A stretch of DNA of 64,000 nucleotides, from contig JAJYLQ010000019.1 of the NCBI GenBank assembly GCA_021787595.1, positions 1 through 64,000 of the forward strand, given 5' to 3'. Shown piece by piece: positions 1 to 64,000 of this stretch (positions within the stretch are counted from its first letter, which is position 1; every line of letters starts with the position of its first letter). This DNA is from Chloroflexota bacterium. GTDB taxonomy: Bacteria > Chloroflexota > Anaerolineae > Anaerolineales > Villigracilaceae. The notes beneath the pieces were generated by a model. It made no database searches, had not been told where the DNA came from, and saw only the letters and a list, made by a program, of their open reading frames with translations. Both the position numbers and the translations under genes were made by a program.

Positions 1-583
1 AGGTCAAGATCTTCGACTGAAAGGAGCAGTTGCTTCGCAAACATCGCCACCTTAGTTTACTCGTTTACCAACATTCCGAGAAGCTTTCTATGATCCTCAT
101 ATTTTCCCCGCTTTATTGAGATGATACGAAAAACCTCCCTAAGCAATATTAGAGGGGTTAAGACAGAGCAGAGTTTGCAGTCTACGTCGCGCTGGCTTTG
201 GGTTGTGTGAAAGTAGGAAAACCAGATTTGGTGAGATCTCAAAGTGGTAATTGCGACGGACTAGTAAATGCCAACCATCTTCCTTCGGCCAGGCAAAATA
301 TTCTACCCGGCTTTCTTTCGCTCCAATTTTGAGGTGAAAAAGAGTTTGTTTTCGATTTCATAGTTGCACCAATAGTTGCCCCGTTCGGCAGAGGTCTGAT
401 ATATGGATACAATTTCTGCTAAACAATCATGACTCACATAAAGAAAGCGGGGCAAGCTGTCAGCCTACCCCGCTTGGTGTTCATACCGTCACGGTTAAAA
501 ATACTGATGCGTCTAAATCAAGCTTATTGAGATAAATCCCAGCCGGCGCGCTTCTGCTTTTATGGATTGTTCGAGCGTGAGGA
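1..583. other. gene-free stretch
   Basis: I see no convincing coding region here. Short open frames lack a ribosome binding site and have no recognisable protein pattern. The only clear element is the hairpin at 445-475 listed separately. Base composition is more AT-rich than the lipoprotein genes that follow. Confidence 0.6.
445..475 (-). terminator. hairpin terminator of FW lipoprotein cluster
   Basis: AAGCGGGG (445-452) pairs perfectly with CCCCGCTT (468-475). Read on the minus strand the stem is followed by a T-rich tail (TCTTTATG). It lies about 110 bases beyond the stop of the last lipoprotein gene and would end that transcript. Confidence 0.6.
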
Positions 584-1210
584 TCACTTGACAATGATCT
601 TTACGAAGATCACTTTGGGGAACGCTTTGCCACTGGCATTTGCCATTTCCCAGGCGCTGACGTATTGACCAGCCTTGTCAGGCGCAATGAATTGAACCGA
701 GACCTCGACCTCTTGTCCCGGCGCTACTGCGCCTGCCAGAGGTTGAGGCTTGCCGGACATCTGATCGCTATACCCGGCATAGACCAGGCCGTATCCCGCG
801 CCCCAGGTGCAGGAACCATTGTTCCTTACGCGCCAGGTCTTGACGAATTGCTGGCTGGCAGTCATTTGAGTGTTATCGGGAACGTTGACATCCACCGTTG
901 CCGGGTCGAAGGTCAGCGCGTCGCAAAGAGTAGGCGTTGCGGTAATCCCGCCTGGGAGCGTAGGTGTGGCCGTGGGCGGGACGGATACCGTGTTGGCGGG
1001 GATCAGGGTGAGTGTTGGCGTGTTTGTCTGCGCCGGAAGTGGTGTGGCTGTCCAGGCGGAAGCGGTGGCCGTGAGGTTGGCAACAACGGTCCGGGCTGCG
1101 GATGTTTGGATCAAAGACACATTCTGTGTCGGTACCGGCGTTGAAGCTGGCGCGCAGGCGGTGATCAAGATCGCGCCGAGCAGGATCAGAACGAGCAGTT
1201 TCGTTTTCAT
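584..1210 (-). CDS. FW (NBR1-Ig-like) domain lipoprotein 1
   Basis: A 208-residue secreted lipoprotein. The start at 1210 (MKTKLL) is preferred over an in-frame ATG at 1228 because AGAGGA lies just upstream of it. A signal peptide ends in the lipobox ITAC; a Thr/Pro-rich linker (about residues 25-95) leads to one FW/NBR1-Ig-like beta-sandwich (about 100-208). Its hallmark tryptophans are visible in KTWR, SCTW and SAWEM. The domain is known as a protein-binding module in eukaryotic NBR1; its bacterial ligand is unknown. This is the last of five related genes on the same strand. The linker segment VVANLTATASAWTATP recurs almost exactly at the C-terminus of the protein at 2041-3309. Confidence 0.85.
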   Translation of the reverse strand: MKTKLLVLILLGAILITACAPASTPVPTQNVSLIQTSAARTVVANLTATASAWTATPLPAQTNTPTLTLIPANTVSVPPTATPTLPGGITATPTLCDALTFDPATVDVNVPDNTQMTASQQFVKTWRVRNNGSCTWGAGYGLVYAGYSDQMSGKPQPLAGAVAPGQEVEVSVQFIAPDKAGQYVSAWEMANASGKAFPKVIFVKIIVK

Positions 1211-1250
1211 GGGTCCTCTTGATCTCATACGACACTCATTTCAGGCGCTC

Positions 1251-1952
1251 CTACTTCACATGGATGTCAATGTACACAAGCGAGCCGAAGAAATTGCCCT
1301 TGGGATCCTTCATCCTCCAGAAGCCTTTGTGATCGCCCGACGATGAAGGTGCCTGCAATTTAAGGATGAAACTGTTGCTTTGTCCGGGTTGTGTCTCTGC
1401 ATCGGCTTTCGTGATAACTATGTTGGTGCCGCCCATTTGATCACCGCTGACAAAGACGAAGGAGTAACCTGCGCCCCACGCACAGGTTCCTGTATTATTC
1501 AGTTGAAATCCAACGGTGAATTTCTTGTTGGCGGCAAAGGTGGTGCCGTCGGTCACGGTCTGGTCAACATACGCGGAGTCGCTGCAGCCAGAAGCTGTCG
1601 AGCTGGTCGAACCGGTGCCGCCCGTGCTGAGTGTGGGGAGCGCGGTGCCTGCCGGGGTGTTGAAGACAAAAGGAGTCCCGCCACTCGTTGTTGTGCCCGC
1701 AGGTGCGAGCGAAAAAGTAGGCAGGGATGTAAATGTTGCCAGGGGGGTGGGGCTGCCTGCAGGGGTTGGCGAAACTGCCTGAGCGGTTTGCGTCATCTGG
1801 TCGCTGAATTGAGCGATCGTCGTTCCGGCCGCGGCGGTATAGATCGCATTGACGTCCTGTGTGGGTTCAGGAGCCTTTCCAATGTTACAGGATGAGAGGC
1901 TGGCGGCCAGCAGGCCCGCAGCCATCATCCAGATTAGTTTCTTGAATTGCAT
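1251..1952 (-). CDS. FW (NBR1-Ig-like) domain lipoprotein 2
   Basis: A 233-residue lipoprotein with a signal peptide and lipobox LSSC, a Thr/Pro/Gly/Ser-rich linker (about 30-125) and a single FW domain (about 125-233) with FQLNNTGTCAW, SFVFVSGDQM and FWRMKDPKG. The start is preceded by GGAGG. The upstream gap (1953-2040) contains a minus-strand TATAAT (2023-2028), so it may have its own promoter as well as read-through from its neighbours. Function is unknown; surface binding is inferred from the domain and the lipid anchor. Confidence 0.85.
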   Translation of the reverse strand: MQFKKLIWMMAAGLLAASLSSCNIGKAPEPTQDVNAIYTAAAGTTIAQFSDQMTQTAQAVSPTPAGSPTPLATFTSLPTFSLAPAGTTTSGGTPFVFNTPAGTALPTLSTGGTGSTSSTASGCSDSAYVDQTVTDGTTFAANKKFTVGFQLNNTGTCAWGAGYSFVFVSGDQMGGTNIVITKADAETQPGQSNSFILKLQAPSSSGDHKGFWRMKDPKGNFFGSLVYIDIHVK

Positions 1953-2040
1953 GATAAGCCTCCGTTGCTTTTGTTACTCGTGTTGAAAATTGTGTTGAGA
2001 ATCATGTATTTTTCTCGACATCATTATAACGCACCTTGTT

Positions 2041-3309
2041 TTAAGGCGTGGGCGATGGCGTGGCAGTCCATGCAGACGCGGTGGCAGTGAGGTTGGCGAT
2101 CACCGTTTGGGCGATGGCGGTCTGAGTCAGCGGGAAATCCGGCGTCGGCGTCAAGGTAGGCGTCGCGGTTGGAGTGGAAGTTGGCGGCGGCGTCCCAGGC
2201 CGGATGATTTGCGGCCCCACCCACAAGGTGTAGTCCTGGTTAGGCGAGCCATTGGCAGTGACGACCAGCATGAATTTTACGTTTTGCCCGGCCAGCGAGC
2301 TTAAGTCCATGTTGGCAGGAGAAAACAATCCATCGTAGATTTCGTGCCACTGGCCCAACGTGTGAATGGCGCCATTTCCAATCTGATAATCGAGCCGGAA
2401 AAACACGTCGCAGGAATAGGCTCGATACTGGCAATTCACCCGGGCGCGGAAATGATCGCCGTTCTGGACTTTGAATGCCGGATACGTGCCGCGGATCAAT
2501 CCGTTCCACGCATGTTCCGGGACCGCGAGCAGCCCCGCTTTGTCCTCCGTCTTTCCGCTTTCCATGACGGGGTGATCGAGTTCGATCACGTAACCCCTGC
2601 TGTCGCCTTGCGAACCAGGACAAGGCAGGTTTACGCTGTTGTTGTCCCAGGTCGCATCGCAGTAATTCGCAGTGAAATCGTAGGCGGTATAAACCGGGCC
2701 GCTCACATTGACATCCACCCAAAACGCGCCGGAGGTATCTGCCCCGATCCCAAAGAGAATGCCGGATGCGTTCCGCAATTTCCAGTAACCGATGTAATGT
2801 CCATTGCTGTTTGGCGTGGTCATGTTGACTGAGATGTCAACCGTGTCGCCGGGATTGACATTTCCGGGCAGGCTGACGGCCGTTGGCGCTCCCATGCCAT
2901 CGCCGCTGATGAAGACCAGCGCGTAGGCCGGCGTCCATGAACAAATGCCGACGTTCTGGATGCGCCATGTCTTTGTGAAGTTGACATCGCGCCCGAACAC
3001 GGTTCCATCCGGGACGGTCACATCCTTGACGAAAGCCGCCGCGTCACACAGAACCACCGGCGCAGGTGTGCTGCTGGGAAAGTATGTGGCCGTCGGGTAC
3101 GCGGGGAAAGGATTGGTCGGGGATGGAAGCGGCGTCGCGCTGCCTTCGGATGTGGATACGGCCTGCACCGTCTGCGCGGCCTCGGTATAAAGCGCGTCAA
3201 GTGTGGAAATGGCCGCCGGCGTGGAATTTACCGTTGATGGTAAATTGCAGGCGAAGCTGGCAAGGAGCAGTAGTAGAGGCACAATCAGCAGTCTGACCCG
3301 GGATTTCAT
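2041..3309 (-). CDS. FW-domain lipoprotein 3 with extra beta domain
   Basis: A 422-residue lipoprotein, the largest of the cluster. The start follows AGGAGG. It has a signal peptide with lipobox SFAC, a short Ser/Pro/Thr linker, an FW domain (about 85-205: FTKTWRIQNVGICSW, IGYWKLRN), then a second globular region (about 206-375) with several cysteines and aromatic residues that I do not recognise. A Thr/Pro-rich tail closes the protein. The tail ends in IANLTATASAWTATPSPTP, nearly the same as the linker of lipoprotein 1, as if a further FW unit had been cut off or recombined away. Confidence 0.82.
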   Translation of the reverse strand: MKSRVRLLIVPLLLLLASFACNLPSTVNSTPAAISTLDALYTEAAQTVQAVSTSEGSATPLPSPTNPFPAYPTATYFPSSTPAPVVLCDAAAFVKDVTVPDGTVFGRDVNFTKTWRIQNVGICSWTPAYALVFISGDGMGAPTAVSLPGNVNPGDTVDISVNMTTPNSNGHYIGYWKLRNASGILFGIGADTSGAFWVDVNVSGPVYTAYDFTANYCDATWDNNSVNLPCPGSQGDSRGYVIELDHPVMESGKTEDKAGLLAVPEHAWNGLIRGTYPAFKVQNGDHFRARVNCQYRAYSCDVFFRLDYQIGNGAIHTLGQWHEIYDGLFSPANMDLSSLAGQNVKFMLVVTANGSPNQDYTLWVGPQIIRPGTPPPTSTPTATPTLTPTPDFPLTQTAIAQTVIANLTATASAWTATPSPTP

Positions 3310-3380
3310 TCATCCTCCTGAAGAACGTTGATCTTCCAATTTCATGAGACGTTGTGCTGGCTAAAGAGGTTCCCGAAATA

Positions 3381-3410
3381 AAAGAGCCTGTGATTGCCAC
3401 AGGCTCTTTT
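3381..3410 (-). terminator. intrinsic terminator
   Basis: AAAGAGCCTGTG (3381-3392) pairs with CACAGGCTCTTT (3398-3409) across a 5-base loop. On the minus strand the stem runs into TTTTATTT. It lies directly behind the gene ending at 3418, which separates lipoproteins 3 and 4 into different transcripts. Confidence 0.85.
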
Positions 3411-3417
3411 AGGGTCA

Positions 3418-4374
3418 TCACTGGCAGGGACGGGAGAACGTGGCTTTGCTAAATTCCTGATAGAACGGGGCTGTAACCACAATTTGGTCCCAGCGCGGCT
3501 GGTTATTCCCTGCATTCTTTAAAGACCACTGATCTGAAACCGTTTTGGACATCGCCTGTGAAAAGTTGAGCGTCGTGTCCGAAGTCTTGGGGCCATCACT
3601 ATGCTGCCAGTGATAAGTGATTGTCAATGGCCCGTTGGATGAAATGGCCGCCGTGATCGTGAAAAACATGTTTGCGGTAGTACAGGTGCCGGTGTGTGTA
3701 ACAGTGTAGGTGACGGATGTGATTCCATAGGCCGATGCTGTGCCTTTGCCCGGCGTCCCGCTGCCGACCACGATCTGCACCCAGAACGGATTCCCGCTGC
3801 CGCTGTCGCCGAATGTCATTCCCCAAGGTGATTGAATTTTCCAGTAGCCTGTATATTGTCCGTCTGCTGCTGGAGCGGTAAAGACGATTGGCACATTCAC
3901 GGTATCGCCTGGGGCAGCGGGCTCGGGAAAGTTGTAAACGTACGCGCCTCCCATGACATCGCCGCTGTAAAAAACGAATTTCCAGGTCGAATCCCATGGA
4001 CAAGTCCCCGTGTTTTTTATGGTCCATGTTTTGAGGAAGGTTGCGCCGGATTGTTCGATGGTTCCATCCGGGATTGTTTCACTCACGAACGCGGCACTGG
4101 CCGTACAAAAGTTGGAACCTGCCGCACCGGTTGGAGGGGCGGTGGGCGGCAACTGCGTGGCATCCATGACTGTTGGAGGCAGAAGTGATGGCACGGAGGT
4201 GACATCATTCGGCAGCGTAGGCGTGAATTGGGACTGCTGTGTGTTCTGCGCCTGCACTGTCAACGCAACTGCGGTGGCGATCGCGGAGGCGTTTGAAGAT
4301 GCCCCGCAGGCGCTCGAGACAATGGCTAAAATTATCAGTATCGAAGCAAGGACATACTTGGTTTTGAAATCCAT
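3418..4374 (-). CDS. FW-domain lipoprotein 4 with second Ig-like domain
   Basis: A 318-residue lipoprotein. I place the start at 4374 (MDFKTK), which has AAAGGAA upstream, rather than 4392. It has lipobox SSAC, a short linker, an FW domain (about 85-195: FLKTWTIKNTGTCPW, YTGYWKIQSPWG), then a second domain of about 110 residues. That domain (VTYTVTHTGTC, ITYHWQHSDG, a C-terminal Cys) is clearly related to the C-terminal domain of lipoprotein 5. The repeated FW-plus-this-domain layout is not one I can name. Confidence 0.83.
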   Translation of the reverse strand: MDFKTKYVLASILIILAIVSSACGASSNASAIATAVALTVQAQNTQQSQFTPTLPNDVTSVPSLLPPTVMDATQLPPTAPPTGAAGSNFCTASAAFVSETIPDGTIEQSGATFLKTWTIKNTGTCPWDSTWKFVFYSGDVMGGAYVYNFPEPAAPGDTVNVPIVFTAPAADGQYTGYWKIQSPWGMTFGDSGSGNPFWVQIVVGSGTPGKGTASAYGITSVTYTVTHTGTCTTANMFFTITAAISSNGPLTITYHWQHSDGPKTSDTTLNFSQAMSKTVSDQWSLKNAGNNQPRWDQIVVTAPFYQEFSKATFSRPCQ

Positions 4375-4693
4375 TCGGGTTCCTTTCAACATCAGCCGCT
4401 CTGATGCTGTATGCTGCGTAAATCGTTAAACCTGTTGAAATTTTTTTGGGGCGATTTTACGCGGCATCTTGTGCGCGGCTGTAAATATTATACCCGTTTT
4501 AAAAAGCGAGCGCCCGGCATTTCGACCAGGCGCTCATTTCAATCAATTCCAAAAGAATTTATCCAATAGTACCCTGCCAGTGAAATTCTTGTTTTTTGCG
4601 CAAGGATTTTTTTGCCACAAAGAACCCAAAGCGCACGAAAGTCTAAACAGTTTTCCTTCGCGGTTGAATCCTTTTTGGTCCGGCCTGTCCGGG
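4375..4693. other. intergenic: terminator and decayed repeat
   Basis: No gene is seen. 4508-4535 is a terminator hairpin. 4611-4640 reads like the CACAAAG/GCACGAA type of interspersed repeat that also occurs near 41960 and 63890. The segment 4400-4500 is AT-rich and probably holds the promoter of lipoprotein 4. Confidence 0.5.
4508..4535 (-). terminator. intrinsic terminator
   Basis: GAGCGCC (4508-4514) pairs with GGCGCTC (4529-4535). On the minus strand the hairpin is followed by GCTTTTTAAAA. It lies about 160 bases behind the stop of lipoprotein 5. Confidence 0.7.
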
Positions 4694-5605
4694 TTAAGGA
4701 GACGTACACGCAGTGGTGAACGTTTGGTGACCAAAGTCCTGATGATTCGGACTGTCAATATAGATTCCGACCCAGCTGGTTGTGCCATTCCAAACATGAC
4801 CAAGCGCCCAGTCATAGTTGATGGATTGTGTTCCAGCCGAGCCAAAGCTCAAGGTATTGGTCGGGATCGATGCGCCGTCTGATCGCGTCCAATGATAGGT
4901 GACTGTCCCGGATTCGTTCGTGGTGATGCTCGCTGTCACACGCGGACAGTTGGTATGACCTGAATCGCTCCATGTGGAAAAAGTGTAGGTGACATGGATT
5001 ACTGCGAACGGTCCGCCTCCGCCGCCGACTTTGATCTGAACATAAAAGTGCGCGAAGATCACGCCGCTGGCATTGCGGAGACCCCAATTGCCGGTATATG
5101 TACCGTTGCTGGATGGAGCCGTAAGGCCAACAGAAACATCCACTGTTTGACCGGAATTTATATTTCCAGTTAATGCCTGCACTGCCGGGCCATTCATGGA
5201 ATCCCCGCTGATGAATACAAGGGCGTAGGATGGCGTCCAGGAGCAGGAGCCAATATTTTTGAGCCGCCATGTTTTGGTAAAGTTATCTCCAGCAGTAACC
5301 ACCGTGCCGTCGGGATAAGTCACATCCTTGACGAATTGCGCGTTATCGCAGTTGGATGTGGCAGTGGCGGGTGGAGGAAGCGTGGGCAATGGCAGTGTCG
5401 GAAATGGCACCGATGTAAATGTGGCGGTCGCAGCAGGGCCTGCCGATGTGGCCGTAGACTGAGGCAGTTGTGCCTGAACGGTCAGGGCCGCGGCCGTCAT
5501 CACTGCGCCCGGGTCCGGCTGGCTGGGCTGGCTGGATGGCAGATTGCACGCCATGATTGCGGCGATGATGGCGATTCCTGCCAGGATATAGGAATATTTT
5601 CTCAT
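4694..5605 (-). CDS. FW-domain lipoprotein 5 with second Ig-like domain
   Basis: A 303-residue lipoprotein, first of the five in transcription order. The start is preceded by GAGGAGAA. It has a signal peptide with lipobox IMAC, a Pro/Thr/Ala linker, an FW domain (about 85-193: FTKTWRLKNIGSCSW, YALVFISGDSM, YTGNWGLRN), a glycine run, and a C-terminal domain (IHVTYTFSTW, VTYHWTRSDG) homologous to that of lipoprotein 4. The two proteins therefore look like tandem duplicates that kept both domains, while lipoproteins 1 and 2 have only the FW part. Confidence 0.85.
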   Translation of the reverse strand: MRKYSYILAGIAIIAAIMACNLPSSQPSQPDPGAVMTAAALTVQAQLPQSTATSAGPAATATFTSVPFPTLPLPTLPPPATATSNCDNAQFVKDVTYPDGTVVTAGDNFTKTWRLKNIGSCSWTPSYALVFISGDSMNGPAVQALTGNINSGQTVDVSVGLTAPSSNGTYTGNWGLRNASGVIFAHFYVQIKVGGGGGPFAVIHVTYTFSTWSDSGHTNCPRVTASITTNESGTVTYHWTRSDGASIPTNTLSFGSAGTQSINYDWALGHVWNGTTSWVGIYIDSPNHQDFGHQTFTTACTSP

Positions 5606-5704
5606 GGTGATTCTCCTCTCACTATGTCCTGATTCTAATGCAATCCGGAGAAAGGCATACTCCCCGTTAATTCCTATTGTGGAAAACGGCCCGCCGGAAA
5701 AAAC

Positions 5705-5729
5705 AAAGAGCCAGGCGGGCCGGCTCTTT
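5705..5729 (-). terminator. intrinsic terminator of ABC operon
   Basis: AAAGAGCC (5705-5712) pairs with GGCTCTTT (5722-5729). On the minus strand the stem leads into TTTGTTTTTT. It lies about 30 bases behind the stop of the ABC ATPase gene and closes the importer operon. Confidence 0.8.
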
Positions 5730-5756
5730 ATTCGGGAAGATGCGAAAGAGATTTTG

Positions 5757-7307
5757 TTATGGCCTTGGCGCAGCAGCTTCGGCTGTCTCAGATGATTTGA
5801 TCCCCGCCATCAACAAGCCGAGTGATTCTTTCGTGGCCTCGTTGGCTTTAACGACATCCATGATCTGGCCCTGGTACATCACCGCGATGCGGTCCGACAG
5901 GGCCATGATCTCGTCCAATTCGGCGGAGATCAGCAGCACGCCAACGCCGCGGTCGCGCATCGCCACGATTTCCTTGTGGATGTATTCGATCGAACCGACA
6001 TCCAGGCCGCGGGTTGGCTGCGATGCGATCAGCAGTTTGACGGGACGACTCAGTTCGCGCGCCACGATCACCTTTTGCTGGTTGCCTCCTGAAAGCTTGG
6101 AAGTCGGCACATAAGGCGAGGGCGTACGAACGTCGAAATCCCTTATCAGCCTGCGCGCGTTTTCATCCACTTTTTCCTGCTGAAGAACCCCGCCTCGCGC
6201 AAAGGGCTCAAGGTAATAATTACACAATACCATGTTATCTGCCACGGAATAAGAAAGCACAAGTCCGTGGCGCTGGCGATCTTCGGGGATGTGTGCGAGT
6301 CCGGTCTCGATGATCGGACGCGGCGGCTTGCCGCTGACATCTTTTCCTGCCATGATGACTTTGCCGTTCTTCATCGGACGCAGGCCGGTCAGCGCTTCGG
6401 CAAGCTGTGTCTGCCCGTTGCCTTGCACGCCTGCGATGCCGAAAATTTCACCGGAGCGAACATCGAACGAAACGCCCCGGATAACTTCAAGGTCGCGGTC
6501 ATCGAGCACGCGCAGGTCTTCCACGCGCAAAACTTCGTCTTTGGGCCTGGCAGGCTGCTTTTGAACAGTGAGGATGACTTCCCGTCCGACCATCATGGAG
6601 GCCAGTTTGGGCTCATTGGTTTCTTTGGGCTTTACAGTCCCAGCCACGCGCCCGGCCCTCATCACGGTGATGCGATCTGCAACGGCCAGCACCTCCTTCA
6701 GCTTGTGAGTAATGAAGATGATGGAGACGCCGCGCGCCGTCAACTGGCGCATAATGCGGAACAAGTCCTCGGTCTCCTGCGGTGTCAGGACGGCAGTCGG
6801 TTCATCCAGGATGATGATGTTCGCATTTCGATAAAGCGTCTTGACGATCTCGACGCGCTGCTGCGCGCCGACCGAGAGCTGACCCACTTTGGCATCGGGA
6901 TCCACTTCAAGTCCGTATTGATGCGACAGCTCGCGCACGCGCTGCGAAACAGCTTTGATGTCGAGTACACCCGCATGTGTCGTCTCATCGCCCAGCATGA
7001 TGTTTTCCGCCACGCTGAAGGCCGGGATCAACATGAAGTGCTGGTGCACCATGCCAATGCCGGCTTCGATGGAATCCTTGGGCGAATGGATCACGATGGA
7101 TTTTCCATTGAGGACCACCTGGCCGGAGTCCGGCTTATATAAGCCGTAGAGGATATTCATCAATGTGGTCTTGCCTGCGCCATTTTCACCCAGCAGGGCA
7201 TGAATTTCACCTTTGCGCAGATCAATGCTCACATGATCGTTGGCAAGCACGCCGGGGAAGTGTTTGGTGATTTCATTTGCTTCCAGGACAATATCGTTCG
7301 CCGTCAT
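5757..7307 (-). CDS. nucleoside-type ABC importer, twin ATPase subunit
   Basis: A 516-residue twin ATPase of the sugar/nucleoside (RbsA/NupO-like) class that powers the two permeases encoded just upstream. The N-terminal half has Walker A LGENGAGKTT, the signature LSVGAQQRVEI and Walker B IIILDEPTAVL. The C-terminal half has the degenerate nucleotide site typical of the class (GVQGNGQTQ), signature LSGGNQQKVIV and the ASQPTRGLDVGS stretch. It is the last gene of the operon, 9 bases after the permease. Family members import nucleosides via a BMP lipoprotein; the exact substrate is not visible. Confidence 0.92.
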   Translation of the reverse strand: MTANDIVLEANEITKHFPGVLANDHVSIDLRKGEIHALLGENGAGKTTLMNILYGLYKPDSGQVVLNGKSIVIHSPKDSIEAGIGMVHQHFMLIPAFSVAENIMLGDETTHAGVLDIKAVSQRVRELSHQYGLEVDPDAKVGQLSVGAQQRVEIVKTLYRNANIIILDEPTAVLTPQETEDLFRIMRQLTARGVSIIFITHKLKEVLAVADRITVMRAGRVAGTVKPKETNEPKLASMMVGREVILTVQKQPARPKDEVLRVEDLRVLDDRDLEVIRGVSFDVRSGEIFGIAGVQGNGQTQLAEALTGLRPMKNGKVIMAGKDVSGKPPRPIIETGLAHIPEDRQRHGLVLSYSVADNMVLCNYYLEPFARGGVLQQEKVDENARRLIRDFDVRTPSPYVPTSKLSGGNQQKVIVARELSRPVKLLIASQPTRGLDVGSIEYIHKEIVAMRDRGVGVLLISAELDEIMALSDRIAVMYQGQIMDVVKANEATKESLGLLMAGIKSSETAEAAAPRP

Positions 7308-7316
7308 GCCATGCTC

Positions 7317-8387
7317 CTATTTCTCGTAAACCTTGCCATCCGCCGCGGGCGGGATGGTCTTTCCAATAATGCCGGTCAGGATCAGCATGGTCAGGAGGTA
7401 AGGCGCCAGGCCGACTACGTACGAGTTTTGAAGGACTGCCAGTTGGGGTGGTATCAGTTCCCGGAAGAATTGCAGGTTGATCTGCAGGGCTTGTGCGGCA
7501 CCAAAGACGAGCGCGGCCGTCCACGCCCCGAATGGCGTCCAGTTTCCAAAGATCATGGCCGCCAGCGCAATGAAGCCGCGGCCATTGGTCATATTTGCTT
7601 CGAAGGAGGAGATTGCTTCAAGAGTGAAATAGGCACCGCCCAGGCCCGCCAAAAATCCGCCGATGATTACATTCATATAGCGCATGCGGATTACATTGAT
7701 GCCGACGGTATCGGCTGCGCGCGGGTGTTCGCCGACCGCGCGCGTTCGCAATCCCCAACGCGTACGGAACAAAACGAAGTGGGTAATGATAACCAGAAGG
7801 ATGGCAGAGATTGCAATAGGCTGCTGCTCGAAGATACGGCCAACAGTCGGAATATCAGCCAGCAGGGGAATGTGAATTGTGGGTAATACGCCCGGCGCAT
7901 TTGGGATTTGACCATGAAAGACACTTCCCGCGCCAAAAAACAGTTGACGGTTCAAGAAACCGGTAATGCCGGCGGCCAGGATATTGATCACCGTTCCGCC
8001 GATGATTTGGTCCACCTTGAACGTGATGGACAGAACCGCGTGCAATAAGGCAAATAGACCGCCCGTGATAATCGCCGCAATTACGCCGACGATCAAACTT
8101 GGCATGGCCGGGTAATGAAAGATGGTATTCATATAGATCGCAGCCAGCCAGCCAAAAAAAGCAGCTCCCAGCATCATGCCTTCGATGCCGATATTAACCA
8201 CACCAGCGCGTTCGCAATAAATGCCGGAGAGCGCACCGAGCGTCAACGGAGTGGCTACTGCAATCGTTGTTGCCATCATGCTGGTGATAATGACAAGCGG
8301 CGAGTTCTGGGAAGTGCCAATCAGGACAACCGTCCCGAACATGACCACGATAATGAGCGCAATAATAGCGAAGCGTCGCCAGTCCAT
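7317..8387 (-). CDS. nucleoside-type ABC permease (NupQ-like)
   Basis: A 356-residue inner-membrane permease of the BPD_transp_2 class with about nine hydrophobic segments. Recognisable motifs are LTLGALSGIYCERAGVVNIG and the cytoplasmic coupling region RTRAVGEHPRAADTVGIN. Eight bases separate it from the upstream permease gene and nine from the downstream ATPase gene, so all are co-transcribed. With its partner permease it would form the heterodimeric channel for nucleosides delivered by the BMP lipoprotein. Confidence 0.92.
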   Translation of the reverse strand: MDWRRFAIIALIIVVMFGTVVLIGTSQNSPLVIITSMMATTIAVATPLTLGALSGIYCERAGVVNIGIEGMMLGAAFFGWLAAIYMNTIFHYPAMPSLIVGVIAAIITGGLFALLHAVLSITFKVDQIIGGTVINILAAGITGFLNRQLFFGAGSVFHGQIPNAPGVLPTIHIPLLADIPTVGRIFEQQPIAISAILLVIITHFVLFRTRWGLRTRAVGEHPRAADTVGINVIRMRYMNVIIGGFLAGLGGAYFTLEAISSFEANMTNGRGFIALAAMIFGNWTPFGAWTAALVFGAAQALQINLQFFRELIPPQLAVLQNSYVVGLAPYLLTMLILTGIIGKTIPPAADGKVYEK

Positions 8388-8395
8388 GCTTCCTC

Positions 8396-9523
8396 CTATC
8401 CGCCCCAGCCGCGCGTCAAAACCACGCGTTCTTCCCGGGCACGGATGCGGTAAATGAAGCGGATGATCGCATCTGCCGCGACGAAGAGGAGAATCAAGGC
8501 TTGTATCACGGAAATGATATCAATGGGAATCTGCGTTAGAAACTGCATTCGTGTTGCGCCGTTACGCATCGCCCCGAATAAAATGGCAGCCAGGATGATG
8601 CCATAGGGATTGTTTTTTCCAAGCAATGCAATCGCGATGGCGTCGAAACCGTAGCCAGTCGAAAATCCAAGTTCGTGGCGGTAATTCAATGCGGTAACCT
8701 CGATTGCCCCGGCCAATCCTGCCAGCGCGCCGGAAAGCGCCATGGTCAATGTAATAATCCATTTGACGTTGATGCCCGCGTATTTGGCCGCGTCCGGGTT
8801 GGCGCCGACGGTTCGGATTTCAAATCCCAGCGTGGTTTTCCAAAGAAGCCACCAGACTACAACTGCCATGAGCAGGGCAAGAACAAATCCCCAGTGGACG
8901 CGCATGCCGGGAATGTCGAAGATCGGAGGGATGCGCGCGCTGACGGCGATCTCGGGCGTGCGTGCGGATAAGTTCAATGGATTAGGGTCTCGCATCGGCC
9001 CGTTCAGAAGATAGGATGTGATGTTAAGGGCAATATAGTTCATCATGATGGTGTTGATGACTTCGTGTCCCCCGGTGTAGGCTTTGAGCGCGCCCGGAAT
9101 GCCTCCCCAGATGGCTCCTGCCAATATTCCCGCCCCAACTGCAAGAGGAATATGAATGTAGGGAGGAATGCTTGTATGCAACCAGCCCGGCAGTGCATAA
9201 CCGATGAGTGCCGCAGCCACTGCGCCGAATGCGATCTGGCCTTCAGCGCCAATATTGAATAACCCTCCCTTGAAACCCAATGCCACTGCCAATCCTGCGA
9301 ATATATAAGGTGTGGACCATACGGCTGTCTCGCTCAATGCGCTGGGTGAGCCAAATGCTCCCTGAACAAGGCCCTTATAAGCAGCGATTGGATCACCACC
9401 AACTACTTTTATAATAATTCCACCGAGAATGACTGCTGTGACAATGGCCAGAAAGGGGACAAGTAAAGGATTTAGCAGTTGGCCCAACCGCCTTATGAAT
9501 CCTTTATCAGCGGTGCTTTGCAT
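8396..9523 (-). CDS. nucleoside-type ABC permease (NupP-like)
   Basis: A 375-residue permease, first of the two. It has about nine membrane segments, the family motif GGLFNIGAEGQIAFGA and a coupling helix EIRTVGANPDAAKYAGIN. A short charged C-terminal tail follows the last helix. It starts about 100 bases downstream of the binding-protein gene, beyond a hairpin that probably lowers its expression relative to the binding protein. Confidence 0.92.
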   Translation of the reverse strand: MQSTADKGFIRRLGQLLNPLLVPFLAIVTAVILGGIIIKVVGGDPIAAYKGLVQGAFGSPSALSETAVWSTPYIFAGLAVALGFKGGLFNIGAEGQIAFGAVAAALIGYALPGWLHTSIPPYIHIPLAVGAGILAGAIWGGIPGALKAYTGGHEVINTIMMNYIALNITSYLLNGPMRDPNPLNLSARTPEIAVSARIPPIFDIPGMRVHWGFVLALLMAVVVWWLLWKTTLGFEIRTVGANPDAAKYAGINVKWIITLTMALSGALAGLAGAIEVTALNYRHELGFSTGYGFDAIAIALLGKNNPYGIILAAILFGAMRNGATRMQFLTQIPIDIISVIQALILLFVAADAIIRFIYRIRAREERVVLTRGWGG

Positions 9524-9567
9524 TCCAAGCTCCCTTGATAATCAATCGAATGATGTGATAAAAAATA

Positions 9568-9597
9568 AAGGGGAAAGAGGGTCTCCTCTTTCCCCTT
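9568..9597 (-). terminator. attenuating terminator inside ABC operon
   Basis: AAGGGGAAAGAGG (9568-9580) pairs with CCTCTTTCCCCTT (9585-9597) across a 4-base loop. On the minus strand it is followed by TATTTTTTATC. It sits between the binding-protein gene and the first permease, a common place for a partial terminator that gives excess binding protein. Confidence 0.85.
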
Positions 9598-9619
9598 GCA
9601 AAAGCTGATTTGAATCAGA

Positions 9620-10795
9620 TTACTGGGCCGGTTTCGCCGCAGACACACCGGTTTGGATTGAACCGTCTGTCAGCCCTTTGAGGAGTGCCTGCATTTCAGC
9701 ATCCACATTGGCTGGAACGAGATTGGCCGTATCATGATACGGGGCATAGCCGGATGCGCCGTAGTAAAGTCCGTTCGTTGGGAACTTGTTCGATTTTGCC
9801 AATTTAATCAGGTCTTCCAACGGGCCCGGAATGGGCTTCATGGCGCTGGTAAGCAGATAGGGATCTGCTTCCGGCAGGGTGTAATACTGATCGGTATCCA
9901 CACCGATGGCGAGCACCTTATCGGCCGCAGCCTTATCCACGGCGCCATTGCCAGTTATACCGCCGCCTCCGAAGATGATATCCGCTCCCTTGTCAATCAT
10001 GGACTGGGCAGTGGTCGCACCCCAGTCGGGATCGGTGAACGTCTTGTCGAAGCCGACATCATTGTGATACACCCTTGTGACGGTGGTGGTAGTGCCATTC
10101 TTTTTGTCTTCATATGCGGCGCCCGCAGCATAGCCTTCACCATAGCGCCAAACAGCAGGGACGGCATCGGTTCCGAACACGCCGCCAACCTTGTGCGACT
10201 TGGAAATCATCGCGGCTAAAGCGCCAACCAGGAATCCAGATTGGTCTTCGTGATAAACGAGACCCACCAGATTCGGGAGCGGCCAATCGGGATGGTTTGC
10301 ATCTTTCTGAAGGCCTTGATCCACGCCGATGAACATGATGTTTGGATATTGCTTGGCGGCTGCGTACGTGGGATCAGTCAGGTTGAAGCCGGTGGTCACG
10401 ATGACTTTGTAACCGGCCTGTGCGAACGTGTCAATGTTCTTGGCGTAATCTTTCGAGTCCGAGGTTTCGATATATTGGGCCCAGTCAACAACGCCATCGG
10501 TCTTGGCCTTCTGTACGCCTTCCCAAGTGGATTGGTTGAAGGATTTGTCGTCTACATGGCCAACGTCAGTGACATCGCCGACGCAGAAAACATTAGCCTG
10601 CGTGCAGTCCGGTGCAGTGCCAGAAGAGGCCTGTGTAGCAGCCGGTTGAGTCGCGGGAGCTGACGTTGCAGCGGGCGCTTGTGTGGCCGGGGCCGGTGCC
10701 TGAGTTGCAGCCGGTGTGGGAGTCGTGGCACCACAAGCGCTCAAGAGCATGGAGGCCAATAATACAACAGCCATAAGTGAGTACAGCTTTTTCAT
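9620..10795 (-). CDS. BMP-family substrate-binding lipoprotein
   Basis: A 391-residue lipoprotein of the Bmp/PnrA family (PF02608 type), the extracellular receptor of the importer. The start at 10795 (MKKLYSL) is chosen because AGGAGA lies 9 bases upstream and a signal peptide with lipobox LSAC begins there; a longer frame to 10891 has no such support. An Ala/Thr/Pro linker precedes the binding domain, which shows the family landmarks VGDVTDVGHVDDKSFNQSTW, FIGVDQG, VGGVFGTDAVPAVWRYGEGY and IGVDTDQY. These match nucleoside-binding relatives, so purine nucleosides are the likely ligand by inference. Confidence 0.93.
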   Translation of the reverse strand: MKKLYSLMAVVLLASMLLSACGATTPTPAATQAPAPATQAPAATSAPATQPAATQASSGTAPDCTQANVFCVGDVTDVGHVDDKSFNQSTWEGVQKAKTDGVVDWAQYIETSDSKDYAKNIDTFAQAGYKVIVTTGFNLTDPTYAAAKQYPNIMFIGVDQGLQKDANHPDWPLPNLVGLVYHEDQSGFLVGALAAMISKSHKVGGVFGTDAVPAVWRYGEGYAAGAAYEDKKNGTTTTVTRVYHNDVGFDKTFTDPDWGATTAQSMIDKGADIIFGGGGITGNGAVDKAAADKVLAIGVDTDQYYTLPEADPYLLTSAMKPIPGPLEDLIKLAKSNKFPTNGLYYGASGYAPYHDTANLVPANVDAEMQALLKGLTDGSIQTGVSAAKPAQ

Positions 10796-10901
10796 TATTC
10801 TTCTTCTCCTGTTTAATTTGGAAGTCAACATGGGGGTTGAAAGAAAGGGAATCGTTTCGAGCGATAGCACCTCCTCGTTATAACGGCGCATATTCGATGG
10901 T

Positions 10902-10930
10902 AGTATACAGCCTTACACACCTTTGTGCAA
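10902..10930 (-). promoter_or_regulatory. promoter of BMP importer operon
   Basis: On the minus strand TTGCAC (10925-10930) and TATACT (10902-10907) are spaced by 17 bases, about 100 bases ahead of the lipoprotein start. This is a good match to a housekeeping sigma promoter. Confidence 0.6.
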
Positions 10931-11130
10931 GACTTGTGCCAGACGGTGCAATGGTTTTTTTCAAAGTCGGAAATTCCCCGACGCGAATTACGCTAATGAG
11001 CAAATGACGCGAATCACTCTGTTGAAATTCGCGGAATTCGCCTATTCGTGATGGCGCCATGACGCCGCGTTCCAAACCACAGGTCTGTCAAGCTTTCTTG
11101 CGAAAGCCCTGATCACCGGCAACGTACCTA

Positions 11131-11158
11131 TTGACATTACAAAACTGCAAAGTATAAT
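11131..11158 (+). promoter_or_regulatory. consensus sigma-70 type promoter
   Basis: TTGACA (11131-11136) and TATAAT (11153-11158), both perfect consensus, spaced by 16 bases. Transcription would start near 11165, leaving a leader of about 170 bases before the ATG at 11338. The T-box operon promoter at 21288 has the same architecture. Confidence 0.8.
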
Positions 11159-11337
11159 CTGGGACAAAACATCAAGGCGCACCCAATCGAATTGCCTTCT
11201 TTGGTGCCGAGTTAAGTTCGTGAAGGTCAGTGATGCGCAGCTGGGCGATCTATTCTGATTAATGCAAAGGGAAAATCAGGAGAGTTCACTGCGCGGGCAA
11301 AGTCGTTTACGCATCTCAACAGTGCTGGAGGAGAATT

Positions 11338-13596
11338 ATGCCCGAGAAGCCGAAGCTTTACAAACGTGATTCCCGTTGGCTTGGCAGTCTGCTCAACGTT
11401 CTGATCGTTCTCATCCTGTGCCTTTCGACATTCACAACAGCCTTTGCCGAAGGCAGCAAGAATTTGTATCCAGGCTCTTCGCCCGCGGGCAGTGCGCGCG
11501 GAAATATCGAGTGGCGTACCAGCAGTTATGGGCCGGCGGGCAGCACTATCTACAGGCGGACCCTGCTGAAAGTTTTTGCGAACACCGGCGAATACATCTT
11601 GATGGGCTCGACTGCAGTCGGCGTCACAAGTGGAGCGACGACCGGGGATATCCTGGTCTATAACCCCGGTTTGGTTACAGGGCCGCCCGGCGCTGAAACG
11701 GTTCCCGCTTCGGCATCCTTCTCCTGCGATGCGGGCCGCTCAGGCACACAAGGCCAGATCCTCAGCCGCGCTGAAGAATTGGCCGGGGCGCAGGCAATTT
11801 CCGGCGGCGGTAACCCGGGCGGTTATGTTCCCTGTTACTATATAGCCCCGGTCACAGGTATTTACAACGTTGTGATCACCGGCGCGGACGGTTTCAGCAG
11901 TGACGCACAGACGGACCCCACAGGCGAGATTTCACTTGCCAGTCCGGCGAACTTCAACGCTTCGCAGGATACCAATGTGGCGGCATGGGATGTAACCGTG
12001 AGGAGTAGCGCTACCACTACTGCCGATATCACAGGCAGGCTTTTCACTGATTATCTCGCCGAAATTACGGGGGGCAACGGGCGCCCTTTGAATTCTTCTG
12101 TTTATGTCGTTACCAACGATGGTTTCATTTACCGGACGGACCTAAATGGCATGGATCCGTATGGGTTTTTATTTTACGGAAACAATGTTGGGTTTTATAA
12201 CAGCGATCATGCCACGCCCCTTTACCATGATGTTTTATCCACAACGACCGCATCCAATGCCAATCAATTGACACAACTACAAGGAGGGGTCTTTGTGGCC
12301 CCGCCGCGATTCCCAGTGTTTTTCAACTATCCCGATGCAGCGGCGCTTACAGCACTGGGTATCCCCACGACGCCATCCGTGCCGCAATTGAACACTTTCA
12401 ATTTCAGCGGTACGGCCGGAGGCAGCAATAGTTATTACAACACAGGCGGCACTTTCAGTTTCATAAGCAATGCCAACGGTTATTTCGATATCATCATCAG
12501 CAGAGGCGCGGATTTCGATCCGACAAATCCGCAGAACAGGGTATTACACGCTCTGGGACACATCGGCACGAATACAATCAGCTGGGATGGCAAGGACAAC
12601 AGCGGCAGCCCATTCCCGGTGGGAACGTATCAGGTTAAATCAACAATCCACGCTGGCGAACTTCACATGGCGTTGATTGACGTGGAAAACAGCGACCAAG
12701 GAGGTCCCAGTTATACCCTGCTCAACCCGCCCGCTGCCTGCGGATTGAAATACGGTTGCTCCACAGCCTTTTATGACGATCGCGGCTACACAACGATGAG
12801 CGGCGTCACTGTTGGAACCGCAGGCTCCATCCTCTGCGGAAACAATCCTCCAAGCGTGCCCGATGCGGTAGTAAACGGATTTGACAGCACTGTTATTCCC
12901 AACCAGCGCGCGTTTGGAACAGCCAGCGGCGGCAATGCGGGCACGCCCTGTCTCGGCTCATTTGGCGACACCAAGGGACTCGACCTGTGGACCTATTTCC
13001 CGAGTCAGGCCGTCATTACGATTGTTGTCGTGGTCAATCAAACGACCCCGCCGTCTCCCATCAATCAAAATGCCCTGCCCGCAACTGGCTTCGCCCCTCA
13101 TGTGATCACAACATTGCCTGTTCGGCCTGCCGATAAGGCCTATTCGAAGATGAGCAGTCTTTGGCTGGAAATTCCTTCATTGGGTGTACAGGAAAATATC
13201 GTGGGGGTGCCAAGCGGTCCGGGCGGATGGGATGTTTCGTGGCTTGGGAATGATATCGGATACCTCGAAGGAACCGCTTTCCCAACCTGGTCGGGCAACA
13301 GCTCGCTGGCTGCACACGTTTATAACGCAGATGGCAACCCCGGTCCCTTTGTCAACCTCGGAAAGCTCAAGTGGGGGGATCAAATCGTTGTTCATGGTTG
13401 GGGAGACCGATATATCTACCAGGTTCAAACCGTGAACGATTCCATCAACCCGAACGACAATAGTCTGGTCACCAGGCATGAAACCTATCCGTGGATTACG
13501 CTGATCACCTGCCGCGGCTATTTCGAGAAAAGCGACTCTTATTTGTATCGGACAGTCGTCCGTGCCATGCTCGTTAAAGTGGAAGCGGATAATTGA
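11338..13596 (+). CDS. secreted protein with LPATG motif and C-terminal sortase domain
   Basis: A 752-residue exported protein; the start follows GGAGGAGA. A signal peptide (about 1-37, ending TFTTAFAE) precedes about 540 residues of beta-rich, Gly/Ser/Asn-rich sequence I do not recognise, with a FlgD-like stretch near 415-440 (ISWDGKDNSG, FPVGTYQVKS). LPATG lies at 580-584, followed by a C-terminal sortase fold (about 600-752): LEIPSLGV, His660 in LAAHVY, Cys725 in TLITC, and Arg738 or Arg742 as the third catalytic residue. Sortases cut LPXTG-type motifs and join proteins to the envelope. Having motif and enzyme on one chain suggests self-processing or tethering (inference). It is a single-gene unit between a strong promoter and a terminator. 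Confidence 0.85.
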   Translation: MPEKPKLYKRDSRWLGSLLNVLIVLILCLSTFTTAFAEGSKNLYPGSSPAGSARGNIEWRTSSYGPAGSTIYRRTLLKVFANTGEYILMGSTAVGVTSGATTGDILVYNPGLVTGPPGAETVPASASFSCDAGRSGTQGQILSRAEELAGAQAISGGGNPGGYVPCYYIAPVTGIYNVVITGADGFSSDAQTDPTGEISLASPANFNASQDTNVAAWDVTVRSSATTTADITGRLFTDYLAEITGGNGRPLNSSVYVVTNDGFIYRTDLNGMDPYGFLFYGNNVGFYNSDHATPLYHDVLSTTTASNANQLTQLQGGVFVAPPRFPVFFNYPDAAALTALGIPTTPSVPQLNTFNFSGTAGGSNSYYNTGGTFSFISNANGYFDIIISRGADFDPTNPQNRVLHALGHIGTNTISWDGKDNSGSPFPVGTYQVKSTIHAGELHMALIDVENSDQGGPSYTLLNPPAACGLKYGCSTAFYDDRGYTTMSGVTVGTAGSILCGNNPPSVPDAVVNGFDSTVIPNQRAFGTASGGNAGTPCLGSFGDTKGLDLWTYFPSQAVITIVVVVNQTTPPSPINQNALPATGFAPHVITTLPVRPADKAYSKMSSLWLEIPSLGVQENIVGVPSGPGGWDVSWLGNDIGYLEGTAFPTWSGNSSLAAHVYNADGNPGPFVNLGKLKWGDQIVVHGWGDRYIYQVQTVNDSINPNDNSLVTRHETYPWITLITCRGYFEKSDSYLYRTVVRAMLVKVEADN

Positions 13597-13620
13597 TCGC
13601 GATCCTTATCGCCTCACAAA

Positions 13621-13656
13621 AAAACCAGCCTGACTGTTATCCGTCAGGCTGGTTTT
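13621..13656. terminator. bidirectional terminator
   Basis: AAAACCAGCCTGAC (13621-13634) pairs perfectly with GTCAGGCTGGTTTT (13643-13656). There is a T run on the plus side and, on the minus side, TTTTTTTGTGAGG. It serves both the sortase-domain gene and the converging cbiO. Confidence 0.92.
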
Positions 13657-13676
13657 TGATCCGGTGCGGCATAATG

Positions 13677-14465
13677 CTAAATTCGCTCCAAATGATGCGC
13701 GTGATAATGAGCCAGGTTGCAGCGATGAAGCAAATCGTGATCTTCCAAAATTTCCTGCGGATCGCCTGCTGCCACCACCTGATGATCTTCCGAAAACACA
13801 CAAATCCTGGATGCAATTTCCTCGGCAAGTGTCAGATCGTGCGTGGCGGTGATGACGGTTTTCCCTTCATTGCGCTGCTTCAAAATGAATTCAACCAGCC
13901 ACGATTGGCTGCGCGGGTCGAGACCGGTTGTCGGTTCATCCAGCAGCCAGACATCCGGATTCAGACTGAGCAGCGATGCCAACGCCACGCGTCGCTTCTC
14001 GCCGCCGGACAAACGATGCGGGGCGCGCTCCCGAAGCTTTTCGATGCGGAGAGCTTCGAGCGCCGAGTCGACGCGGCGATTCACTTCGTCGCGCGGCAAG
14101 CCCAATTGCAGCGGGGCAAACGCCACCTCGTCCAGAACCGATGCGGAAAACAGTTGAACGTCGGTATCCTGAAAAATCAGTCCCACGCGCCGGCGAAAGG
14201 CGAAATTGAATTCGTCATCGCGCAGAGCCTCCTCCGTCACTGGATTTCCGAACGCCTGGATTTCGCCACCCGTCGGAAAATACAAGCCATCCAGCAGTTT
14301 GAGCAATGTGCTTTTTCCGCTGCCGTTCGCGCCCAAAATGATCAGCGACTCTCCAGCATGGACAGACAGATCAATATGATCCAAAGCCGTTTGCTTTCCT
14401 TCATATTCAAACGAGACTTGCCTGACGTCGAAAACCGGTTTTGTATTCAACATTTCATACCTCAT
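13677..14465 (-). CDS. cbiO: ECF-type nickel/cobalt transporter ATPase CbiO
   Basis: A 262-residue ATPase of an energy-coupling-factor importer. It shows Walker A LGANGSGKST, signature LSGGEKRRV, Walker B VWLLDEPTTGLD and the switch histidine in ITATHD. It starts 15 bases after cbiQ and is the last gene of a fur-cbiM-cbiQ-cbiO operon. The set fits group I ECF transporters for Co2+ or Ni2+; the neighbouring regulator and operator favour nickel. Confidence 0.93.
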   Translation of the reverse strand: MRYEMLNTKPVFDVRQVSFEYEGKQTALDHIDLSVHAGESLIILGANGSGKSTLLKLLDGLYFPTGGEIQAFGNPVTEEALRDDEFNFAFRRRVGLIFQDTDVQLFSASVLDEVAFAPLQLGLPRDEVNRRVDSALEALRIEKLRERAPHRLSGGEKRRVALASLLSLNPDVWLLDEPTTGLDPRSQSWLVEFILKQRNEGKTVITATHDLTLAEEIASRICVFSEDHQVVAAGDPQEILEDHDLLHRCNLAHYHAHHLERI

Positions 14466-14480
14466 TAAAGGATTGGCGCG

Positions 14481-15329
14481 TTAGCGGCCCAGGATAATAG
14501 CCAACGTTGTAATGCCGAGAAAGATAAATAGCCATAACCAATCTTGGGGTTGCATTCGGAACGGTTTCAATGTAACGACGGCTCCGCGATAACCGCGCGA
14601 TTGCATGGCAAGATAAACTTCGCTGCTCAAGTTGAGCGATTTATCGAGCAGCGTCGCACTAATGGCAGCCAGCATCTTTTGATTTTCGGATGTGTCCATT
14701 CGGCCAACCATGCGGCTCTTGCGCGACAGGAACATATCGTTGGCCGTGTGAAGCAGCAGATAGATATAACGATACGTCATGCCGAGAATCAGAATGAAAA
14801 CATCCGGCACGCGCAAAACGCCCAACGCGCTCAGGACAGTATTCCACGGCGTTGTGAGGATCAACAAGAGAGTCAGTGAAGCCGACGTGCTGACGCGCAA
14901 AAGCAAAAAGGCGGCAGTTGTCAAACCTGTTTGAGTAATTACTAAACCTAATAACGGCAAATGCAGAAACGCGGGTCCGGGCGTGATGAATAACGCGGGC
15001 AAAGCGATCAGTCCGGTAAAGAACGGAAGCGCCAGCCAGACGCGTTTGATCAGGAGCCCCGCCGGGATGGCGGAAGTCCAGGCAAAAAGCAAAGCCAGAA
15101 AATAGATCGCAAGAAGGACCAACAAACTGTGGGATAAAGCGACGCCGATCAACAACGCCAAAACCGAAATCACTTTGACGCGCGCGTCCAACGATTGGAA
15201 CAGACCTTTGCGGGCGCTGATCTCTTCCGCAAACAATGCCTGCTCGAGAGTCTCGGTGATGCCGTGCAGGGTGTGTTCCAAAATGTCGCTTCGGTTGCTG
15301 GAGCGCTTTACGGATGAAGTGTTTTCCAT
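14481..15329 (-). CDS. cbiQ: ECF transporter transmembrane subunit CbiQ
   Basis: A 282-residue T component that couples the ATPase to CbiM. About five membrane segments lie in residues 60-200 and at the C-terminus. The family signature is visible as the Ala-Arg-Gly-type coupling motif AMQSRGYRG near residue 245. The N-terminal 45 residues are polar and would lie in the cytoplasm. No strong ribosome binding site is seen at the ATG, so the exact start is less sure. Confidence 0.9.
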   Translation of the reverse strand: MENTSSVKRSSNRSDILEHTLHGITETLEQALFAEEISARKGLFQSLDARVKVISVLALLIGVALSHSLLVLLAIYFLALLFAWTSAIPAGLLIKRVWLALPFFTGLIALPALFITPGPAFLHLPLLGLVITQTGLTTAAFLLLRVSTSASLTLLLILTTPWNTVLSALGVLRVPDVFILILGMTYRYIYLLLHTANDMFLSRKSRMVGRMDTSENQKMLAAISATLLDKSLNLSSEVYLAMQSRGYRGAVVTLKPFRMQPQDWLWLFIFLGITTLAIILGR

Positions 15330-15378
15330 GAGATTTAAAATCCGGTTTTATTGAAACAGCTAAAGACAAAGATCAATC

Positions 15379-15405
15379 CGCAGATAACGCAGATTACACA
15401 GATTT
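15379..15405. repeat. 9-bp tandem repeat, three units
   Basis: CGCAGATAA, CGCAGATTA and CACAGATTT follow head to tail in the gap between cbiM and cbiQ. The unit resembles other short interspersed repeats in this window that carry CACAGAT cores (for example 49416-49508). Confidence 0.6.
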
Positions 15406-15413
15406 TTCTGGCA

Positions 15414-16526
15414 TCATGAATTTTTTCGTTCCCGGGTTTTGCTGCCAGCCGTTATCAGCATGGTGAACAGCCAAACTACAATCGTCACAACCACAATTCC
15501 CAGAACCGCCGAGAGCAAATATCCAAGGCTGGCGTTGCCCAGTGCGTGCAGGTTGTACCCGGCCAATGGCGCGCCCCACAGCCCGGACAACTTTTCAAGT
15601 CCGGCTGGGATGAATGACAATCCCTGACTGGCAAGCTGCTCGGTTCCCCATTCACCCCAGGCAGTTCCTGGCGCAAGCAACCCCAGCGGAGTCGCAACGA
15701 TCAGTGCAGCCAGGATGATCAAAGGCACGCGCAGTTTCCGCAAGACTCCCGCTTCGTTGAGCAGCGCGGGCTTTTCGGCGGCTTGCAGCACAGCAATGTT
15801 CGAGCGCTGCAAATATGCCACCACCAGCGCGGCCAGCAGGCCTTCGGCCACCGACGCGAGGATTGCATGAGGAATGACCATCGCCGGGATCGAAACCGGG
15901 AGGGGATACGGCGCATACAGCGGCGTTCCATTCGCGGACTTGAACAGAAGCGGCTGGATGCCAAACTCAACACCCGCGAAGAACGCTGCCGCGGTTACGC
16001 CTGTCCAGCCGCCTAGTGCGGCCCCGATCAACCGGCGCGGGGAGGTCAGCGGTTGACCTTTCGAAAAGGCCTGATAGATGGCATAAGAAATGTACGAGAC
16101 AGTGACCGCCATGTTGAACGAGTTGGCTCCCAGCGCAGTGATGCCGCCGTCCCCAAAGAAAAAGGCCTGAATGATCAGGGCAATCGAAACCACGATCGTG
16201 GCGGCTTCCGGCCCCAGGATGATCGCGGCGATGGTGGCCCCGATCGCGTGCGCGGTTGTCCCGCCGGGGATCGGGAAGTTGAACATCATGATCACGAATG
16301 AAAAGGCCGAAAGCAAAGCGATCAACGGGACGCTGCGCGCATTCATTGTTTCGCGGATCTTTCGAATGCCAATCACCCAGAACGGGAGAACGATCAAAAA
16401 CATGATCAGGCACGTGAGCGGGCTGAGATACCCATCGGGGATGTGCATCGCCGTTGTGCTTAGCCATACCAGCAAGGCAGCGTAATAAACAAAAAGAAAT
16501 CTGATGGGTCGAGATTTGAGAAACAT
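15414..16526 (-). CDS. cbiM: ECF metal-binding S component CbiM with fused C-terminal CbiN/NikN-like part
   Basis: A 370-residue substrate-binding membrane subunit. The first 26 residues look like a cleavable signal (VWLSTTA followed by MHIPDGYLSP). In this family the metal site needs a free N-terminus with the Met-His of MHIPDG, and Salmonella CbiM also has a cleaved leader, so the start at 16526, which has GAGG upstream, is preferred to the internal ATG at 16448. About seven membrane segments carry the family pattern GGTTAHAIGATIAA and FGDGGITALGANSFNMA. After residue 240 an added segment with two hydrophobic stretches resembles the fused NikN/CbiN part of NikMN proteins. Confidence 0.9.
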   Translation of the reverse strand: MFLKSRPIRFLFVYYAALLVWLSTTAMHIPDGYLSPLTCLIMFLIVLPFWVIGIRKIRETMNARSVPLIALLSAFSFVIMMFNFPIPGGTTAHAIGATIAAIILGPEAATIVVSIALIIQAFFFGDGGITALGANSFNMAVTVSYISYAIYQAFSKGQPLTSPRRLIGAALGGWTGVTAAAFFAGVEFGIQPLLFKSANGTPLYAPYPLPVSIPAMVIPHAILASVAEGLLAALVVAYLQRSNIAVLQAAEKPALLNEAGVLRKLRVPLIILAALIVATPLGLLAPGTAWGEWGTEQLASQGLSFIPAGLEKLSGLWGAPLAGYNLHALGNASLGYLLSAVLGIVVVTIVVWLFTMLITAGSKTRERKNS

Positions 16527-16580
16527 TCGGACCTCGCTTTTTGAACGGTCAGAAACAATTCGATTGTATAACGATAAAAT

Positions 16581-17012
16581 TTATCCTGCCGTCTTTTGGC
16601 ACTTTGGACAAAGGCCAAGGAGCGTGACGTGGCTGTTGATAAAGCGATAACCGCTCGACGCCTCCAACTGGCGGATGGCTGGTTCCAGCGCGTCCAGCCC
16701 GACCTCGAGGCTGCTCCCGCACGAACGGCAGATCAGATGATGATGGCTTTCTCCGGCAATCTGATAGGCCAACTGTTTCTTTCCAACAATGTGAGCGGGC
16801 ATCGCCAGGCCATTCTTCGCAAGGAACTCCAGCGTCCGGTACACGGTTGGATACGTGAGTCCCGGCGCCTCGCGGCGCGCCCGCTCAAAGATTTCAGCAG
16901 GCGAAAGATGATCTCCTGAATGATGCAGCACATGCAAGATCGCCTTGCGCTGGGAAGTCATCCGAAAGCCGCGCGCCCGCAGTTCAGGAGCGTAAAGGGA
17001 AGCGCATGACAT
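16581..17012 (-). CDS. Fur-family regulator, probably Nur-like (nickel)
   Basis: A 143-residue Fur-type repressor. An N-terminal winged helix (RMTSQRKAILHVL, LTYPTVYRTLEFL) is followed by the metal-binding dimer domain with HHHLICRSC and the second Cys pair CPKC for structural zinc. It starts 5 bases after AAGGAA. It is the first gene of the cbiMQO operon, 54 bases ahead of cbiM, and a 10-bp inverted repeat lies directly upstream of its ribosome binding site. Fur paralogues sense Fe, Zn, Mn or Ni; the neighbours and the TTGCAA repeats favour nickel, but zinc cannot be excluded. Confidence 0.9.
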   Translation of the reverse strand: MSCASLYAPELRARGFRMTSQRKAILHVLHHSGDHLSPAEIFERARREAPGLTYPTVYRTLEFLAKNGLAMPAHIVGKKQLAYQIAGESHHHLICRSCGSSLEVGLDALEPAIRQLEASSGYRFINSHVTLLGLCPKCQKTAG

Positions 17013-17021
17013 AATGTTTCC

Positions 17022-17043
17022 TTATTGCAAATTTTTGCAATAA
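17022..17043. promoter_or_regulatory. perfect inverted-repeat operator (Nur-box-like)
   Basis: TTATTGCAAA (17022-17031) and TTTGCAATAA (17034-17043) are perfect inverted arms around TT. The core is TTGCAA-N4-TTGCAA. From memory the Streptomyces Nur box is tTGCaa-N5-ttGCAA, so half-sites match and spacing differs by one. The site ends 9 bases before the regulator start, where a bound repressor would block the fur-cbiMQO transcript. Confidence 0.8.
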
Positions 17044-17088
17044 ATTACAGATATAGAATACCCCATCCAAATGATTCTTACATTAACC

Positions 17089-17123
17089 AACCATGAGCCA
17101 GCGCGCTTCGCCGGCTCATGGTT
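17089..17123. terminator. hairpin between lipoprotein and fur genes
   Basis: AACCATGAGCC (17089-17099) pairs perfectly with GGCTCATGGTT (17113-17123). The flanking T tracts are weak on both strands. It lies behind the lipoprotein gene ending at 17193 and may end that transcript. Confidence 0.55.
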
Positions 17124-17192
17124 CTCGTTCTTTGGGAAAGATTCAGGAACGGATTACAGCCATTCTTTTCCGGGCCGTCCGCCGCATCCGGT

Positions 17193-17948
17193 TCATGATT
17201 CCCATTGGAATTGCATAATGGCATACAGATAAGGCTGATTGCCAACGTATTCCATGCCGATCAACCACGTATGCCAATCCATGTTTCCATTTGCCGATGT
17301 ACCGGGAAAATACAGCGAATAAAAATTGATTCCCTGGTACGGCCACAAGGCTTGATACGTTGTCCCGCCGGCCTGGATTCGATCACAAGCCAACGTGTAA
17401 TTCCTGTTGAAGACATCGAGCAGGGACGACAGGATAATCTCATGAAAGGAGCCCTTGGTTTCCAATCCGCTTCCGGGCGCGGCTCCCCAATCAACCTGGA
17501 ACGTCGAGTCGAACAGGAATTGGGCGTGCGTTGGATCGTAATTGACCACGCGGCCATCGCGGTAATAACGCACGTCCATGCCGTGCGCGGGGCTGACGAG
17601 ATTCGCCAATGATTTTCCATCGGATGACTGCAGCGCAGTTTTGAAGTTGTTGATCAAAGTCGTGGCCCGTGCGTCCGAACAAAAATTGGCTGGAGCGATT
17701 TGCTGAGTTACAACAAACTGCGGATTGGCCGGAAGCGGAGTCGGGATTATCGTTGGGGAAAGATTCGGTGTGACAGGAATCGCCGTCAGCGAAGCGGCGG
17801 GAGAAATTGTCGGCGTGGGAAAAGTCAAAGTTGGCGGCGCTGCTGAAGCCGGAGTCGGATTCGATGTTGTATAACGCGTGAACGAACATCCCGGCATTGA
17901 CAACAAAATCAAACCGATAAGAAGTAAAGTCAAATGAAACTTTTTCAT
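17193..17948 (-). CDS. lipoprotein of unknown function
   Basis: A 251-residue lipoprotein. Start MKKFHL at 17948 is chosen over 17963 because the signal peptide begins there. The lipobox is SMPGC. A Thr/Pro-rich linker (about 25-75) is followed by a domain of about 170 residues with two cysteines (FCSDARA, LACDRI) and the aromatic run WPYQGINFYSLYFPG. The layout matches other extracellular binding lipoproteins of this organism, but I do not recognise the domain. Confidence 0.75.
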   Translation of the reverse strand: MKKFHLTLLLIGLILLSMPGCSFTRYTTSNPTPASAAPPTLTFPTPTISPAASLTAIPVTPNLSPTIIPTPLPANPQFVVTQQIAPANFCSDARATTLINNFKTALQSSDGKSLANLVSPAHGMDVRYYRDGRVVNYDPTHAQFLFDSTFQVDWGAAPGSGLETKGSFHEIILSSLLDVFNRNYTLACDRIQAGGTTYQALWPYQGINFYSLYFPGTSANGNMDWHTWLIGMEYVGNQPYLYAIMQFQWES

Positions 17949-17996
17949 CTTTACTCCTTTCAATCAAAAACCGGCGATGGGTTCGCCGGTCTCATT

Positions 17997-18401
17997 TTAC
18001 TTCGATTGCTTCGCCTCGTCTGCCATCTTTTGGATGATCTTTCTCCCGGCCATTCCAAGCCCGGAAATGGGATTCGCCAATGCTGCGACAGCCACGTCGA
18101 GGATATCCGGCGCCATGCGTTGAACGTTGCGAAGATGGCGAAGAATGCTGTTTTCGTCCGGTTGTTCGCTTTTTTGAATCGCGGTCTCGACATCTTTGAT
18201 CTCGGCTTTGACATCATCTTTGAGCGCAGGCGAAAGATTGGCGTTATCCACCGCGCGATAAATCTGCACGAAAGCCGATGAAAGATCGAGCGTGCCTTGT
18301 GTGGCAACGTTGTTATCGCCCATGACGATATTGCTATTATTCACGTCGCCGCCAATCGCAATGCTGTGATCCCCAGCGCGAATCTTCTTTTTATCTGCCA
18401 T
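17997..18401 (-). CDS. small GD-repeat protein next to NACHT gene
   Basis: A 134-residue cytoplasmic protein. Residues 9-33 form a short repeated beta pattern (GDHSIAIGGDVNNSNIVMGD) like the left-handed or stacked-beta segments found at the N-termini of many bacterial STAND ATPases. The rest is helical (AEIKDVETAIQ, VQRMAPDILDVAVAAL). The upstream NACHT protein carries a related segment (TGDSSVAVQGNVADSTII). The shared motif and adjacency suggest the two proteins associate; this is inference. Confidence 0.7.
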   Translation of the reverse strand: MADKKKIRAGDHSIAIGGDVNNSNIVMGDNNVATQGTLDLSSAFVQIYRAVDNANLSPALKDDVKAEIKDVETAIQKSEQPDENSILRHLRNVQRMAPDILDVAVAALANPISGLGMAGRKIIQKMADEAKQSK

Positions 18402-18413
18402 GCCTTTCTCCTC

Positions 18414-18462
18414 ACTGCTTACCGCTTACTGCTTACTGCCTGCTGCTTACTGATTACTGATC
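18414..18462. repeat. heptamer tandem repeat, seven units
   Basis: Seven degenerate 7-bp units in a row: ACTGCTT, ACCGCTT, ACTGCTT, ACTGCCT, GCTGCTT, ACTGATT, ACTGATC. The array overlaps the last codons and the stop codon (18454-18456) of the NACHT-FGE gene. It resembles the short tandemly repeated heptamers (STRR) of cyanobacteria. Confidence 0.85.
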
Positions 18463-21213
18463 ACTTTCTTTCGGCGCAATCACCACGCGGAAGCCCAGAT
18501 CATCGTTGAACATCAGCGGCGTGGACCAGTTCGAGAAGGAACCGCGCGCGAACCATTGATATCCCATCCACGAACCGCCGCGCACCACGCGGTATTGACC
18601 TTTGTCATCGTACCACGAACCGGTCCATTCCCAGACATTCCCACTCATATCCCACGCGCCGTCCTGGCCGACTCCCTGCGGGAATGTGCAGACCGCAGTC
18701 GTCCCGCCGAGGCCCGAACCGGTCGGATCGCTGTCCCACGTGTTGGCGGCATTCTTGTCGAACGCTTCGCCCCACGGATATTCCAATCCATTGACGCCGC
18801 GCGCCGCGCGTTCCCATTCCATTTCATCTGGCAACCGAATGACATATCCTTCGGGCACGGCAACGATTTTTTTCGCCAACCATTTGCAGTACGCCTCTGC
18901 CTCGAACCAACACACACCGACCAATGGAAAAATCGGATTACTCAAGATTTCGATGTGCCAATAATTTGGCGCGCCGCGCCGTTCGGGCGGACGATGATCG
19001 AGCCAGTCGCGTTCAACCGTTTCCACAGATCGCTGATCGAATTTTCCGGTGCGCCAATCCCAGCCATCGTCGCTCCAATATTCGCGCCGCTGATATCCGC
19101 CTTCCTGAACAAAACGCGCGAACTGAAAATTCGTAACCGGATATTTTGCGACCCAATAGTGATATGCGATTGACCGTTTCTCTTTTTTGACTCCGAACAG
19201 AAAATCGCCGGACGCGACTTCGACAAACCGATCCAGATCGGGCGGACGCCATCCGAGACGGCCAAGCAGCATTCCGGAACGCCGCCTCGAATCCGGATGA
19301 ACGGCCGGACTCTGCATCGAGGGAATCAGCTCATGGACGACGCGTTCGCGCGTCTGCGGCGGAACGCCTCCAGGCCACGTATCCAATACAGCTTCGCCCG
19401 CTAAAGCAACTGACTCACCCGCAGGTTCGGTTTTGAGTTGGACAATGGATTCGACCACTTCGCCCGCGACCTTTGGCAATTGCTGGCGAATCCCAAGATA
19501 GCCAATGGTCAACAAAGTGACTTCATGCCAAGCTTGTTCGCCGATGTGCGGCGCAAGCAAGTCAGTGATCGGCTTTGAATTTCCCTGGCCGCTCAAAGCA
19601 ATTGCCACCGCGGCCAGATATTCCTCGAACGTCAAATGGATAAAACCAAATTCGCCGGGACCGCGCTCGAGCAATAACGCGGCGTGTTCGCGCACATCCT
19701 GCAGGAATTGCCGCGCCGCGGTCTGCGGAGAATGTTCGCCGCGCTCGGCAAAGATCTCCTCCAGCTTGCGCCGCAAATCTTCGCGGTTGACCAACCCGAC
19801 GCCGGGGCTGACCTCGTGCATCCACAACGCGAGAGGAGCCAGCACGCGCACCGTTTGAATTTCATCCAGGTCGCGGCCCGGCGCGCGGCCCGATAAACTG
19901 CGCGCACGGTTCCACGTCGAAAGAAGCGTGGTGACATATTGATCGTAAAGCTGGACGCGGCGCTCGGGCAAGGCCACGCCCTGGCGTTTCATCAAAGCCA
20001 GGATCGTCAAAAGCAATGGCGTCGAGGCTAAACGACGAACGCCCTCATTTTCCTGAATTGCATCCAGCAATTCGCGGCGGTCGGCTTCCGCGTCGGCGCG
20101 CGCAACCGCGGTGCTTCCCTGCGCCTGTTTTTCGAGCGCATGAGTCCAGCGGCTGACAAAGTCTTCGATCTCACTGTCATCGAAATCCACCAGCGTGCAT
20201 TCCACCAGCCCTTCAGCCGACGGGCGCACGGAACGATAACCGACGATGCGGCTGGTCAACACAAATTTATTTCCATTGCGGCGATGAAAAGCATAGAAGT
20301 CCGTGACACGCTCGACCACCGTGTTACGCAAATTCAAATCGCGGACTTCGTCGAGACCGTCCAAAAGGATCAGGGCGCGTCCGGCTTTCAACGCTTCGCT
20401 GAGCATCGGGCCGATCGGCAGGTCCGCGCCGATGCCTGTGAAATATTCAGCGATGAAATCATCCAGCGGGACATCCCGGGATTGCAGCGCGTTGGCAAAG
20501 GCCGCGATGGGCAGCAAAATCGGAAGCCAGTCGCCAAGTCCAATTTGCCCGCCTTCGCCTCGCGCGAGACGCAGGGCCAGATATTTCAAGAATGTGGTTT
20601 TGCCCGCGCCAGGATCACCCAGAACGATCACCCCGGAATGTTCTTTCAAAATATTCAACACCGGCAATGATTCGCTTAAATGCAAAGATTGTTCTTCGTC
20701 TGTCGGCTGGCGGCCCGCCAGACTCAAATTGCGCTGCCAGGTTTCGCCCTCGGGCAATTCCAGCCGCGCCTGGAGCGGAACGTACAGATCGAGCAAATTC
20801 AGTTTCAACGGCACACGGTCCGAAACGCCCATGCCTTTGAGACTGAGATAATAATGCCGGTCGAGCAGGTAGTTGAGATAAGCCGTCGTGGCGACGCGTA
20901 GATCTGTCGCAGGCAGAGCCGGTTGGAAATCCCGCCAGAGACGTTCGGCCAGCACGACGGTCTGCGCGTGGATGATGGTGCTGTCGGCCACGTTTCCCTG
21001 AACCGCCACACTCGAGTCACCCGTCCGCACCGATTGGACGCGTCTGGCGCGCGGCCTCGAATTATTCGCTGATTGGTTCGACTCCACTGCCTTTAATTGG
21101 GCCTCCAACCCGGCAATTTCCGCTGAAACAGACTCATCAGGCCCGGTGCGTAAATTTTGAAGTTCCCTGATTTTTTGTTGAATTTGGGCAATTTTCTTCT
21201 GCGAATCGACCAT
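18454..21213 (-). CDS. NACHT ATPase with C-terminal FGE-like domain
   Basis: A 919-residue STAND protein. An N-terminal coiled coil (1-45) is followed by a GD-type beta segment (about 58-80), then a NACHT domain with Walker A GDPGAGKTT (Lys205), Walker B ALILLDGLDEV and sensor KFVLTSRIVGYR. A helical middle leads to an FGE-sulfatase/C-type-lectin-like domain (about 664-912) with the landmarks YPVTNFQFARF, RLPDEMEWERAARG, DMSGNVWEWTGSW, RVVRGGSW and DDLGFRVV. NACHT proteins include phage sensors and cell-death switches. FGE folds at this position act as sensors and are frequent targets of diversity-generating retroelements, but none is visible here. It diverges from the T-box operon; TATACT at 21242-21247 could be its -10. 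Confidence 0.9.
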   Translation of the reverse strand: MVDSQKKIAQIQQKIRELQNLRTGPDESVSAEIAGLEAQLKAVESNQSANNSRPRARRVQSVRTGDSSVAVQGNVADSTIIHAQTVVLAERLWRDFQPALPATDLRVATTAYLNYLLDRHYYLSLKGMGVSDRVPLKLNLLDLYVPLQARLELPEGETWQRNLSLAGRQPTDEEQSLHLSESLPVLNILKEHSGVIVLGDPGAGKTTFLKYLALRLARGEGGQIGLGDWLPILLPIAAFANALQSRDVPLDDFIAEYFTGIGADLPIGPMLSEALKAGRALILLDGLDEVRDLNLRNTVVERVTDFYAFHRRNGNKFVLTSRIVGYRSVRPSAEGLVECTLVDFDDSEIEDFVSRWTHALEKQAQGSTAVARADAEADRRELLDAIQENEGVRRLASTPLLLTILALMKRQGVALPERRVQLYDQYVTTLLSTWNRARSLSGRAPGRDLDEIQTVRVLAPLALWMHEVSPGVGLVNREDLRRKLEEIFAERGEHSPQTAARQFLQDVREHAALLLERGPGEFGFIHLTFEEYLAAVAIALSGQGNSKPITDLLAPHIGEQAWHEVTLLTIGYLGIRQQLPKVAGEVVESIVQLKTEPAGESVALAGEAVLDTWPGGVPPQTRERVVHELIPSMQSPAVHPDSRRRSGMLLGRLGWRPPDLDRFVEVASGDFLFGVKKEKRSIAYHYWVAKYPVTNFQFARFVQEGGYQRREYWSDDGWDWRTGKFDQRSVETVERDWLDHRPPERRGAPNYWHIEILSNPIFPLVGVCWFEAEAYCKWLAKKIVAVPEGYVIRLPDEMEWERAARGVNGLEYPWGEAFDKNAANTWDSDPTGSGLGGTTAVCTFPQGVGQDGAWDMSGNVWEWTGSWYDDKGQYRVVRGGSWMGYQWFARGSFSNWSTPLMFNDDLGFRVVIAPKESDQ

Positions 21214-21287
21214 GTGTCCCGTTCCTTTAAGATTCGCAAAAAGTATACAGCGGTTCGCCGCGTTGCGGGCTTTCTTTCTTGAAAGGC

Positions 21288-21315
21288 TTGACAGGAGGAG
21301 AATCGGGCATATAAT
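21288..21315 (+). promoter_or_regulatory. promoter of T-box trpB operon
   Basis: TTGACA (21288-21293) and TATAAT (21310-21315), both perfect, are spaced by 16 bases. Transcription would begin near 21322, just ahead of the T-box leader. Confidence 0.85.
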
Positions 21316-21606
21316 TCGGCCAATCTGAAAAACAAAAGACTTTGAAGAGGACGAGTACGCGCTGGACGACGGTTTAGAGAGCAGGCAGTTGGTGAAAGTC
21401 CTGCCCGAGACGACAGCGCAGAATGGCCCTCCGAGTTTCGAGGCGAAATTAGTTCGATAGTCAGATCGTTACTTGTCTGATGGTCGGGCAAGAGTATCCA
21501 AGACGGAAGTTGCCACCGTTATCGCGGCAAGGTCACTTAGTTCGATCGCGCGACTGCAAGACCGACAACTATCGGACTAGCTGACTAACAGAGTGAGGCT
21601 GGCTCG

Positions 21607-21635
21607 AATCCCGTTGCATCACAACGGGATTTTTT
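21607..21635 (+). terminator. extra terminator-like hairpin inside the T-box leader
   Basis: AATCCCGTTG (21607-21616) pairs with CAACGGGATT (21622-21631) and is followed by a T run. By position it is stem III of the T-box, yet it has all the marks of an intrinsic terminator. Confidence 0.6.
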
Positions 21636-21665
21636 GTTAACCTAAGCTGGGTGGCACCACGGACT

Positions 21666-21707
21666 ACGCGTTCGTCCCTCGTATGGGACGAACGCGTTTT
21701 TTATTTT
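21666..21707 (+). terminator. T-box regulated terminator
   Basis: ACGCGTTCGTCCC (21666-21678) pairs perfectly with GGGACGAACGCGT (21685-21697), followed by TTTTTATTTT. The left arm overlaps the region used for the antiterminator, as expected for a T-box switch. Confidence 0.93.
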
Positions 21708-21739
21708 CGCCCCTCGACAAGAAAAGAAAGGAACAGAAA

Positions 21740-21910
21740 ATGAACACCATGATTGAAATAACCGATTTGATCGAGCCGGAAGAGATAATTCTTCAGGAAA
21801 AGAACTGCGCTGCCGTTGATGATATGTCTTTGCCTGCGGCGCAAGTGCTTGCCGAGCAAATCGAACGCGCCAAAGGCGAAGATAACGGCGCGCCGCTTTT
21901 CATCCCGTAG
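21740..21910 (+). CDS. 56-aa acidic protein in T-box operon
   Basis: A small gene between the T-box terminator and trpB. The ATG at 21740 has AAAGGAA at the right distance; the frame upstream of it lies in the terminator and is not used. The protein is acidic and mostly helical, starting MNTMIEITDLIEPEEI and ending APLFIP, with one Cys and no Trp. It is not a Trp leader peptide, because control is by T-box. Being first in the operon with a good ribosome binding site, it is probably translated. I do not recognise it. Confidence 0.6.
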   Translation: MNTMIEITDLIEPEEIILQEKNCAAVDDMSLPAAQVLAEQIERAKGEDNGAPLFIP

Positions 21911-21953
21911 GTGACGCGATGTTCAACATTTCCTTTCATCCACCCTGAAGTGC

Positions 21954-21996
21954 TTTGATTTGATCCGTCCGACGATAAAACAAATTTCAAATCAAA
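21954..21996 (+). other. AT-rich hairpin before trpB
   Basis: TTTGATTTGA (21954-21963) pairs perfectly with TCAAATCAAA (21987-21996), ending about 8 bases before the AAGGAGAT ribosome binding site of trpB. It may tune trpB translation or mRNA stability. Confidence 0.5.
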
Positions 21997-22013
21997 AATC
22001 ATAAGGAGATAAA

Positions 22014-23387
22014 ATGTCCGACCCAACTCGATTTATCTTGAACGAATCTGACCTGCCAAGGTTCTGGTACAACATTCAGGCAGACAGCCCCATTCCGCCG
22101 CAGCCCGTCCTCCGTCCCGACACGCTCGAACCGGTCACACCGGACTTTCTGTCGGTTCTGTTCCCGATGGAATTGATCATGCAGGAAGTCTCGACCGAAC
22201 GCTTCATCCAGATCCCGGATGAAGTGCGCGAGATTTACAAGCTCTACCGTCCAACGCCGCTTCTGCGCGCCCGCCGGCTCGAAAAAGCGCTCGGCACCCC
22301 GGCTCATATCTACTACAAGAATGAAGGCGTTTCGCCTGCGGGAAGCCACAAACCCAATACTGCAATTCCGCAGGCGTTCTACAACAAGATTGCCGGAACG
22401 AAGGCATTGACCACCGAGACCGGCGCAGGTCAATGGGGAACGGCGCTCGCGCTCGCGGGAAATTTCTTCGGCATTGACGTCGAAGTGTACATGGTCAAGG
22501 TTTCCTATCAGCAAAAGCCATATCGCCGCGTGATGATGGAAACCTATGGAGCGAGAGTCTTTGCCAGCCCCACCGATCAAACAAATTACGGCCGCTCGGT
22601 TCTGGCATCGGATAAAAACAATCCCGGCTCGCTTGGCATCGCGATTTCAGAAGCAGTCGAAGTCGCGGCGACATCCGGCGGCAAGAAGAAATACAGCCTT
22701 GGCTCCGTGCTCAATCACGTGCTAACGCATCAAAGCGTGATCGGCGAGGAAGCCTTGAAGCAAATGGATATGGCGGACGAATATCCGGATGTTGTGATTG
22801 GCTGCATCGGCGGCGGTTCCAATTTTGGCGGGATCGCCTATCCATTCCTGCGCGAGAATCTCAAGAACGGGCGCAAGACGCGACTGCTGGCCGTCGAACC
22901 GACTGCTGCCCCTTCTTTGACGAAAGGTGTCTACACGTTCGATTACGGCGATACCGCCAGGATGGCACCAGTCGTCAAAATGTACACGCTTGGACACAGT
23001 TTTGTCCCGCCTTCGATTCACGCCGGCGGACTGCGCTACCACGGCATGGCACCCAGCATCTCGGCTTTTTACGATGCCGGACTCATTGATGCGATAGCCG
23101 TCAAGCAAAAGCCGGCGTTCGAGGCTGCGATCCAATTTGCGCGCGCGGAGGGAATCGTCCCCGCGCCGGAATCCGCTCATGCCATCCGCGCCGCGATTGA
23201 CGAAGCGCTGGATGCCAAAGCGAAAGGCGAGAAACGCGTCATCCTGTTCAATCTCTCCGGCCATGGCAACTTCGACATGGGAGCCTATGAAGCTTATCTC
23301 GGCGGCAAGCTCGAAGATTATGAATATCCAGTTGAAGCTGTCCACGCCGCGATGGAGGAACTGCCAAAGGTCCGTATTCCAGCCTAA
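22014..23387 (+). CDS. trpB: tryptophan synthase beta chain, TrpB2 type
   Basis: A 457-residue PLP enzyme that joins indole and serine to make tryptophan. The start follows AAGGAGAT. The PLP lysine is Lys113 in AGSHKPNTA, and the phosphate loop is GCIGGGSNFGG. Length, the N-terminal extension and YRPTPLLRA place it in the TrpB2/TrpB-like group that works without a closely bound TrpA. No trpA is next to it. The tryptophan T-box upstream independently supports its role. A 17-bp stem terminator follows directly. Confidence 0.94.
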   Translation: MSDPTRFILNESDLPRFWYNIQADSPIPPQPVLRPDTLEPVTPDFLSVLFPMELIMQEVSTERFIQIPDEVREIYKLYRPTPLLRARRLEKALGTPAHIYYKNEGVSPAGSHKPNTAIPQAFYNKIAGTKALTTETGAGQWGTALALAGNFFGIDVEVYMVKVSYQQKPYRRVMMETYGARVFASPTDQTNYGRSVLASDKNNPGSLGIAISEAVEVAATSGGKKKYSLGSVLNHVLTHQSVIGEEALKQMDMADEYPDVVIGCIGGGSNFGGIAYPFLRENLKNGRKTRLLAVEPTAAPSLTKGVYTFDYGDTARMAPVVKMYTLGHSFVPPSIHAGGLRYHGMAPSISAFYDAGLIDAIAVKQKPAFEAAIQFARAEGIVPAPESAHAIRAAIDEALDAKAKGEKRVILFNLSGHGNFDMGAYEAYLGGKLEDYEYPVEAVHAAMEELPKVRIPA

Positions 23388-23393
23388 ATGCAA

Positions 23394-23430
23394 AAAGACT
23401 TCGGAAATTTCAAAAATTTCCGAAGTCTTT
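23394..23430 (+). terminator. terminator of trpB operon
   Basis: AAAGACTTCGGAAATTT (23394-23410) pairs perfectly with AAATTTCCGAAGTCTTT (23414-23430) over a 3-base loop. It ends in a T run only 7 bases after the trpB stop. Confidence 0.9.
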
Positions 23431-23456
23431 ACATCAACTATTCTCCTCCTTGGAAA

Positions 23457-23488
23457 GAGACCAGCGGTATCGTAACGCCGCTGGTCTC
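23457..23488 (-). terminator. terminator of FIST/kinase operon
   Basis: GAGACCAGCGG (23457-23467) pairs perfectly with CCGCTGGTCTC (23478-23488), right behind the FIST gene stop at 23493. On the minus strand it is followed by TTTCC. It faces the trpB terminator in a convergent gap. Confidence 0.8.
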
Positions 23489-23492
23489 ACAT

Positions 23493-24641
23493 TTATTCTC
23501 CGAAGGCAATCACTGCAATGTGCTGGTTCAAGAAGCGCGGCGCGCCATCCTTGCCGGGGACGATCTGTCCAAGTGTGTAACCGCCTGCAATCGGAACCTG
23601 CGCGCCGAGAATATCCTGCACCGCGCGGACTTCGATACCGGGATCGGATTTCAAAAGCATCTGCCAGGCAATGTCCACCAGCACCAGTGCGAAGGCCGGT
23701 TTCGAATCACCCAATGCGACCAGCGCCTGCTGCGCGGCCTGAGCCGCGGCTTTTTCGCAGGAAGCGCGGCTCCCGACCAGCAAATACGCGTCAATGCCAT
23801 CACGCACCGCCGCGTTCATGCGAAAACTTCCATCCGCTTCGACGCGGATCGGCGCGCGCACGATCAGTTCTTCGCCCTGTTCCACACCCAGCGGGTATAG
23901 CCGCGCAAGATAACTCAATGGAGGGAACGCCCAATCACGCGCGGGCTGGCCGAAAAGTTCCGCGTAGGTTTCCGAAGCCGGGCGCCCGTCCAGGGTCCGG
24001 AGCCAGAAGCCGCGCGAACGCGTCACGCGGAATTGACTCCCGACCGGGTCCCAGCCGTGAGCATATCCGACCCCGATGCGAATGTTCCCGCGCAGAAAAG
24101 CTGCGGCCAGGCTTCCTGTGCCGGTTTGATTTCCTGCCATTTGATATGTGGCGCCTGTGTGTAAATCTCCGCTCGATAATCCGCCGGCGATCGAAAACGA
24201 ACCGGACGCAATGGCCGAACACAGTTGTTCCGCGTCCCCGTTGAAACCATCAGCAAAGAACAGCGCCGTATGGTTATCCGGGTTGGATGCAATGGCTTGT
24301 GTCAAAAGACTGGCTGTCTCGCGTCCTGATTGGGCATAGCCGGGAAACCAGTGCGCTTCGGTTCGAAAATCCCCGCTCAACAAAGCCAGCGTCACCGAAT
24401 GCGGATGCTGGCCTGCGCTCGTCAAGCCCGCGGGCGCGCTGAAACCAATTAACGGCGCGTCGCCGAGCAGGCTGGCAGCGCCGCTGATGATCTCGCGCGG
24501 TTGATATTGATTCGACGCGATCAAAATACCGAGGCTCGGCGCGCTGACACCCAGCCGGTTCAAAGCCTGATGCGCGGCCTGCAAACCGGCTTCGCGGCCA
24601 TCGAGTTCCTGTGCAAATCCAACCGAGGCATGGATCGTCAT
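23493..24641 (-). CDS. FIST-domain sensor protein
   Basis: A 382-residue protein with a FIST_N region (about 20-205: GLSSGDLHTGA, AAAFLRGNIRIGVGYAHGW) and a FIST_C region (about 215-360: DGRPASETYAELFG, ADGSFRMNAAVRDG, AFALVLVDIAWQML, AGGYTLGQI). FIST domains are believed to bind small ligands and feed signalling proteins. It begins 2 bases after the stop of the histidine kinase gene upstream, so the two are translated from one mRNA and probably act together. No membrane segment or effector domain is present. Confidence 0.88.
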   Translation of the reverse strand: MTIHASVGFAQELDGREAGLQAAHQALNRLGVSAPSLGILIASNQYQPREIISGAASLLGDAPLIGFSAPAGLTSAGQHPHSVTLALLSGDFRTEAHWFPGYAQSGRETASLLTQAIASNPDNHTALFFADGFNGDAEQLCSAIASGSFSIAGGLSSGDLHTGATYQMAGNQTGTGSLAAAFLRGNIRIGVGYAHGWDPVGSQFRVTRSRGFWLRTLDGRPASETYAELFGQPARDWAFPPLSYLARLYPLGVEQGEELIVRAPIRVEADGSFRMNAAVRDGIDAYLLVGSRASCEKAAAQAAQQALVALGDSKPAFALVLVDIAWQMLLKSDPGIEVRAVQDILGAQVPIAGGYTLGQIVPGKDGAPRFLNQHIAVIAFGE

Positions 24642-24643
24642 GA

Positions 24644-27600
24644 CTAATTTTCAGCCACCGGAACTGTAAAATGAAAAACAGTTCCTTTACGGAATTCACT
24701 CTCGAACCAAATGCGCCCGCCCTGCATCTCGACCAGGCTTTTGGTAATGTTCAATCCCAAACCGGTGCCGGGGGCTTCGCGCGCTTTTTGGTCTTCAGAG
24801 CGGAAGAACTTCTGGAAAATTTTCTGCTGGTCTTCCGGGTTGATGCCAATACCATTATCTTTGACCCACAAATGCACGACCCTGCCCGCGCCTTCGGGGT
24901 CCCAGCGATTGGCCGAGGCCTCCGCGCCGACGATCAGCGCGCCGCCTTCCTGTGTGTATTTGTTCGCATTGCTGACCAGGTTCGTCAACACCTGCCCAAG
25001 CCGCGTGCGGTCGCCCCACACTTTCGGCAATTGTGTGGGCAGCTCGGACTGGATGGTTTGCTTTTTATCCTCGATCTGGCGTTTCGCGGAGCGCACAACT
25101 TCATCCACAAGATCGTTCACTTCGACCGGTTTGAAATCGAGGCGCAGGCGGCCTGCTTCGATCTTGGAATTATCGTTCAAATCCGAGACCAGCGTGGACA
25201 TGCGCTCGACATTGGAACGGATCGTGTTCAAAAAATTGGTCTGCATGGCATTGGTCGGGCCGACTGCGCCCGCCGCCAGCAATTCCGTATAACCCTTGAT
25301 CGAGGTCATCGGATTCTTGAGCTCATGCGCCACGAACGAAACGAATTCGCTTTTGGCAAGGTTGGCGCGCTGGACTTCGCCGTATAACTGTGCGTTGGAA
25401 ATCGCGATGGCTGCATGGTCGCTCAAACGATTGAGGAACGCGATGTCCTGCTGCGTGTCGCTCACGCTCTCCAGCATCAGCAGACCGATGACGGAGGCTT
25501 CGCGCCGGATCGGGATCACGATCTGTGTATGCGCCGAGGGCAGCAGGCCCCCGCCCGCGTTCGCCTCCAACACGACCCGCTGCGGGAGTCCGCTTTCGAC
25601 GGCAATTTTCAACGCTGGAAGGTCGAGCGACATGGCGTGTTCTGTGTAATTCCCGACGTATTCTTCATACCCCTGCTGCGCGACCACGCGCAATTTGCCT
25701 TCCTCCAACATGCCGATCAGCCCGGCTTCCGCATTGGACTGGCGCATGGCCCATTCCAGCGTGATGCGCATGGCGCGGTCCATTTCGAGGCTGGCGTTCA
25801 ACTCGCGGTCAATGCGCTGCATGACCGAAAGCTCTTCGACGCGCGCCGCCAGTTCCTGATCGGTCAGTGTGTAGAGACGCGCGTTTTCCATGGCGACGGC
25901 GGCCTGACCCGCGAAAGCCGTCAGCAGCGTTTGATCTTCCTCGACAAACGGCAATCCATCGCGGCGATTGATGACTTCGATCACACCGATAACATTGTCC
26001 TTGACCAGAAGCGGCACCGCCATCAACGCGTGGGTGATGAATCCAGTTTGCGTGTCCGTGTTCGCGTTCCAACCTGCGGAACGCTTGACGTCGTTCTCGA
26101 TGACGGGGCCGCGCGTATTCACCGCGCGCCCCACGATGCCGCTTCCGGGCGGCAGGCGCTGGCCGAGCAGATCCTTCGCCACCGGGCCAACCGTCACACG
26201 GAAGATGAGTTCGCCGGTTTGTTCATCCACCAAGAAGAAACTGCCCGCTTCGCAGTTCAAAATGCCGACCGCGCTCTCGAGGATGTTTTGAAGCAGCGGC
26301 TCCAATTCCAGCGTGGAGGTAAGCTGGCGGGTCACTTCGTTCAACGTGCCAAGCTGGCGGGCGCGCTGCTGCGTCTCCTGAAGCAGGCGCGACTTGACGA
26401 TGGCGCCTGCTGTCTGATCGGCAATGGATTGCAATAATTCAAGCTGCCCGCGCGTGTAGATCGTCGCGGGGTCGCGGCTTCCCACGCTCAACGCGCCGAT
26501 GGATTCTGCGCCAGCATTAAGCGGCACCCCCATCCACGCAAAGACGCCCTCGGTTTCGGGTGACACGCCGCGCGCCTGGCATTCCCGCAGATAATCCTGC
26601 GTGATGATCGGGCGGCCCCTGCGAATGATCTCCGGCGCAATTCCCGTGTTGGATGGGAATGGCACATTTTCGCGGGCGGCGATTCGATCCTTGTTCTCCA
26701 CGGCAAAACCATAATAGAAATAATCATTATCCTTGTTGTGGAGCGTGATGTGAAAGTGCGAGGTGGGGATGATCTGCGTGGTTTGTGCATAGATAAGTTC
26801 GAGCACGTCATCAAAGGACAAGGTCACGTTCACGCCCTGCGAGACGCGCATCAGCGCATTCGTTTCCTGGGCGCGGCGTTCCAGGTTGGCAACCGTCTGC
26901 AGGCGTTGAATGGCGACGGAGGCCTGATCCGCCAGGTTATCGAGGTAGATCAAATCGCGAGGTGTGTATGGCTGACCCGACAGACGCGGGCCAAGCGCCA
27001 GCCAGCCGACCGGCCGCTCGCGGCCCGGAAGAACAACAAAGAGGCGTGCGCCAAGCAGGCCAAGCCGCGCCTGTTCCAATTTGAGGCTGGAGGGCAGGGA
27101 TGCTCCATCGAGATATAACGGCAAACGCTCCTTCGCGAAATATTGTGCCAGGGGGCTGCTGGTCGAGAAGCGAATATCGGTGCTGGCGCGGTTATCCTCA
27201 GCGGCCAATGAAACATACTGGTCATTGACCGCATCGTACGTGAAAATGTGAACACGGTCAGGCGTCAGCGAGGTGATGATCTGTTCGCGCAGAACCCGGC
27301 TGATCGTCGCGAGATCGACCGCGCCGGTCAATTCGTGTGTAAAGCGTTGGACACTTTCATTGTACGCGCGCTGGCCGCGAAAGAAGGCCGAGTCCACGTA
27401 ACTTTGCAAACGCACACGGATCGGGTCGAGCAGAATCGCCACAATGAAAACCAATGCGCCGATCCAATACGGGCTGCTGGATGGCATGGCTGACTGGAAA
27501 ACAATGCTCAATCCCGTGACCAGAAGCCCATACCCAATGACGATGAACACGGCAAGCAAAAGATAAACCGCTCCCTGCCGCACCCATTCGTCGGTACGCA

Positions 27601-28723
27601 GGAAGCGGAACCGCAAAATTGTGTACCCAAGGGTCAGTGGAAAGAAAACAACGGGCACAAACAAATAAGGCGAAAAGTCAAATAGATTGAGCGACGCAGT
27701 CAGGAGCCAGAGCGTCAGCGGCCCAAACGCTGCCAACGCGCCGATCAGAATCATGCGCGCCTGGGTCTTGACGACCGGCGATTGCGATGTGAAACCATGG
27801 TAAATGTTAGCCAGCAAATAGACAACGCTGGAAAGACTCACGAAGGCATAAATCCAGCGCCAGGCTTCGATGTAGGCCGTGGGACGGGCAAAGTTATAAA
27901 GCGTCGTGAAAGCATAACCGGCCAGCGCGAGCGCAGCGATGTACCCGATCCAGCGCAGGTAGGGCCGCCCCACCACGAACCTGTTTTCCTGCGGGAAAGA
28001 TAATGCCAGGTCAATCAGTGCGCCGCCCGCCATTGCAACCCCCAGCGTCCACACATACGTCAGTTGATGGGTGGTGAACAAGTCGAAGAGCGAACCGCTG
28101 GCGATGCTGAAGGAGGATGCAAAAATTGCAAAGGCGCGTCCGGCGGATTCGGTGCGTCGCATCCCAAAGATCCACAAACCGATGGCGAGGAAGAGAAAAC
28201 TAATGATGGCCGGCAGGATAAAATACGCCGCTTCATCCTCGGACGGGAAAACGTTCAGCGTCACCTGCAAGGTTTTTTCCGCGCCGGAAGCGGTCCGGAT
28301 CGTCACCGGGATCGTCTCGCCGGGAGCAAAACCTTCGGTGGTTGGGATCGTCCCCTGAACCCTGCCGCTTAAAACATTTTGAACATCCGATGTGCTGTGG
28401 ACCTGAACGCCGTTGACCGCCAATAGCTGATCGCCAAGCCGGATGCCTTGCTCGTATAAATTCCAGGCGGCCCGGCTGCCAGTTGGCGTTGCCCCGTTAA
28501 AAATCAACGTGTGCTCGTAGAACGCTCCGAGAAACGGGGACTTTAGCCACGCATTCGCGAAGAACAACGCAGCAATAAACGCTGCAAGCGCAATGAATTG
28601 ATAGATAAAGGCAGCGATTTGGAGGGCCTGGTCAAGAAAAGCATTGGAGCGTTCAGGATGCAGCATCTCGACCCAGGGGGCGCGTGCGGGAGTAGCAGAT
28701 TTAACGGCCATCGTAAAGGTCAA
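24644..28723 (-). CDS. giant membrane histidine kinase (PDZ-7TM-GAF repeats-HisKA-HATPase)
   Basis: A 1359-residue sensor kinase. One membrane helix (about 35-60) is followed by a PDZ-like loop outside (about 75-155: IRLGDQLLAVNGVQV), about nine more helices (165-440), then at least three GAF-type domains separated by helical linkers (about 460-1110). HisKA has the phosphoacceptor His1133 in FVAHELKNP, and the C-terminal ATPase has N box NLVSNANKY, G1 DNGIGI and G2 GTGLGLNI. There is no receiver domain, and no response-regulator gene sits nearby, so the partner must be elsewhere. The PDZ-plus-membrane front resembles protease or photoreceptor-like input modules; the ligand is unknown. Confidence 0.9.
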   Translation of the reverse strand: MTFTMAVKSATPARAPWVEMLHPERSNAFLDQALQIAAFIYQFIALAAFIAALFFANAWLKSPFLGAFYEHTLIFNGATPTGSRAAWNLYEQGIRLGDQLLAVNGVQVHSTSDVQNVLSGRVQGTIPTTEGFAPGETIPVTIRTASGAEKTLQVTLNVFPSEDEAAYFILPAIISFLFLAIGLWIFGMRRTESAGRAFAIFASSFSIASGSLFDLFTTHQLTYVWTLGVAMAGGALIDLALSFPQENRFVVGRPYLRWIGYIAALALAGYAFTTLYNFARPTAYIEAWRWIYAFVSLSSVVYLLANIYHGFTSQSPVVKTQARMILIGALAAFGPLTLWLLTASLNLFDFSPYLFVPVVFFPLTLGYTILRFRFLRTDEWVRQGAVYLLLAVFIVIGYGLLVTGLSIVFQSAMPSSSPYWIGALVFIVAILLDPIRVRLQSYVDSAFFRGQRAYNESVQRFTHELTGAVDLATISRVLREQIITSLTPDRVHIFTYDAVNDQYVSLAAEDNRASTDIRFSTSSPLAQYFAKERLPLYLDGASLPSSLKLEQARLGLLGARLFVVLPGRERPVGWLALGPRLSGQPYTPRDLIYLDNLADQASVAIQRLQTVANLERRAQETNALMRVSQGVNVTLSFDDVLELIYAQTTQIIPTSHFHITLHNKDNDYFYYGFAVENKDRIAARENVPFPSNTGIAPEIIRRGRPIITQDYLRECQARGVSPETEGVFAWMGVPLNAGAESIGALSVGSRDPATIYTRGQLELLQSIADQTAGAIVKSRLLQETQQRARQLGTLNEVTRQLTSTLELEPLLQNILESAVGILNCEAGSFFLVDEQTGELIFRVTVGPVAKDLLGQRLPPGSGIVGRAVNTRGPVIENDVKRSAGWNANTDTQTGFITHALMAVPLLVKDNVIGVIEVINRRDGLPFVEEDQTLLTAFAGQAAVAMENARLYTLTDQELAARVEELSVMQRIDRELNASLEMDRAMRITLEWAMRQSNAEAGLIGMLEEGKLRVVAQQGYEEYVGNYTEHAMSLDLPALKIAVESGLPQRVVLEANAGGGLLPSAHTQIVIPIRREASVIGLLMLESVSDTQQDIAFLNRLSDHAAIAISNAQLYGEVQRANLAKSEFVSFVAHELKNPMTSIKGYTELLAAGAVGPTNAMQTNFLNTIRSNVERMSTLVSDLNDNSKIEAGRLRLDFKPVEVNDLVDEVVRSAKRQIEDKKQTIQSELPTQLPKVWGDRTRLGQVLTNLVSNANKYTQEGGALIVGAEASANRWDPEGAGRVVHLWVKDNGIGINPEDQQKIFQKFFRSEDQKAREAPGTGLGLNITKSLVEMQGGRIWFESEFRKGTVFHFTVPVAEN

Positions 28724-28787
28724 AAAATTGTACTCATATTATATGGGATTTATATGGTACTTTCATAACAAAGCCGTTAAGCGCAAA

Positions 28788-28815
28788 ATGCCCGCCACTT
28801 GAAAGTGGCGGGCAT
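28788..28815 (-). terminator. terminator of gyrB
   Basis: ATGCCCGCCACTT (28788-28800) pairs perfectly with AAGTGGCGGGCAT (28803-28815). On the minus strand it ends in CATTTTG. It lies 10 bases after the gyrB stop, between gyrB and the kinase gene. Confidence 0.85.
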
Positions 28816-28825
28816 CCCTTCTCTG

Positions 28826-30793
<1,968 letters not shown>

Positions 30794-31786
30794 CTATGCC
30801 TGTTGCGTTGGAACGCGTGCTTTCAGACGATCAAGTACTGTCTGAAGCCAGGCGTTCATATCGCGGTAATAGGCAAAGGAAGATGCCAGTAACGCCGTTG
30901 TAATGAACGCGTGCCCGAGGATCCCCACCAGTGACAGCCATGAATCATCCGCCGGGACCGACCACAGGAAATTCAGTCCAACACCGATCATGACCACCGT
31001 CAATACGAAGAGGCTGCTGGTGGGCAGCGTAAAGCGCGTCATCTGGAAGCTGCTCAAGATGGACGCCAAAGCATTCTGTTTTTTGACAAACATCCCGTGC
31101 GGAGAAAAAAAGACCGGCACGATCAGCCACATGGATAAAAAGCCAAGGACCAGCAGGATAACATCGCCGAGGATCGTATTGATCGCAAAGAAAAGGTAAA
31201 GCACCAACAGCAGCGGCAGGCCGAAAATCCAGGCCAGAAGCGACCAGATCAAAGAGAAAAGAAAAGTTTGCAGGATGACGCGTCCTGGAGGAGGCAGCAA
31301 TTCCGGCGTCACCAGCGCGGCGACCCATCGGAAATAGAGACTGCCTAAAAGCCACCCGATAAGTGTCAGCAAAAATCCCAATTCGACCAAATGGTCGAGC
31401 GAATCAATTTGGATGACAGCCGGCCCGCCGAGCGGAGACAAAGCTGGCATTTTGGCGCTCATCAGGCTGAAGACGCCAATCGGGAACGTCCGCAGAATTC
31501 CCAGCAAATTGAATTGCTGGAAGAATTGATTATATAAACTGACCGCGTTGCTGATGTCCCCCTGGCTGATGCCGCCGCTGGCCGCCATGCTGCTGAATTC
31601 CTTCAGCACGGGCTGGGCGACTTGATCCATGCTCAAGTGCGGACCAAGCCACAGCAGCAAATCAATTGCCAGAGGCAGTAAAATGGCCGTGATGTGAGTT
31701 GCAATAATGTCGAAGCCGCTTTTGAGTGAGCCGATAATGCCGGGCGGCGGGGGTAAAACTTCGGTTTCTGTCTTGAGTTGTTGCAT
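30794..31786 (-). CDS. polytopic membrane protein of unknown function
   Basis: A 330-residue protein with about six hydrophobic segments (near 30-48, 100-125, 135-160, 175-225, 250-275, 280-305). A cytoplasmic Pro-rich N-terminus (VLPPPPG) precedes the first. No catalytic motif is visible. It is co-directional with gyrB and 45 bases ahead of it, which suggests co-transcription but says nothing about function. Confidence 0.75.
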   Translation of the reverse strand: MQQLKTETEVLPPPPGIIGSLKSGFDIIATHITAILLPLAIDLLLWLGPHLSMDQVAQPVLKEFSSMAASGGISQGDISNAVSLYNQFFQQFNLLGILRTFPIGVFSLMSAKMPALSPLGGPAVIQIDSLDHLVELGFLLTLIGWLLGSLYFRWVAALVTPELLPPPGRVILQTFLFSLIWSLLAWIFGLPLLLVLYLFFAINTILGDVILLVLGFLSMWLIVPVFFSPHGMFVKKQNALASILSSFQMTRFTLPTSSLFVLTVVMIGVGLNFLWSVPADDSWLSLVGILGHAFITTALLASSFAYYRDMNAWLQTVLDRLKARVPTQQA

Positions 31787-32376
31787 AGCCGTTTGATTCT
31801 ACCATACCGCCCATTGCTTCCGCAAATATGTTCTATTTTGTGCGGTTGAATGGAGCTTCACGAAAGCCAGATGAACAATGGATTTCCTGCAAAAGCCAAT
31901 CGTAGGCCAGGACTCATGTAAGAACAACTTCCCGATTCTGGATTTCTTCTCGTCCACGCTCGTCGGACTAAAGTCCTGCCTCAGTTCATGAAAGTGGCGC
32001 CGAGGCGCCACTCGTTATGCCAGCCCGAAGGCGTCGCCGTGGCGACAGCTTCCACGAACTGCCTGCGCCAGTGCCGCAGGCACAGGTGAGCAAGTGGCTT
32101 TAGCCCGCTCATTCAGCGCGAAAAACGGAAGTTGTTTTTACACGGCTCCCCAGGCTGCAAGCCTGACCCCCTTCTTGGATTTTAATGAAGGGCGGGTTGA
32201 AAACCCGCCCTGCGAATCCTTGTGCAAGAGATCAAATTCAGTAAGATCGAACGTTTCGCCAGCGCCGCCCGCTTCCGGCGTTTAGAGTACGATTACGAGC
32301 GCCTGCCTGGGGCTCTGGCCGGCCTGATTTACCTGGCTTTTGCCCTTTTGATGCCAAGAACCTCATCATTGCTGCT
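31787..32376. other. gene-free stretch with clustered hairpins
   Basis: No convincing gene: two short open frames overlap the hairpins and have no ribosome binding site. 31965-32210 holds at least six separate perfect inverted repeats (see that entry). The rest is featureless. Confidence 0.6.
31965..32210. repeat. array of six unlike palindromes
   Basis: Perfect small palindromes follow each other: GGACT/AGTCC (31965-31976), AGTGGCGCC/GGCGCCACT (31993-32012), GTCGCC/GGCGAC (32033-32046), GCCTGCG/CGCAGGC (32061-32081), AGGCT/AGCCT (32152-32164) and GGGCGGGTT/AACCCGCCC (32190-32210). None has a T tract. This looks like a composite interspersed repeat with strong RNA or DNA folding. Confidence 0.75.
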
Positions 32377-33390
32377 TTACATTTGGACGATGCCAGCTCG
32401 CATCACATATTGATTGACCGCGCCGAAGCGGTATTTGTATTCCTCGTCGCCGCGCATGAAATCGAACTCAGTGCGGCCGTGTTCGCAGGCCCATTGCAGT
32501 TGATGGCCGAGCAAGACCCAGCCGGGAGATAATTCCATGAAGTCGCGGCTGACGCCGGAGTTGTAGCCCCATAATTTGTTTTTGTAATCGAAGTTGAGGC
32601 AGGCCGCGGCTTTGGTTCCATCCACGGTCAGGAAGGCTAGCCAAAGGTAGCCGTTTTGGAACGCGGAATGAATCACAGATGTCATGTGCTCGCGCATGGA
32701 CGAGGTGAGAAATCCCGCCTTGCTCGAGTCGTGTGACATCAGTTCAAAGAATGCGTCAATTTCGGAATCGAGGCTCGTACCATCTTCGACGACATAAAAT
32801 TTCACCGGGATTTCGGATTCAGCGGCGCGGCGCATCTTGCGCCGGATCTCATGACGCTGTTTTTTTTCGATGCCTGCCAGATACGCCTCGAAGTCGCCGT
32901 TCAATGCAATGCGCGGCGTGGGACGATAGATTTCTTCGCGATAGATCCAGCCGCGTTTCCCGGATTCGACTTTCAGCGCCGTGAGCGTGGGGGATGAATC
33001 GGGAAGGTTGTACCAATCGAAGGGCAATCCGCTCAAGGCGGAGTCTGATGCGAGGAAGTCGAAGAGTCCCGAAAGAAAGCGCGGCAAGTCGTCCGCGCGC
33101 ACGACCAAATCCAGGTAATCCGAAATCTCGATGCTTCCGATCAAAAGCAGCGCGGGACGTCCGTCATGTTCGGCTTTGAAGAGCGGCGCGATGCCCATGA
33201 GTTTTCCATTTTCAGAAACGGAAACCAAAACCAGTTCGGCTTGTTTCCATTCGCCGCCGCCCAGCGTCTTCCACCATTGACTCAAATATTCGTAACGTTG
33301 AAAAGGCGTATCGCTGATGCTTTCTTCGACAAGCGCATTCCATTCAGGCGCGGAAATTTCCAAAAAATTTTTATGAAGGATGAATTCCAT
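32377..33390 (-). CDS. GNAT/FemAB-like acyltransferase (Acetyltransf_6 type)
   Basis: A 337-residue cytoplasmic enzyme of the double-GNAT CelD/BioF2-like group. Visible landmarks are LNGDFEAYLAGIEKKQRHEIRR, ELMSHDSSKAGFL, YLWLAFLTVDGTKAAACLNF and the C-terminal SPGWVLLGHQLQWACEHGRTEFDFMRGDEEYKYRFG. Relatives transfer acyl or aminoacyl groups in envelope polysaccharide or peptidoglycan building. No substrate can be read from the context. It is divergent from the PP2C-like gene. Confidence 0.85.
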   Translation of the reverse strand: MEFILHKNFLEISAPEWNALVEESISDTPFQRYEYLSQWWKTLGGGEWKQAELVLVSVSENGKLMGIAPLFKAEHDGRPALLLIGSIEISDYLDLVVRADDLPRFLSGLFDFLASDSALSGLPFDWYNLPDSSPTLTALKVESGKRGWIYREEIYRPTPRIALNGDFEAYLAGIEKKQRHEIRRKMRRAAESEIPVKFYVVEDGTSLDSEIDAFFELMSHDSSKAGFLTSSMREHMTSVIHSAFQNGYLWLAFLTVDGTKAAACLNFDYKNKLWGYNSGVSRDFMELSPGWVLLGHQLQWACEHGRTEFDFMRGDEEYKYRFGAVNQYVMRAGIVQM

Positions 33391-33523
33391 GTTTATCCAA
33401 TGAGGGCTGAATCGTTCTCACCGCAAAATCATATAGGGTATAAAAATTTAAAGAGAAAACTCTGTGTTCTCCGCGTCTCTGTGGTGAATTCTCTGCGGGG
33501 ATGTGCCGCCAGGATTTTACCAG

Positions 33524-33529
33524 TATAAT
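33524..33529 (+). promoter_or_regulatory. -10 element of PP2C-like gene
   Basis: TATAAT at 33524-33529 puts a transcription start near 33536. This falls inside the longest open frame, which decides for the ATG at 33557 as the real start. No good -35 is seen. A CTCTGTGTT/CTCCGCGTC/TCTGTGGTGAA repeat stretch lies just upstream (33460-33492). Confidence 0.55.
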
Positions 33530-33556
33530 GATACGGGATTGATTCACTTTCTTACC

Positions 33557-35953
33557 ATGCCGCTCGATTTGACTCTCGCCCCGCTTTATCGAATCAATGG
33601 AATGGATCAGGCTTCGCTGCCCGGATTGATGGCGGCCATGCCGCCTCGCAAGACGGCGCGCGGCCGTGAGCGTGACCGCCTGATCGTTTATCTTTTGCTG
33701 ACCGGCAATGCGGTTTTTTCGACGGGGGAATACGTTCAGCTTGCGAGCCGCGCGGCCGCAACTTTTTTCGAGACGCACGGGACATTGACTTCGGCGCTTC
33801 GGATCGCGGCGGAAGCGGTCAACAAATCGTTGCTCGAACGCAACATGTCCACCAGCGGGCGCGGCCAATATGCGAATGGCGCGCTTGCGCTGGCGGCTGC
33901 CCGCGAATCGCAAATCACTTTTCTTTTCAGCGGGCCAGTCCACGCCTTTGTGTTGAGCGCAGCCAGCGCGCAGGATATTTCCGATTCGCTGGCGGGCAAA
34001 GGCTTGGGCCTGAACGCGGCGCTCACATATCATTTTTCGCAGGCGGCACTTCAGGCAGGCGACCGCGTGATCTTTGCCAGCCATGTTCCGACTGGCTGGG
34101 ATTCAGCGCTGCGGGATACGAGCGCGGCTTCGCTCGATTCAACGCGCCGGCGCTTGATGACCATCACGAACGAAGATCTCAACGCGGCTTTGCTTTACGC
34201 GGCGGAAGGGACCGGCACACTGACGGTCTTGCGGCCAACGCCGGAGCCGGCTCCGGTCAAGCCGCAGCCTGCAGCGCCTCCAGTCGTGGACGCTTCGTCC
34301 CTTCGACAAGCCCTCGGCGGCGTTCAGGGCGGCGCCTCGCTCAGTGCTGGTTTGAGCCGGGCCGCCGCGCAAGAAGTTGAATCTACGCCCGAAACGGATT
34401 CACCCAACTCGATTCCCAACGCGCACATGGTTCAGCCATCCGCGTACGCAATTCCACCTGAACCAAAAGAAGAGACCCCGCCGCCAGAAGAACGAATTGC
34501 CCCCAGCTCGAATATTTTGGATTCGCTGCCGCGCGCAAAACCAATCGTTGAAACGACCTCCGCAGTCGAACAAAAGGTTGATGCGCTGCAAAAAGAATCG
34601 CCCGCGCCGGGCAGCCCATCCGAGCGGACGCGTCAGACGGCGAAAACGCTCGCAAACGGGATGCAGTCCTGGCGCCAGGGCCGCGCGCGAATGGATCAGG
34701 GCTTGAGAAATTTTTTGCCGCGCCTCCTGCCCGGGTCCGAGGATGCCGCGATGGCGCTGTCCAATTCGACAATGGCCTTCATCGCGATTCTGATTCCGCT
34801 GGTGGTCGTGACGATTGCCAGCGTGGTCTACTTCCGCTACGGGCGCAGCGTTCAATATGAAGAATATCTCGTGCAGGCGCGCGAGGCGCGGGCGCAGGTG
34901 CAGGGGATCAGCGATCCGGCAGCCCAGCGCGAGGCCTGGCAGCGCGAGCTTTTCTATCTCGATAAAGCCGAGTCATACAACCAGACCGCCGAGACACAAT
35001 CGCTCCGCCAGGAGGCGCAATCGAACCTCGATAAATTGCAGGGGATTGCGCGCCTGCAATTCCAGCCGGTTTTGGATTCGGGCGTCGGCGTTCAGATCAG
35101 CCGGCTGGCGGCCAACGAAAACGATTTGTATTTGCTGGACGCCCAGCACGGCAGCGTTCTGCACATTGCGTTGACCAGCGGCGGCTTTCAAAGAGACAGC
35201 TCGTTCAATTGCTCGCCCGGCTCGTACGGCGCATACAGCGTCGGCCCGCTGGTGGACATCCTTGCCCTGCCCATCAATAACTCGCTGAATGCCGCCCTGC
35301 TCGGCGTGGACGCCGCAGGGAATTTGCTTTATTGTTCGTCGGGAAATGTTCCGCAGGCCATCCCGCTTCCGCCGCCCGATACGAACTGGAAACGCGTTAC
35401 ATCCTTTACGATGGACAGCGGCAATCTCTACGTGTTGGATTCCCGGGCTCATGCCGTTTGGGTCTACGTTGGCAAAGACGGCGCGTTCGTGGATCGCCCA
35501 TATTTCTTTTTTGGCGGACAGATTCCATCGCTGGACGATGCGATTGACCTGGCTGTGAGCGGCGACGATCTTTATATTTTGCATTCGGATGGTCATCTCT
35601 CGACTTGCTCGTACAGCCGCATCCAAACCGTCCCGACGCGCTGCGTGGACCCGGCGCCGCTGGTGAATCCGTTCCCGGCTTACAAGGATGTGAATCTTTT
35701 TTCGCAGGCGCATTTCACGCAGATGATGTTCACGCCCGCGCCCGATTCGGCTTTGTTGCTGCTGGACTCGGATGGGCAGGGCGTGTTCCGTTTTGCGCCG
35801 CTCTCGCTGGAGTTGCAGAGCCAGCTTCGCCCGCAGACGGCTGCGAATAATCCGCTGCCGCCGGGACGCGTCGGCGCAATGACCGTCAGCCCGAATCACG
35901 TGTTGTATTTTGCAGTGCAAGACAAGGTATACTTCGCCGCAAATCTGCCATAA
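33557..35953 (+). CDS. PP2C-like domain transmembrane protein with extracellular propeller-like part
   Basis: 798 residues from the ATG at 33557 (MPLDLTL); the longer frame starts upstream of the predicted transcript. The N-terminal 215 residues resemble a PPM/PP2C phosphatase fold (GDRVIFASHVPTGW, DLNAALLYAA) but lack clear metal-binding Asp motifs, so it may be a pseudophosphatase. A Pro/Ser/Glu-rich linker follows to about 380, with one membrane helix (about 404-426) and an extracytoplasmic coiled region. About 300 residues of repeated beta strands with aromatic and Asp-rich turns (YLLDAQHGSVLHIAL, LYVLDSRAHAVWVYV) suggest a beta-propeller. Likely a transmembrane signalling protein. Confidence 0.75.
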   Translation: MPLDLTLAPLYRINGMDQASLPGLMAAMPPRKTARGRERDRLIVYLLLTGNAVFSTGEYVQLASRAAATFFETHGTLTSALRIAAEAVNKSLLERNMSTSGRGQYANGALALAAARESQITFLFSGPVHAFVLSAASAQDISDSLAGKGLGLNAALTYHFSQAALQAGDRVIFASHVPTGWDSALRDTSAASLDSTRRRLMTITNEDLNAALLYAAEGTGTLTVLRPTPEPAPVKPQPAAPPVVDASSLRQALGGVQGGASLSAGLSRAAAQEVESTPETDSPNSIPNAHMVQPSAYAIPPEPKEETPPPEERIAPSSNILDSLPRAKPIVETTSAVEQKVDALQKESPAPGSPSERTRQTAKTLANGMQSWRQGRARMDQGLRNFLPRLLPGSEDAAMALSNSTMAFIAILIPLVVVTIASVVYFRYGRSVQYEEYLVQAREARAQVQGISDPAAQREAWQRELFYLDKAESYNQTAETQSLRQEAQSNLDKLQGIARLQFQPVLDSGVGVQISRLAANENDLYLLDAQHGSVLHIALTSGGFQRDSSFNCSPGSYGAYSVGPLVDILALPINNSLNAALLGVDAAGNLLYCSSGNVPQAIPLPPPDTNWKRVTSFTMDSGNLYVLDSRAHAVWVYVGKDGAFVDRPYFFFGGQIPSLDDAIDLAVSGDDLYILHSDGHLSTCSYSRIQTVPTRCVDPAPLVNPFPAYKDVNLFSQAHFTQMMFTPAPDSALLLLDSDGQGVFRFAPLSLELQSQLRPQTAANNPLPPGRVGAMTVSPNHVLYFAVQDKVYFAANLP

Positions 35954-35972
35954 GACTCAAGGAGGAGCGTCC

Positions 35973-37052
35973 ATGCCATTCTCTGATTATCTCAACTCAC
36001 TGCTGGGCGTAAAACCTCAGCAGCCGGATCATCCGGTGATCGGCGGCGCCGTGGGCCATGCGAGTTTAACGGTGAGCGATCCCAATGTGCCGGCCAACGT
36101 CACGAACGCGCGGGTCTTCCTGATCATTTATAACCCGACGATGGATCCAAACGCGGAGACAAAGCTTTCAGCCTATAAAAACTGGTCCGACCCGGATGAA
36201 TTGATCAATGGCTTCATCAGCGATCTGACGCAAGTCAGCAGCGGGTTGGCGAATTATCAAATCACGCAGCGCGTCGAACTGGACGAGTTTCCGGCCCTGG
36301 CTGACGGCTTTGTTTATAACCCCCGGACCTTTCTCGACGTGATCAGCGGGACAACGCCTCCGCATACGCCAATGGGCATAGACTACAATGCCATCCTTGC
36401 GCGCTTCGATATTTTGCAGAACATTGCCAATGATGTGTATGATGAAGTGTGGGTGGTGGCGTTTCCGTATGCGGGCTTGTATGAATCCACAATGGGCGGA
36501 GCAGGCGCGTTCTGGTGCAACGGTCCGGCATTGCAGAATACCGGTTCGTGCAGCCGGCGCTTCGTGGTGATGGGACTTTCCTATGAGCGGACGGTGGGCG
36601 AGATGCTGCATTCCTATGCTCATCGCTGTGAAAGCATCATGGCCCAGGTCTATCAATGCCAGGATTTCCTGACGTGGGCCTATCAGCCCAACCGTTCGCC
36701 GGCGACGGTCGGCCCAGCCCAGACCCTGAATCTATTCCAGCGCTTCATCCTCTTCGACAAGATCGCGCCAGGCCGCGCCGCCCTCGGAACTGTCCATTAC
36801 TCTCCCAACAGCGCGCAGGATTACGACTACGGCAATCAGACTCTGGTCGAAAGCGAATGCTATGACTGGGAGAATTTTCCTGATTTCAAAGGCGACGTTC
36901 GTTCCGTCGCAACCTCGGAATGGGGAGGCGGCGATGACGGCGCTTTTCAGCGCTGGTGGCTGAGCCACATGCCCAGGGTGAAGGGAATCCAGAGCGGGAT
37001 TGCCAACAACTGGTGGCAGTACGTTGCCAATCCAAACAACGTGAGAGTTTAG
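35973..37052 (+). CDS. uncharacterised 359-aa protein
   Basis: Start at 35973 behind GGAGGA, 19 bases after the PP2C-like gene. There is no signal peptide or membrane helix. Features include a Ser/Asp-rich N-terminus (MPFSDYLNSLLG), several cysteines (FWCNGPALQNTGSCS, AHRCESIMAQVYQC), a possible His-containing site (EMLHSYAHRCE) and Trp-rich ends (FQRWWLSHMPR, NNWWQYV). The HSYAHRCES stretch looks like a metal or catalytic site, but I cannot assign a family. Confidence 0.7.
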   Translation: MPFSDYLNSLLGVKPQQPDHPVIGGAVGHASLTVSDPNVPANVTNARVFLIIYNPTMDPNAETKLSAYKNWSDPDELINGFISDLTQVSSGLANYQITQRVELDEFPALADGFVYNPRTFLDVISGTTPPHTPMGIDYNAILARFDILQNIANDVYDEVWVVAFPYAGLYESTMGGAGAFWCNGPALQNTGSCSRRFVVMGLSYERTVGEMLHSYAHRCESIMAQVYQCQDFLTWAYQPNRSPATVGPAQTLNLFQRFILFDKIAPGRAALGTVHYSPNSAQDYDYGNQTLVESECYDWENFPDFKGDVRSVATSEWGGGDDGAFQRWWLSHMPRVKGIQSGIANNWWQYVANPNNVRV

Positions 37053-37072
37053 TTTCTTTGGGCGATCATAAG

Positions 37073-37115
37073 ATCGCATCGCGCGAGCTGTTCTTTTTTG
37101 GCGGCGCGATGCGAT
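37073..37115. terminator. 12-bp hairpin behind the 359-aa gene
   Basis: ATCGCATCGCGC (37073-37084) pairs perfectly with GCGCGATGCGAT (37104-37115). No T tract follows on the plus strand, and the T run is in the loop, so termination is uncertain. Confidence 0.45.
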
Positions 37116-37155
37116 TCGATTAACAAAACTGTTCAGGCGGTGCGCGTGATTTGTA

Positions 37156-39678
37156 ATGTATTTTCGAGCAGAGGACAATAAAATTTATCGGACTCATCAG
37201 AGACACCTGATGCTGGAAAAGCTTAGCCATCCGCATTCCGTCATATTACCCCGGATCGTTGTTTCAGCGCTTTGGGGACTATATTTCCTGACCTTCTACA
37301 GCTTATACAACCAAACGGGTCCTGCTCTTGCCTCCCTGGCCATCATCCCGGCGGCCGCGGGCGGATGGTATTTTGGCCCGCTGGCAGGCGTTGTAATTTC
37401 AGTTGTCACGATCCTCGTCAATTTTTTTGTGCCAATCGCCCTTGGCCTTTCTCCGCTTGCAATGCTGAAAACCGGCGATTTGATCGGAGACTCTGTGCTC
37501 CTGATTGTCGGGGGAGCCATTGGGGTTCTAAGCAGACTGGCTCAGCAGCGCCGCGCCGATCTTCTGGAATTGAGAAAATTGGAAGAGGAAGGCCAAGGCC
37601 ATCTTGGTTTCCTGTCCATGCTGAATGAAATCACATGGGCGGCGCTCGAGGCAAAAGACGTGGGGATCATGTCGAAGGCGGTTACGGACAGGATTGCCGG
37701 ACTTTTCGATGCCGATGACTGTTACCTGGCTTTGTGGGATGAAGAGAATGAATCTCCCTTCCCCGTGGCCGCCCATGGCGCGGGCAGTGAAATTTATTCC
37801 TCGTTTCGGTTTGAAGCCGGGGAACCAACTCTTGTGGGATGGATTTTGAACAGCGGGCGGCCCCTTGCAGTAACTGATTTTGCGGCTTCGCCATATCACA
37901 GTATGTTAAGCGCAAAAATGACGCCTTTTCTCTCGGCTACAAGATCCGCATTTGGCCTGCCCTTGATCGCAAACGGCCACAAGCTGGGGATCATCTTTCT
38001 CGCCTACAATCAGCCGCGTGAATTCAGCGATGTGGAAATCCAGCAGGGGGAGCTGGCCTCTCACCAGATTGCAATTGCATTGACCCGCGTTCAATCGTTC
38101 GAAATTGCCGAACGGCGCATAAAGGAATTGCGCGTGTTGAACGAAATTGCAGTTGCCTCCACGCAGGTTGAAAGCGAAGATAATCTGCTGGAACTGGCGA
38201 CGGAGATCATTGGCCGGAATCTGTTCCCCGATAATTTTGGCATCCTTCTTCTGGATGAAAAGTCTGGTCTGCTTCACGCTCATCCCTCTTATCGCGTGTA
38301 TAACCAGGCCAGTCTAAACCCTCTCAATTTTGTCGTGGAGCTGGGAAAAGGCATAAGCGGTCAGGTCGCCCAAAGCGGCAAGCCGCAGCGGATCGGAGAT
38401 GTGCGCCCAATCGGGAGTTATTTCGAAGTTGACAGCCGCACGCGTTCCGAATTGTGCGTCCCGCTAAAAGTCAAGGAACGGGTCATGGGTGTGATCAATG
38501 CGGAGAGCACGGAATTGAACGCGTTCACCGCAAGTGACGAAGCCCTCATGACGACCTTTGCCGGACAGCTCGCAACCGCGATCGAATATCTCCGCACGCT
38601 GGAGGCAGAACGCCACTGGATGGATCGCCTGGCCCGCTCGAACGAATTGATCTCCACCCTCTCCTCTCTCGCGACGAAAATCGAAAGAACGGTCAGCCCG
38701 GCGGAGGTGATTAAAACACTCCAGCAGGAGTTCCAGAACATGGGATTGAAATCCCTGCTTTCCTTATATCTAGCGGAGAGTGATCAAATGGTTTTTCAAT
38801 ATGCCCCGCTTCTCGCTGCCTCTGGCGAAGTGGCGGCGAAGGATGCCTTTGGATTTCATGTCCGCGCCGGGAAAATGGAGTCGTTGTTTGGGATCGAGAA
38901 TGTGCTGGTCCCCATGATATTGCCCGATCCCGTTGGAGCGATGAAAATCATCCTGAGCGGATATCCCGGAAGCGTCGTGTCTTCGGCATTGTGCGCGGCA
39001 GACGTGAACCCTGAAACGAAGATCACCCATCTGCCATTATTGTTCGAAGACCATTTATTGGGCGCGCTGTGGTTATGGGGCCGCGACGTGGCCGAGACGG
39101 ATTTGCCCATCATGGCCATCTTTGCCAAACAGGTTGCCATCACGCTGGAAAATGCGCGGTTATTCGAAGAGACTCAAAACCTGGCGTTGACCGACCCCCT
39201 GACCGGGCTTTATAACCGCCGCGGCCTGTTCGAGATTGGCAAGATCGAATTTGCGAGATCGCGCCGCGCCGGGCGCCCCTTCTCGGCGATCATGGCCGAT
39301 CTGGATCATTTCAAACGAGTCAATGACAACTACGGCCATTTCACCGGCGACCGCGTATTGCAGAACTTTGCGGGCCACTGCCGGAAATCCGTCCGGGATG
39401 TGGACCTGATCGGACGGTATGGCGGCGAGGAAATCGTCATTCTCCTGCCGGAGACCAATCTTCAAACAGCGGTCAACGTTGCAGAACGGCTGCGGAAAGC
39501 GGTCGCAGACAATCCGCTTCGGATAACGGACGAAATGGCAATCGAGGTCACTGCAAGCTTTGGGGTGGCCCAACTGGACGAGAACACGCCGAATCTCGAG
39601 ACACTGATCGCACGCGCGGACCAGGCCATGTACATCGCAAAACACAAAGGGCGGGATCGCGTTGCGATAGGTACGTGA
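37156..39678 (+). CDS. membrane GAF-GGDEF diguanylate cyclase
   Basis: 840 residues; an in-frame ATG at 37210 is an alternative start and neither has a strong ribosome binding site. Four to five membrane helices (about 30-140) resemble a small membrane sensor. At least three GAF-type domains follow (about 160-660), then a C-terminal GGDEF domain. Its active loop is GGEEI (756-760), compatible with activity. The product-inhibition I-site RDVD lies exactly 5 residues before it. It makes cyclic di-GMP from GTP. A terminator follows at 39715. Confidence 0.9.
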   Translation: MYFRAEDNKIYRTHQRHLMLEKLSHPHSVILPRIVVSALWGLYFLTFYSLYNQTGPALASLAIIPAAAGGWYFGPLAGVVISVVTILVNFFVPIALGLSPLAMLKTGDLIGDSVLLIVGGAIGVLSRLAQQRRADLLELRKLEEEGQGHLGFLSMLNEITWAALEAKDVGIMSKAVTDRIAGLFDADDCYLALWDEENESPFPVAAHGAGSEIYSSFRFEAGEPTLVGWILNSGRPLAVTDFAASPYHSMLSAKMTPFLSATRSAFGLPLIANGHKLGIIFLAYNQPREFSDVEIQQGELASHQIAIALTRVQSFEIAERRIKELRVLNEIAVASTQVESEDNLLELATEIIGRNLFPDNFGILLLDEKSGLLHAHPSYRVYNQASLNPLNFVVELGKGISGQVAQSGKPQRIGDVRPIGSYFEVDSRTRSELCVPLKVKERVMGVINAESTELNAFTASDEALMTTFAGQLATAIEYLRTLEAERHWMDRLARSNELISTLSSLATKIERTVSPAEVIKTLQQEFQNMGLKSLLSLYLAESDQMVFQYAPLLAASGEVAAKDAFGFHVRAGKMESLFGIENVLVPMILPDPVGAMKIILSGYPGSVVSSALCAADVNPETKITHLPLLFEDHLLGALWLWGRDVAETDLPIMAIFAKQVAITLENARLFEETQNLALTDPLTGLYNRRGLFEIGKIEFARSRRAGRPFSAIMADLDHFKRVNDNYGHFTGDRVLQNFAGHCRKSVRDVDLIGRYGGEEIVILLPETNLQTAVNVAERLRKAVADNPLRITDEMAIEVTASFGVAQLDENTPNLETLIARADQAMYIAKHKGRDRVAIGT

Positions 39679-39714
39679 GAAAATCTTCTTCGTTCGATCT
39701 TCGACTTTTAGCGG

Positions 39715-39749
39715 TCGCCGCCATTGAAAGGATTTTGCGGCGATTTTTG
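39715..39749 (+). terminator. terminator of GGDEF gene
   Basis: TCGCCGC (39715-39721) pairs with GCGGCGA (39737-39743), followed by TTTTTG. Confidence 0.75.
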
Positions 39750-39750
39750 T

Positions 39751-40515
39751 TTACCCGTTAAAAATCAATGAACAGCAAGTCATCGCGCCTTCGGCTTTTG
39801 CGAGTTCGTCCGCGTCAACTGTCACCGTTCTGATTCCTGCCTCTTCCAGTTTTTTCTGCGTCTTCGGAAAAGATGTCGGATAAATGATCGTTTCTCCGAT
39901 CAAAACCGCGTTCGCGGCATACGGCTCGGACGGATCAATTTCGATAAAGTTCATTCCATCAAAATTGTTTTTGTCTACCCATTTGGGATTGATGAGCAAT
40001 GTATCTTCTGCAACCTGCGTCACCGCAGACTTAAGATGCAGGCATCCGGTTACTGTCGCCGCATGGACTTCATAGCCATAGGGCTGGAGAAAATCCTGTA
40101 ATTGCTCAATTGCATTTGTATCACTCCGCGTAGATAATCCAACGTAAATTTGTTTGCCGACGCGTAAAATGTCGCCGCCGTCCACATGGGCGGGCGCTTC
40201 GATATGAAACAGCTTTCGATACGGCGCGAGGATCTTTACGATGGATTCGGTTTCGGGTCTGCGTGACTCTGCTCCGGGGCGCAGGATGACCGCACATTCG
40301 TCCAGCACGAGCGCGGTATCTTCGACGAAAACCGAATCAGCCAAATCTGGTTCCTCAGGCAAAGACAAAACTGCCAATCCCAATCGTTTGAGCGCGGCTT
40401 CGTATTGAGAATGTTGGGCGCGTGCGCGCTTCACGTCAATCGGCGCGCGCGCCAGGTGCGTCAATTCGCAGTTGACTACGGATCGGCTGACTTCACGTGT
40501 GATGGCGATGAGCAT
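39751..40515 (-). CDS. dimethylarginine dimethylaminohydrolase (DDAH) family
   Basis: 254 residues from the ATG at 40515 (MLIAITREV), which has GGAGAAG upstream; the longer frame overlaps the neighbour and is rejected. Family landmarks are DSVFVEDTALV, AHVDGGDIL, the catalytic His in TGCLHLKS and the nucleophilic Cys in the C-terminal MTCCS. The enzyme splits N-omega-methylated arginine into citrulline and methylamines, or acts on a related guanidine. It shares the minus strand with the methyltransferase upstream, 62 bases apart. Confidence 0.9.
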   Translation of the reverse strand: MLIAITREVSRSVVNCELTHLARAPIDVKRARAQHSQYEAALKRLGLAVLSLPEEPDLADSVFVEDTALVLDECAVILRPGAESRRPETESIVKILAPYRKLFHIEAPAHVDGGDILRVGKQIYVGLSTRSDTNAIEQLQDFLQPYGYEVHAATVTGCLHLKSAVTQVAEDTLLINPKWVDKNNFDGMNFIEIDPSEPYAANAVLIGETIIYPTSFPKTQKKLEEAGIRTVTVDADELAKAEGAMTCCSLIFNG

Positions 40516-40536
40516 ATTATCTTCTCCACATTCAAT

Positions 40537-40580
40537 TGTAGGGGCAAGGTCATCCCGCCTTGGGCGGCAGGACGCCGCTA
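40537..40580. repeat. GTAGGGGC-type imperfect palindrome
   Basis: GTAGGGGC at the left and GCCGCTAC at the right enclose CCGCCTTGGGCGG. The left arm matches the palindrome at 58366-58397, so these are probably two copies of one repeat family. The right end touches the methyltransferase stop codon (40578). Confidence 0.5.
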
Positions 40581-41363
40581 CGATTTTTTCCAAACCTGAT
40601 ACAAACCTAATCTTTTATTTTCTCCATCCGAATAAAACGTTTCGACGATTTCAAAACCGGCAGCTTTAGCCAATTCAGAAAGTTCTTCTTCATGGAAATA
40701 ATGGACGTAGCGCAAACCCATCTCGCCGCGTTTCCAATCGAGCAGGTAATCATTTGAGTCGACATCCTTTGAACTCAAACCAACATTTTCCCACGATTGG
40801 ATTCTCGCTTTCAAGCGTTCACTATTTAGAAATTGCCAATTGGAATGGATGAAGAGTCCATCCGGTTCGAGCAGATCATGAACTTTTCTGATGATGTTCA
40901 ATCGCAATTCGTTACCTGGAATGTGGTGGAGAACGGCAAAAGCAAAGGTAAGATCGAAGTGAGAAGAGAAAAGTGAAATGTCTCTTTCTTCTTTCTTCTT
41001 ACTTCTTACTATTTCCCAATTAGGTAAAGTCAAATCAACCTGCATGAATTTAACGGGAAAGCCAAACGCCTCGCGCTCCGCCTCATCGAGCAGGGGCAGG
41101 CTGAAGTCCAGGCCCAGATACGCACCGCGATGGCCGCGCCGCGATAACGTGCGCGCCAGTTCGCCGTTGCCGCATCCCAGATCCAGAATCGATTCGCCGC
41201 CGCGCAAAGCTTCGAGCACGCGCCTTACGCCGGGCTGCAGCCGCCCGCGCGTTGCGGAAAAATCGCGGCCATGCTCCATGTAAAACCGGCGATTAAGATC
41301 GAGCAATTGCCGGGCAATCGTCAAATCCACGCCAACATTATAACGGGTATAATTTTCGGCCAT
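40578..41363 (-). CDS. Trm9/ALKBH8-like tRNA methyltransferase candidate
   Basis: A 261-residue class I SAM methyltransferase. The SAM loop is LDLGCGNGEL (60-69). Before it lies FSATRGRLQPGVRRVL, which matches the FSxTR...WP pattern of Trm9/ALKBH8. After AVLHHIPG, the end has DYLLDW then LRYVHYFHEEELSELAKAAGF, like the RYYHVFREGEL region of human ALKBH8. Trm9 enzymes methylate the carboxymethyl group that Elp3 installs on wobble uridine. The gene diverges from elp3 with overlapping start codons. Residues about 118-133 are encoded by a heptamer repeat. I see no promoter for this strand, so the exact start is uncertain. Confidence 0.8.
   Translation of the reverse strand: MAENYTRYNVGVDLTIARQLLDLNRRFYMEHGRDFSATRGRLQPGVRRVLEALRGGESILDLGCGNGELARTLSRRGHRGAYLGLDFSLPLLDEAEREAFGFPVKFMQVDLTLPNWEIVRSKKKEERDISLFSSHFDLTFAFAVLHHIPGNELRLNIIRKVHDLLEPDGLFIHSNWQFLNSERLKARIQSWENVGLSSKDVDSNDYLLDWKRGEMGLRYVHYFHEEELSELAKAAGFEIVETFYSDGENKRLGLYQVWKKS
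40957..41012. repeat. in-frame heptamer repeat inside methyltransferase
   Basis: Eight 7-bp units: AAGTGAG, AAGAGAA, AAGTGAA, ATGTCTC, TTTCTTC, TTTCTTC, TTACTTC, TTACTAT. The right half is roughly the inverse of the left. The stretch encodes the Lys/Glu/Ser-rich loop IVRSKKKEERDIS between two core strands. Confidence 0.75.
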
Positions 41364-43137
41364 GAGATCACCAAAACAGCAGGAATGGGTTGCGGCTCAC
41401 GCCATCAGGCCTGAATGGATGGTTTTGGCGCGCCAGGTGATGGATGAGATCCGCAGCGGCAACCCTGTGATGGATGCGCTGAGAAAATATCCGCTCGAAG
41501 ACGGCGGCTATCTCGGCAAATACGTTTTGGTCGCGGCGTATCACCAGATGGTGGACGCGGGCGAACTGCGCGCCGACGCGCGTCTGCTCGAACGCATTCG
41601 CATGAAACCGGTCCGCACGCTTTCAGGCGTGACGACGGTGACGGTTCTGACCAAGCCGTATCCATGTCCCGGCAAATGTATCTTTTGCCCGACGGATGTG
41701 CGAATGCCGAAATCGTATCTGCCCGATGAGCCGGGCGCGATGCGCGGACTGGAACATGATTTCGATCCATACATGCAGGTCAAATCGCGCATTCAGGCGC
41801 TTGAAAATTTGGGACATCCGGGCGACAAAATCGAATTGTTGATCCTGGGCGGCACGTGGAGTTCGTATCGCCGCGATTACCAGGAATGGTTTGTGAAGCG
41901 CTGCTTCGATGCAATGAATGAGTTTAACCACAGCCCTGCAAGAACGCAGGGCCTGGGACACGAAGATCACGAAGGAAAAAGAAAAGAAAATACCCTCACC
42001 CCAACCCCTCTCCCAAAGTTGGGAGAGGGGGGAGGGGGGGAGGGGAATTTAGAAGAAGCCCATGCTCTCAACGAAACCGCGCCTCATCGCAATGTGGGAC
42101 TTGTGGTCGAAACGCGGCCAGACGAAATTACGCCCGATGAGCTTCGATGGCTGCGTCATCTCGGCGTGACGAAGGTTCAAATGGGCGCGCAAAGTCTGGA
42201 TGATCGAATCCTTGAGATGAACAAGCGCGGGCACGATGTGGAATGCACGCGGCGGGCGACCGCGCTGCTGCGCGCCGCGGGATTCAAGATCGTTTTGCAT
42301 TGGATGCCGAACCTGCTCGGCGCGACGCCGGAATCCGACCGCGAGGATTTTGAGCGGCTGTGGCAGGGCTTCTGCCCCGATGAGATAAAAATCTATCCCA
42401 ACCAGCTTTTGGCAAACGCCGAACTTTACGAATATTGGCAGCGCGGCGAATTTCATCCGTATGCGACCGAACAATTGATTGACCTGATCGCGGATGTCAA
42501 ACCGGCCGTGCCGCGTTATTGCCGCATCAATCGCGTGATCCGCGATATTCCGTCCACAAATGTTGTGGATGGAAATCGCCGCACGAGTCTGCGCCAGGAT
42601 GTCTTCGATGAAATGAAGCGGCGCGGGACAACGTGTCAGTGTGTGCGCTGCCGCGAAGTGCGCGGCAAGCCGGTTGAATCCTCGCTGCTCGAATTGGACG
42701 ATCTCGTTTATCAAGCCGATTATGCCGAGGAGCATTTCATTTCTTTCGTAACGCCCGATGATAAACTGGCCGGCTTCCTGCGATTGTCTTTGCCATCCAA
42801 GGGCGCGCCGCAAACGGGACTGAAAGATTTGGATGGCGCGGCATTGATTCGCGAAGTCCATGTTTATGGACAGTCGCTTCCGGTCGGCGCGGAAAAAGAA
42901 GGGGCGGCGCAGCACGCGGGACTGGGAACGCGTTTGCTCGAGCAAGCCGATTTGATTGCAAAATCACACGGCTTCGATCGCATGGCTGTCATTTCCGCGG
43001 TGGGGACGCGGCAGTATTATCTCGAGCGCGGTTTTGAGCGCGGCGAGCTGTATTTGGTGAAAAATATCCCCTCGTCCCTTTCCCCTCTCCTCACGAAGCA
43101 TGTCGCTCTGACGCCACGGGGAGAGGGCGTGGGGTGA
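41362..43137 (+). CDS. elp3: Elp3-like tRNA uridine-34 carboxymethyltransferase
   Basis: A 591-residue radical SAM plus acetyltransferase enzyme that uses acetyl-CoA to make cm5U at tRNA wobble uridines. The cluster motif is CPGKCIFC (Cys102, 106, 109); other radical SAM landmarks are LGGTWSSY, GLVVETRPDEI and KVQMGAQSLDD. The C-terminal GNAT region has QHAGLGTRLLEQA and TRQYYLERGF. The normal short loop between CFDAMNEF and LEEAHALNE is replaced by about 45 residues encoded by repeats (41927-42045). The last 20 residues and the stop codon also come from a repeat. TATAAT at 41348-41353 predicts a transcript starting about 2 bases before the ATG, so it is nearly leaderless. Confidence 0.93.
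   Translation: MRSPKQQEWVAAHAIRPEWMVLARQVMDEIRSGNPVMDALRKYPLEDGGYLGKYVLVAAYHQMVDAGELRADARLLERIRMKPVRTLSGVTTVTVLTKPYPCPGKCIFCPTDVRMPKSYLPDEPGAMRGLEHDFDPYMQVKSRIQALENLGHPGDKIELLILGGTWSSYRRDYQEWFVKRCFDAMNEFNHSPARTQGLGHEDHEGKRKENTLTPTPLPKLGEGGGGEGNLEEAHALNETAPHRNVGLVVETRPDEITPDELRWLRHLGVTKVQMGAQSLDDRILEMNKRGHDVECTRRATALLRAAGFKIVLHWMPNLLGATPESDREDFERLWQGFCPDEIKIYPNQLLANAELYEYWQRGEFHPYATEQLIDLIADVKPAVPRYCRINRVIRDIPSTNVVDGNRRTSLRQDVFDEMKRRGTTCQCVRCREVRGKPVESSLLELDDLVYQADYAEEHFISFVTPDDKLAGFLRLSLPSKGAPQTGLKDLDGAALIREVHVYGQSLPVGAEKEGAAQHAGLGTRLLEQADLIAKSHGFDRMAVISAVGTRQYYLERGFERGELYLVKNIPSSLSPLLTKHVALTPRGEGVG
41927..42045. repeat. compound repeat insertion within elp3
   Basis: Three pieces in a row. 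GCCCTGC/GCAGGGC is a hairpin (41933-41952). A CACGAAG-type segment (GGACACGAAGATCACGAAGG, 41956-41975) resembles the repeat near 63890. The palindrome CCCCTCTCCCAA/TTGGGAGAGGGG (42005-42030) is preceded by CCCTCACCCC. The whole keeps the reading frame. Confidence 0.85.
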
Positions 43138-43139
43138 GG
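43068..43139. repeat. palindromic repeat at the elp3 3' end
   Basis: Another member of the CCCTCACCCC/GAGAGGGG family: CCCTCTCC (43083-43090) pairs with GGAGAGGG (43120-43127) and GGGGTGAGG closes the right end. The right arm provides the elp3 stop codon and the GTG start of the next gene (GTGA overlap at 43134-43137). Confidence 0.8.
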
Positions 43140-43667
43140 AAGAATTTTTTGGGAATTCTACTTTCACTCTTCTGGCTTTTTCTCAAAGTAAATCTCCTCA
43201 GCACATCGGGCATCGCCTCGGTCGGACTCCTGCATCAGGAGGCGGTTGGGACATTTGTGACCGAGGAGCAATTCGTTCAAGCGGTCTCCTTCTCCAGCAT
43301 TCTTCCCGGCAGCGAGGCAGAGAAACTGGCGATGTTCATCGGCCTTCGCGTGGGCGGTTTGCCTGGCGCGCTGGCGTCGCTGCTCGGTTCGAGTCTGCCG
43401 CCGACTGTTTTGATGCTGGGCGTTTTCATGATTCTGCATCGCCTGCGGCGCGAGGCCTGGGTGAGTCGATTCGTGGAAGGATTGATGCCCGCCGTCGCTG
43501 TGTTGATGATTTATGTTGCCTATCAGTTGTTGGCTGGAAATGGCGGTCCGCTCGATTGGAAGATGCTGGCGATGGCCGCCGTCAGCCTGGTTGCCTTCAT
43601 GTTTAACGCGCCCCCGCCGCTCGTCGTGATCGTTGCGGGAATTGCGGGGATCTTTCTTTTCAAATGA
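43134..43667 (+). CDS. chromate-transporter (CHR) family protein, first half
   Basis: A 177-residue membrane protein with one CHR domain: an N-terminal amphipathic FWLFLKVNLLSTSGIASVG, FSSILPGSEAEKLAMFIG and five to six hydrophobic segments. The start codon is GTG and overlaps the elp3 stop. It forms a pair with the next gene; short CHR proteins of this kind work as heterodimers in which each brings half of the transporter. CHR proteins expel chromate or move related anions. The usual proline-glycine-proline in the PGPI motif is PGSEA here, so the substrate may differ. Confidence 0.85.
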   Translation: MRKNFLGILLSLFWLFLKVNLLSTSGIASVGLLHQEAVGTFVTEEQFVQAVSFSSILPGSEAEKLAMFIGLRVGGLPGALASLLGSSLPPTVLMLGVFMILHRLRREAWVSRFVEGLMPAVAVLMIYVAYQLLAGNGGPLDWKMLAMAAVSLVAFMFNAPPPLVVIVAGIAGIFLFK

Positions 43668-44233
43668 AGACGCCCGGCGTTGATGTCGAACTGCGTTCGG
43701 ACGTTTCATCGTCCCGTTTGGGGATCTGGCTGGAATTGTTCTGGATATTCCTCAAGACGAATTTGCTGACTTCCTCCGGTCCCGCCTCGGTGGGATTGCT
43801 GTATAAGGATGTGGTGGGAAACATCATGACCGAATCCCAGTTTGTAGAGGCGGTTGGGTTTTCCAATTTCCTGCCGGGCAGTGAGGCACTGAAGCTGGCG
43901 ATGTTCATTGGATTTTCGGCGGGCGGACTTCCCGGTACGGCTGCCGCGCTGTTTGGCGCGATCCTGCCGCCGACCGTCAGCATGTTCATCGTTTTGCTGT
44001 TGCTGCAAAATTTTCAAGACCAGCCGTGGATGAACGGATTTATTCGCGGGACGGTTCCAGCCATAGCCATGTTGATCACGGTCGCGGCCTGGAAGTTATT
44101 CCACGGCAGTAAAAGCATTCGCAAGCGCCCGCTGTTGATCGGCGCGTTGAGCTTGATTGCATTCGTCCTCGGCGCGCCGACGCCTTTGGTCTTATTGGGC
44201 AGCGGCCTGCTTGGAATTATCCTGTTTCGGTAG
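43664..44233 (+). CDS. chromate-transporter (CHR) family protein, second half
   Basis: A 189-residue paralogue of the preceding protein, overlapping it by ATGA. It has the same pattern: FWIFLKTNLLTSSGPASVG, FSNFLPGSEALKLAMFIG and six hydrophobic segments. The first 18 residues are a polar extension. The two genes are clearly a tandem duplication and would form a heterodimeric transporter, probably with opposite topology as known for short CHR pairs. Confidence 0.87.
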   Translation: MKTPGVDVELRSDVSSSRLGIWLELFWIFLKTNLLTSSGPASVGLLYKDVVGNIMTESQFVEAVGFSNFLPGSEALKLAMFIGFSAGGLPGTAAALFGAILPPTVSMFIVLLLLQNFQDQPWMNGFIRGTVPAIAMLITVAAWKLFHGSKSIRKRPLLIGALSLIAFVLGAPTPLVLLGSGLLGIILFR

Positions 44234-44239
44234 GTTCTC

Positions 44240-45085
44240 ATGAGGACCGAATTCCTGATCGCAACCAATGGATTCGAAAGCACATGGCCCGCCATTGAAT
44301 ACGGCGCGTGGGCCGCGGCTTCGCTCGATGCGCCGGTAACTTTGCTAGGCATTGCCGAGCATCTGCCGAGCGCGCCGATTGATGACAAGTATCCTTTGGA
44401 AGATATTTTTGCGCGCGCCGTTGAATTATTTCGGCAAAAGGGAATCACTTATTGGCTTGAAATCCAAAACGGGAACGCGGAGGAGGTCATCCCGCGCCTC
44501 GCAAAGCAAAAGGATTGCATCACGGTTGTCGGTCCGCTGGGGCGTCCGCCCCTGCGCCGCCTGCTGGTGCGGCGTTCCATTCATCATTTGATGTCCGAGA
44601 TTTCCACGCCGATCCTTTATGTTCCACAGGCGCGCATCCCGCTGAAAAAGATGTTGATCTGTTTGGGCGGGCTGGGCTACGAAATCACGGCTGAGCATCT
44701 TGCCGCCCGCGTGGGCGTGATGAGCAAAGCTGAAGTCACATTGCTGCATGTGGCCCCGCCGGTTGATTTGGATTATCCCACCGCACGCGCCGAACGCGAA
44801 CAGTGGCGTGACTTGATGAACACCGATACGCTGCCGGGACGGAATCTGCGGCAAGCGCTCGAAACGGCACGCGGCGCAGGCCTGGCCGCATCTGTCAAAA
44901 CGCGGCAGGGAAATGTCGTCGAGGAAATTCTGGCCGAGATCAAAGAGGGAAATTACGATCTGGTCTGCATGGGCTCGCAATACAGCGCGCACAGCCTGCG
45001 TCGAATGTATGCGGCCAACGTCACCGGTGAAGTTGCGGAGAGCGCGCATTGCCCGATCTTGACCGCGCGTTATGTGCCTGAATAA
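44240..45085 (+). CDS. tandem universal stress protein (UspA) domains
   Basis: 281 residues with two Usp folds. The first (1-135) starts EFLIATNGFES and ends STPILYVPQ. The second (140-281) has MLICLGGLGYE and the end DLVCMGSQYSAHSLRRMYAANVTGEVAESAHCPILT, which only loosely fits the ATP-binding GxxGS motif. It sits 6 bases after the CHR pair and may be co-expressed. It probably binds a nucleotide or acts as a stress sensor; specific function is unknown. Confidence 0.88.
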   Translation: MRTEFLIATNGFESTWPAIEYGAWAAASLDAPVTLLGIAEHLPSAPIDDKYPLEDIFARAVELFRQKGITYWLEIQNGNAEEVIPRLAKQKDCITVVGPLGRPPLRRLLVRRSIHHLMSEISTPILYVPQARIPLKKMLICLGGLGYEITAEHLAARVGVMSKAEVTLLHVAPPVDLDYPTARAEREQWRDLMNTDTLPGRNLRQALETARGAGLAASVKTRQGNVVEEILAEIKEGNYDLVCMGSQYSAHSLRRMYAANVTGEVAESAHCPILTARYVPE

Positions 45086-45091
45086 TGGTAA

Positions 45092-45142
45092 GGGCACAGC
45101 GAGACGAATAAACGTTGAACCCGTGACGTGCACGCTGTGCCC
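45092..45142. terminator. long-loop hairpin between converging genes
   Basis: GGGCACAGCG (45092-45101) pairs perfectly with CGCTGTGCCC (45133-45142) over a 31-base loop that holds an ACGT-rich inner pairing. No T tract follows. It may end transcription from both sides. Confidence 0.45.
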
Positions 45143-45162
45143 CGACGCCCAACGGTCGTTCA

Positions 45163-45909
45163 TTATGCGCCGGGGACGAACTTCTTTTCCCATTCCGCGA
45201 TGGCGGCTTTGATCGCGGCCTGCACCTGCGGGTCAGTCACTTCGCCCACGCCGGAAAATCTCTCCATTCCAACCATGACAATCACACTGCCTTGCGGCGA
45301 TTCGATTAGCCGGATGCCGCGCTCGGCGAGCGATGTGCCGATCAGACTCTTTTGCAGGATGGAGTCAATTTGCGCGACCATGCTGCTGGCGGACGCAGGC
45401 GGTTCATCCTTCGACGCGGGGGCGGGTGCGGCTGCAGCCGGCGCTGGCTTCGGCTGGGAAACGGAAGCCGCTGCCGGCGGAGGCTGCGTCGTCCCCGAAG
45501 GGGAACGCGGCGTTGACAGTGACGGCGTTTGCGCGGCGATGGGACGCGAAACAGTCTGCGGCGCGGCGGCCGGCCTGGCTTCGATCCACGGACGCATCGT
45601 CACCATCAAATCAATCAATCGCTTGCGTTGTTCGACTGTCAGCTGCGAAGTGTCCACGCGCTGGCCATCGAGATCGAGCCGCGGCTGATTGTTATCGAGG
45701 CTGAGTTTGAGCAGGCTGTTATCAACGATGGGTGCGGGCGGGCTGGGAGGCGGCAGCGGCGCTTGAATTGCCTCTTCGTTTGCTTCTTCCTTCTTGCGCC
45801 TTTTATAGCCCTGGCCGCGGCCCTCGAAGAGACCAAAGAAATAACCAAAGAACATCAATGCAAGGCCGATGCCAATCAGTGCAAAAAGGGAAAGAGTGAT
45901 TGGTTGCAT
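45163..45909 (-). CDS. single-pass membrane protein of unknown function
   Basis: A 248-residue protein. The N-terminal membrane helix (about 5-25) is followed by a basic stretch (KRRKKEE), so the rest is cytoplasmic. A middle part has SQLTVEQRKRLIDLMVTMRPW, then an Ala/Pro/Ser-rich linker (about 110-175). The C-terminal domain (about 178-248: MVAQIDSILQKSLIGTSLAERGIRL, GSVIVMVGMERFSGVGEV) has no match I recognise. It follows mutM by 3 bases and is co-transcribed with it. Confidence 0.75.
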   Translation of the reverse strand: MQPITLSLFALIGIGLALMFFGYFFGLFEGRGQGYKRRKKEEANEEAIQAPLPPPSPPAPIVDNSLLKLSLDNNQPRLDLDGQRVDTSQLTVEQRKRLIDLMVTMRPWIEARPAAAPQTVSRPIAAQTPSLSTPRSPSGTTQPPPAAASVSQPKPAPAAAAPAPASKDEPPASASSMVAQIDSILQKSLIGTSLAERGIRLIESPQGSVIVMVGMERFSGVGEVTDPQVQAAIKAAIAEWEKKFVPGA

Positions 45910-45912
45910 GAC

Positions 45913-46773
45913 TTACTTCCTTTGACAATTCGGACAGAAGTGCGTGCTGCGCTGTCCGACAACGATCCTCTTGATCTTTGTTCCGCAGACCGGACATTTT
46001 TCACCGGTGCGTCCATAGACGCGGAAATGGTTTTGGAAATCTCCGCCGCGATAAACCCGGTCAATGCTGGCGCCGTTGCGGCGGATGCCTTCCCGCAAAA
46101 CTTCCCGGATGGCATCATGCAATCGTTCGGCCTGCCTTTTTGTTACTGAATTCGATGATTTCAGCGGATGCAATTTCGCCGTGTGCAGAGCTTCATCGGT
46201 ATAGATATTGCCAAGCCCGGCGATGAAAGTTTGATCGAGAAGCAGGGGTTTGAGCTGGCGATGGCGCGATACAAGCGCATTGTACAACCATTGCGGTGTA
46301 AAGTCATCGCTCAATGGTTCGGGGCCGAGTTTGCCCAGCACTTTCTCGATGTTATCTGTCAGCCAAACGCGGCCGAACTTGCGCGTGTCATTGAAGACGA
46401 GGTACGTTTCCTTCACCCCAACCCCTCTCCCATGGGGAGAGGGGAAAGGGGCGAGGGTGAGAATCAACCGGTCGTGTTTTTCTGCTTTTATTTTACCGTC
46501 TTTAATAACCAAATCTCCGCTCATGCGGAGATGGATGAGGAGATGGTAAGCCCTGCCTTGAGGCTCTCGAAGGGGTGTGAGTTGAATGTTCAGAAATTTT
46601 GCGCGGCGGCCAACGCTTTGAATGACTTGTCCTTGAATTTGTTCTCTGAATTTTTTTGCGGATGGCATGGCCAGCGTCCGCGCCCAGCGGACATCGGCTT
46701 CGAGGATTGTTTTGCCGACGAGTTCGGGGCGCAGCGTCCGCGCGATGGTTTCGACTTCGGGAAGTTCAGGCAT
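45913..46773 (-). CDS. mutM: formamidopyrimidine-DNA glycosylase (Fpg/MutM)
   Basis: A 286-residue base-excision repair enzyme that removes 8-oxoguanine and ring-opened purines. The N-terminal catalytic Pro and Glu are in PELPEVETI. The helix-two-turn-helix has FIAGLGNIYTDEAL, and the C-terminal zinc finger has CPVCGTKI and HFCPNCQ. Between HDRLILTL and TYLVFNDTRKFGR, residues 108-122 (PFPSPHGRGVGVKE region) are extra compared with the family and are encoded by the palindromic repeat at 46411-46461. Another slightly long loop (TPLREPQGRAY, about 66-76) may be of similar origin. Confidence 0.94.
   Translation of the reverse strand: MPELPEVETIARTLRPELVGKTILEADVRWARTLAMPSAKKFREQIQGQVIQSVGRRAKFLNIQLTPLREPQGRAYHLLIHLRMSGDLVIKDGKIKAEKHDRLILTLAPFPSPHGRGVGVKETYLVFNDTRKFGRVWLTDNIEKVLGKLGPEPLSDDFTPQWLYNALVSRHRQLKPLLLDQTFIAGLGNIYTDEALHTAKLHPLKSSNSVTKRQAERLHDAIREVLREGIRRNGASIDRVYRGGDFQNHFRVYGRTGEKCPVCGTKIKRIVVGQRSTHFCPNCQRK
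46411..46461. repeat. in-frame palindromic repeat within mutM
   Basis: CCCCTCTCCC (46422-46431) pairs perfectly with GGGAGAGGGG (46435-46444). Outer flanks TTCACCCC and GGGTGAG form a weaker second stem. It is the same family as the elements in elp3 and meaB. Confidence 0.85.
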
Positions 46774-46782
46774 GAGTTAAGT

Positions 46783-46847
46783 ATCAGGTGTCAAGTGCCG
46801 CGTGTCAAGTAGGGATGAAACTCGATACCTGACACGTGACACTTGAA
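46783..46847. repeat. inverted heptamer repeat array
   Basis: Four 7-bp units (ATCAGGT, GTCAAGT, GCCGCGT, GTCAAGT) and, after a 16-base loop, three inverted units (ACCTGAC, ACGTGAC, ACTTGAA). It fills the gap between prs and mutM, where it could fold into a hairpin and affect the operon transcript. Confidence 0.8.
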
Positions 46848-46852
46848 CACTT

Positions 46853-47848
46853 TTACTCGTTGAACATCTCTCCCACGCTCCGGCCTTCGTGAGCGCGTTT
46901 GATGACTTCGCCCAATAATTCTGCCACAGACAGGATTGTGATGCGGCCTTTCAGATATTTCATTTTCTCTTCGGGAACTGGAACCGAATCGGTTGTGATG
47001 ATGTGTTTGATGGGCAGATCTGCCAGCCGCTCTGCCGCGTCGCGCGAAAGAATCGGGTGGACGAAAGCCAGGTAAATATCCTGTGCGCCGTTTTGTCTGA
47101 CGATGTTTACAGCCTGCGCGATGGAGCCTCCGGTGTTCACTTCATCATCCACGATCAGAACGTCGCGGCCCTTTACTTCACCGATCAAAGTCAAAGCTTC
47201 AGCCTTCGCGTCATTTCCCGAACGGCGCTTTTCGATGAACGCGATGGGCGTATCCAGATCCGCAGCGTAGTTGCGGCCTTTTTTGGCAAAGCCCAGATCC
47301 GTCGCGACCACGACCGGGTCCTTCAACTGCGACCAGATCGTCATCTTGAGATGTTCGGTGATCGTGTGGGATGCGGTCAACACATCGCCGGGGACCGAGA
47401 AGAAGCCCTGGATCTGTCCCGCGTGCGGGTCGAGAGTCATGTAACGGTCTGCTCCGGCGACTTCGATCATGTCGGCCACCAGCCGCGCCGAGATCGGGAC
47501 GCGCGGCTGGTCTTTTTTATCCGAGCGCCCGTAGGCGAGGTAGGGAACGACCGCGGTGATGCGCGCGGCGGAATCGAGCCGCAGGGTTTGAATGGTGATC
47601 AACAATTCCATCAGGTTGCGATGCACGGGTGACGCGGTGTGCTGGATTACATACACATCCTGGCCGCGCACGCTCTTATCGAGTTTGATGAACAGATTTT
47701 CATTGGGGAATTCGATGACCTCGTGTCCGCACAAGGGGGAGCCCAGATATTTTGAAATTTTACCTGCCAGTTCGGGCGAGCCGGTACCGGAAAAAAGTTT
47801 GATCTCCCCGTAGACTTTCATTTCGTGCTGGTGATAATGAGTGCTCAT
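46853..47848 (-). CDS. prs: ribose-phosphate pyrophosphokinase
   Basis: A 331-residue enzyme that makes PRPP from ribose 5-phosphate and ATP for nucleotide, His and Trp synthesis. Landmarks are LFSGTGSPELAGKI, the ATP site VPYLAYGRSDKKDQPRVPISA, LDPHAGQIQGFF, and the PRPP loop VLIVDDEVNTGGS. The start at 47848 has GGAGGG upstream and overlaps the stop of the GNAT gene (ATGA). An internal Met at residue 10 is nearer the usual family start. Confidence 0.94.
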   Translation of the reverse strand: MSTHYHQHEMKVYGEIKLFSGTGSPELAGKISKYLGSPLCGHEVIEFPNENLFIKLDKSVRGQDVYVIQHTASPVHRNLMELLITIQTLRLDSAARITAVVPYLAYGRSDKKDQPRVPISARLVADMIEVAGADRYMTLDPHAGQIQGFFSVPGDVLTASHTITEHLKMTIWSQLKDPVVVATDLGFAKKGRNYAADLDTPIAFIEKRRSGNDAKAEALTLIGEVKGRDVLIVDDEVNTGGSIAQAVNIVRQNGAQDIYLAFVHPILSRDAAERLADLPIKHIITTDSVPVPEEKMKYLKGRITILSVAELLGEVIKRAHEGRSVGEMFNE

Positions 47849-48393
47849 TTACCCTCCGGGCGTGCGTCCCATTCCGAACGCAAAACGCTCATAACATAAT
47901 CGTTAGCATACTTACCATGCCTGTAAACAGCCTCGCGCAATGTGCCCTCCAAAATAAAACCCGCTTTTTCATAAGCGCGTAGGGCGCGCGGGTTGGTTGA
48001 ATAGACTCGCAAATAAATGCGGTTCAGGTTCAATGTTTCAAAACCATGCTGCAACAATAATTGCATTGTCTCGGTGCCATAACCTTGATTCCATACCGAT
48101 TTATCGCCGATCATGATTCCAAGTTCGCCGGCGCGATGCGTCCATTCGATATTGAAGAAACTGCAATTGCCGATCAGTTTCCAGTCTTTGTCCTCCTTTA
48201 TTTCGATTGCCATTGGCTTCTCGTGCGGATCGCGGCTTCCAACACCTTCGAACCATTTCTCCTCATCGCTCATGGACATGGGCAAATAGATCGCCAGGCC
48301 CTCCGTGACTTCGGGGTCGTTGATCCACTCGTAAAACTTTGGAATGTCGCGTTTCTCCACGCCGCGCAAGCGGATGCGTTTGCCATAGATCAT
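47845..48393 (-). CDS. GNAT acetyltransferase (RimJ/SpeG-like)
   Basis: A 182-residue N-acetyltransferase. The beginning RIRLRGVEKRDIPKFYEWINDPEV, the acetyl-CoA loop WNQGYGTETMQLLL and the end NLNRIYLRVYSTNPRALRAYEKAGFILEG fit the RimJ/RimL/SpeG group that acetylates protein N-termini or polyamines. Its stop overlaps the prs start and its start overlaps the meaB stop, each by ATGA, so the three genes are translationally linked. Confidence 0.9.
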   Translation of the reverse strand: MIYGKRIRLRGVEKRDIPKFYEWINDPEVTEGLAIYLPMSMSDEEKWFEGVGSRDPHEKPMAIEIKEDKDWKLIGNCSFFNIEWTHRAGELGIMIGDKSVWNQGYGTETMQLLLQHGFETLNLNRIYLRVYSTNPRALRAYEKAGFILEGTLREAVYRHGKYANDYVMSVLRSEWDARPEGK

Positions 48394-49403
48394 TTCGCCC
48401 TCCCATTTGTCAGCAGCTTGACCGCTTCACCCGGTGACAAACTTCTTTCGAAAACCTGGCGCATGACTTCATCGTAACGCGTTTGCGGGACACGCTCGCG
48501 GAATTGACTCATCAGTCTCTCTTGCAGCGCCGTCTCCATCTCGGACTCGAGGCGGGCGCGCTCACGAACGGCCCAATCTCCGCTGACGCGTAGATGCTCG
48601 GCGTGCTTCGCGATTTGCCCGGCCAGTTCAGCGATTCCATTTCCTTCGGTTGCGATGGTTTTGATGATCGGAGGAATCCACATGTTGCCCTCACCCCCAC
48701 CCCCTCTCCCAACGGGAGAGGGGCGCAGGGGTGAGGGGACACCGTGATGCAAATAAACTCTTTGTGTTGGATGCGCCATCTCCAGCATGGACTTGAGCGC
48801 CTTCTCGGTATTTTCCACGCCGGGGCGGTCCGCTTTGTTTACGACCAGGATGTCTGCAATTTCGAGGATGCCGGCTTTGATGGCCTGGATATCGTCGCCG
48901 AGTCCGGGCGCTTCCACCACCAGCGTGGTATGGGCCAATCGGGCGATGTCCACTTCACTTTGTCCCGCGCCGACCGTTTCGATCATGACCACATCGTAAC
49001 CTGCCGCGTCGAAGACTTGCGCCATGCCCGCAGTCGCTTGCGCCAATCCGCCGAGCGAGCCGCGCGAGGCCATCGAACGGATGAACACGCCGTCGTCGCC
49101 GCTCAAATCCTTCATGCGGACACGGTCGCCCAACACCGCGCCGCCCGTGAATGGACTCGATGGATCCACAGCGACAATCGCAACGCGTTTGTTCTGCGTT
49201 CGGAAATGCAACGCGAGTTGATTGACCAGCGACGATTTGCCTGTGCCCGGCGCGCCGGTCACGCCGATGAGGTGTGCCTTGCCCGTGCGCGGAAAAAGCG
49301 AATCCAGCGCGGCGCGGCCATCGGGCGTGTCGTTTTCGATTTGAGTCAGCAGGCGCGCCAGCGCGAGACGGTCACCGTTCAAAACTGAATCTATCAAAGT
49401 CAT
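48390..49403 (-). CDS. meaB: methylmalonyl-CoA mutase-associated GTPase MeaB
   Basis: 337 residues from MTLIDSV at 49403; the longer frame to 49445 runs into a repeat and is less likely. A G3E GTPase: Walker A GVTGAPGTGKSS, DPSSPFTGGAVLGDRVRM, ETVGAGQSE and NKADRPG. It guards and reloads adenosylcobalamin in methylmalonyl-CoA mutase. Residues about 221-239 (SPLRPSPVGRGGGGEG) are extra compared with the family, located just before WIPPIIKTIATEGNGI, and are encoded by a palindromic repeat. The mutase B12-binding subunit lies just upstream. Confidence 0.93.
   Translation of the reverse strand: MTLIDSVLNGDRLALARLLTQIENDTPDGRAALDSLFPRTGKAHLIGVTGAPGTGKSSLVNQLALHFRTQNKRVAIVAVDPSSPFTGGAVLGDRVRMKDLSGDDGVFIRSMASRGSLGGLAQATAGMAQVFDAAGYDVVMIETVGAGQSEVDIARLAHTTLVVEAPGLGDDIQAIKAGILEIADILVVNKADRPGVENTEKALKSMLEMAHPTQRVYLHHGVPSPLRPSPVGRGGGGEGNMWIPPIIKTIATEGNGIAELAGQIAKHAEHLRVSGDWAVRERARLESEMETALQERLMSQFRERVPQTRYDEVMRQVFERSLSPGEAVKLLTNGRAK
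48688..48737. repeat. in-frame palindromic repeat within meaB
   Basis: A 50-bp double palindrome: the outer arms CCCTCACCCC (48688-48697) and GGGGTGAGGG (48728-48737) and the inner arms CCCCTCTCCC (48701-48710) and GGGAGAGGGG (48714-48723) are both perfect. It is the best-preserved copy of the family. Confidence 0.9.
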
Positions 49404-49415
49404 AAATCCATTCAC

Positions 49416-49508
49416 CACAGATAAACACAGACCCTGAACCCTCAAGGAGCAAATGGCATAGGGCGTCGAACGCGGATTCTTTATGCCAGGAATTCACGTT
49501 TATCTGTG
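49416..49508. repeat. long inverted repeat with CACAGATAAAC ends
   Basis: CACAGATAAAC (49416-49426) and GTTTATCTGTG (49498-49508) are perfect inverted ends about 93 bases apart, with an inner GGCATA/TATGCC pair. It lies between meaB and the B12-binding gene. The left flank CATTCACCACAG resembles other repeats of the window (33480, 63980). Confidence 0.75.
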
Positions 49509-49519
49509 TCCGCATGCGG

Positions 49520-49963
49520 CTATTTCTCCGAAATCGAATTTCGAATATCCTTCACGATATCTTCCGTCGAAGCGCCGGGGCCGTACACGCCGCTGATGCC
49601 CAGTTCCATCAAACGCGGAATATCCTCATCCGGCACGATGCCGCCGATGAATACTCTGACACGCGTCTGCCCGTTGGCCTTCAATAATTCCATGATGCGC
49701 GGCGCCAGCGCCATGTGCGCGCCGGATAGAATCGAAAGTCCCACCACATCCACATCCTCCTGCAAAGCGGCTTCAGCGATCATTTCGGGGGTTTGGCGCA
49801 GGCCGGTGTAGATCACTTCCATGCCGGCATCGCGCAGCGCGCGCGCCACCACTTTTGCGCCGCGGTCGTGCCCGTCGAGGCCGGGCTTGGCCACCAGCAC
49901 GCGGATCTTCTTATCGCTCGAAGTGGTTTGCTCGCCTGCCCCATGTTTTCCAGGGTTGACCAT
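49520..49963 (-). CDS. methylmalonyl-CoA mutase B12-binding subunit
   Basis: A 147-residue stand-alone cobalamin-binding domain. The DxHxxG motif that places the His under cobalt is visible in [10 protein letters not shown], followed by GLSILSGAH and [10 protein letters not shown], typical of the C-terminal part of methylmalonyl-CoA mutase. It would pair with a separate catalytic subunit not seen in this window. Placed ahead of meaB on the same strand, it fits propionate or succinate metabolism. Confidence 0.92.
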
Positions 49964-50109
49964 TTTTCCTCCGCGGGTGAATTCGCTGAAATTATACTAT
50001 GCCGCTTAAAGCCTCCATCGTTGATGAATAACCCGAATGTAACGAATCCCATTCTGCAATTCATCTGCAATTCTGGTGATTTTCCAGGCGGCGGTTCAAA
50101 ATTAAAATA

Positions 50110-50118
50110 TGCTATACT
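50110..50118 (+). promoter_or_regulatory. extended -10 promoter giving a leaderless mRNA
   Basis: TGC followed by TATACT (50113-50118) is an extended -10 element. Its expected start point is 50125, the A of the ATG of the first operon gene. No consensus -35 is visible. The eight-gene operon is thus predicted to begin with a leaderless transcript. Confidence 0.6.
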
Positions 50119-50124
50119 CTTATT

Positions 50125-50403
50125 ATGCAAAACCCTGACGGGCAGGCATCGTGGCATACGGGCCACCTACAGCCGCGCGAACACTGGCTTCAATGGGCTG
50201 AAACGTTGCACCGTTATCAACTTGATGGGATTGCATCCTGGTTCCTTGATGCCGGCAGGCCGCTGGCTCTGCTCTCCGCGCAGCTGCTTTATTTCGGGCG
50301 TCCGTTTCTTGGACAAGGCGTTGAGTCGCTCGCCCGTATGCTCGAATCAGACGATGAAGCGCGCGCCTTCGCTTCGTTCCTCGATGGGGAATCTTTCTCA
50401 TGA
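50125..50403 (+). CDS. small protein, first gene of unknown operon
   Basis: A 92-residue soluble protein with two helical stretches: HWLQWAETLHRYQLDGIASWFLDAG, and PLALLSAQLLYFGRPF followed by ESLARMLESDDEARAFASFL. There is no signal peptide; the middle is hydrophobic enough to pack on a membrane. It overlaps the next gene by ATGA and the TATACT promoter abuts its ATG. I do not recognise it. Confidence 0.7.
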   Translation: MQNPDGQASWHTGHLQPREHWLQWAETLHRYQLDGIASWFLDAGRPLALLSAQLLYFGRPFLGQGVESLARMLESDDEARAFASFLDGESFS

Positions 50404-51137
50404 ACCTGATTGGACTCGGCGTCGTCGGCTTTTCTGCCATTCTCCTTCTGGCTCTTTCACTTATTAAACGTAAATCACCAGTCAATTTGCGCTCCATCCC
50501 CGCGCTGTCGAAGTTGTACCGCGCCTTTGGCTTGAGCGTCGAAGACGGAACACGGCTTTTTGTCGGGCTGGGAAATACCAGCTTGTTGACGCCGTCGGCG
50601 GGCGCGCCGCTGGCAGGTCTGGGAATGCTGCGCCACCTCGCGGAACGGACCTCGCTCAGCGACAATCCGCCGATTGCGGCTTCCGGCGATTCTGCGCTGG
50701 CGCTGCTCGCACAGGATACGCTCGAAGCCGGTTATAAAGCCGCGGGCGCGGGAGAGTTTTATCAACCAACGACTGGACGTTTGACCGGCCTGACTCCTTT
50801 TTCGTCGGCGGCAGGAACGATCCCGATCCTGTTCGATGAAAATGTTTCGGCCAGCATTTTGATCGGCCACTTTGGCGTGGAGTCTGCGTTGATTGCCGAT
50901 GCCGCAGACCGCGAGAATGAATTTCTGCTCGGCTCCAGCGATGACCTTTCGGCGCAGGCCGCGTTGTTTGCGTCCGCGCCCGAAGCGCTGATCGGCGAGG
51001 AACTTTTTGCGACCGGCGCGTATTTGGGAGCGACTGCTTCGCATGAAGCCAGTCTGACGGTCCAGGACATTTTGCGCTGGGCCATCATTTTGATTTTGCT
51101 CGCGGGTGCGGCTTTGAAATTTTTGGGGATCACCTGA
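50400..51137 (+). CDS. DUF6754-like membrane protein
   Basis: A 245-residue protein with a membrane helix at each end (about 3-20 and 222-243). The central domain contains the run YRAFGLSVEDGTRLFVGLGN, SGDSALALLAQDTLEAGY, GLTPFSSAAGTIPILFDEN and LIGHFGVESALIADAA. This pattern fits my memory of DUF6754, a family of unknown function, but I cannot verify it here. It is the second gene in the eight-gene operon and is overlapped on both sides (ATGA and TGATG). Confidence 0.75.
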   Translation: MNLIGLGVVGFSAILLLALSLIKRKSPVNLRSIPALSKLYRAFGLSVEDGTRLFVGLGNTSLLTPSAGAPLAGLGMLRHLAERTSLSDNPPIAASGDSALALLAQDTLEAGYKAAGAGEFYQPTTGRLTGLTPFSSAAGTIPILFDENVSASILIGHFGVESALIADAADRENEFLLGSSDDLSAQAALFASAPEALIGEELFATGAYLGATASHEASLTVQDILRWAIILILLAGAALKFLGIT

Positions 51138-51748
51138 TGCGTTACGTTGCGCTTGTCCTTGCAATTCTCACCGGGCTGATCGTTCTCGTCGGATATTTCG
51201 TCCCGGCATTGGCTCCGGTTCAAGATATGTTGTTGACTTGGTCCATTATTTTGGCGGGAACGGCTACGCTGGTTGGCGTGTTCAATTTAATCCTTGTTCA
51301 TGGGACAAAAGTCACGAAGCGCGAGAAGGGCAGCATTTATAGTGCGTTGTTATTGTTCTGCCTGTTCGCGGCATTTATTTTCGGGCTTGCGCTTGGCCCC
51401 GATCATCCTGACATCCGTTTACTGGTGGATGTGGTCATCGTTCCGGTCGAAGCAACTTTGATGGCCTTACTGGCTGTCACGCTTCTTTACGCAAGCATCC
51501 GTCTTTTGCGGCGCCGCGCCAATGTGATGAGCGTGGTTTTTATTCTCACTGCTGTGTTGATGCTGTTTGCTTCTGCAACGCTGCCGTTTGGCGAGATCGG
51601 CCCGTTGAATGATTTTCTCCGGCCATGGTTTCAACACGTGCTGGCATTGGGCGGAGCGCGCGGTATTTTGATCGGCGTTGCGCTCGGCACACTGACGACC
51701 GGCCTGCGCGTGCTGTTCGGCGCGGATCGTCCGTATGGCGGCAAATAA
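51137..51748 (+). CDS. six-helix membrane protein of unknown function
   Basis: 203 residues with about six hydrophobic helices (near 4-24, 30-53, 67-87, 95-120, 130-148, 165-190). It has no obvious catalytic motif; a basic loop RRRANVM lies between helices 4 and 5. Start and stop codons interlock with both neighbours, so it is part of the same membrane complex or pathway by inference. Confidence 0.75.
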   Translation: MRYVALVLAILTGLIVLVGYFVPALAPVQDMLLTWSIILAGTATLVGVFNLILVHGTKVTKREKGSIYSALLLFCLFAAFIFGLALGPDHPDIRLLVDVVIVPVEATLMALLAVTLLYASIRLLRRRANVMSVVFILTAVLMLFASATLPFGEIGPLNDFLRPWFQHVLALGGARGILIGVALGTLTTGLRVLFGADRPYGGK

Positions 51749-54294
51749 TGGCCGATACGATCAAGTGTCCGGTTTGCGGCGAAGTTAATCCGGCAGACGT
51801 GGAGTTTTGCCAGAACTGCCAATCGCGGCTCCAGCCGTTGACGGGTCCGCTCAAAGGCGAGGATGCGCCGCTTACGCCGGGTCAAATCCCGACGAAGAAG
51901 ACGACATCCGAGCTTGAGCCGATCCTGCCTCAATGGCTGCGCGAGGCGCGCCAGCAGGCGCGGCAGTCGGCGGAGGATGAAGAATCCAAAAAGGAAGATG
52001 AACAAAAGACCACGCCGATCCCGCGCGCTCCCGATTTGCTGGCGGGGCTTGCCTCCCAGAACGAAGCCGAAGATGAGGAGACTCCCGATTGGTTGACCAA
52101 TATTACCGGCGTTCCGGCTCCCAGGAAAAAGGTCGAACCCGAAGATGCTCAAGTCAAATTTGTTGAGCTGGGTCATGAGGAGCCGGCTGGGTCTCCCTCA
52201 GAACAGGCGTCCACAACGAAGCCGGAACAGGGAAACATGCCCTCATGGATGGCCGGACAGGCAGCCGCGCCCGAAAAGGATGAACTGGCCGATTGGTTTG
52301 CCCGGGCCTCCGCTCCTGCTGCGGATGAGAGCGCGGAACATCCCTCGGACGGCGGGACGGCTCGCGTTGAACCGGCGCCAACCCAGCCGGAGCCGCCGCC
52401 TGCTGCTTTAGATTCTGGCGTTGCGGACTGGCTGAAAAATTTGGATGCGAATGCCGCATCTGCGTCCGCTCCCGCGCGACCCGCACCCGCATCGGGAATC
52501 GAGACGCCAGATTGGTTGAAGAATCTCGATACGAGTGCGCCGGCCGCCGAACAGAAACCTGTTCAACCTGAGCCGCCATCGAATATTGAAGTCCCCGATT
52601 GGTTGAAAAGCCTTGAAACCAACGCGCCGGTTATCGAACAACCGCCTGCGCAAAATATTCCTTTGGCTGAAACGCCCGCTGCCGGGACTCCGCCAAGCCA
52701 TGATGCAACTGAAACAGGGTCAGAGGTTCCCGGCTGGATAAAAGGTTTGGGCCGGGAAAGCGCGGCGTCCCAGGCTTCTTCCGAAGTTTTGCCCGATTGG
52801 ATGAAGCCGGCCGGCCCTCCAAGTCAAACACCTCCTGCTGCGAATCCCGAACCGACCGCTGAAGAAGCTTTGCCCTCGACCGAACTGCCCGACTGGCTTT
52901 CTTCACTCAAGCCAGCTGAGCCGCCGCCGGCGGAAGAGACCCCGGTTGCGCCAATATTGGGTCCCGGGGGACCGTCCACAGAAGAGACTTCCTCTGCGCC
53001 TGCCTTCACCGAGGATTCGATTTCGAGCAGCGATGCGGATGAAGTCTTTGGTTCGATGCAGCTGCCCGATTGGCTCACCAGCGCCACAACAGGCCAGCCC
53101 GCGGCGGAGGAAAACCTTCCGCGCGCCGCGGCAAAAGATGAATCGATTGCTCCAGCTGAACTGCCATCCTGGGTGCAGGCCATGCGCCCGGTGGAAGCGG
53201 CCGTGCAGGAATCATCTGCCGCTGCCGGGGAGACCGCGGTCGAATCAAGCGGGCCGTTGGCAGGTTTGCAGGGAGTCTTACCCGCCATCCCGGGTGCGGC
53301 CGTTCCATCGAGCAGACCCAAATCGCATTCGATCAAACTCAACGCCACCGACGAACAACAGGCGCAGGCCGCGCTGCTCGAAAAGATCCTTGGCGCTGAA
53401 ACCGCGCCGGTTCCAATGAAGGCCAGTTCGGTGGTAACCTCCCAACGCGTTTTGCGCTGGGCACTCAGCGCGATTCTCCTGATCGTGTTGGGCGGTGTTG
53501 TCTTCAGCCAAACTCAGATTTTTCCCTTGCCGAGTCTGGCTCCCAATGAAACAAACTCCGCCATAGCAGCCGTCAACGCCATCCCCCAGGGCGCCCCGGT
53601 ATTGGCCGTCTTCGATTATCAACCATCCACCGTTGGCGAGATGGAAGCAGCCGGTTTGCCTTTGATGGATCAGCTGATTCTGCTGCGGCATCCGCGCCTT
53701 GCGATCCTTTCCACATCGCCGACCGGCGCAGCACTTGCGGAACGCTTCATGTCCTCTGCATTGAGCACGTTGAACGCACAAAACAGCTATCAACGCGGCG
53801 AACAATATGTTGATTTTGGTTATTTGCCTGGCGGACTCACCGGTGTTTATGCGTTTGCTCAAAGCCCGACTGCGGCGATGCCGCTTGGAGCGGACCGGAG
53901 CGCGATCTGGCAGTCCGCGCCCCTTCAAGGCGTGACGCATCTTTCGGACTTCGCGGCGGTTATCGTTTTGACGGACAGCGTGGACTCGGGCCGCACCTGG
54001 ATCGAGCAGACCGCCCTCGAGCGCGGCAGCGCGCCAATGATCATTGTTTCCAGCGCGCAGGCGGGACCGATGCTTTTGCCTTATGTTGACTCCGGCCAGG
54101 TCGCTGGGCTTGTCTCAGGTTTGTATGGCGCGGCGGGTGTGGAGCAGGCAAACGGCGGCCTGCCCGGCCGCGTGCGCCATTACTGGGACGCGTACAGCGT
54201 TGGATTATTGATCGCGGTCGCGGCGATCATTTTGGGCGGCTTGTGGAATCTGGTGACCGGATTCCAGGCGCGTCGTACGCAGGAGTCGAGATGA
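51748..54294 (+). CDS. zinc-ribbon protein with repeated PDWL motifs and membrane helices
   Basis: 848 residues from the ATG at 51748, overlapping the previous stop (TAATG). An N-terminal zinc ribbon has CPVCGEVNPADVEFCQNC. A long Pro/Ala/Glu-rich disordered region (about 40-530) is studded with about twelve PDWL-like motifs (for example TPDWLTNI, VADWLKNL, VPDWLKSL, LPDWLSSL, LPSWVQAM). Then come a membrane helix (about 570-590: VLRWALSAILLIVLGGVVF), an extracytoplasmic domain of about 230 residues and a C-terminal helix (VGLLIAVAAIILGGLWNLV). The repeated motif region faces the cytoplasm and looks like a multivalent docking strip. I know no family name for the whole. Confidence 0.8.
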   Translation: MADTIKCPVCGEVNPADVEFCQNCQSRLQPLTGPLKGEDAPLTPGQIPTKKTTSELEPILPQWLREARQQARQSAEDEESKKEDEQKTTPIPRAPDLLAGLASQNEAEDEETPDWLTNITGVPAPRKKVEPEDAQVKFVELGHEEPAGSPSEQASTTKPEQGNMPSWMAGQAAAPEKDELADWFARASAPAADESAEHPSDGGTARVEPAPTQPEPPPAALDSGVADWLKNLDANAASASAPARPAPASGIETPDWLKNLDTSAPAAEQKPVQPEPPSNIEVPDWLKSLETNAPVIEQPPAQNIPLAETPAAGTPPSHDATETGSEVPGWIKGLGRESAASQASSEVLPDWMKPAGPPSQTPPAANPEPTAEEALPSTELPDWLSSLKPAEPPPAEETPVAPILGPGGPSTEETSSAPAFTEDSISSSDADEVFGSMQLPDWLTSATTGQPAAEENLPRAAAKDESIAPAELPSWVQAMRPVEAAVQESSAAAGETAVESSGPLAGLQGVLPAIPGAAVPSSRPKSHSIKLNATDEQQAQAALLEKILGAETAPVPMKASSVVTSQRVLRWALSAILLIVLGGVVFSQTQIFPLPSLAPNETNSAIAAVNAIPQGAPVLAVFDYQPSTVGEMEAAGLPLMDQLILLRHPRLAILSTSPTGAALAERFMSSALSTLNAQNSYQRGEQYVDFGYLPGGLTGVYAFAQSPTAAMPLGADRSAIWQSAPLQGVTHLSDFAAVIVLTDSVDSGRTWIEQTALERGSAPMIIVSSAQAGPMLLPYVDSGQVAGLVSGLYGAAGVEQANGGLPGRVRHYWDAYSVGLLIAVAAIILGGLWNLVTGFQARRTQESR

Positions 54295-54959
54295 TCTCTC
54301 CTGATTTGATCGCTGGCATCTTTGCTTTTCTTTTATCGCTGATGATCTTCAGTTATCTCGTCGGGGATAACCCGCTCTTCCGCGTGGCGGTACATATCTT
54401 TGTCGGTGTTTCGGCGGGATATGTGGCAGCGGTCGCCTGGTGGCAGGCTTTGTGGCCGGATCTGATCTTCCCGCTGGTTAGCGGCCCGGCCCTCCAACGC
54501 GCGCTCCTGGCTGTTCCGCTCGTTTTGAGCGGCCTGTTGTTGATGAAAGCCTGGCCCGCGTTGAGCCGGCTCGGCACGCCTTCGATGGCGATTCTGGTCG
54601 GCATCGGGTCCGCCGTGGCGATTGGCGGCGCGGTCACCGGCACGCTCTTCCCGCAAATCGGCGCAACGATCAATGCCTTCGATCTGCACAAGGCTGCCTC
54701 ACCTTTCGAGGTATTGATCAATGGCGGATTTATTTTGGCCGGCGTGGCGACAACGCTTGTATATTTCCATTTCAGCGCTGGCCCTGCCGCCGGCGGTTCT
54801 GTGAAGCGTTTCAGCCTGATTGAGATCATTGCGTTCGTCGGCGGTATTTTCCTCGCGATCACCCTCGGCGTTTTGTTCGCGGGCGTTTATTCCGCTGCGT
54901 TGACGGCCTTGATCGAACGCCTGCATTTCTTTGGCACATTCTTCGGATTGGGTAATTGA
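54291..54959 (+). CDS. seven-helix membrane protein of unknown function
   Basis: 222 residues from the ATG at 54291, which overlaps the stop of the preceding gene (ATGA). About seven helices span the protein (near 4-22, 30-52, 60-80, 90-112, 115-130, 140-158, 180-210). No motif is recognised. Its place between the zinc-ribbon scaffold and the ATPase gene suggests a channel or core subunit; this is inference. Confidence 0.75.
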   Translation: MISPDLIAGIFAFLLSLMIFSYLVGDNPLFRVAVHIFVGVSAGYVAAVAWWQALWPDLIFPLVSGPALQRALLAVPLVLSGLLLMKAWPALSRLGTPSMAILVGIGSAVAIGGAVTGTLFPQIGATINAFDLHKAASPFEVLINGGFILAGVATTLVYFHFSAGPAAGGSVKRFSLIEIIAFVGGIFLAITLGVLFAGVYSAALTALIERLHFFGTFFGLGN

Positions 54960-54962
54960 TCC

Positions 54963-56720
54963 ATGCCTGCTTCTCTGGTCGAAGGCGATTCTCTCCTTGC
55001 AGTAGACATTGGCGGCGCGAACACGCGCGCCGTGTTGTTCGACATTGTGGAAGGAACATACCGCTTCATTGCATCCGGTTCCGCGCCATCCACGGCCGAA
55101 GCGCCGTTCAAGGACGTGAGCAAAGGTGTTCGCAGCGCCCTCGAGAATTTGCAGGCGGTCACTGGGCGGAGTCTGCTGGGGGCGGACCAAAGGTTGATTA
55201 CGCCCGCGCAGGCCGACGGATCCGGTGTGGACGCGTTCGTGTGCACACTGTCCGCAGGCCCGGCGCTCAAGACCGTCATCGTGGGACTGCTGTCGGATGT
55301 TTCGCTCGAAAGCGCGCGGCGTCTGGCAGAGACAACTTATACGCGTGTCGCCGAATCCATCGGGCTCAACGATCATCGCAAGCCGGATGAGCAGATTGAC
55401 ACGCTTCTTCGATTGCGGCCCGACGTGGTGATCATTACCGGCGGCACGGACGGCGGCGCATCGCGCTCGATCCGCAAGATGCTCGAGCCGGTTGGGCTTT
55501 CAGGTTATTTGCTGGCGCCCGAACGAAGACCATCGGTGTTGTTCGCGGGAAATCAAAAATTGGACGATGAAGTCAGAGAACTTTTGGGCGGCGTGAGTTC
55601 GTCGCTGCATTTCAGCCCGAATGTGCGGCCTTCGCTCGATACCGAGGACCTCGAACCGGCCGCGCGGGAATTGACTTCGCTCTATCTCGGGGTTCGCAAA
55701 CGCCAGCTCAAAGGCGTGGACACATTGGAGGCATGGGCCGCAGGTCATGTCCTGCCAACCGCGTATGCCGAAGGCCGGATGATGCGATTCCTCGGACAGG
55801 TTTATGGCGGCGCGCGCGGCGGCATTCTCGGCATTGACATCGGCGCCTCGGCGGCGGTGATCGCGGCGGGGTTCCGCGAGCGGAATTCGCTGGGCGTGTA
55901 CCCGCATTTCGGCCTCGGCGAAAATCTGCCGGCCCTGCTTCAATACACAACGCTCGAAAATATTCTGCGCTGGTCGCCGCTCGATATTTCGACCAGCGTC
56001 CTGCGCGATTATATTTTCCAAAAATCCCTGTACCCTTCATCCATTCCGGCAACGAAAGAAGACCAGGCCGTCGCGCAGGCTGTGACGCGCGAAGCTTTGT
56101 ATCTTGCGATGCAAACCGCCAGGCGCGATTTCCCGCGTTCGGCGCGCGTTCCCAAACCCGGATTGCTTCCGTTCTTCGAACCGATCATCGCGGGCGGCGG
56201 CGCGCTCGGCGATGCGCCCACCCCCGGACAGGGTTTGCTCCTGCTGCTGGATGCCGTTCAACCAGTTGGCGTCACCACGATCATTCTGGATCGCAATAAT
56301 TTGCTGCCATTGCTCGGTGCGGCCGCGGCGCGCAACAGCATCCTGCCGGTTCATGTGTTGGAGTCGGGCGCGTTCCAAAGTTTGGGCACGGTCGTCTCCG
56401 TTGTTGGAGATGCGAGTTATGGATCGTTGATCGTCCGCGCCCGCCTGGTCTACGAAAACGGAACCGAAGCGCGCGCGGACGTGAAATACGGCAGCATGGA
56501 AATTCTGCCTCTGCCGGTCGGACAATCTGCCAGGTTGACGCTTCAGCCGCAGCGCGGCGCGGACGTTGGATTCGGTCCGGGACGCGGCGGCACGACCACG
56601 GTCAGCGGAGGGGCGATGGGCGTGGTGGTTGACGGGCGCGGCCGCCCGCTGATTCTGCCGGACGACCCGGTGCGGCGGCGCGAATTGATCAAACGCTGGT
56701 TGTGGACGGTTGGCAGCTAA
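54963..56720 (+). CDS. MutL-like (glutamate mutase L family) ASKHA ATPase
   Basis: 585 residues. The actin/Hsp70-like ATP-binding fold shows phosphate-1 AVDIGGANTRAVLFD (14-28), a second phosphate loop GIDIGASAAVIAAG, and VVIITGGTDGGASR. These match the MutL/GlmL family (PF13941 type), named for its place next to B12-dependent glutamate mutase, with an unproven chaperone-like role. It lies in a membrane-protein operon. A B12 mutase subunit and MeaB are encoded divergently 5 kb away. Whether it acts on a mutase or on the membrane complex is open. Confidence 0.85.
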   Translation: MPASLVEGDSLLAVDIGGANTRAVLFDIVEGTYRFIASGSAPSTAEAPFKDVSKGVRSALENLQAVTGRSLLGADQRLITPAQADGSGVDAFVCTLSAGPALKTVIVGLLSDVSLESARRLAETTYTRVAESIGLNDHRKPDEQIDTLLRLRPDVVIITGGTDGGASRSIRKMLEPVGLSGYLLAPERRPSVLFAGNQKLDDEVRELLGGVSSSLHFSPNVRPSLDTEDLEPAARELTSLYLGVRKRQLKGVDTLEAWAAGHVLPTAYAEGRMMRFLGQVYGGARGGILGIDIGASAAVIAAGFRERNSLGVYPHFGLGENLPALLQYTTLENILRWSPLDISTSVLRDYIFQKSLYPSSIPATKEDQAVAQAVTREALYLAMQTARRDFPRSARVPKPGLLPFFEPIIAGGGALGDAPTPGQGLLLLLDAVQPVGVTTIILDRNNLLPLLGAAAARNSILPVHVLESGAFQSLGTVVSVVGDASYGSLIVRARLVYENGTEARADVKYGSMEILPLPVGQSARLTLQPQRGADVGFGPGRGGTTTVSGGAMGVVVDGRGRPLILPDDPVRRRELIKRWLWTVGS

Positions 56721-56744
56721 CTGGAGACACGGAGATAAACAGAG

Positions 56745-57803
56745 ATGGCGCTGGCACCTGTTCATCATATCCTTCCGCTTACGACGATTGTGCGCGAACG
56801 CGTCCTGCCGGTAAAAGGCAGGGTGCTGGCGCGGCTGAATCAAAGGGTCAGCCCGACGGATGTCGTGGCCGAAGCGACCTGGTTCCGCGAACATGTCTTC
56901 CTCGACGCGTCGCGCATACTGAGTCTGTCGCCGGAGGCGGCGGACAAATTGATTCGCTGCAAAGTCAATGACCGGCTTGCGGCTGGTGCGGTGATCGCCA
57001 GCGGCCGCGGCCTGATGCCGAAAATCGTCAAGACGCCAGTCGAAGGCCGCGTGGTGGCCGCAGGCGGAGGCCAGATTCTGATCGAGTCCGGTGAGTCGCG
57101 CATGGAACTGCGCGCCGGGATTTCCGGCAATGTCATCAATATCATTCCTGACCGCGGCGTGGTGATCCAAACCGCGGGCGCGCTGGTGCAGGGCGTGTGG
57201 GGCAATGGGCGCGTCGATACCGGCGTGATGATCAACCTGGCCGAGAAGCCCGATGCCGCACTGACCGCCAATCGAATGGATGTGAGCATGCGCGGCTCGG
57301 TGATCGTTGCCGGGCAGGTTCGGGATGCCGAGACCCTGCAGGCCGCCGCGGAACTGCCTGTGCGCGGATTGATCCTTGCCAGCATGTATCCATCGCTTCT
57401 CACCACCGCGCGCAGCGTGCGTTATCCGATTGTGTTGACCGATGGCTTCGGTATGATGCCGATGAACTCCGCCGCGTACAAATTGATCACGACGAATGTC
57501 AAACGCGAAGCCACATTGAATGCGGAAGCCTTCGACCGTTACAGCGGGGTGCGGCCTGAAGTCATTATCCCGCTTCCAATTTCATCTGAACCTGTCCCGC
57601 CGGTTGACGAGGAAACATTCGCAGCCGGGCAAACCGTTCGTTTGCGCCGCCCGCCTGCAGTCGGCATGATCGGGACGATCGCGTCGCTGCGATCCGGCCT
57701 GACCACATTCCCAAGCGGGATGCGCGCCGCCGCGGCCGATGTCAAACTCGAAAACGGCGAGCAGGTGCTCGTCCCTCTTGTAAATCTGGAAGTTGTGGGA
57801 TAA
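56745..57803 (+). CDS. conserved-looking cytoplasmic protein after MutL-like gene
   Basis: 352 residues, no signal or membrane helix. The N-terminal half includes VRERVLPVKGRVLARLNQRVSPTDVV, a barrel-sandwich or lipoyl-like pattern (VKTPVEGRVVAAGGGQILI). The middle has GVMINLAEKPDAALTANRMD. The C-terminal part has a KOW/SH3-like end (GQTVRLRRPPAVGMIGTI, GEQVLVPLVNLEVVG). It is probably the partner of the ASKHA protein, 24 bases upstream. Function unknown. Confidence 0.75.
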   Translation: MALAPVHHILPLTTIVRERVLPVKGRVLARLNQRVSPTDVVAEATWFREHVFLDASRILSLSPEAADKLIRCKVNDRLAAGAVIASGRGLMPKIVKTPVEGRVVAAGGGQILIESGESRMELRAGISGNVINIIPDRGVVIQTAGALVQGVWGNGRVDTGVMINLAEKPDAALTANRMDVSMRGSVIVAGQVRDAETLQAAAELPVRGLILASMYPSLLTTARSVRYPIVLTDGFGMMPMNSAAYKLITTNVKREATLNAEAFDRYSGVRPEVIIPLPISSEPVPPVDEETFAAGQTVRLRRPPAVGMIGTIASLRSGLTTFPSGMRAAAADVKLENGEQVLVPLVNLEVVG

Positions 57804-57832
57804 TAAACAAAATCACGTGAGGAGAAGAAACC

Positions 57833-58363
57833 ATGTATGAAGGCGACTCATCCAACCTCGAACCTCAACCGCCGGAAGAATCCAGCAATCGAACGTTCCT
57901 GATCGCGGCCGGAATTCTCGGCGGTATTGTGCTTCTTTCCATTGCATGCCTCGCCGGATATGCCCTGCTGATCCTCCCCGGTCAGCAGAAGGCCGGTCAG
58001 CAGGCAGCCAGCGCCAATGCGACTCAGAACTCGCTGGTGGCACAGGGGCTGACTGCGACTTTCCAGGCAGTTACGTTCCCAACCGCGACGGTCACACCGA
58101 GCCAGACGCCGGTGGTCGCGCAGGCCTCCGATACGCCGATTCCCATCACGCCCACGAACACGCAGGACCCGGCGACGGCCACCGTTGCCGCGGCGTTGAC
58201 TTTGGCCGCGCAGGCCCAACTGACTCACGTTCCCACTTCGACGGCCCTGCCCGGCACCGGCATCGGCGATCAATACGGCGCGCCTGGTTTGGTGATCGCT
58301 GGCATTGCACTGGTGGCGGTCATTTTCCTCGCACGCCGCTTGCGCGCCGCGCCGACGAAATAA
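57833..58363 (+). CDS. membrane protein with LPGTG sorting-type C-terminus
   Basis: 176 residues; the start follows GAGGAG. An N-terminal membrane helix (about 22-48) acts as anchor or uncleaved signal, followed by a Thr/Pro/Ala-rich extracellular linker. The end has LPGTG, a spacer, a hydrophobic helix (PGLVIAGIALVAVIFLA) and a basic tail RRLRAAPTK: the order of a cell-wall sorting signal. The sortase-domain protein at 11338-13596 shows that this genome encodes sortase folds. It is the last gene of the operon, so the complex may have a surface-exposed part. Confidence 0.75.
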   Translation: MYEGDSSNLEPQPPEESSNRTFLIAAGILGGIVLLSIACLAGYALLILPGQQKAGQQAASANATQNSLVAQGLTATFQAVTFPTATVTPSQTPVVAQASDTPIPITPTNTQDPATATVAAALTLAAQAQLTHVPTSTALPGTGIGDQYGAPGLVIAGIALVAVIFLARRLRAAPTK

Positions 58364-58365
58364 AT

Positions 58366-58397
58366 TTGTAGGGGCAACTCGCGAGTCGCCCCTACAA
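58366..58397. repeat. 32-bp near-perfect palindrome
   Basis: TTGTAGGGGC (58366-58375) pairs with GCCCCTACAA (58388-58397) and the centre ACTCGCGAGT is itself palindromic. Only one mismatch interrupts the whole. It is a copy of the GTAGGGGC family seen at 40537. Confidence 0.75.
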
Positions 58398-58408
58398 TGG
58401 AAAATTTG

Positions 58409-58440
58409 AATGGGACAACAATTGTTGTCCCATTTTTGAT
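58409..58440. terminator. bidirectional terminator of operon and tRNA
   Basis: A perfect palindrome, AATGGGACAACAA (58409-58421) with TTGTTGTCCCATT (58422-58434), followed by TTTGATTTT on the plus side. It ends the eight-gene operon and, on the other strand, lies right after the tRNA 3' end. Confidence 0.85.
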
Positions 58441-58444
58441 TTTG

Positions 58445-58517
58445 TGGGGCGGAAAGGAGTCGAACCTTCAACTTGCGCCTTATAAGGACGTTGCTCTGAC
58501 CATTGAGCTACCGCCCC
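58445..58517 (-). tRNA. tRNA-Ile with anticodon UAU
   Basis: Reading the minus strand: acceptor GGGGCGG pairs with CCGCCCC. The D arm is GCTC/GAGC with an 8-base loop. The anticodon stem ACGTC/GGCGC has one A-C mismatch at the top. The anticodon loop is CTTATAA, so the anticodon is TAT. The variable loop is AAGTT, the T arm GAAGG/CCTTT with loop TTCGACT, and the discriminator is A73. It has 73 bases and no encoded CCA. U12-A23 and A73 agree with isoleucine identity. It reads AUA, which most bacteria read with a lysidine-modified CAU anticodon instead. Confidence 0.9.
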
Positions 58518-58630
58518 ATGTGTAATTGAAGCGCCGATGTGCTTTTGCACCTCACTGTCTGTTTGCGAAGCATACAGCGGGATTACGAAGAGTGCAAAGT
58601 TCAAATCTAGCTTGTCAATTGGTCAAAGCA

Positions 58631-59443
58631 TTATTTTGACAGATCCCATACCTTTAAATCATCAAACTGTACGATCATAGGACCATTTGCGCCCAAAGTT
58701 AATGTACCATTATTAATTCTGGTATCGAGTCCAGTCATAAAAGGGTTACCATTAATGAATACGCTTATGTTTTCCCCTTGGAATTTGACTCTTAAAGTTA
58801 TCCAACCTCCAGTTGTTCCTTGAATAGGTCCCTCTCCCGAATTTCCTTCCAAAGGTTGCCAGTCACCACCATTCTGCTGATAAATTGTGTTAATGATTGA
58901 TGTTTCTGGATCATAGTGCAACTGATATTGCGTAGCATTGTTGGAGATATCATTCGATACTCTATAACTAAATTCCATAACATGGACCTGAGCATGATAG
59001 TCAGTGTTGATTACTTTAAATCGAAATTCTACAATTCCATCGGGTAGATTGGTTGGCCCAAATCGCGCATCAGCGCAGCAAGTCTGAGGGCTATCCATCT
59101 GCAGAACTTTATTTCCAGTGCCATCATCCACAACTTTCCAACCGCCCGTATAAAAATCAAAATTATGTGCAAATCCGTCGTCAAAATTATCGCTAAAGAG
59201 TAATCGACCGGCAGGAGTGGGCAGCACTATACTCGTGACATTTGAGGTAGAGTTAATGTTACCTGCATGATTGTCTGCAGCGGATGTAGGTCGTTCTGTT
59301 GATATAGAACTGTTCGGCTTGGAAACAACGAGCCTAACAGTAATAAAGATTACGAGGACAGCAATCACAAAAATCGTTAACCAAATCAGCGTTTTAAAAA
59401 TTGAGGCAATATAATTTTTCATATTGAGTTTCTTCAAAAGCAT
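58631..59443 (-). CDS. membrane-anchored LamG/DUF1080-like protein
   Basis: 270 residues. The N-terminal membrane helix (about 13-37) is followed by a Ser/Thr/Asn linker and a jelly-roll-type domain (about 75-270: LFSDNFDDGFAHNFDFYTGGW, VEFRFKVINTDYHAQVHVMEFSYR, GGWITLRVKFQGENISVFINGN, FDDLKVWDL). This fits the concanavalin-like fold of DUF1080/LamG sugar-binding or glycosidase-like proteins. The DNA is clearly more AT-rich than the genes around. It starts 15 bases after the TRADD-N-associated gene and is probably co-transcribed. Confidence 0.8.
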   Translation of the reverse strand: MLLKKLNMKNYIASIFKTLIWLTIFVIAVLVIFITVRLVVSKPNSSISTERPTSAADNHAGNINSTSNVTSIVLPTPAGRLLFSDNFDDGFAHNFDFYTGGWKVVDDGTGNKVLQMDSPQTCCADARFGPTNLPDGIVEFRFKVINTDYHAQVHVMEFSYRVSNDISNNATQYQLHYDPETSIINTIYQQNGGDWQPLEGNSGEGPIQGTTGGWITLRVKFQGENISVFINGNPFMTGLDTRINNGTLTLGANGPMIVQFDDLKVWDLSK

Positions 59444-59458
59444 ACCTGATCCAACACT

Positions 59459-60076
59459 TCATTGTTTTTCGTCCTCTTCCTTGTCGCTGATTTTGTTATT
59501 ATCATTTGCACTGTATGCTTGACGCACTAAGAGTTCAACAAGAATTGCTTTTGTTTTATTCTTGATGTCATTTGACTTTGTCTCATCTGGCATAGTATCT
59601 AAAATTTGCCATGCCATTCCAACGGAATTAATTCGTTCCAAGGTCTGCGAGTACTTAACTGCCTGTTGAATTGTTGAGCGATAAATAAAGAGAAAAGTTG
59701 CCCCAATAAACTCGGTTATTATTCCTGCTACGGTAGCAATGGCTGCGGGGGCAAGAATCCCTGGAAGCTTTATTGATTGGTAAATACCCCAAACAATTAT
59801 TCCAAACCCAATTACCATGACGCCAACACTCAGCCAAAAAATATACGTGATTTGACTCAAATTCCGATTAAAGTATGACTCGAGCTTAACACGAGCTAGC
59901 TCCCAAGCATAGCTTATTCTCTCCGGTTCTGCCTCAATCTTCGACTCTGCCTTTGAAATTCTCTCACGGGATTCTCTGACTTGTTTCAGTGAAATATAAA
60001 TTTGATACACCGCAATTAATGCGCTTATCGCGGCAACTGTGATTACAATGATATATAGCAAGATATTGCTATCCAT
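59459..60076 (-). CDS. TRADD-N-associated 2TM membrane protein
   Basis: 205 residues from the ATG at 60076, with AGGAGA six bases upstream. A first membrane helix (about 5-27) precedes a coiled coil (VRESRERISKAESKIE). Then comes the two-helix domain: WELARVKLESYFNRNLSQI, FWLSVGVMVIGFGIIVWGI, and GIITEFIGATFLFIYRST followed by LERINSVGMAWQILD. This pattern fits the domain called cyanobacterial TRADD-N-associated 2TM, known from bacterial conflict and cell-death systems. AT-rich composition and flanking pgm-end repeats suggest it arrived by transfer. Confidence 0.8.
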   Translation of the reverse strand: MDSNILLYIIVITVAAISALIAVYQIYISLKQVRESRERISKAESKIEAEPERISYAWELARVKLESYFNRNLSQITYIFWLSVGVMVIGFGIIVWGIYQSIKLPGILAPAAIATVAGIITEFIGATFLFIYRSTIQQAVKYSQTLERINSVGMAWQILDTMPDETKSNDIKNKTKAILVELLVRQAYSANDNNKISDKEEDEKQ

Positions 60077-60171
60077 TACCAATCTCCTTCTTCGCTAAAA
60101 ATGCTCGACCAAATTAGCACCTGTTTGCGATTTCCGAGATAGTACCTGTTTTTGCAGAAAGTATACTACTT

Positions 60172-60220
60172 GCACCACACTCTCCGCGACTTTCTTTTCA
60201 TAATGCCCCATCAAAAGACT
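60172..60220 (-). repeat. diverged copy C of the pgm 3' end
   Basis: This stretch resembles 60965-61013, the last codons of the phosphoglucomutase gene (GGCGCATTATG-type drift, with a 2-base indel). It still encodes LMGHYEKKVAESVV-like sequence in one frame. It is the outermost of three copies. Confidence 0.75.
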
Positions 60221-60252
60221 TGAGGGCCTACTTCGGTTAAACAAATCGCCCT

Positions 60253-60561
60253 TTAGATACCAAATGCTCCGATCACCAAACCACACACAACGCCGCCGAT
60301 TGCCCCGAGCACCATGATCGGTATCCACGATTTGGTAATGATAGCTTCCGGCAGGCTGAGAAGCAATCCGAATAGCAGACCACTTTCCCAGGCAGGCATA
60401 GGCAGGGCAGTTGCTCCAATTACGAAGCCAATCGCAAAACGGTTTGTAAACGCCCCTGCCATTGCAATTTTCTTATCCTCCAATTTGAGGGGGATCATGG
60501 TGGCTACCGAGATTATCCCGAAGCCGATGCCGCAGATAACGCCGAGAATGATTTTTGACAT
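60253..60561 (-). CDS. small three-helix membrane protein in cassette
   Basis: 102 residues from the ATG at 60561, which has AAGGAA upstream; a longer frame would start in the repeat and is rejected. Gly-rich hydrophobic helices: IILGVICGIGFGIISVATM, GFVIGATALPMPAWESGLLFGLLLSLP and IPIMVLGAIGGVVCGLVIGAF. No family is recognised. It is the only gene between pgm-end copies B and C. Confidence 0.65.
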   Translation of the reverse strand: MSKIILGVICGIGFGIISVATMIPLKLEDKKIAMAGAFTNRFAIGFVIGATALPMPAWESGLLFGLLLSLPEAIITKSWIPIMVLGAIGGVVCGLVIGAFGI

Positions 60562-60654
60562 TGGATTTTTCCTTTCACGTGAATTGAGTTGGCAATTCCT
60601 GACAATCGCGAGAAGCCGCTCAACTAATGATTGTACATTAACAGTACAACATTT

Positions 60655-60703
60655 ACACCACGCTCTCCGCCACTTTCTTTCCATAACCCATTAACAATTT
60701 GAC
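60655..60703 (-). repeat. diverged copy B of the pgm 3' end
   Basis: About 43 of 49 positions match 60965-61013. It still encodes LMGYGKKVAESVV and the stop codon in frame, like the true gene end. Confidence 0.85.
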
Positions 60704-60727
60704 TAATTTCAAATCGCTCTTACAAAT

Positions 60728-60919
60728 TCATCTACTGTAAGATTTGCGGAGGGGCAAACCTTTTTCTGCCCTCACTTCAAGACATAAGGCAATCGCCTCT
60801 TTAATATTTTTGATCGCCTCTTGTTTTGTCTTTCCCTGACTAACACATCCGGGGATGGCAAGGCATTCGGCAATCCAAACGCCATCCTCGTCTCGGTCGA
60901 GAGTAACATGAAACTTCAC
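60728..60919 (-). CDS. HicB-like antitoxin family protein
   Basis: 63 residues. I choose the GTG at 60919 because GGAGG lies 6 bases upstream; the ATG at 60955 has none. The sequence KFHVTLDRDEDGVWIAECLAIPGCVSQGKTKQEAIKNI is the classic HicB/UPF0150 fold. No HicA toxin gene adjoins it, so it is an orphan, perhaps a cassette protein. It sits alone between pgm-end copies A and B. Confidence 0.88.
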   Translation of the reverse strand: MKFHVTLDRDEDGVWIAECLAIPGCVSQGKTKQEAIKNIKEAIALCLEVRAEKGLPLRKSYSR

Positions 60920-60962
60920 AGCAACCTCCAAAACTGAACAGGGCAAGTATATCACTCACCAA

Positions 60963-62444
60963 TTACACCACGCTCTCTGCGACTTTCTTTCCGTAACCCA
61001 TCAACGATTTCACCATCCCCTGCGTTCTTCCTTCGGCATACACGCGCAGCACCGGTTCCGTTCCCGATGGACGAATGAGCAGCCATGAATCATCTGCCAT
61101 GATATATTTCACGCCGTCGCGCTGGCTGACTTCATTGACTTTCTCGTTGCCGATTTCCTTCGGTGCTTGCCTGGTAAGGAAGTCCGTCATCTCGGCTTTT
61201 GCAACGGGACGGCTCAAACGCAAGTCCACGCGCTCGTAAAACGCGGGGCCGACTTCTGCGAGCAATTCATCAATCAATTCGACCAGCGGCTTCTTCCATG
61301 CCGCGATCATTTCGACCAACAACAATCCCATGATCGGGCCGTCGCCTTCGGGGATGTGACCCTTGAACGAGATGCCGCCCGATTCCTCGCCGCCGATCAA
61401 CACATCTTCGCTCATCATGTGATCCGCGATGTGATTGAATCCCACCGGCGTTTCGTAAAGCTTCAATCCATATTTCTTCGCGAGGCGATCAATCATGCGC
61501 GTCGTCGAGACCGTCCGCACGACCGCGCCTTTTTGCCCGCGTTTCTCGACGAGATATTTAAGTGACAACGCAAAAATTTTATGCGGATCAACGAACGTGC
61601 CGCGTTCATCCATCGCGCCGATGCGGTCCGCGTCGCCGTCGGTGACGAGGCCAAAGTTTCCCATCCCGGAACTGACCGCGGAGGCCAGCGCTCCAAGATT
61701 CTTCGCAATCGGTTCGGGATGCACACCGCCAAATCCGGGATTCATCTCGGAGCGAATCTCGGCGATGTCGCAGCCGGTTCCCTGCAAAAAGGCTTTGATG
61801 ACGCCGCGCCCCGCGCCGTACATCGAATCGACCACAAAGCGCTGCGGATTGTCGGCGATGAGATCAGTGTTGATGAGCGTGCGAAGATGCTCGAAATACG
61901 CGGGCAGCGGATTGAACTTTTGGATCAGCCCCGCCTCGCGCGCCTTTTGAAAATCCATCAGGTTCGGGCCGCGCGCCCTCTCTTCGTTATCGTTGATGTA
62001 GATTTCCACGCGCCGGCATTGCTCCGGCAGCGCCGAACCGCCGTAGGATGCCTTGAGTTTGACGCCGTTATAACGCGGCGCATTGTGTGAAGCCGTGATC
62101 ATCACGCCTGCAATCGCGTTCTGATGTTTGACCGCAAACGAGATGGCCGGTGTCGGCGCGTCGGATTGCGAAAGCAGGACGGTAAATCCATTGGCGGCGA
62201 GGACGCGCGTGACTTCGCCTGCGAAGCGGTCAGATAGAAAGCGCGTGTCGAATCCGACCACGATTCTTTTTGGGTCGGGCTGCAGTCCACCGTTACCAGA
62301 TTTGTCCGCAGGATCGCTGCGCTGATCCCAACTCTCCGAAGCGACCGCGTCCGCAATGGCCTGCGCCACGATGCGAAGATTATCGAATGTAAAACTGTCT
62401 GAAATGACGGCGCGCCAGCCGTCGGTGCCAAAATGAATCGGCAT
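60963..62444 (-). CDS. phosphoglucomutase/phosphomannomutase family
   Basis: A 493-residue alpha-D-phosphohexomutase that converts hexose 1- and 6-phosphates. The start region is FGTDGWRA; the phosphoserine loop is TASHN, the Mg loop DGDADR, the sugar loop GGEESGG and the phosphate-binding loop RPSGTEP. An extra Gly/Asp-rich stretch (about 40-58: WDQRSDPADKSGNGGLQPD) precedes KRIVVGFDTRF and is longer than usual. Its last 16 codons are found again, in diverged form, at 60655 and 60172. Confidence 0.93.
   Translation of the reverse strand: MPIHFGTDGWRAVISDSFTFDNLRIVAQAIADAVASESWDQRSDPADKSGNGGLQPDPKRIVVGFDTRFLSDRFAGEVTRVLAANGFTVLLSQSDAPTPAISFAVKHQNAIAGVMITASHNAPRYNGVKLKASYGGSALPEQCRRVEIYINDNEERARGPNLMDFQKAREAGLIQKFNPLPAYFEHLRTLINTDLIADNPQRFVVDSMYGAGRGVIKAFLQGTGCDIAEIRSEMNPGFGGVHPEPIAKNLGALASAVSSGMGNFGLVTDGDADRIGAMDERGTFVDPHKIFALSLKYLVEKRGQKGAVVRTVSTTRMIDRLAKKYGLKLYETPVGFNHIADHMMSEDVLIGGEESGGISFKGHIPEGDGPIMGLLLVEMIAAWKKPLVELIDELLAEVGPAFYERVDLRLSRPVAKAEMTDFLTRQAPKEIGNEKVNEVSQRDGVKYIMADDSWLLIRPSGTEPVLRVYAEGRTQGMVKSLMGYGKKVAESVV
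60965..61013 (-). repeat. pgm 3' end, copy A of a three-fold repeat
   Basis: The true 3' end of the mutase gene, encoding KSLMGYGKKVAESVV. Copies B and C lie 310 and 793 bases further along the minus strand. The pattern resembles an attachment site used repeatedly. Confidence 0.8.
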
Positions 62445-62478
62445 GAGAACTCCTTATATTTGCCCCTCCCTTCGGGAC

Positions 62479-62508
62479 GCCCTCAAATCCAAAGGATTTG
62501 GGGAGGGC
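62479..62508. terminator. hairpin between mutase and DUF389 genes
   Basis: CAAATCC (62484-62490) pairs with GGATTTG (62494-62500) and GCCCTC with GAGGGC further out. The flanks CCCCTCCC and GGGGAGGGC recall the palindromic repeat family. It may be a terminator or a repeat copy. Confidence 0.5.
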
Positions 62509-62517
62509 AGGGTAGGG

Positions 62518-63846
62518 CTATGGTGTTGATGGAATAGAAGTTGATGTGATCGTCGGTGTGTCCGATGGCTGCCAGTTCGGGACCGGCGTCGCCACCACCA
62601 AGACGCTTTGCAGAATCCAGCCGTCGAGCTGCTGGTTGCCTTTGATGGCGATGATGTGCGCCCACGTGACGCCGTCCACAATTTGAGTCTCGGGCCGAAC
62701 TTCGACGATGGAATTGTTATCCAGCGTGGCGATATATTGCCCGCCGGGCTGCTTTCGCAGGTTGACCCCGCCGCCCTGATCGGATTGAACGCGCGCATAC
62801 ACCGGCGTCGGTTCGATGGTGAGAGTCATGGTCGGCGTTTCGGTAGGCGGCAAAGTGATTTCGAGCGTCAGCGGCACGGGCGAGGGCGCAAGCGTGTCCG
62901 TCGGAGTCGCCGACTCGATGACGGGCGTGGATGAAGGCGGAAGCGAAGGCGTGGCGTCCATAACGGGCGGCAAGGTTTCGGTCGCGGTTCGAAGCGGACT
63001 CGATGCCGGGGTTGTGTCCCGTGATGCGAGCCGCGCCCCGGCTGAAGGAAGCCAGCTTCCGCCGGTCATCAATCCAATCAGAATCACAACAACGATAATG
63101 GTTGTGACTCCAGTGAAGGCGAATCCTGCGAAGTTGGTCGGCATGAAACGCAGGGCGAGCAGCGTCAAAATGCCGAACAGGCTGGCCCACGCGAAATGAA
63201 CGAGGAAGACCAGCGCGCCGTGCGGCCAGATGTCGCCGATGCCGCTGCCGAGTCCGAAGCCGCCGGCACTGAGCGGAAGGAAAAATTCGTAAGCCAGCAT
63301 CACGCTTGGCAGGTAGGGCTTGCTTTCGGAACGCACGAACGAAATCGTGAGGATGATCGCGCCCAGCGCCAGCACGATCAAATCCGGCCACCACAATCGG
63401 CTGTGCAAAAATGCTTCATTGAATGTGCGCGGCAAAAATGGACGGGCGGCAAATCCTGCCAGCACGCCGCTGATAAAAACCAACGCGGCGCTGATCAGCA
63501 GCGCCATCAGCGTCTCACCGAAGAAACGCGCCGAACCGGTGATGGCTCCCAGCAGCAGGCCGATCCACGGTGTGAGGAGCGGGGCCATCAAAATGCCGAA
63601 GACCAGCACGGCCTGCGAGTCGATCACGAAACCGAGTCCGAGGATTGCGCCGCATAGAACCGCGAAGACGAATAACTCATACGATGGATAGGCGCGGCGC
63701 GCCAGCGATTGAAGCAGCGCGGCGCGGCCTTCCGCATCGGCCGGGACGGTGAGCTGGCCCCGCCTTCGACGCCTGGCGCGCGGCGGAATGTTTCCCTGCG
63801 GTGATTGCGGTTCCTGTGAAATGGAGGATGGATCGAGGTTCGTCAT
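62518..63846 (-). CDS. DUF389 membrane protein with C-terminal SH3-like domain
   Basis: 442 residues from MTNLDPSSIS at 63846; the longer frame enters a repeat. A cytoplasmic start with a basic patch (RARRRRRGQL) is followed by six to seven helices (about 55-255) with the DUF389 pattern LGLGFVIDSQAVLVFGILMAPLLTPWIGLLLG. A Thr/Pro-rich linker and an SH3_3-like domain (about 345-415: VNLRKQPGGQYIATL, WAHIIAIKGNQQLDGWI) end in a Thr/Pro tail. DUF389 proteins are membrane proteins of unknown role; fusing them to an extracellular SH3 suggests envelope binding. Confidence 0.85.
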   Translation of the reverse strand: MTNLDPSSISQEPQSPQGNIPPRARRRRRGQLTVPADAEGRAALLQSLARRAYPSYELFVFAVLCGAILGLGFVIDSQAVLVFGILMAPLLTPWIGLLLGAITGSARFFGETLMALLISAALVFISGVLAGFAARPFLPRTFNEAFLHSRLWWPDLIVLALGAIILTISFVRSESKPYLPSVMLAYEFFLPLSAGGFGLGSGIGDIWPHGALVFLVHFAWASLFGILTLLALRFMPTNFAGFAFTGVTTIIVVVILIGLMTGGSWLPSAGARLASRDTTPASSPLRTATETLPPVMDATPSLPPSSTPVIESATPTDTLAPSPVPLTLEITLPPTETPTMTLTIEPTPVYARVQSDQGGGVNLRKQPGGQYIATLDNNSIVEVRPETQIVDGVTWAHIIAIKGNQQLDGWILQSVLVVATPVPNWQPSDTPTITSTSIPSTP

Positions 63847-63889
63847 CTGAAAAAGTCCGCTGTCATTTGCGGAAAGTCTGCGGCTGTTT

Positions 63890-64000
63890 TTTACCACAAA
63901 GGCACGAAGAACACGAAGTTTTTTCCTTGTGAGCGCAAAGGAATCTCCGCCTGAGCTGGGCCGCAGGCACACGTGTGAATTTTGTGCCTCGTGGTGAACT
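63890..64000. repeat. CACAAAG/GCACGAAG inverted repeat element
   Basis: ACCACAAAGGCACGAAG near 63893 and, in inverse order, GTGCCTCGTGGTGAAC at the window end form the two sides of an interspersed repeat. The same motif is seen near 4611 and inside elp3 near 41960. No gene is seen here; the element is cut by the window end. Confidence 0.65.

What the first reader, a model, noticed from the sequence alone, without database searches (positions are those of the whole stretch)
50125..58363. Eight-gene overlapping operon encoding an uncharacterised membrane system
Seen: eight genes, the first five overlapping by 1-4 bases and the rest 3-29 bases apart. They encode a small protein, a DUF6754-like protein, a six-helix protein, a zinc-ribbon PDWL-repeat scaffold, a seven-helix protein, a MutL-like ASKHA ATPase, a barrel-type partner and an LPGTG-tailed surface protein. 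Inference: they form one envelope-spanning complex with an ATPase and a multivalent cytoplasmic scaffold. None has a firm function.
Basis: partly seen in the sequence, partly recalled or inferred. Interest (0 to 1): 0.85.

Follow-up and report, generated by a model that had tools for sequence, protein, structure and literature searches.

The report
Phylum-wide membrane operon with multivalent scaffold
Eight neighbouring genes in an Anaerolineales bacterium form an operon kept almost unchanged across its order, whose core recurs in other lineages of the phylum Chloroflexota; it probably builds a membrane-anchored protein complex around an actin-fold ATPase and a scaffold with a repeated peptide motif, but its job in the cell is unknown.

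Summary
In detail: eight same-strand genes, junctions -4, -1, -1, -4, +3, +24, +29 bases. Of 80 named Chloroflexota loci, 64 hold all eight genes in the same order; the other 16 run into a contig end. Across 301 Chloroflexota genomes the operon resolves into two modules. A membrane module (g1-g5; DUF6754 protein g2 in 65 genomes, g5 in 69, both in 63) nearly always comes with g6 (68 of 69 g5-positive genomes). A wider cytosolic pair, the MutL-type ASKHA protein g6 and the three-domain protein g7, occurs together in 153 genomes, 89 of them without g2 or g5. g4 is a real multivalent scaffold in the Anaerolineales: (E/D)LPDWL-type motifs, median 12 per orthologue (range 1-20) against 1.1 in shuffles; some distant versions have few or none. 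Its C-terminal part is predicted with high confidence as a Rossmann-like domain between two membrane helices, probably outside. A second, unrelated TPR scaffold in the same genome carries the motif too, so a common reader probably exists. g6 is not, by the tests made, the B12-mutase helper GlmL. One membrane complex is likely; its function is unproven, and my searches found no paper on it.

The parts
50081..50108 (+). only sigma-70-like promoter match in 49900-58600, just upstream of g1
   Evidence: not above shuffles (1 found, 2.6 expected), so weak
50125..50403 (+). g1, 92 aa soluble protein, no family
   Evidence: orthologues in 41 of 41 order loci
50400..51137 (+). g2, 245 aa, DUF6754: TM - about 200 aa domain (probably cytoplasmic) - TM
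   Evidence: 1.4e-21; 2 TM in 64 of 64 orthologues
51137..51748 (+). g3, 203 aa, six-TM protein, no family over its cut-off
51748..54294 (+). g4, 848 aa scaffold: zinc ribbon, PDWL linker, TM, outer domain, TM
51754..51834 (+). g4 zinc ribbon, residues 3-29
   Evidence: DUF7577 34.3 bits (cut-off 28)
51868..53448 (+). g4 low-complexity linker, residues 41-567, 12 PDWL-type motifs
   Evidence: 12 of 12 Trp in motif, 0.97 expected; 64 orthologues, median 12 against 1.1
53506..54198 (+). g4 Rossmann-like domain, residues 587-817, inferred outside the cell
   Evidence: AlphaFold2 mean pLDDT 94.3, pTM 0.89 for residues 562-848; topology inferred from flanking charges
54291..54959 (+). g5, 222 aa, six- or seven-TM protein, no family
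   Evidence: in 69 of 301 phylum genomes
54963..56720 (+). g6, 585 aa, MutL-type ASKHA protein with a C-terminal stretch of about 115 aa beyond the Pfam match
   Evidence: PF13941 1.3e-60 over residues 12-467; phosphate and adenosine motifs conserved; 175 of 301 genomes
56745..57803 (+). g7, 352 aa: barrel-sandwich hybrid, swivelling domain, KOW domain
   Evidence: 159 of 301 genomes
57833..58363 (+). g8, 176 aa: N-terminal TM, Thr/Ser/Ala/Pro-rich stalk, LPGTG, TM, RRLR
58408..58435 (+). terminator-like hairpin after g8
   Evidence: such matches are not clearly above shuffles (15 found, 11.6 expected)

Best explanation
The operon encodes a Chloroflexota membrane-anchored complex built around an actin-fold nucleotide switch. 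Core: g6 (ASKHA, presumably ATP-driven) with g7 as its cytosolic adaptor. g4 is the organiser. Its N-terminal disordered arm offers about a dozen (E/D)LPDWL docking motifs to a cytosolic reader, most likely g6, g7 or a bound partner, while its C-terminal TM-Rossmann-TM part is built into a membrane assembly with g2 (TM plus cytoplasmic DUF6754 domain), g3 and g5 and presents a Rossmann-like domain on the outer face. Nucleotide state of g6, or occupation of the outer domain, would be passed through this assembly, clustering clients that carry the same motif (for example the TPR-PDWL protein) at the membrane. In the Anaerolineales and some other lineages g8 is an extra surface-stalk component. 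Shown: gene order, co-occurrence, motif multiplicity, predicted folds, conserved nucleotide motifs. Inferred: physical assembly, topology, ATP hydrolysis, docking partner, direction of signalling. It would work like PilM- or FtsA-type hubs (recalled comparison) without being a member of those systems.
For: Order kept: 41 loci of the order in g1-g8 order with losses only at contig ends; 64 of 80 named loci with all eight, the other 16 cut by contig ends; 19 of 20 distant loci hold g2-g3-g4 in order and 17 hold g2 to g6. Co-occurrence in 301 genomes: g2 and g5 both 63, g2 only 2, g5 only 6; g5 with g6 68 of 69; g6 with g7 153. Motifs: 84% of linker Trp in motif, median 12 (range 1-20) against 1.1 in 64 orthologues, and 51, 24, 25 and 45 in four probable Chloroflexia g4 (L159, L160, L161, L174). 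Membrane tether kept by different means: TM-domain-TM; a C-terminal or near-C-terminal TM (L190, L194, L195); a basic-aromatic C-terminal tail without TM (L183, L184, L185, L193, L197). Second scaffold with the same motif in the same genome. g4 C-terminal part mean pLDDT 94.3. g6 motifs in 36 rows: G17 36, T21 36, D292 33, G412 36.
Against: No interaction, ATPase activity or phenotype is known. No gene fusion links any two of the eight (0 of 1,071 matching ORFs). The motif arm is dispensable: g4 of L164 and L165 is TM-domain-TM with no motif, and other g4 in membrane-module loci have few motifs (L163 3, L167 1, L175 2, L176 4, L178 2). g6-g7 occur without g2 and g5 in 89 genomes. In 7 of the 15 g6-g7 loci opened no scaffold gene lies directly upstream, and in 3 of the other 8 the upstream protein has only one or two motifs. 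g7 is unlinked in the four Chloroflexia genomes looked at. The tree needs at least 3 gains or losses of the membrane module. G212 has g2, g5, g6 and g7 but no TPR-PDWL match.
Confidence: 0.45

Rival explanations
1. A sensory or stress platform: the outer Rossmann-like domain binds a ligand or senses the envelope, and the g6-g7 part controls a cytosolic response.
For: In 3 of 4 probable Chloroflexia loci g7 lies beside a response-regulator-histidine-kinase protein (L180-L182). In L198 g4C and g5 sit beside an nSTAND ATPase with a transcription-regulator domain, with a PspA/IM30 protein and a solute-binding-vWA protein further along. Nearest folds of the g4 domain include RCK domains.
Against: These contexts come from few loci and a different gene arrangement; L198 also ends at a contig end. 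The RCK match (Z 8.3) ties with dehydrogenases and is at background level. No sensor or output gene recurs in many loci beside the Anaerolineales operon among the 25 flanking clusters listed.
Confidence: 0.2
2. A transporter or channel: g3 and g5 form the pore, g2 and g4 are auxiliary subunits, g6 supplies energy or gating.
For: Two conserved polytopic proteins of unknown family go with the operon; a predicted ATPase partner; RCK-like gating-domain resemblance of weak value; g3 has an ABC2_membrane_3 match far below cut-off (8.9 bits against 31.6, E 1).
Against: No transporter family over its cut-off for g3 or g5; the g5 profile finds one solved chain only, a cortical-lytic enzyme at 0.038 (g3 was not searched there); no precedent, as far as I recall, for an ASKHA protein energising a transporter.
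Confidence: 0.17
3. g6 is a GlmL-type reactivating protein for an adenosylcobalamin mutase, as its family name suggests, and the membrane genes are passengers.
For: Pfam MutL 1.3e-60. Methylmalonyl-CoA mutase B12 subunit and MeaB-like genes are divergent neighbours in the window and in 18 and 22 of 64 loci.
Against: Glutamate mutase E has a match at E up to 0.001 in 21 of 301 genomes but exceeds its cut-off in only 4, 3 of them among the 175 with g6; g6 occurs in 33 genomes without methylmalonyl-CoA mutase and is missing in 96 with it, no association (p 0.32). GlmL equivalog cut-off missed (93.8 against 475). Four GlmL comparators all lie between glmS and the mutase E subunit gene and form their own clade (100/100).
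Confidence: 0.05
4. A surface-display or pilus-like machine: g6 as a PilM-like platform protein, g8 a sortase-processed surface stalk.
For: g8 has LPGTG-TM-RRLR; the genome has five sortase-like matches over the cut-off; LPxTG in 36 of 64 orthologues.
Against: g8 has its own N-terminal TM and no anchor-family match over cut-off, and no match in 15 of 20 distant loci, some of them cut by contig ends. No PilM or other pilus family among the Pfam matches of g6 at E up to 1.
Confidence: 0.08
5. A co-transcribed cluster of functionally unrelated genes.
For: Long operons can be kept for expression reasons; g7 and g8 come and go.
Against: Strict joint presence of g2 and g5 (63 both, 8 discordant); g1-g2 and g2-g3 never more than 39 bases apart in 64 loci, medians -4 and -1.
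Confidence: 0.05

Closest known systems
GlmL/MutL (methylaspartate mutase accessory protein), Pfam PF13941
   Same: g6 is a homologue over residues 12-467
   Different: 585 aa against 461-467 aa in four comparators, extra C-terminal stretch, no glmS or mutase E neighbours, no co-occurrence with the mutase, separate clade
PilM-PilN-PilO or GspL type cytoplasmic ASKHA platforms (recalled; search listing and starts of abstracts only)
   Same: An actin-fold cytosolic protein paired with membrane proteins, possibly through short peptides on a membrane protein
   Different: No PilM family match; no pilin, assembly ATPase or secretin in the operon; multivalent LPDWL arm and Rossmann-like outer domain
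DUF6754 (PF20539)
   Same: g2 is a member
   Different: The family has no described function by its own name; no match in 14 control genomes
Swivelling-domain proteins (UPF0107, aconitase X small chain) and NusG/Spt5 KOW proteins
   Same: g7 residues 146-277 (Z 11.9, 2.3 A, 112 residues to 2hi6) and 289-352 (Z about 9) share these folds
   Different: The three-domain combination aligns well with no listed solved chain: the top Foldseek hit, T. maritima NusG 2xhc, has E 1e-6 but TM-score 0.20
LPXTG sortase substrates
   Same: g8 LPGTG-TM-basic tail
   Different: N-terminal TM after a 21-residue tail, an N-terminal TM being present in 64 of 64 orthologues; LPxTG kept in 36 of 64

Membership tests
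GlmL (methylaspartate mutase accessory protein) | Pfam MutL domain over its cut-off | tested here: met
   205.9 bits against 27
GlmL (methylaspartate mutase accessory protein) | NCBIfam equivalog cut-off NF040745 and subfamily cut-off TIGR01319 | tested here: not met
   93.8 against 475 and 67.1 against 204.05
GlmL (methylaspartate mutase accessory protein) | Gene lies with glmS and the mutase E subunit gene | tested here: not met
   4 of 4 GlmL comparators do; none in the window region; no glutamate mutase E match in own genome
GlmL (methylaspartate mutase accessory protein) | Occurs with glutamate mutase | tested here: not met
   mutase E over cut-off in 3 of 175 g6 genomes
ASKHA nucleotide-binding fold | Phosphate 1, phosphate 2 and adenosine motifs | tested here: met
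   36-row alignment: G17 36, T21 36, D292 33, G294 35, G412 36; the motif assignment is recalled knowledge
ASKHA nucleotide-binding fold | ATP binding and hydrolysis | not testable with these tools
   needs protein
DUF6754 | Pfam model over cut-off | tested here: met
   77.2 bits against 27
Type IV pilus alignment complex (PilMNOP) | PilM-family match for the ASKHA protein | tested here: not met
   no such family among Pfam matches of g6 at E up to 1; HMMER's filters drop most matches above 0.1
Type IV pilus alignment complex (PilMNOP) | Pilins and assembly ATPase in the same genome | not tested
   -
Sortase-anchored LPXTG protein | LPXTG, hydrophobic stretch, basic tail | tested here: met
   window g8; LPxTG in 36 of 64, LPx[TSAVG]G in 44 of 64 orthologues
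Sortase-anchored LPXTG protein | Curated anchor-family match | tested here: not met
   no Pfam family at E up to 1; NCBIfam NPXTG model 10.7 bits against 23.5
Sortase-anchored LPXTG protein | Sortase in the genome | tested here: met
   5 matches over the PF04203 cut-off
RCK or other Rossmann family for the g4 outer domain | Fold match well above background | tested here: inconclusive
   best Foldseek E 4e-3, VIA Z 8.3 tied with dehydrogenases

The most novel reading that the evidence does not exclude
Chloroflexota possess a previously undescribed envelope machine in which an actin-fold ATPase (g6-g7) is coupled to a membrane complex with an outer Rossmann sensor domain, and is organised through a widespread LPDWL short-linear-motif network: many-motif scaffolds (g4, the TPR-PDWL protein, soluble zinc-ribbon variants) compete for one reader, so that the complex clusters or condenses at the membrane in a nucleotide-dependent way.
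Probability: 0.25. Interest if true: 0.88.

Novelty: categorically new. Interest (0 to 1): 0.66.

Why it matters
An operon this well kept in a major, poorly understood bacterial phylum very likely does something important, yet none of its proteins could be given a tested function. It offers concrete objects to test: a motif-reader pair, an actin-fold protein whose family is named after a B12 enzyme it does not go with, and a confidently predicted outer domain. If the motif network is real it would be a bacterial scaffold system built on repeated short linear motifs, which is uncommon as far as I recall. The label 'categorically new' means that no known system fitted in the tests made; function is not shown.

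Tried and rejected
GlmL-like reactivase: rejected by co-occurrence, cut-offs, context and tree.

Homology between the g2 domain and the g4 outer domain (similar 'AQA...G...AGAY' look, opposite inferred topology): no profile support (hhalign probability 2.9%; wider alignments 4.2%; domains trimmed of membrane helices 0.3%). All 28 pairs of the eight families: none over 4.2%. g3-g5 homology: none.

Cpl-7 lysozyme cell-wall repeat in g7: profile match 1.1e-9 to chain 5i8l, named lysozyme (three stretches; best at residues 143-172); that these are Cpl-7 repeats is recalled. Rejected because the 48-residue chain 4cvd scores only 0.039 and the g7 model shows beta strands there.

g8 as a gliding protein: NCBIfam GltJ at E 0.011 but 14.9 bits against a cut-off of 450, most likely composition.

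g4 outer domain as an RCK domain or dehydrogenase: background-level scores only. No Pfam family: best of 49 members 0.025.

Gene fusions as partner evidence: none in 1,071 ORFs.

Link to methylmalonyl-CoA mutase as conserved context: flanks vary; phosphoglucomutase-like gene downstream in 36 of 64, glgC-like upstream in 21, MeaB-like in 22, B12 subunit in 18 (names by my reading of the sequences, not by a family search).

Relatives of g2 and g7 outside Chloroflexota: no match in plasmid records, a collection of limited use for this; g6 finds eight plasmid records at 20-26% identity, of GlmL or glutamate mutase L type where annotated. The 14 control genomes lack DUF6754. The genome collection could be scanned once and returned only the best 80 of 394, so absence elsewhere is not shown.

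TPR-PDWL count: the script took the longest open segment, which for some loci (for example L234, L243) is on the wrong strand or cut by the locus end, so zeros there are not evidence.

Literature: 'DUF6754' in 0 papers. 'PDWL' in 52 papers; the 10 listed are unrelated, the other 42 were not seen. Searches on MutL/GlmL in Chloroflexi or B12 reactivation (20 of 333, 15 of 828 and 8 of 10 listed), on phylum signature proteins (12 of 82 listed), on Chloroflexi gliding (10 of 249 listed) and on PilM (8 of 15 listed) showed nothing on this operon in the listings. Only listings and starts of abstracts were seen; no paper was opened.
Full report
What was checked. I call them g1 to g8. Pfam gives DUF6754 for g2, a zinc ribbon for g4 and MutL for g6; g1, g3, g5, g7 and g8 reach no family cut-off. 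NCBIfam reaches none of its cut-offs for any of the eight. One sigma-70-like match lies just upstream of g1 and a terminator-like hairpin follows g8; neither kind of match is clearly above shuffles. The host is an Anaerolineales bacterium (Chloroflexota), judged from the named relatives.

Conservation as a unit. A search with g2 rings in 57 of 61 genomes drawn from the genus, family and order, the own genome included. I fetched stretches from 40 of the 56 other positive genomes (11 families). With the window, 41 loci show g1 to g8 in the same order; two contigs end within g4 and one within g7. A scan of a genome collection found 394 relatives, of which the best 80 were returned, with titles naming Chloroflexota. 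Of those 80, 64 hold all eight genes, in order and on one strand; the other 16 run into a contig end. Six of the 64 (L090, L094, L096, L108, L113, L130) have one or more genes split in two or more ORFs, which may be sequence errors. Median junctions in the 64 are -4, -1, -1, +1, +5, +3 and +50 bases.

Two modules. In 20 more distant Chloroflexota loci, chosen from the 65 g2-positive genomes of a 301-genome phylum survey, 19 hold g2-g3-g4 in order and 17 hold g2 to g6; the twentieth, L166, comes from a marginal g2 match (8e-4) and shows no operon; L171 and L173 are cut by contig ends. g8 is found in L163, L169, L172 and L177 and weakly in L175. The same 301 genomes were searched with profiles of g7 (159 positive), g5 (69) and g6 (175). 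Counting by genome: g2 and g5 occur together in 63, g2 alone 2, g5 alone 6. Of 69 g5 genomes 68 have g6 and 64 have g7. g6 and g7 occur together in 153, of which 89 have neither g2 nor g5. Genomes are related, so these numbers are not independent trials; the pattern itself is clear. I opened 20 loci of g7 or g6-g7 away from the membrane module, or (one) of g4C-g5 alone. In 15, g6 and g7 are neighbours. In 8 of these 15 a protein with PxWL motifs lies directly upstream: seven have paired CxxC zinc-ribbon signatures (not L194), five have 6 to 15 motifs (L183, L184, L185, L193, L197) and three only one or two (L190, L194, L195). In the four probable Chloroflexia loci g7 is apart from g6; in three of them it lies beside a response-regulator-histidine-kinase protein.

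The scaffold. In 64 orthologues the g4 linker (median 526.5 residues) has a median of 14 Trp; motif matches [PLAVGI]xW[LMIVF] number 84% of the Trp, with a median of 12 (range 1-20) against 1.1 in shuffles. The consensus is (E/D)-L-P-D-W-L-x-x-L. Four probable Chloroflexia versions have 51, 24, 25 and 45 motifs (L159, L160, L161, L174); the zinc ribbon is missing from the N-terminus of two of them (L159, L160). Other distant versions are poor in motifs: L163 3, L167 1, L175 2, L176 4, L178 2. Where the TM-domain-TM part is absent, the upstream protein ends in a basic-aromatic tail without TM (5 loci) or has a C-terminal or near-C-terminal TM (3 loci). In the f31 lineage the reverse is seen: L164 and L165 keep only TM-domain-TM, with no motif. 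The same motif occurs in a second, unrelated protein of the same genome, an 847-residue TPR protein (L227:3485-6028) with eight P[DES]W[LV]. Homologues of that TPR protein were found in 32 of 42 genomes I chose. Sixteen of the 30 loci then read show three or more PxW motifs (zeros are unreliable). The ten genomes without a match include all three f31 and both f33 genomes of that set, which fits a joint loss, but also G212, which has the operon genes, and four others. Two unrelated scaffolds with one motif point to a shared reader; this is inference.

Structures. g7 (mean pLDDT 86.3, pTM 0.61; the other four models 66.5-77.1) has a barrel-sandwich hybrid at the N-terminus (supported by RnfC_N matches in 13 of 22 members, best 1e-6), a swivelling domain at 146-277 (Z 11.9, 2.3 A, 112 residues to UPF0107 2hi6; Z 10.7 to the aconitase X chain 7cnr_B) and a KOW domain at 289-352 (Z about 9). 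The top Foldseek hit is T. maritima NusG (E 1e-6, TM-score 0.20). The g4 C-terminal part is predicted with mean pLDDT 94.3 and pTM 0.89: a Rossmann-like domain between two hydrophobic helices, with no solved relative above background. Basic residues before the first and after the second helix suggest that the domain is outside and the motif arm inside; for g2 the basic residues follow the first helix, so its domain is probably inside (sequence and hydropathy; inference).

g6. Phosphate and adenosine motifs of the ASKHA fold are conserved. It is not GlmL as far as can be tested: it misses the GlmL cut-offs; glutamate mutase E is over its cut-off in only 4 of 301 genomes, with 17 further genomes below it; methylmalonyl-CoA mutase shows no association with g6 (142 both, 33 g6 only, 96 mutase only, 30 neither); and four GlmL comparators form a separate clade (100/100) in a 48-row tree. 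That tree needs at least three, probably five or six, gains or losses of the membrane module; deep forks are weak and several rows are long.

Reading. I think the eight genes make one membrane-anchored assembly with g6-g7 as a nucleotide-dependent cytosolic core, g4 as multivalent organiser with an outer domain, and g2, g3, g5 as membrane core. What is shown is conservation, co-occurrence, motif multiplicity and predicted folds. What is inferred is assembly, topology, ATP hydrolysis, docking partner and purpose. A sensory role is suggested by the Chloroflexia g7 context and by locus L198, where g4C and g5 sit beside an nSTAND ATPase, with PspA/IM30 and a solute-binding-vWA protein further along, but these are few loci. 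A transporter is possible. The cell-surface protein g8 is a lineage-specific addition: LPxTG in 36 of 64 orthologues, N-terminal TM in 64 of 64.

Limits. Distribution outside Chloroflexota was tested only in plasmid records and 14 control genomes. No paper was opened; the literature statements rest on search listings.

Noticed in passing
L227:3485-6028 (own genome, G000:C63:149484-152024): 847-aa TPR protein whose central low-complexity linker carries eight P[DES]W[LV] motifs like those of g4; homologues in 32 of 42 chosen Chloroflexota genomes.
   Followed up: partly
L198 (G228), 1437-8378: g4C and g5 homologues, in a genome without g6 or g7 matches, next to an nSTAND ATPase with a transcription-regulator domain, then a PspA/IM30 protein and a solute-binding-vWA protein: possibly a related system with a different ATPase.
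   Followed up: partly
L180, L181, L182: In three probable Chloroflexia genomes g7 lies next to a fused response-regulator-histidine kinase; in L180 and L182 a receiver-like protein lies beyond it (below cut-off in L182).
   Followed up: partly
window 58444-58517, - strand: tRNA-Ile with anticodon TAT, as far as I recall an unusual choice in bacteria for the AUA codon.
   Followed up: no
window 13165-13575, + strand: Sortase-family (PF04203) match, one of five in the genome, several inside very long reading frames.
   Followed up: no
window 58366-58397: 14-pair hairpin with GTAGGGGC...GCCCCTAC arms just after g8, possibly a dispersed palindromic repeat.
   Followed up: no
window 48390-49963, - strand: Divergent MeaB-like GTPase and methylmalonyl-CoA mutase B12 subunit genes beside the operon; this neighbourhood recurs in 22 and 18 of 64 loci, others have glgC-like genes upstream or a phosphoglucomutase-like gene downstream.
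   Followed up: yes
g7, window 57171-57260 (residues 143-172): Conserved QGVWGNGR motif that resembles lysozyme cell-wall repeats, judged a chance likeness.
   Followed up: yes
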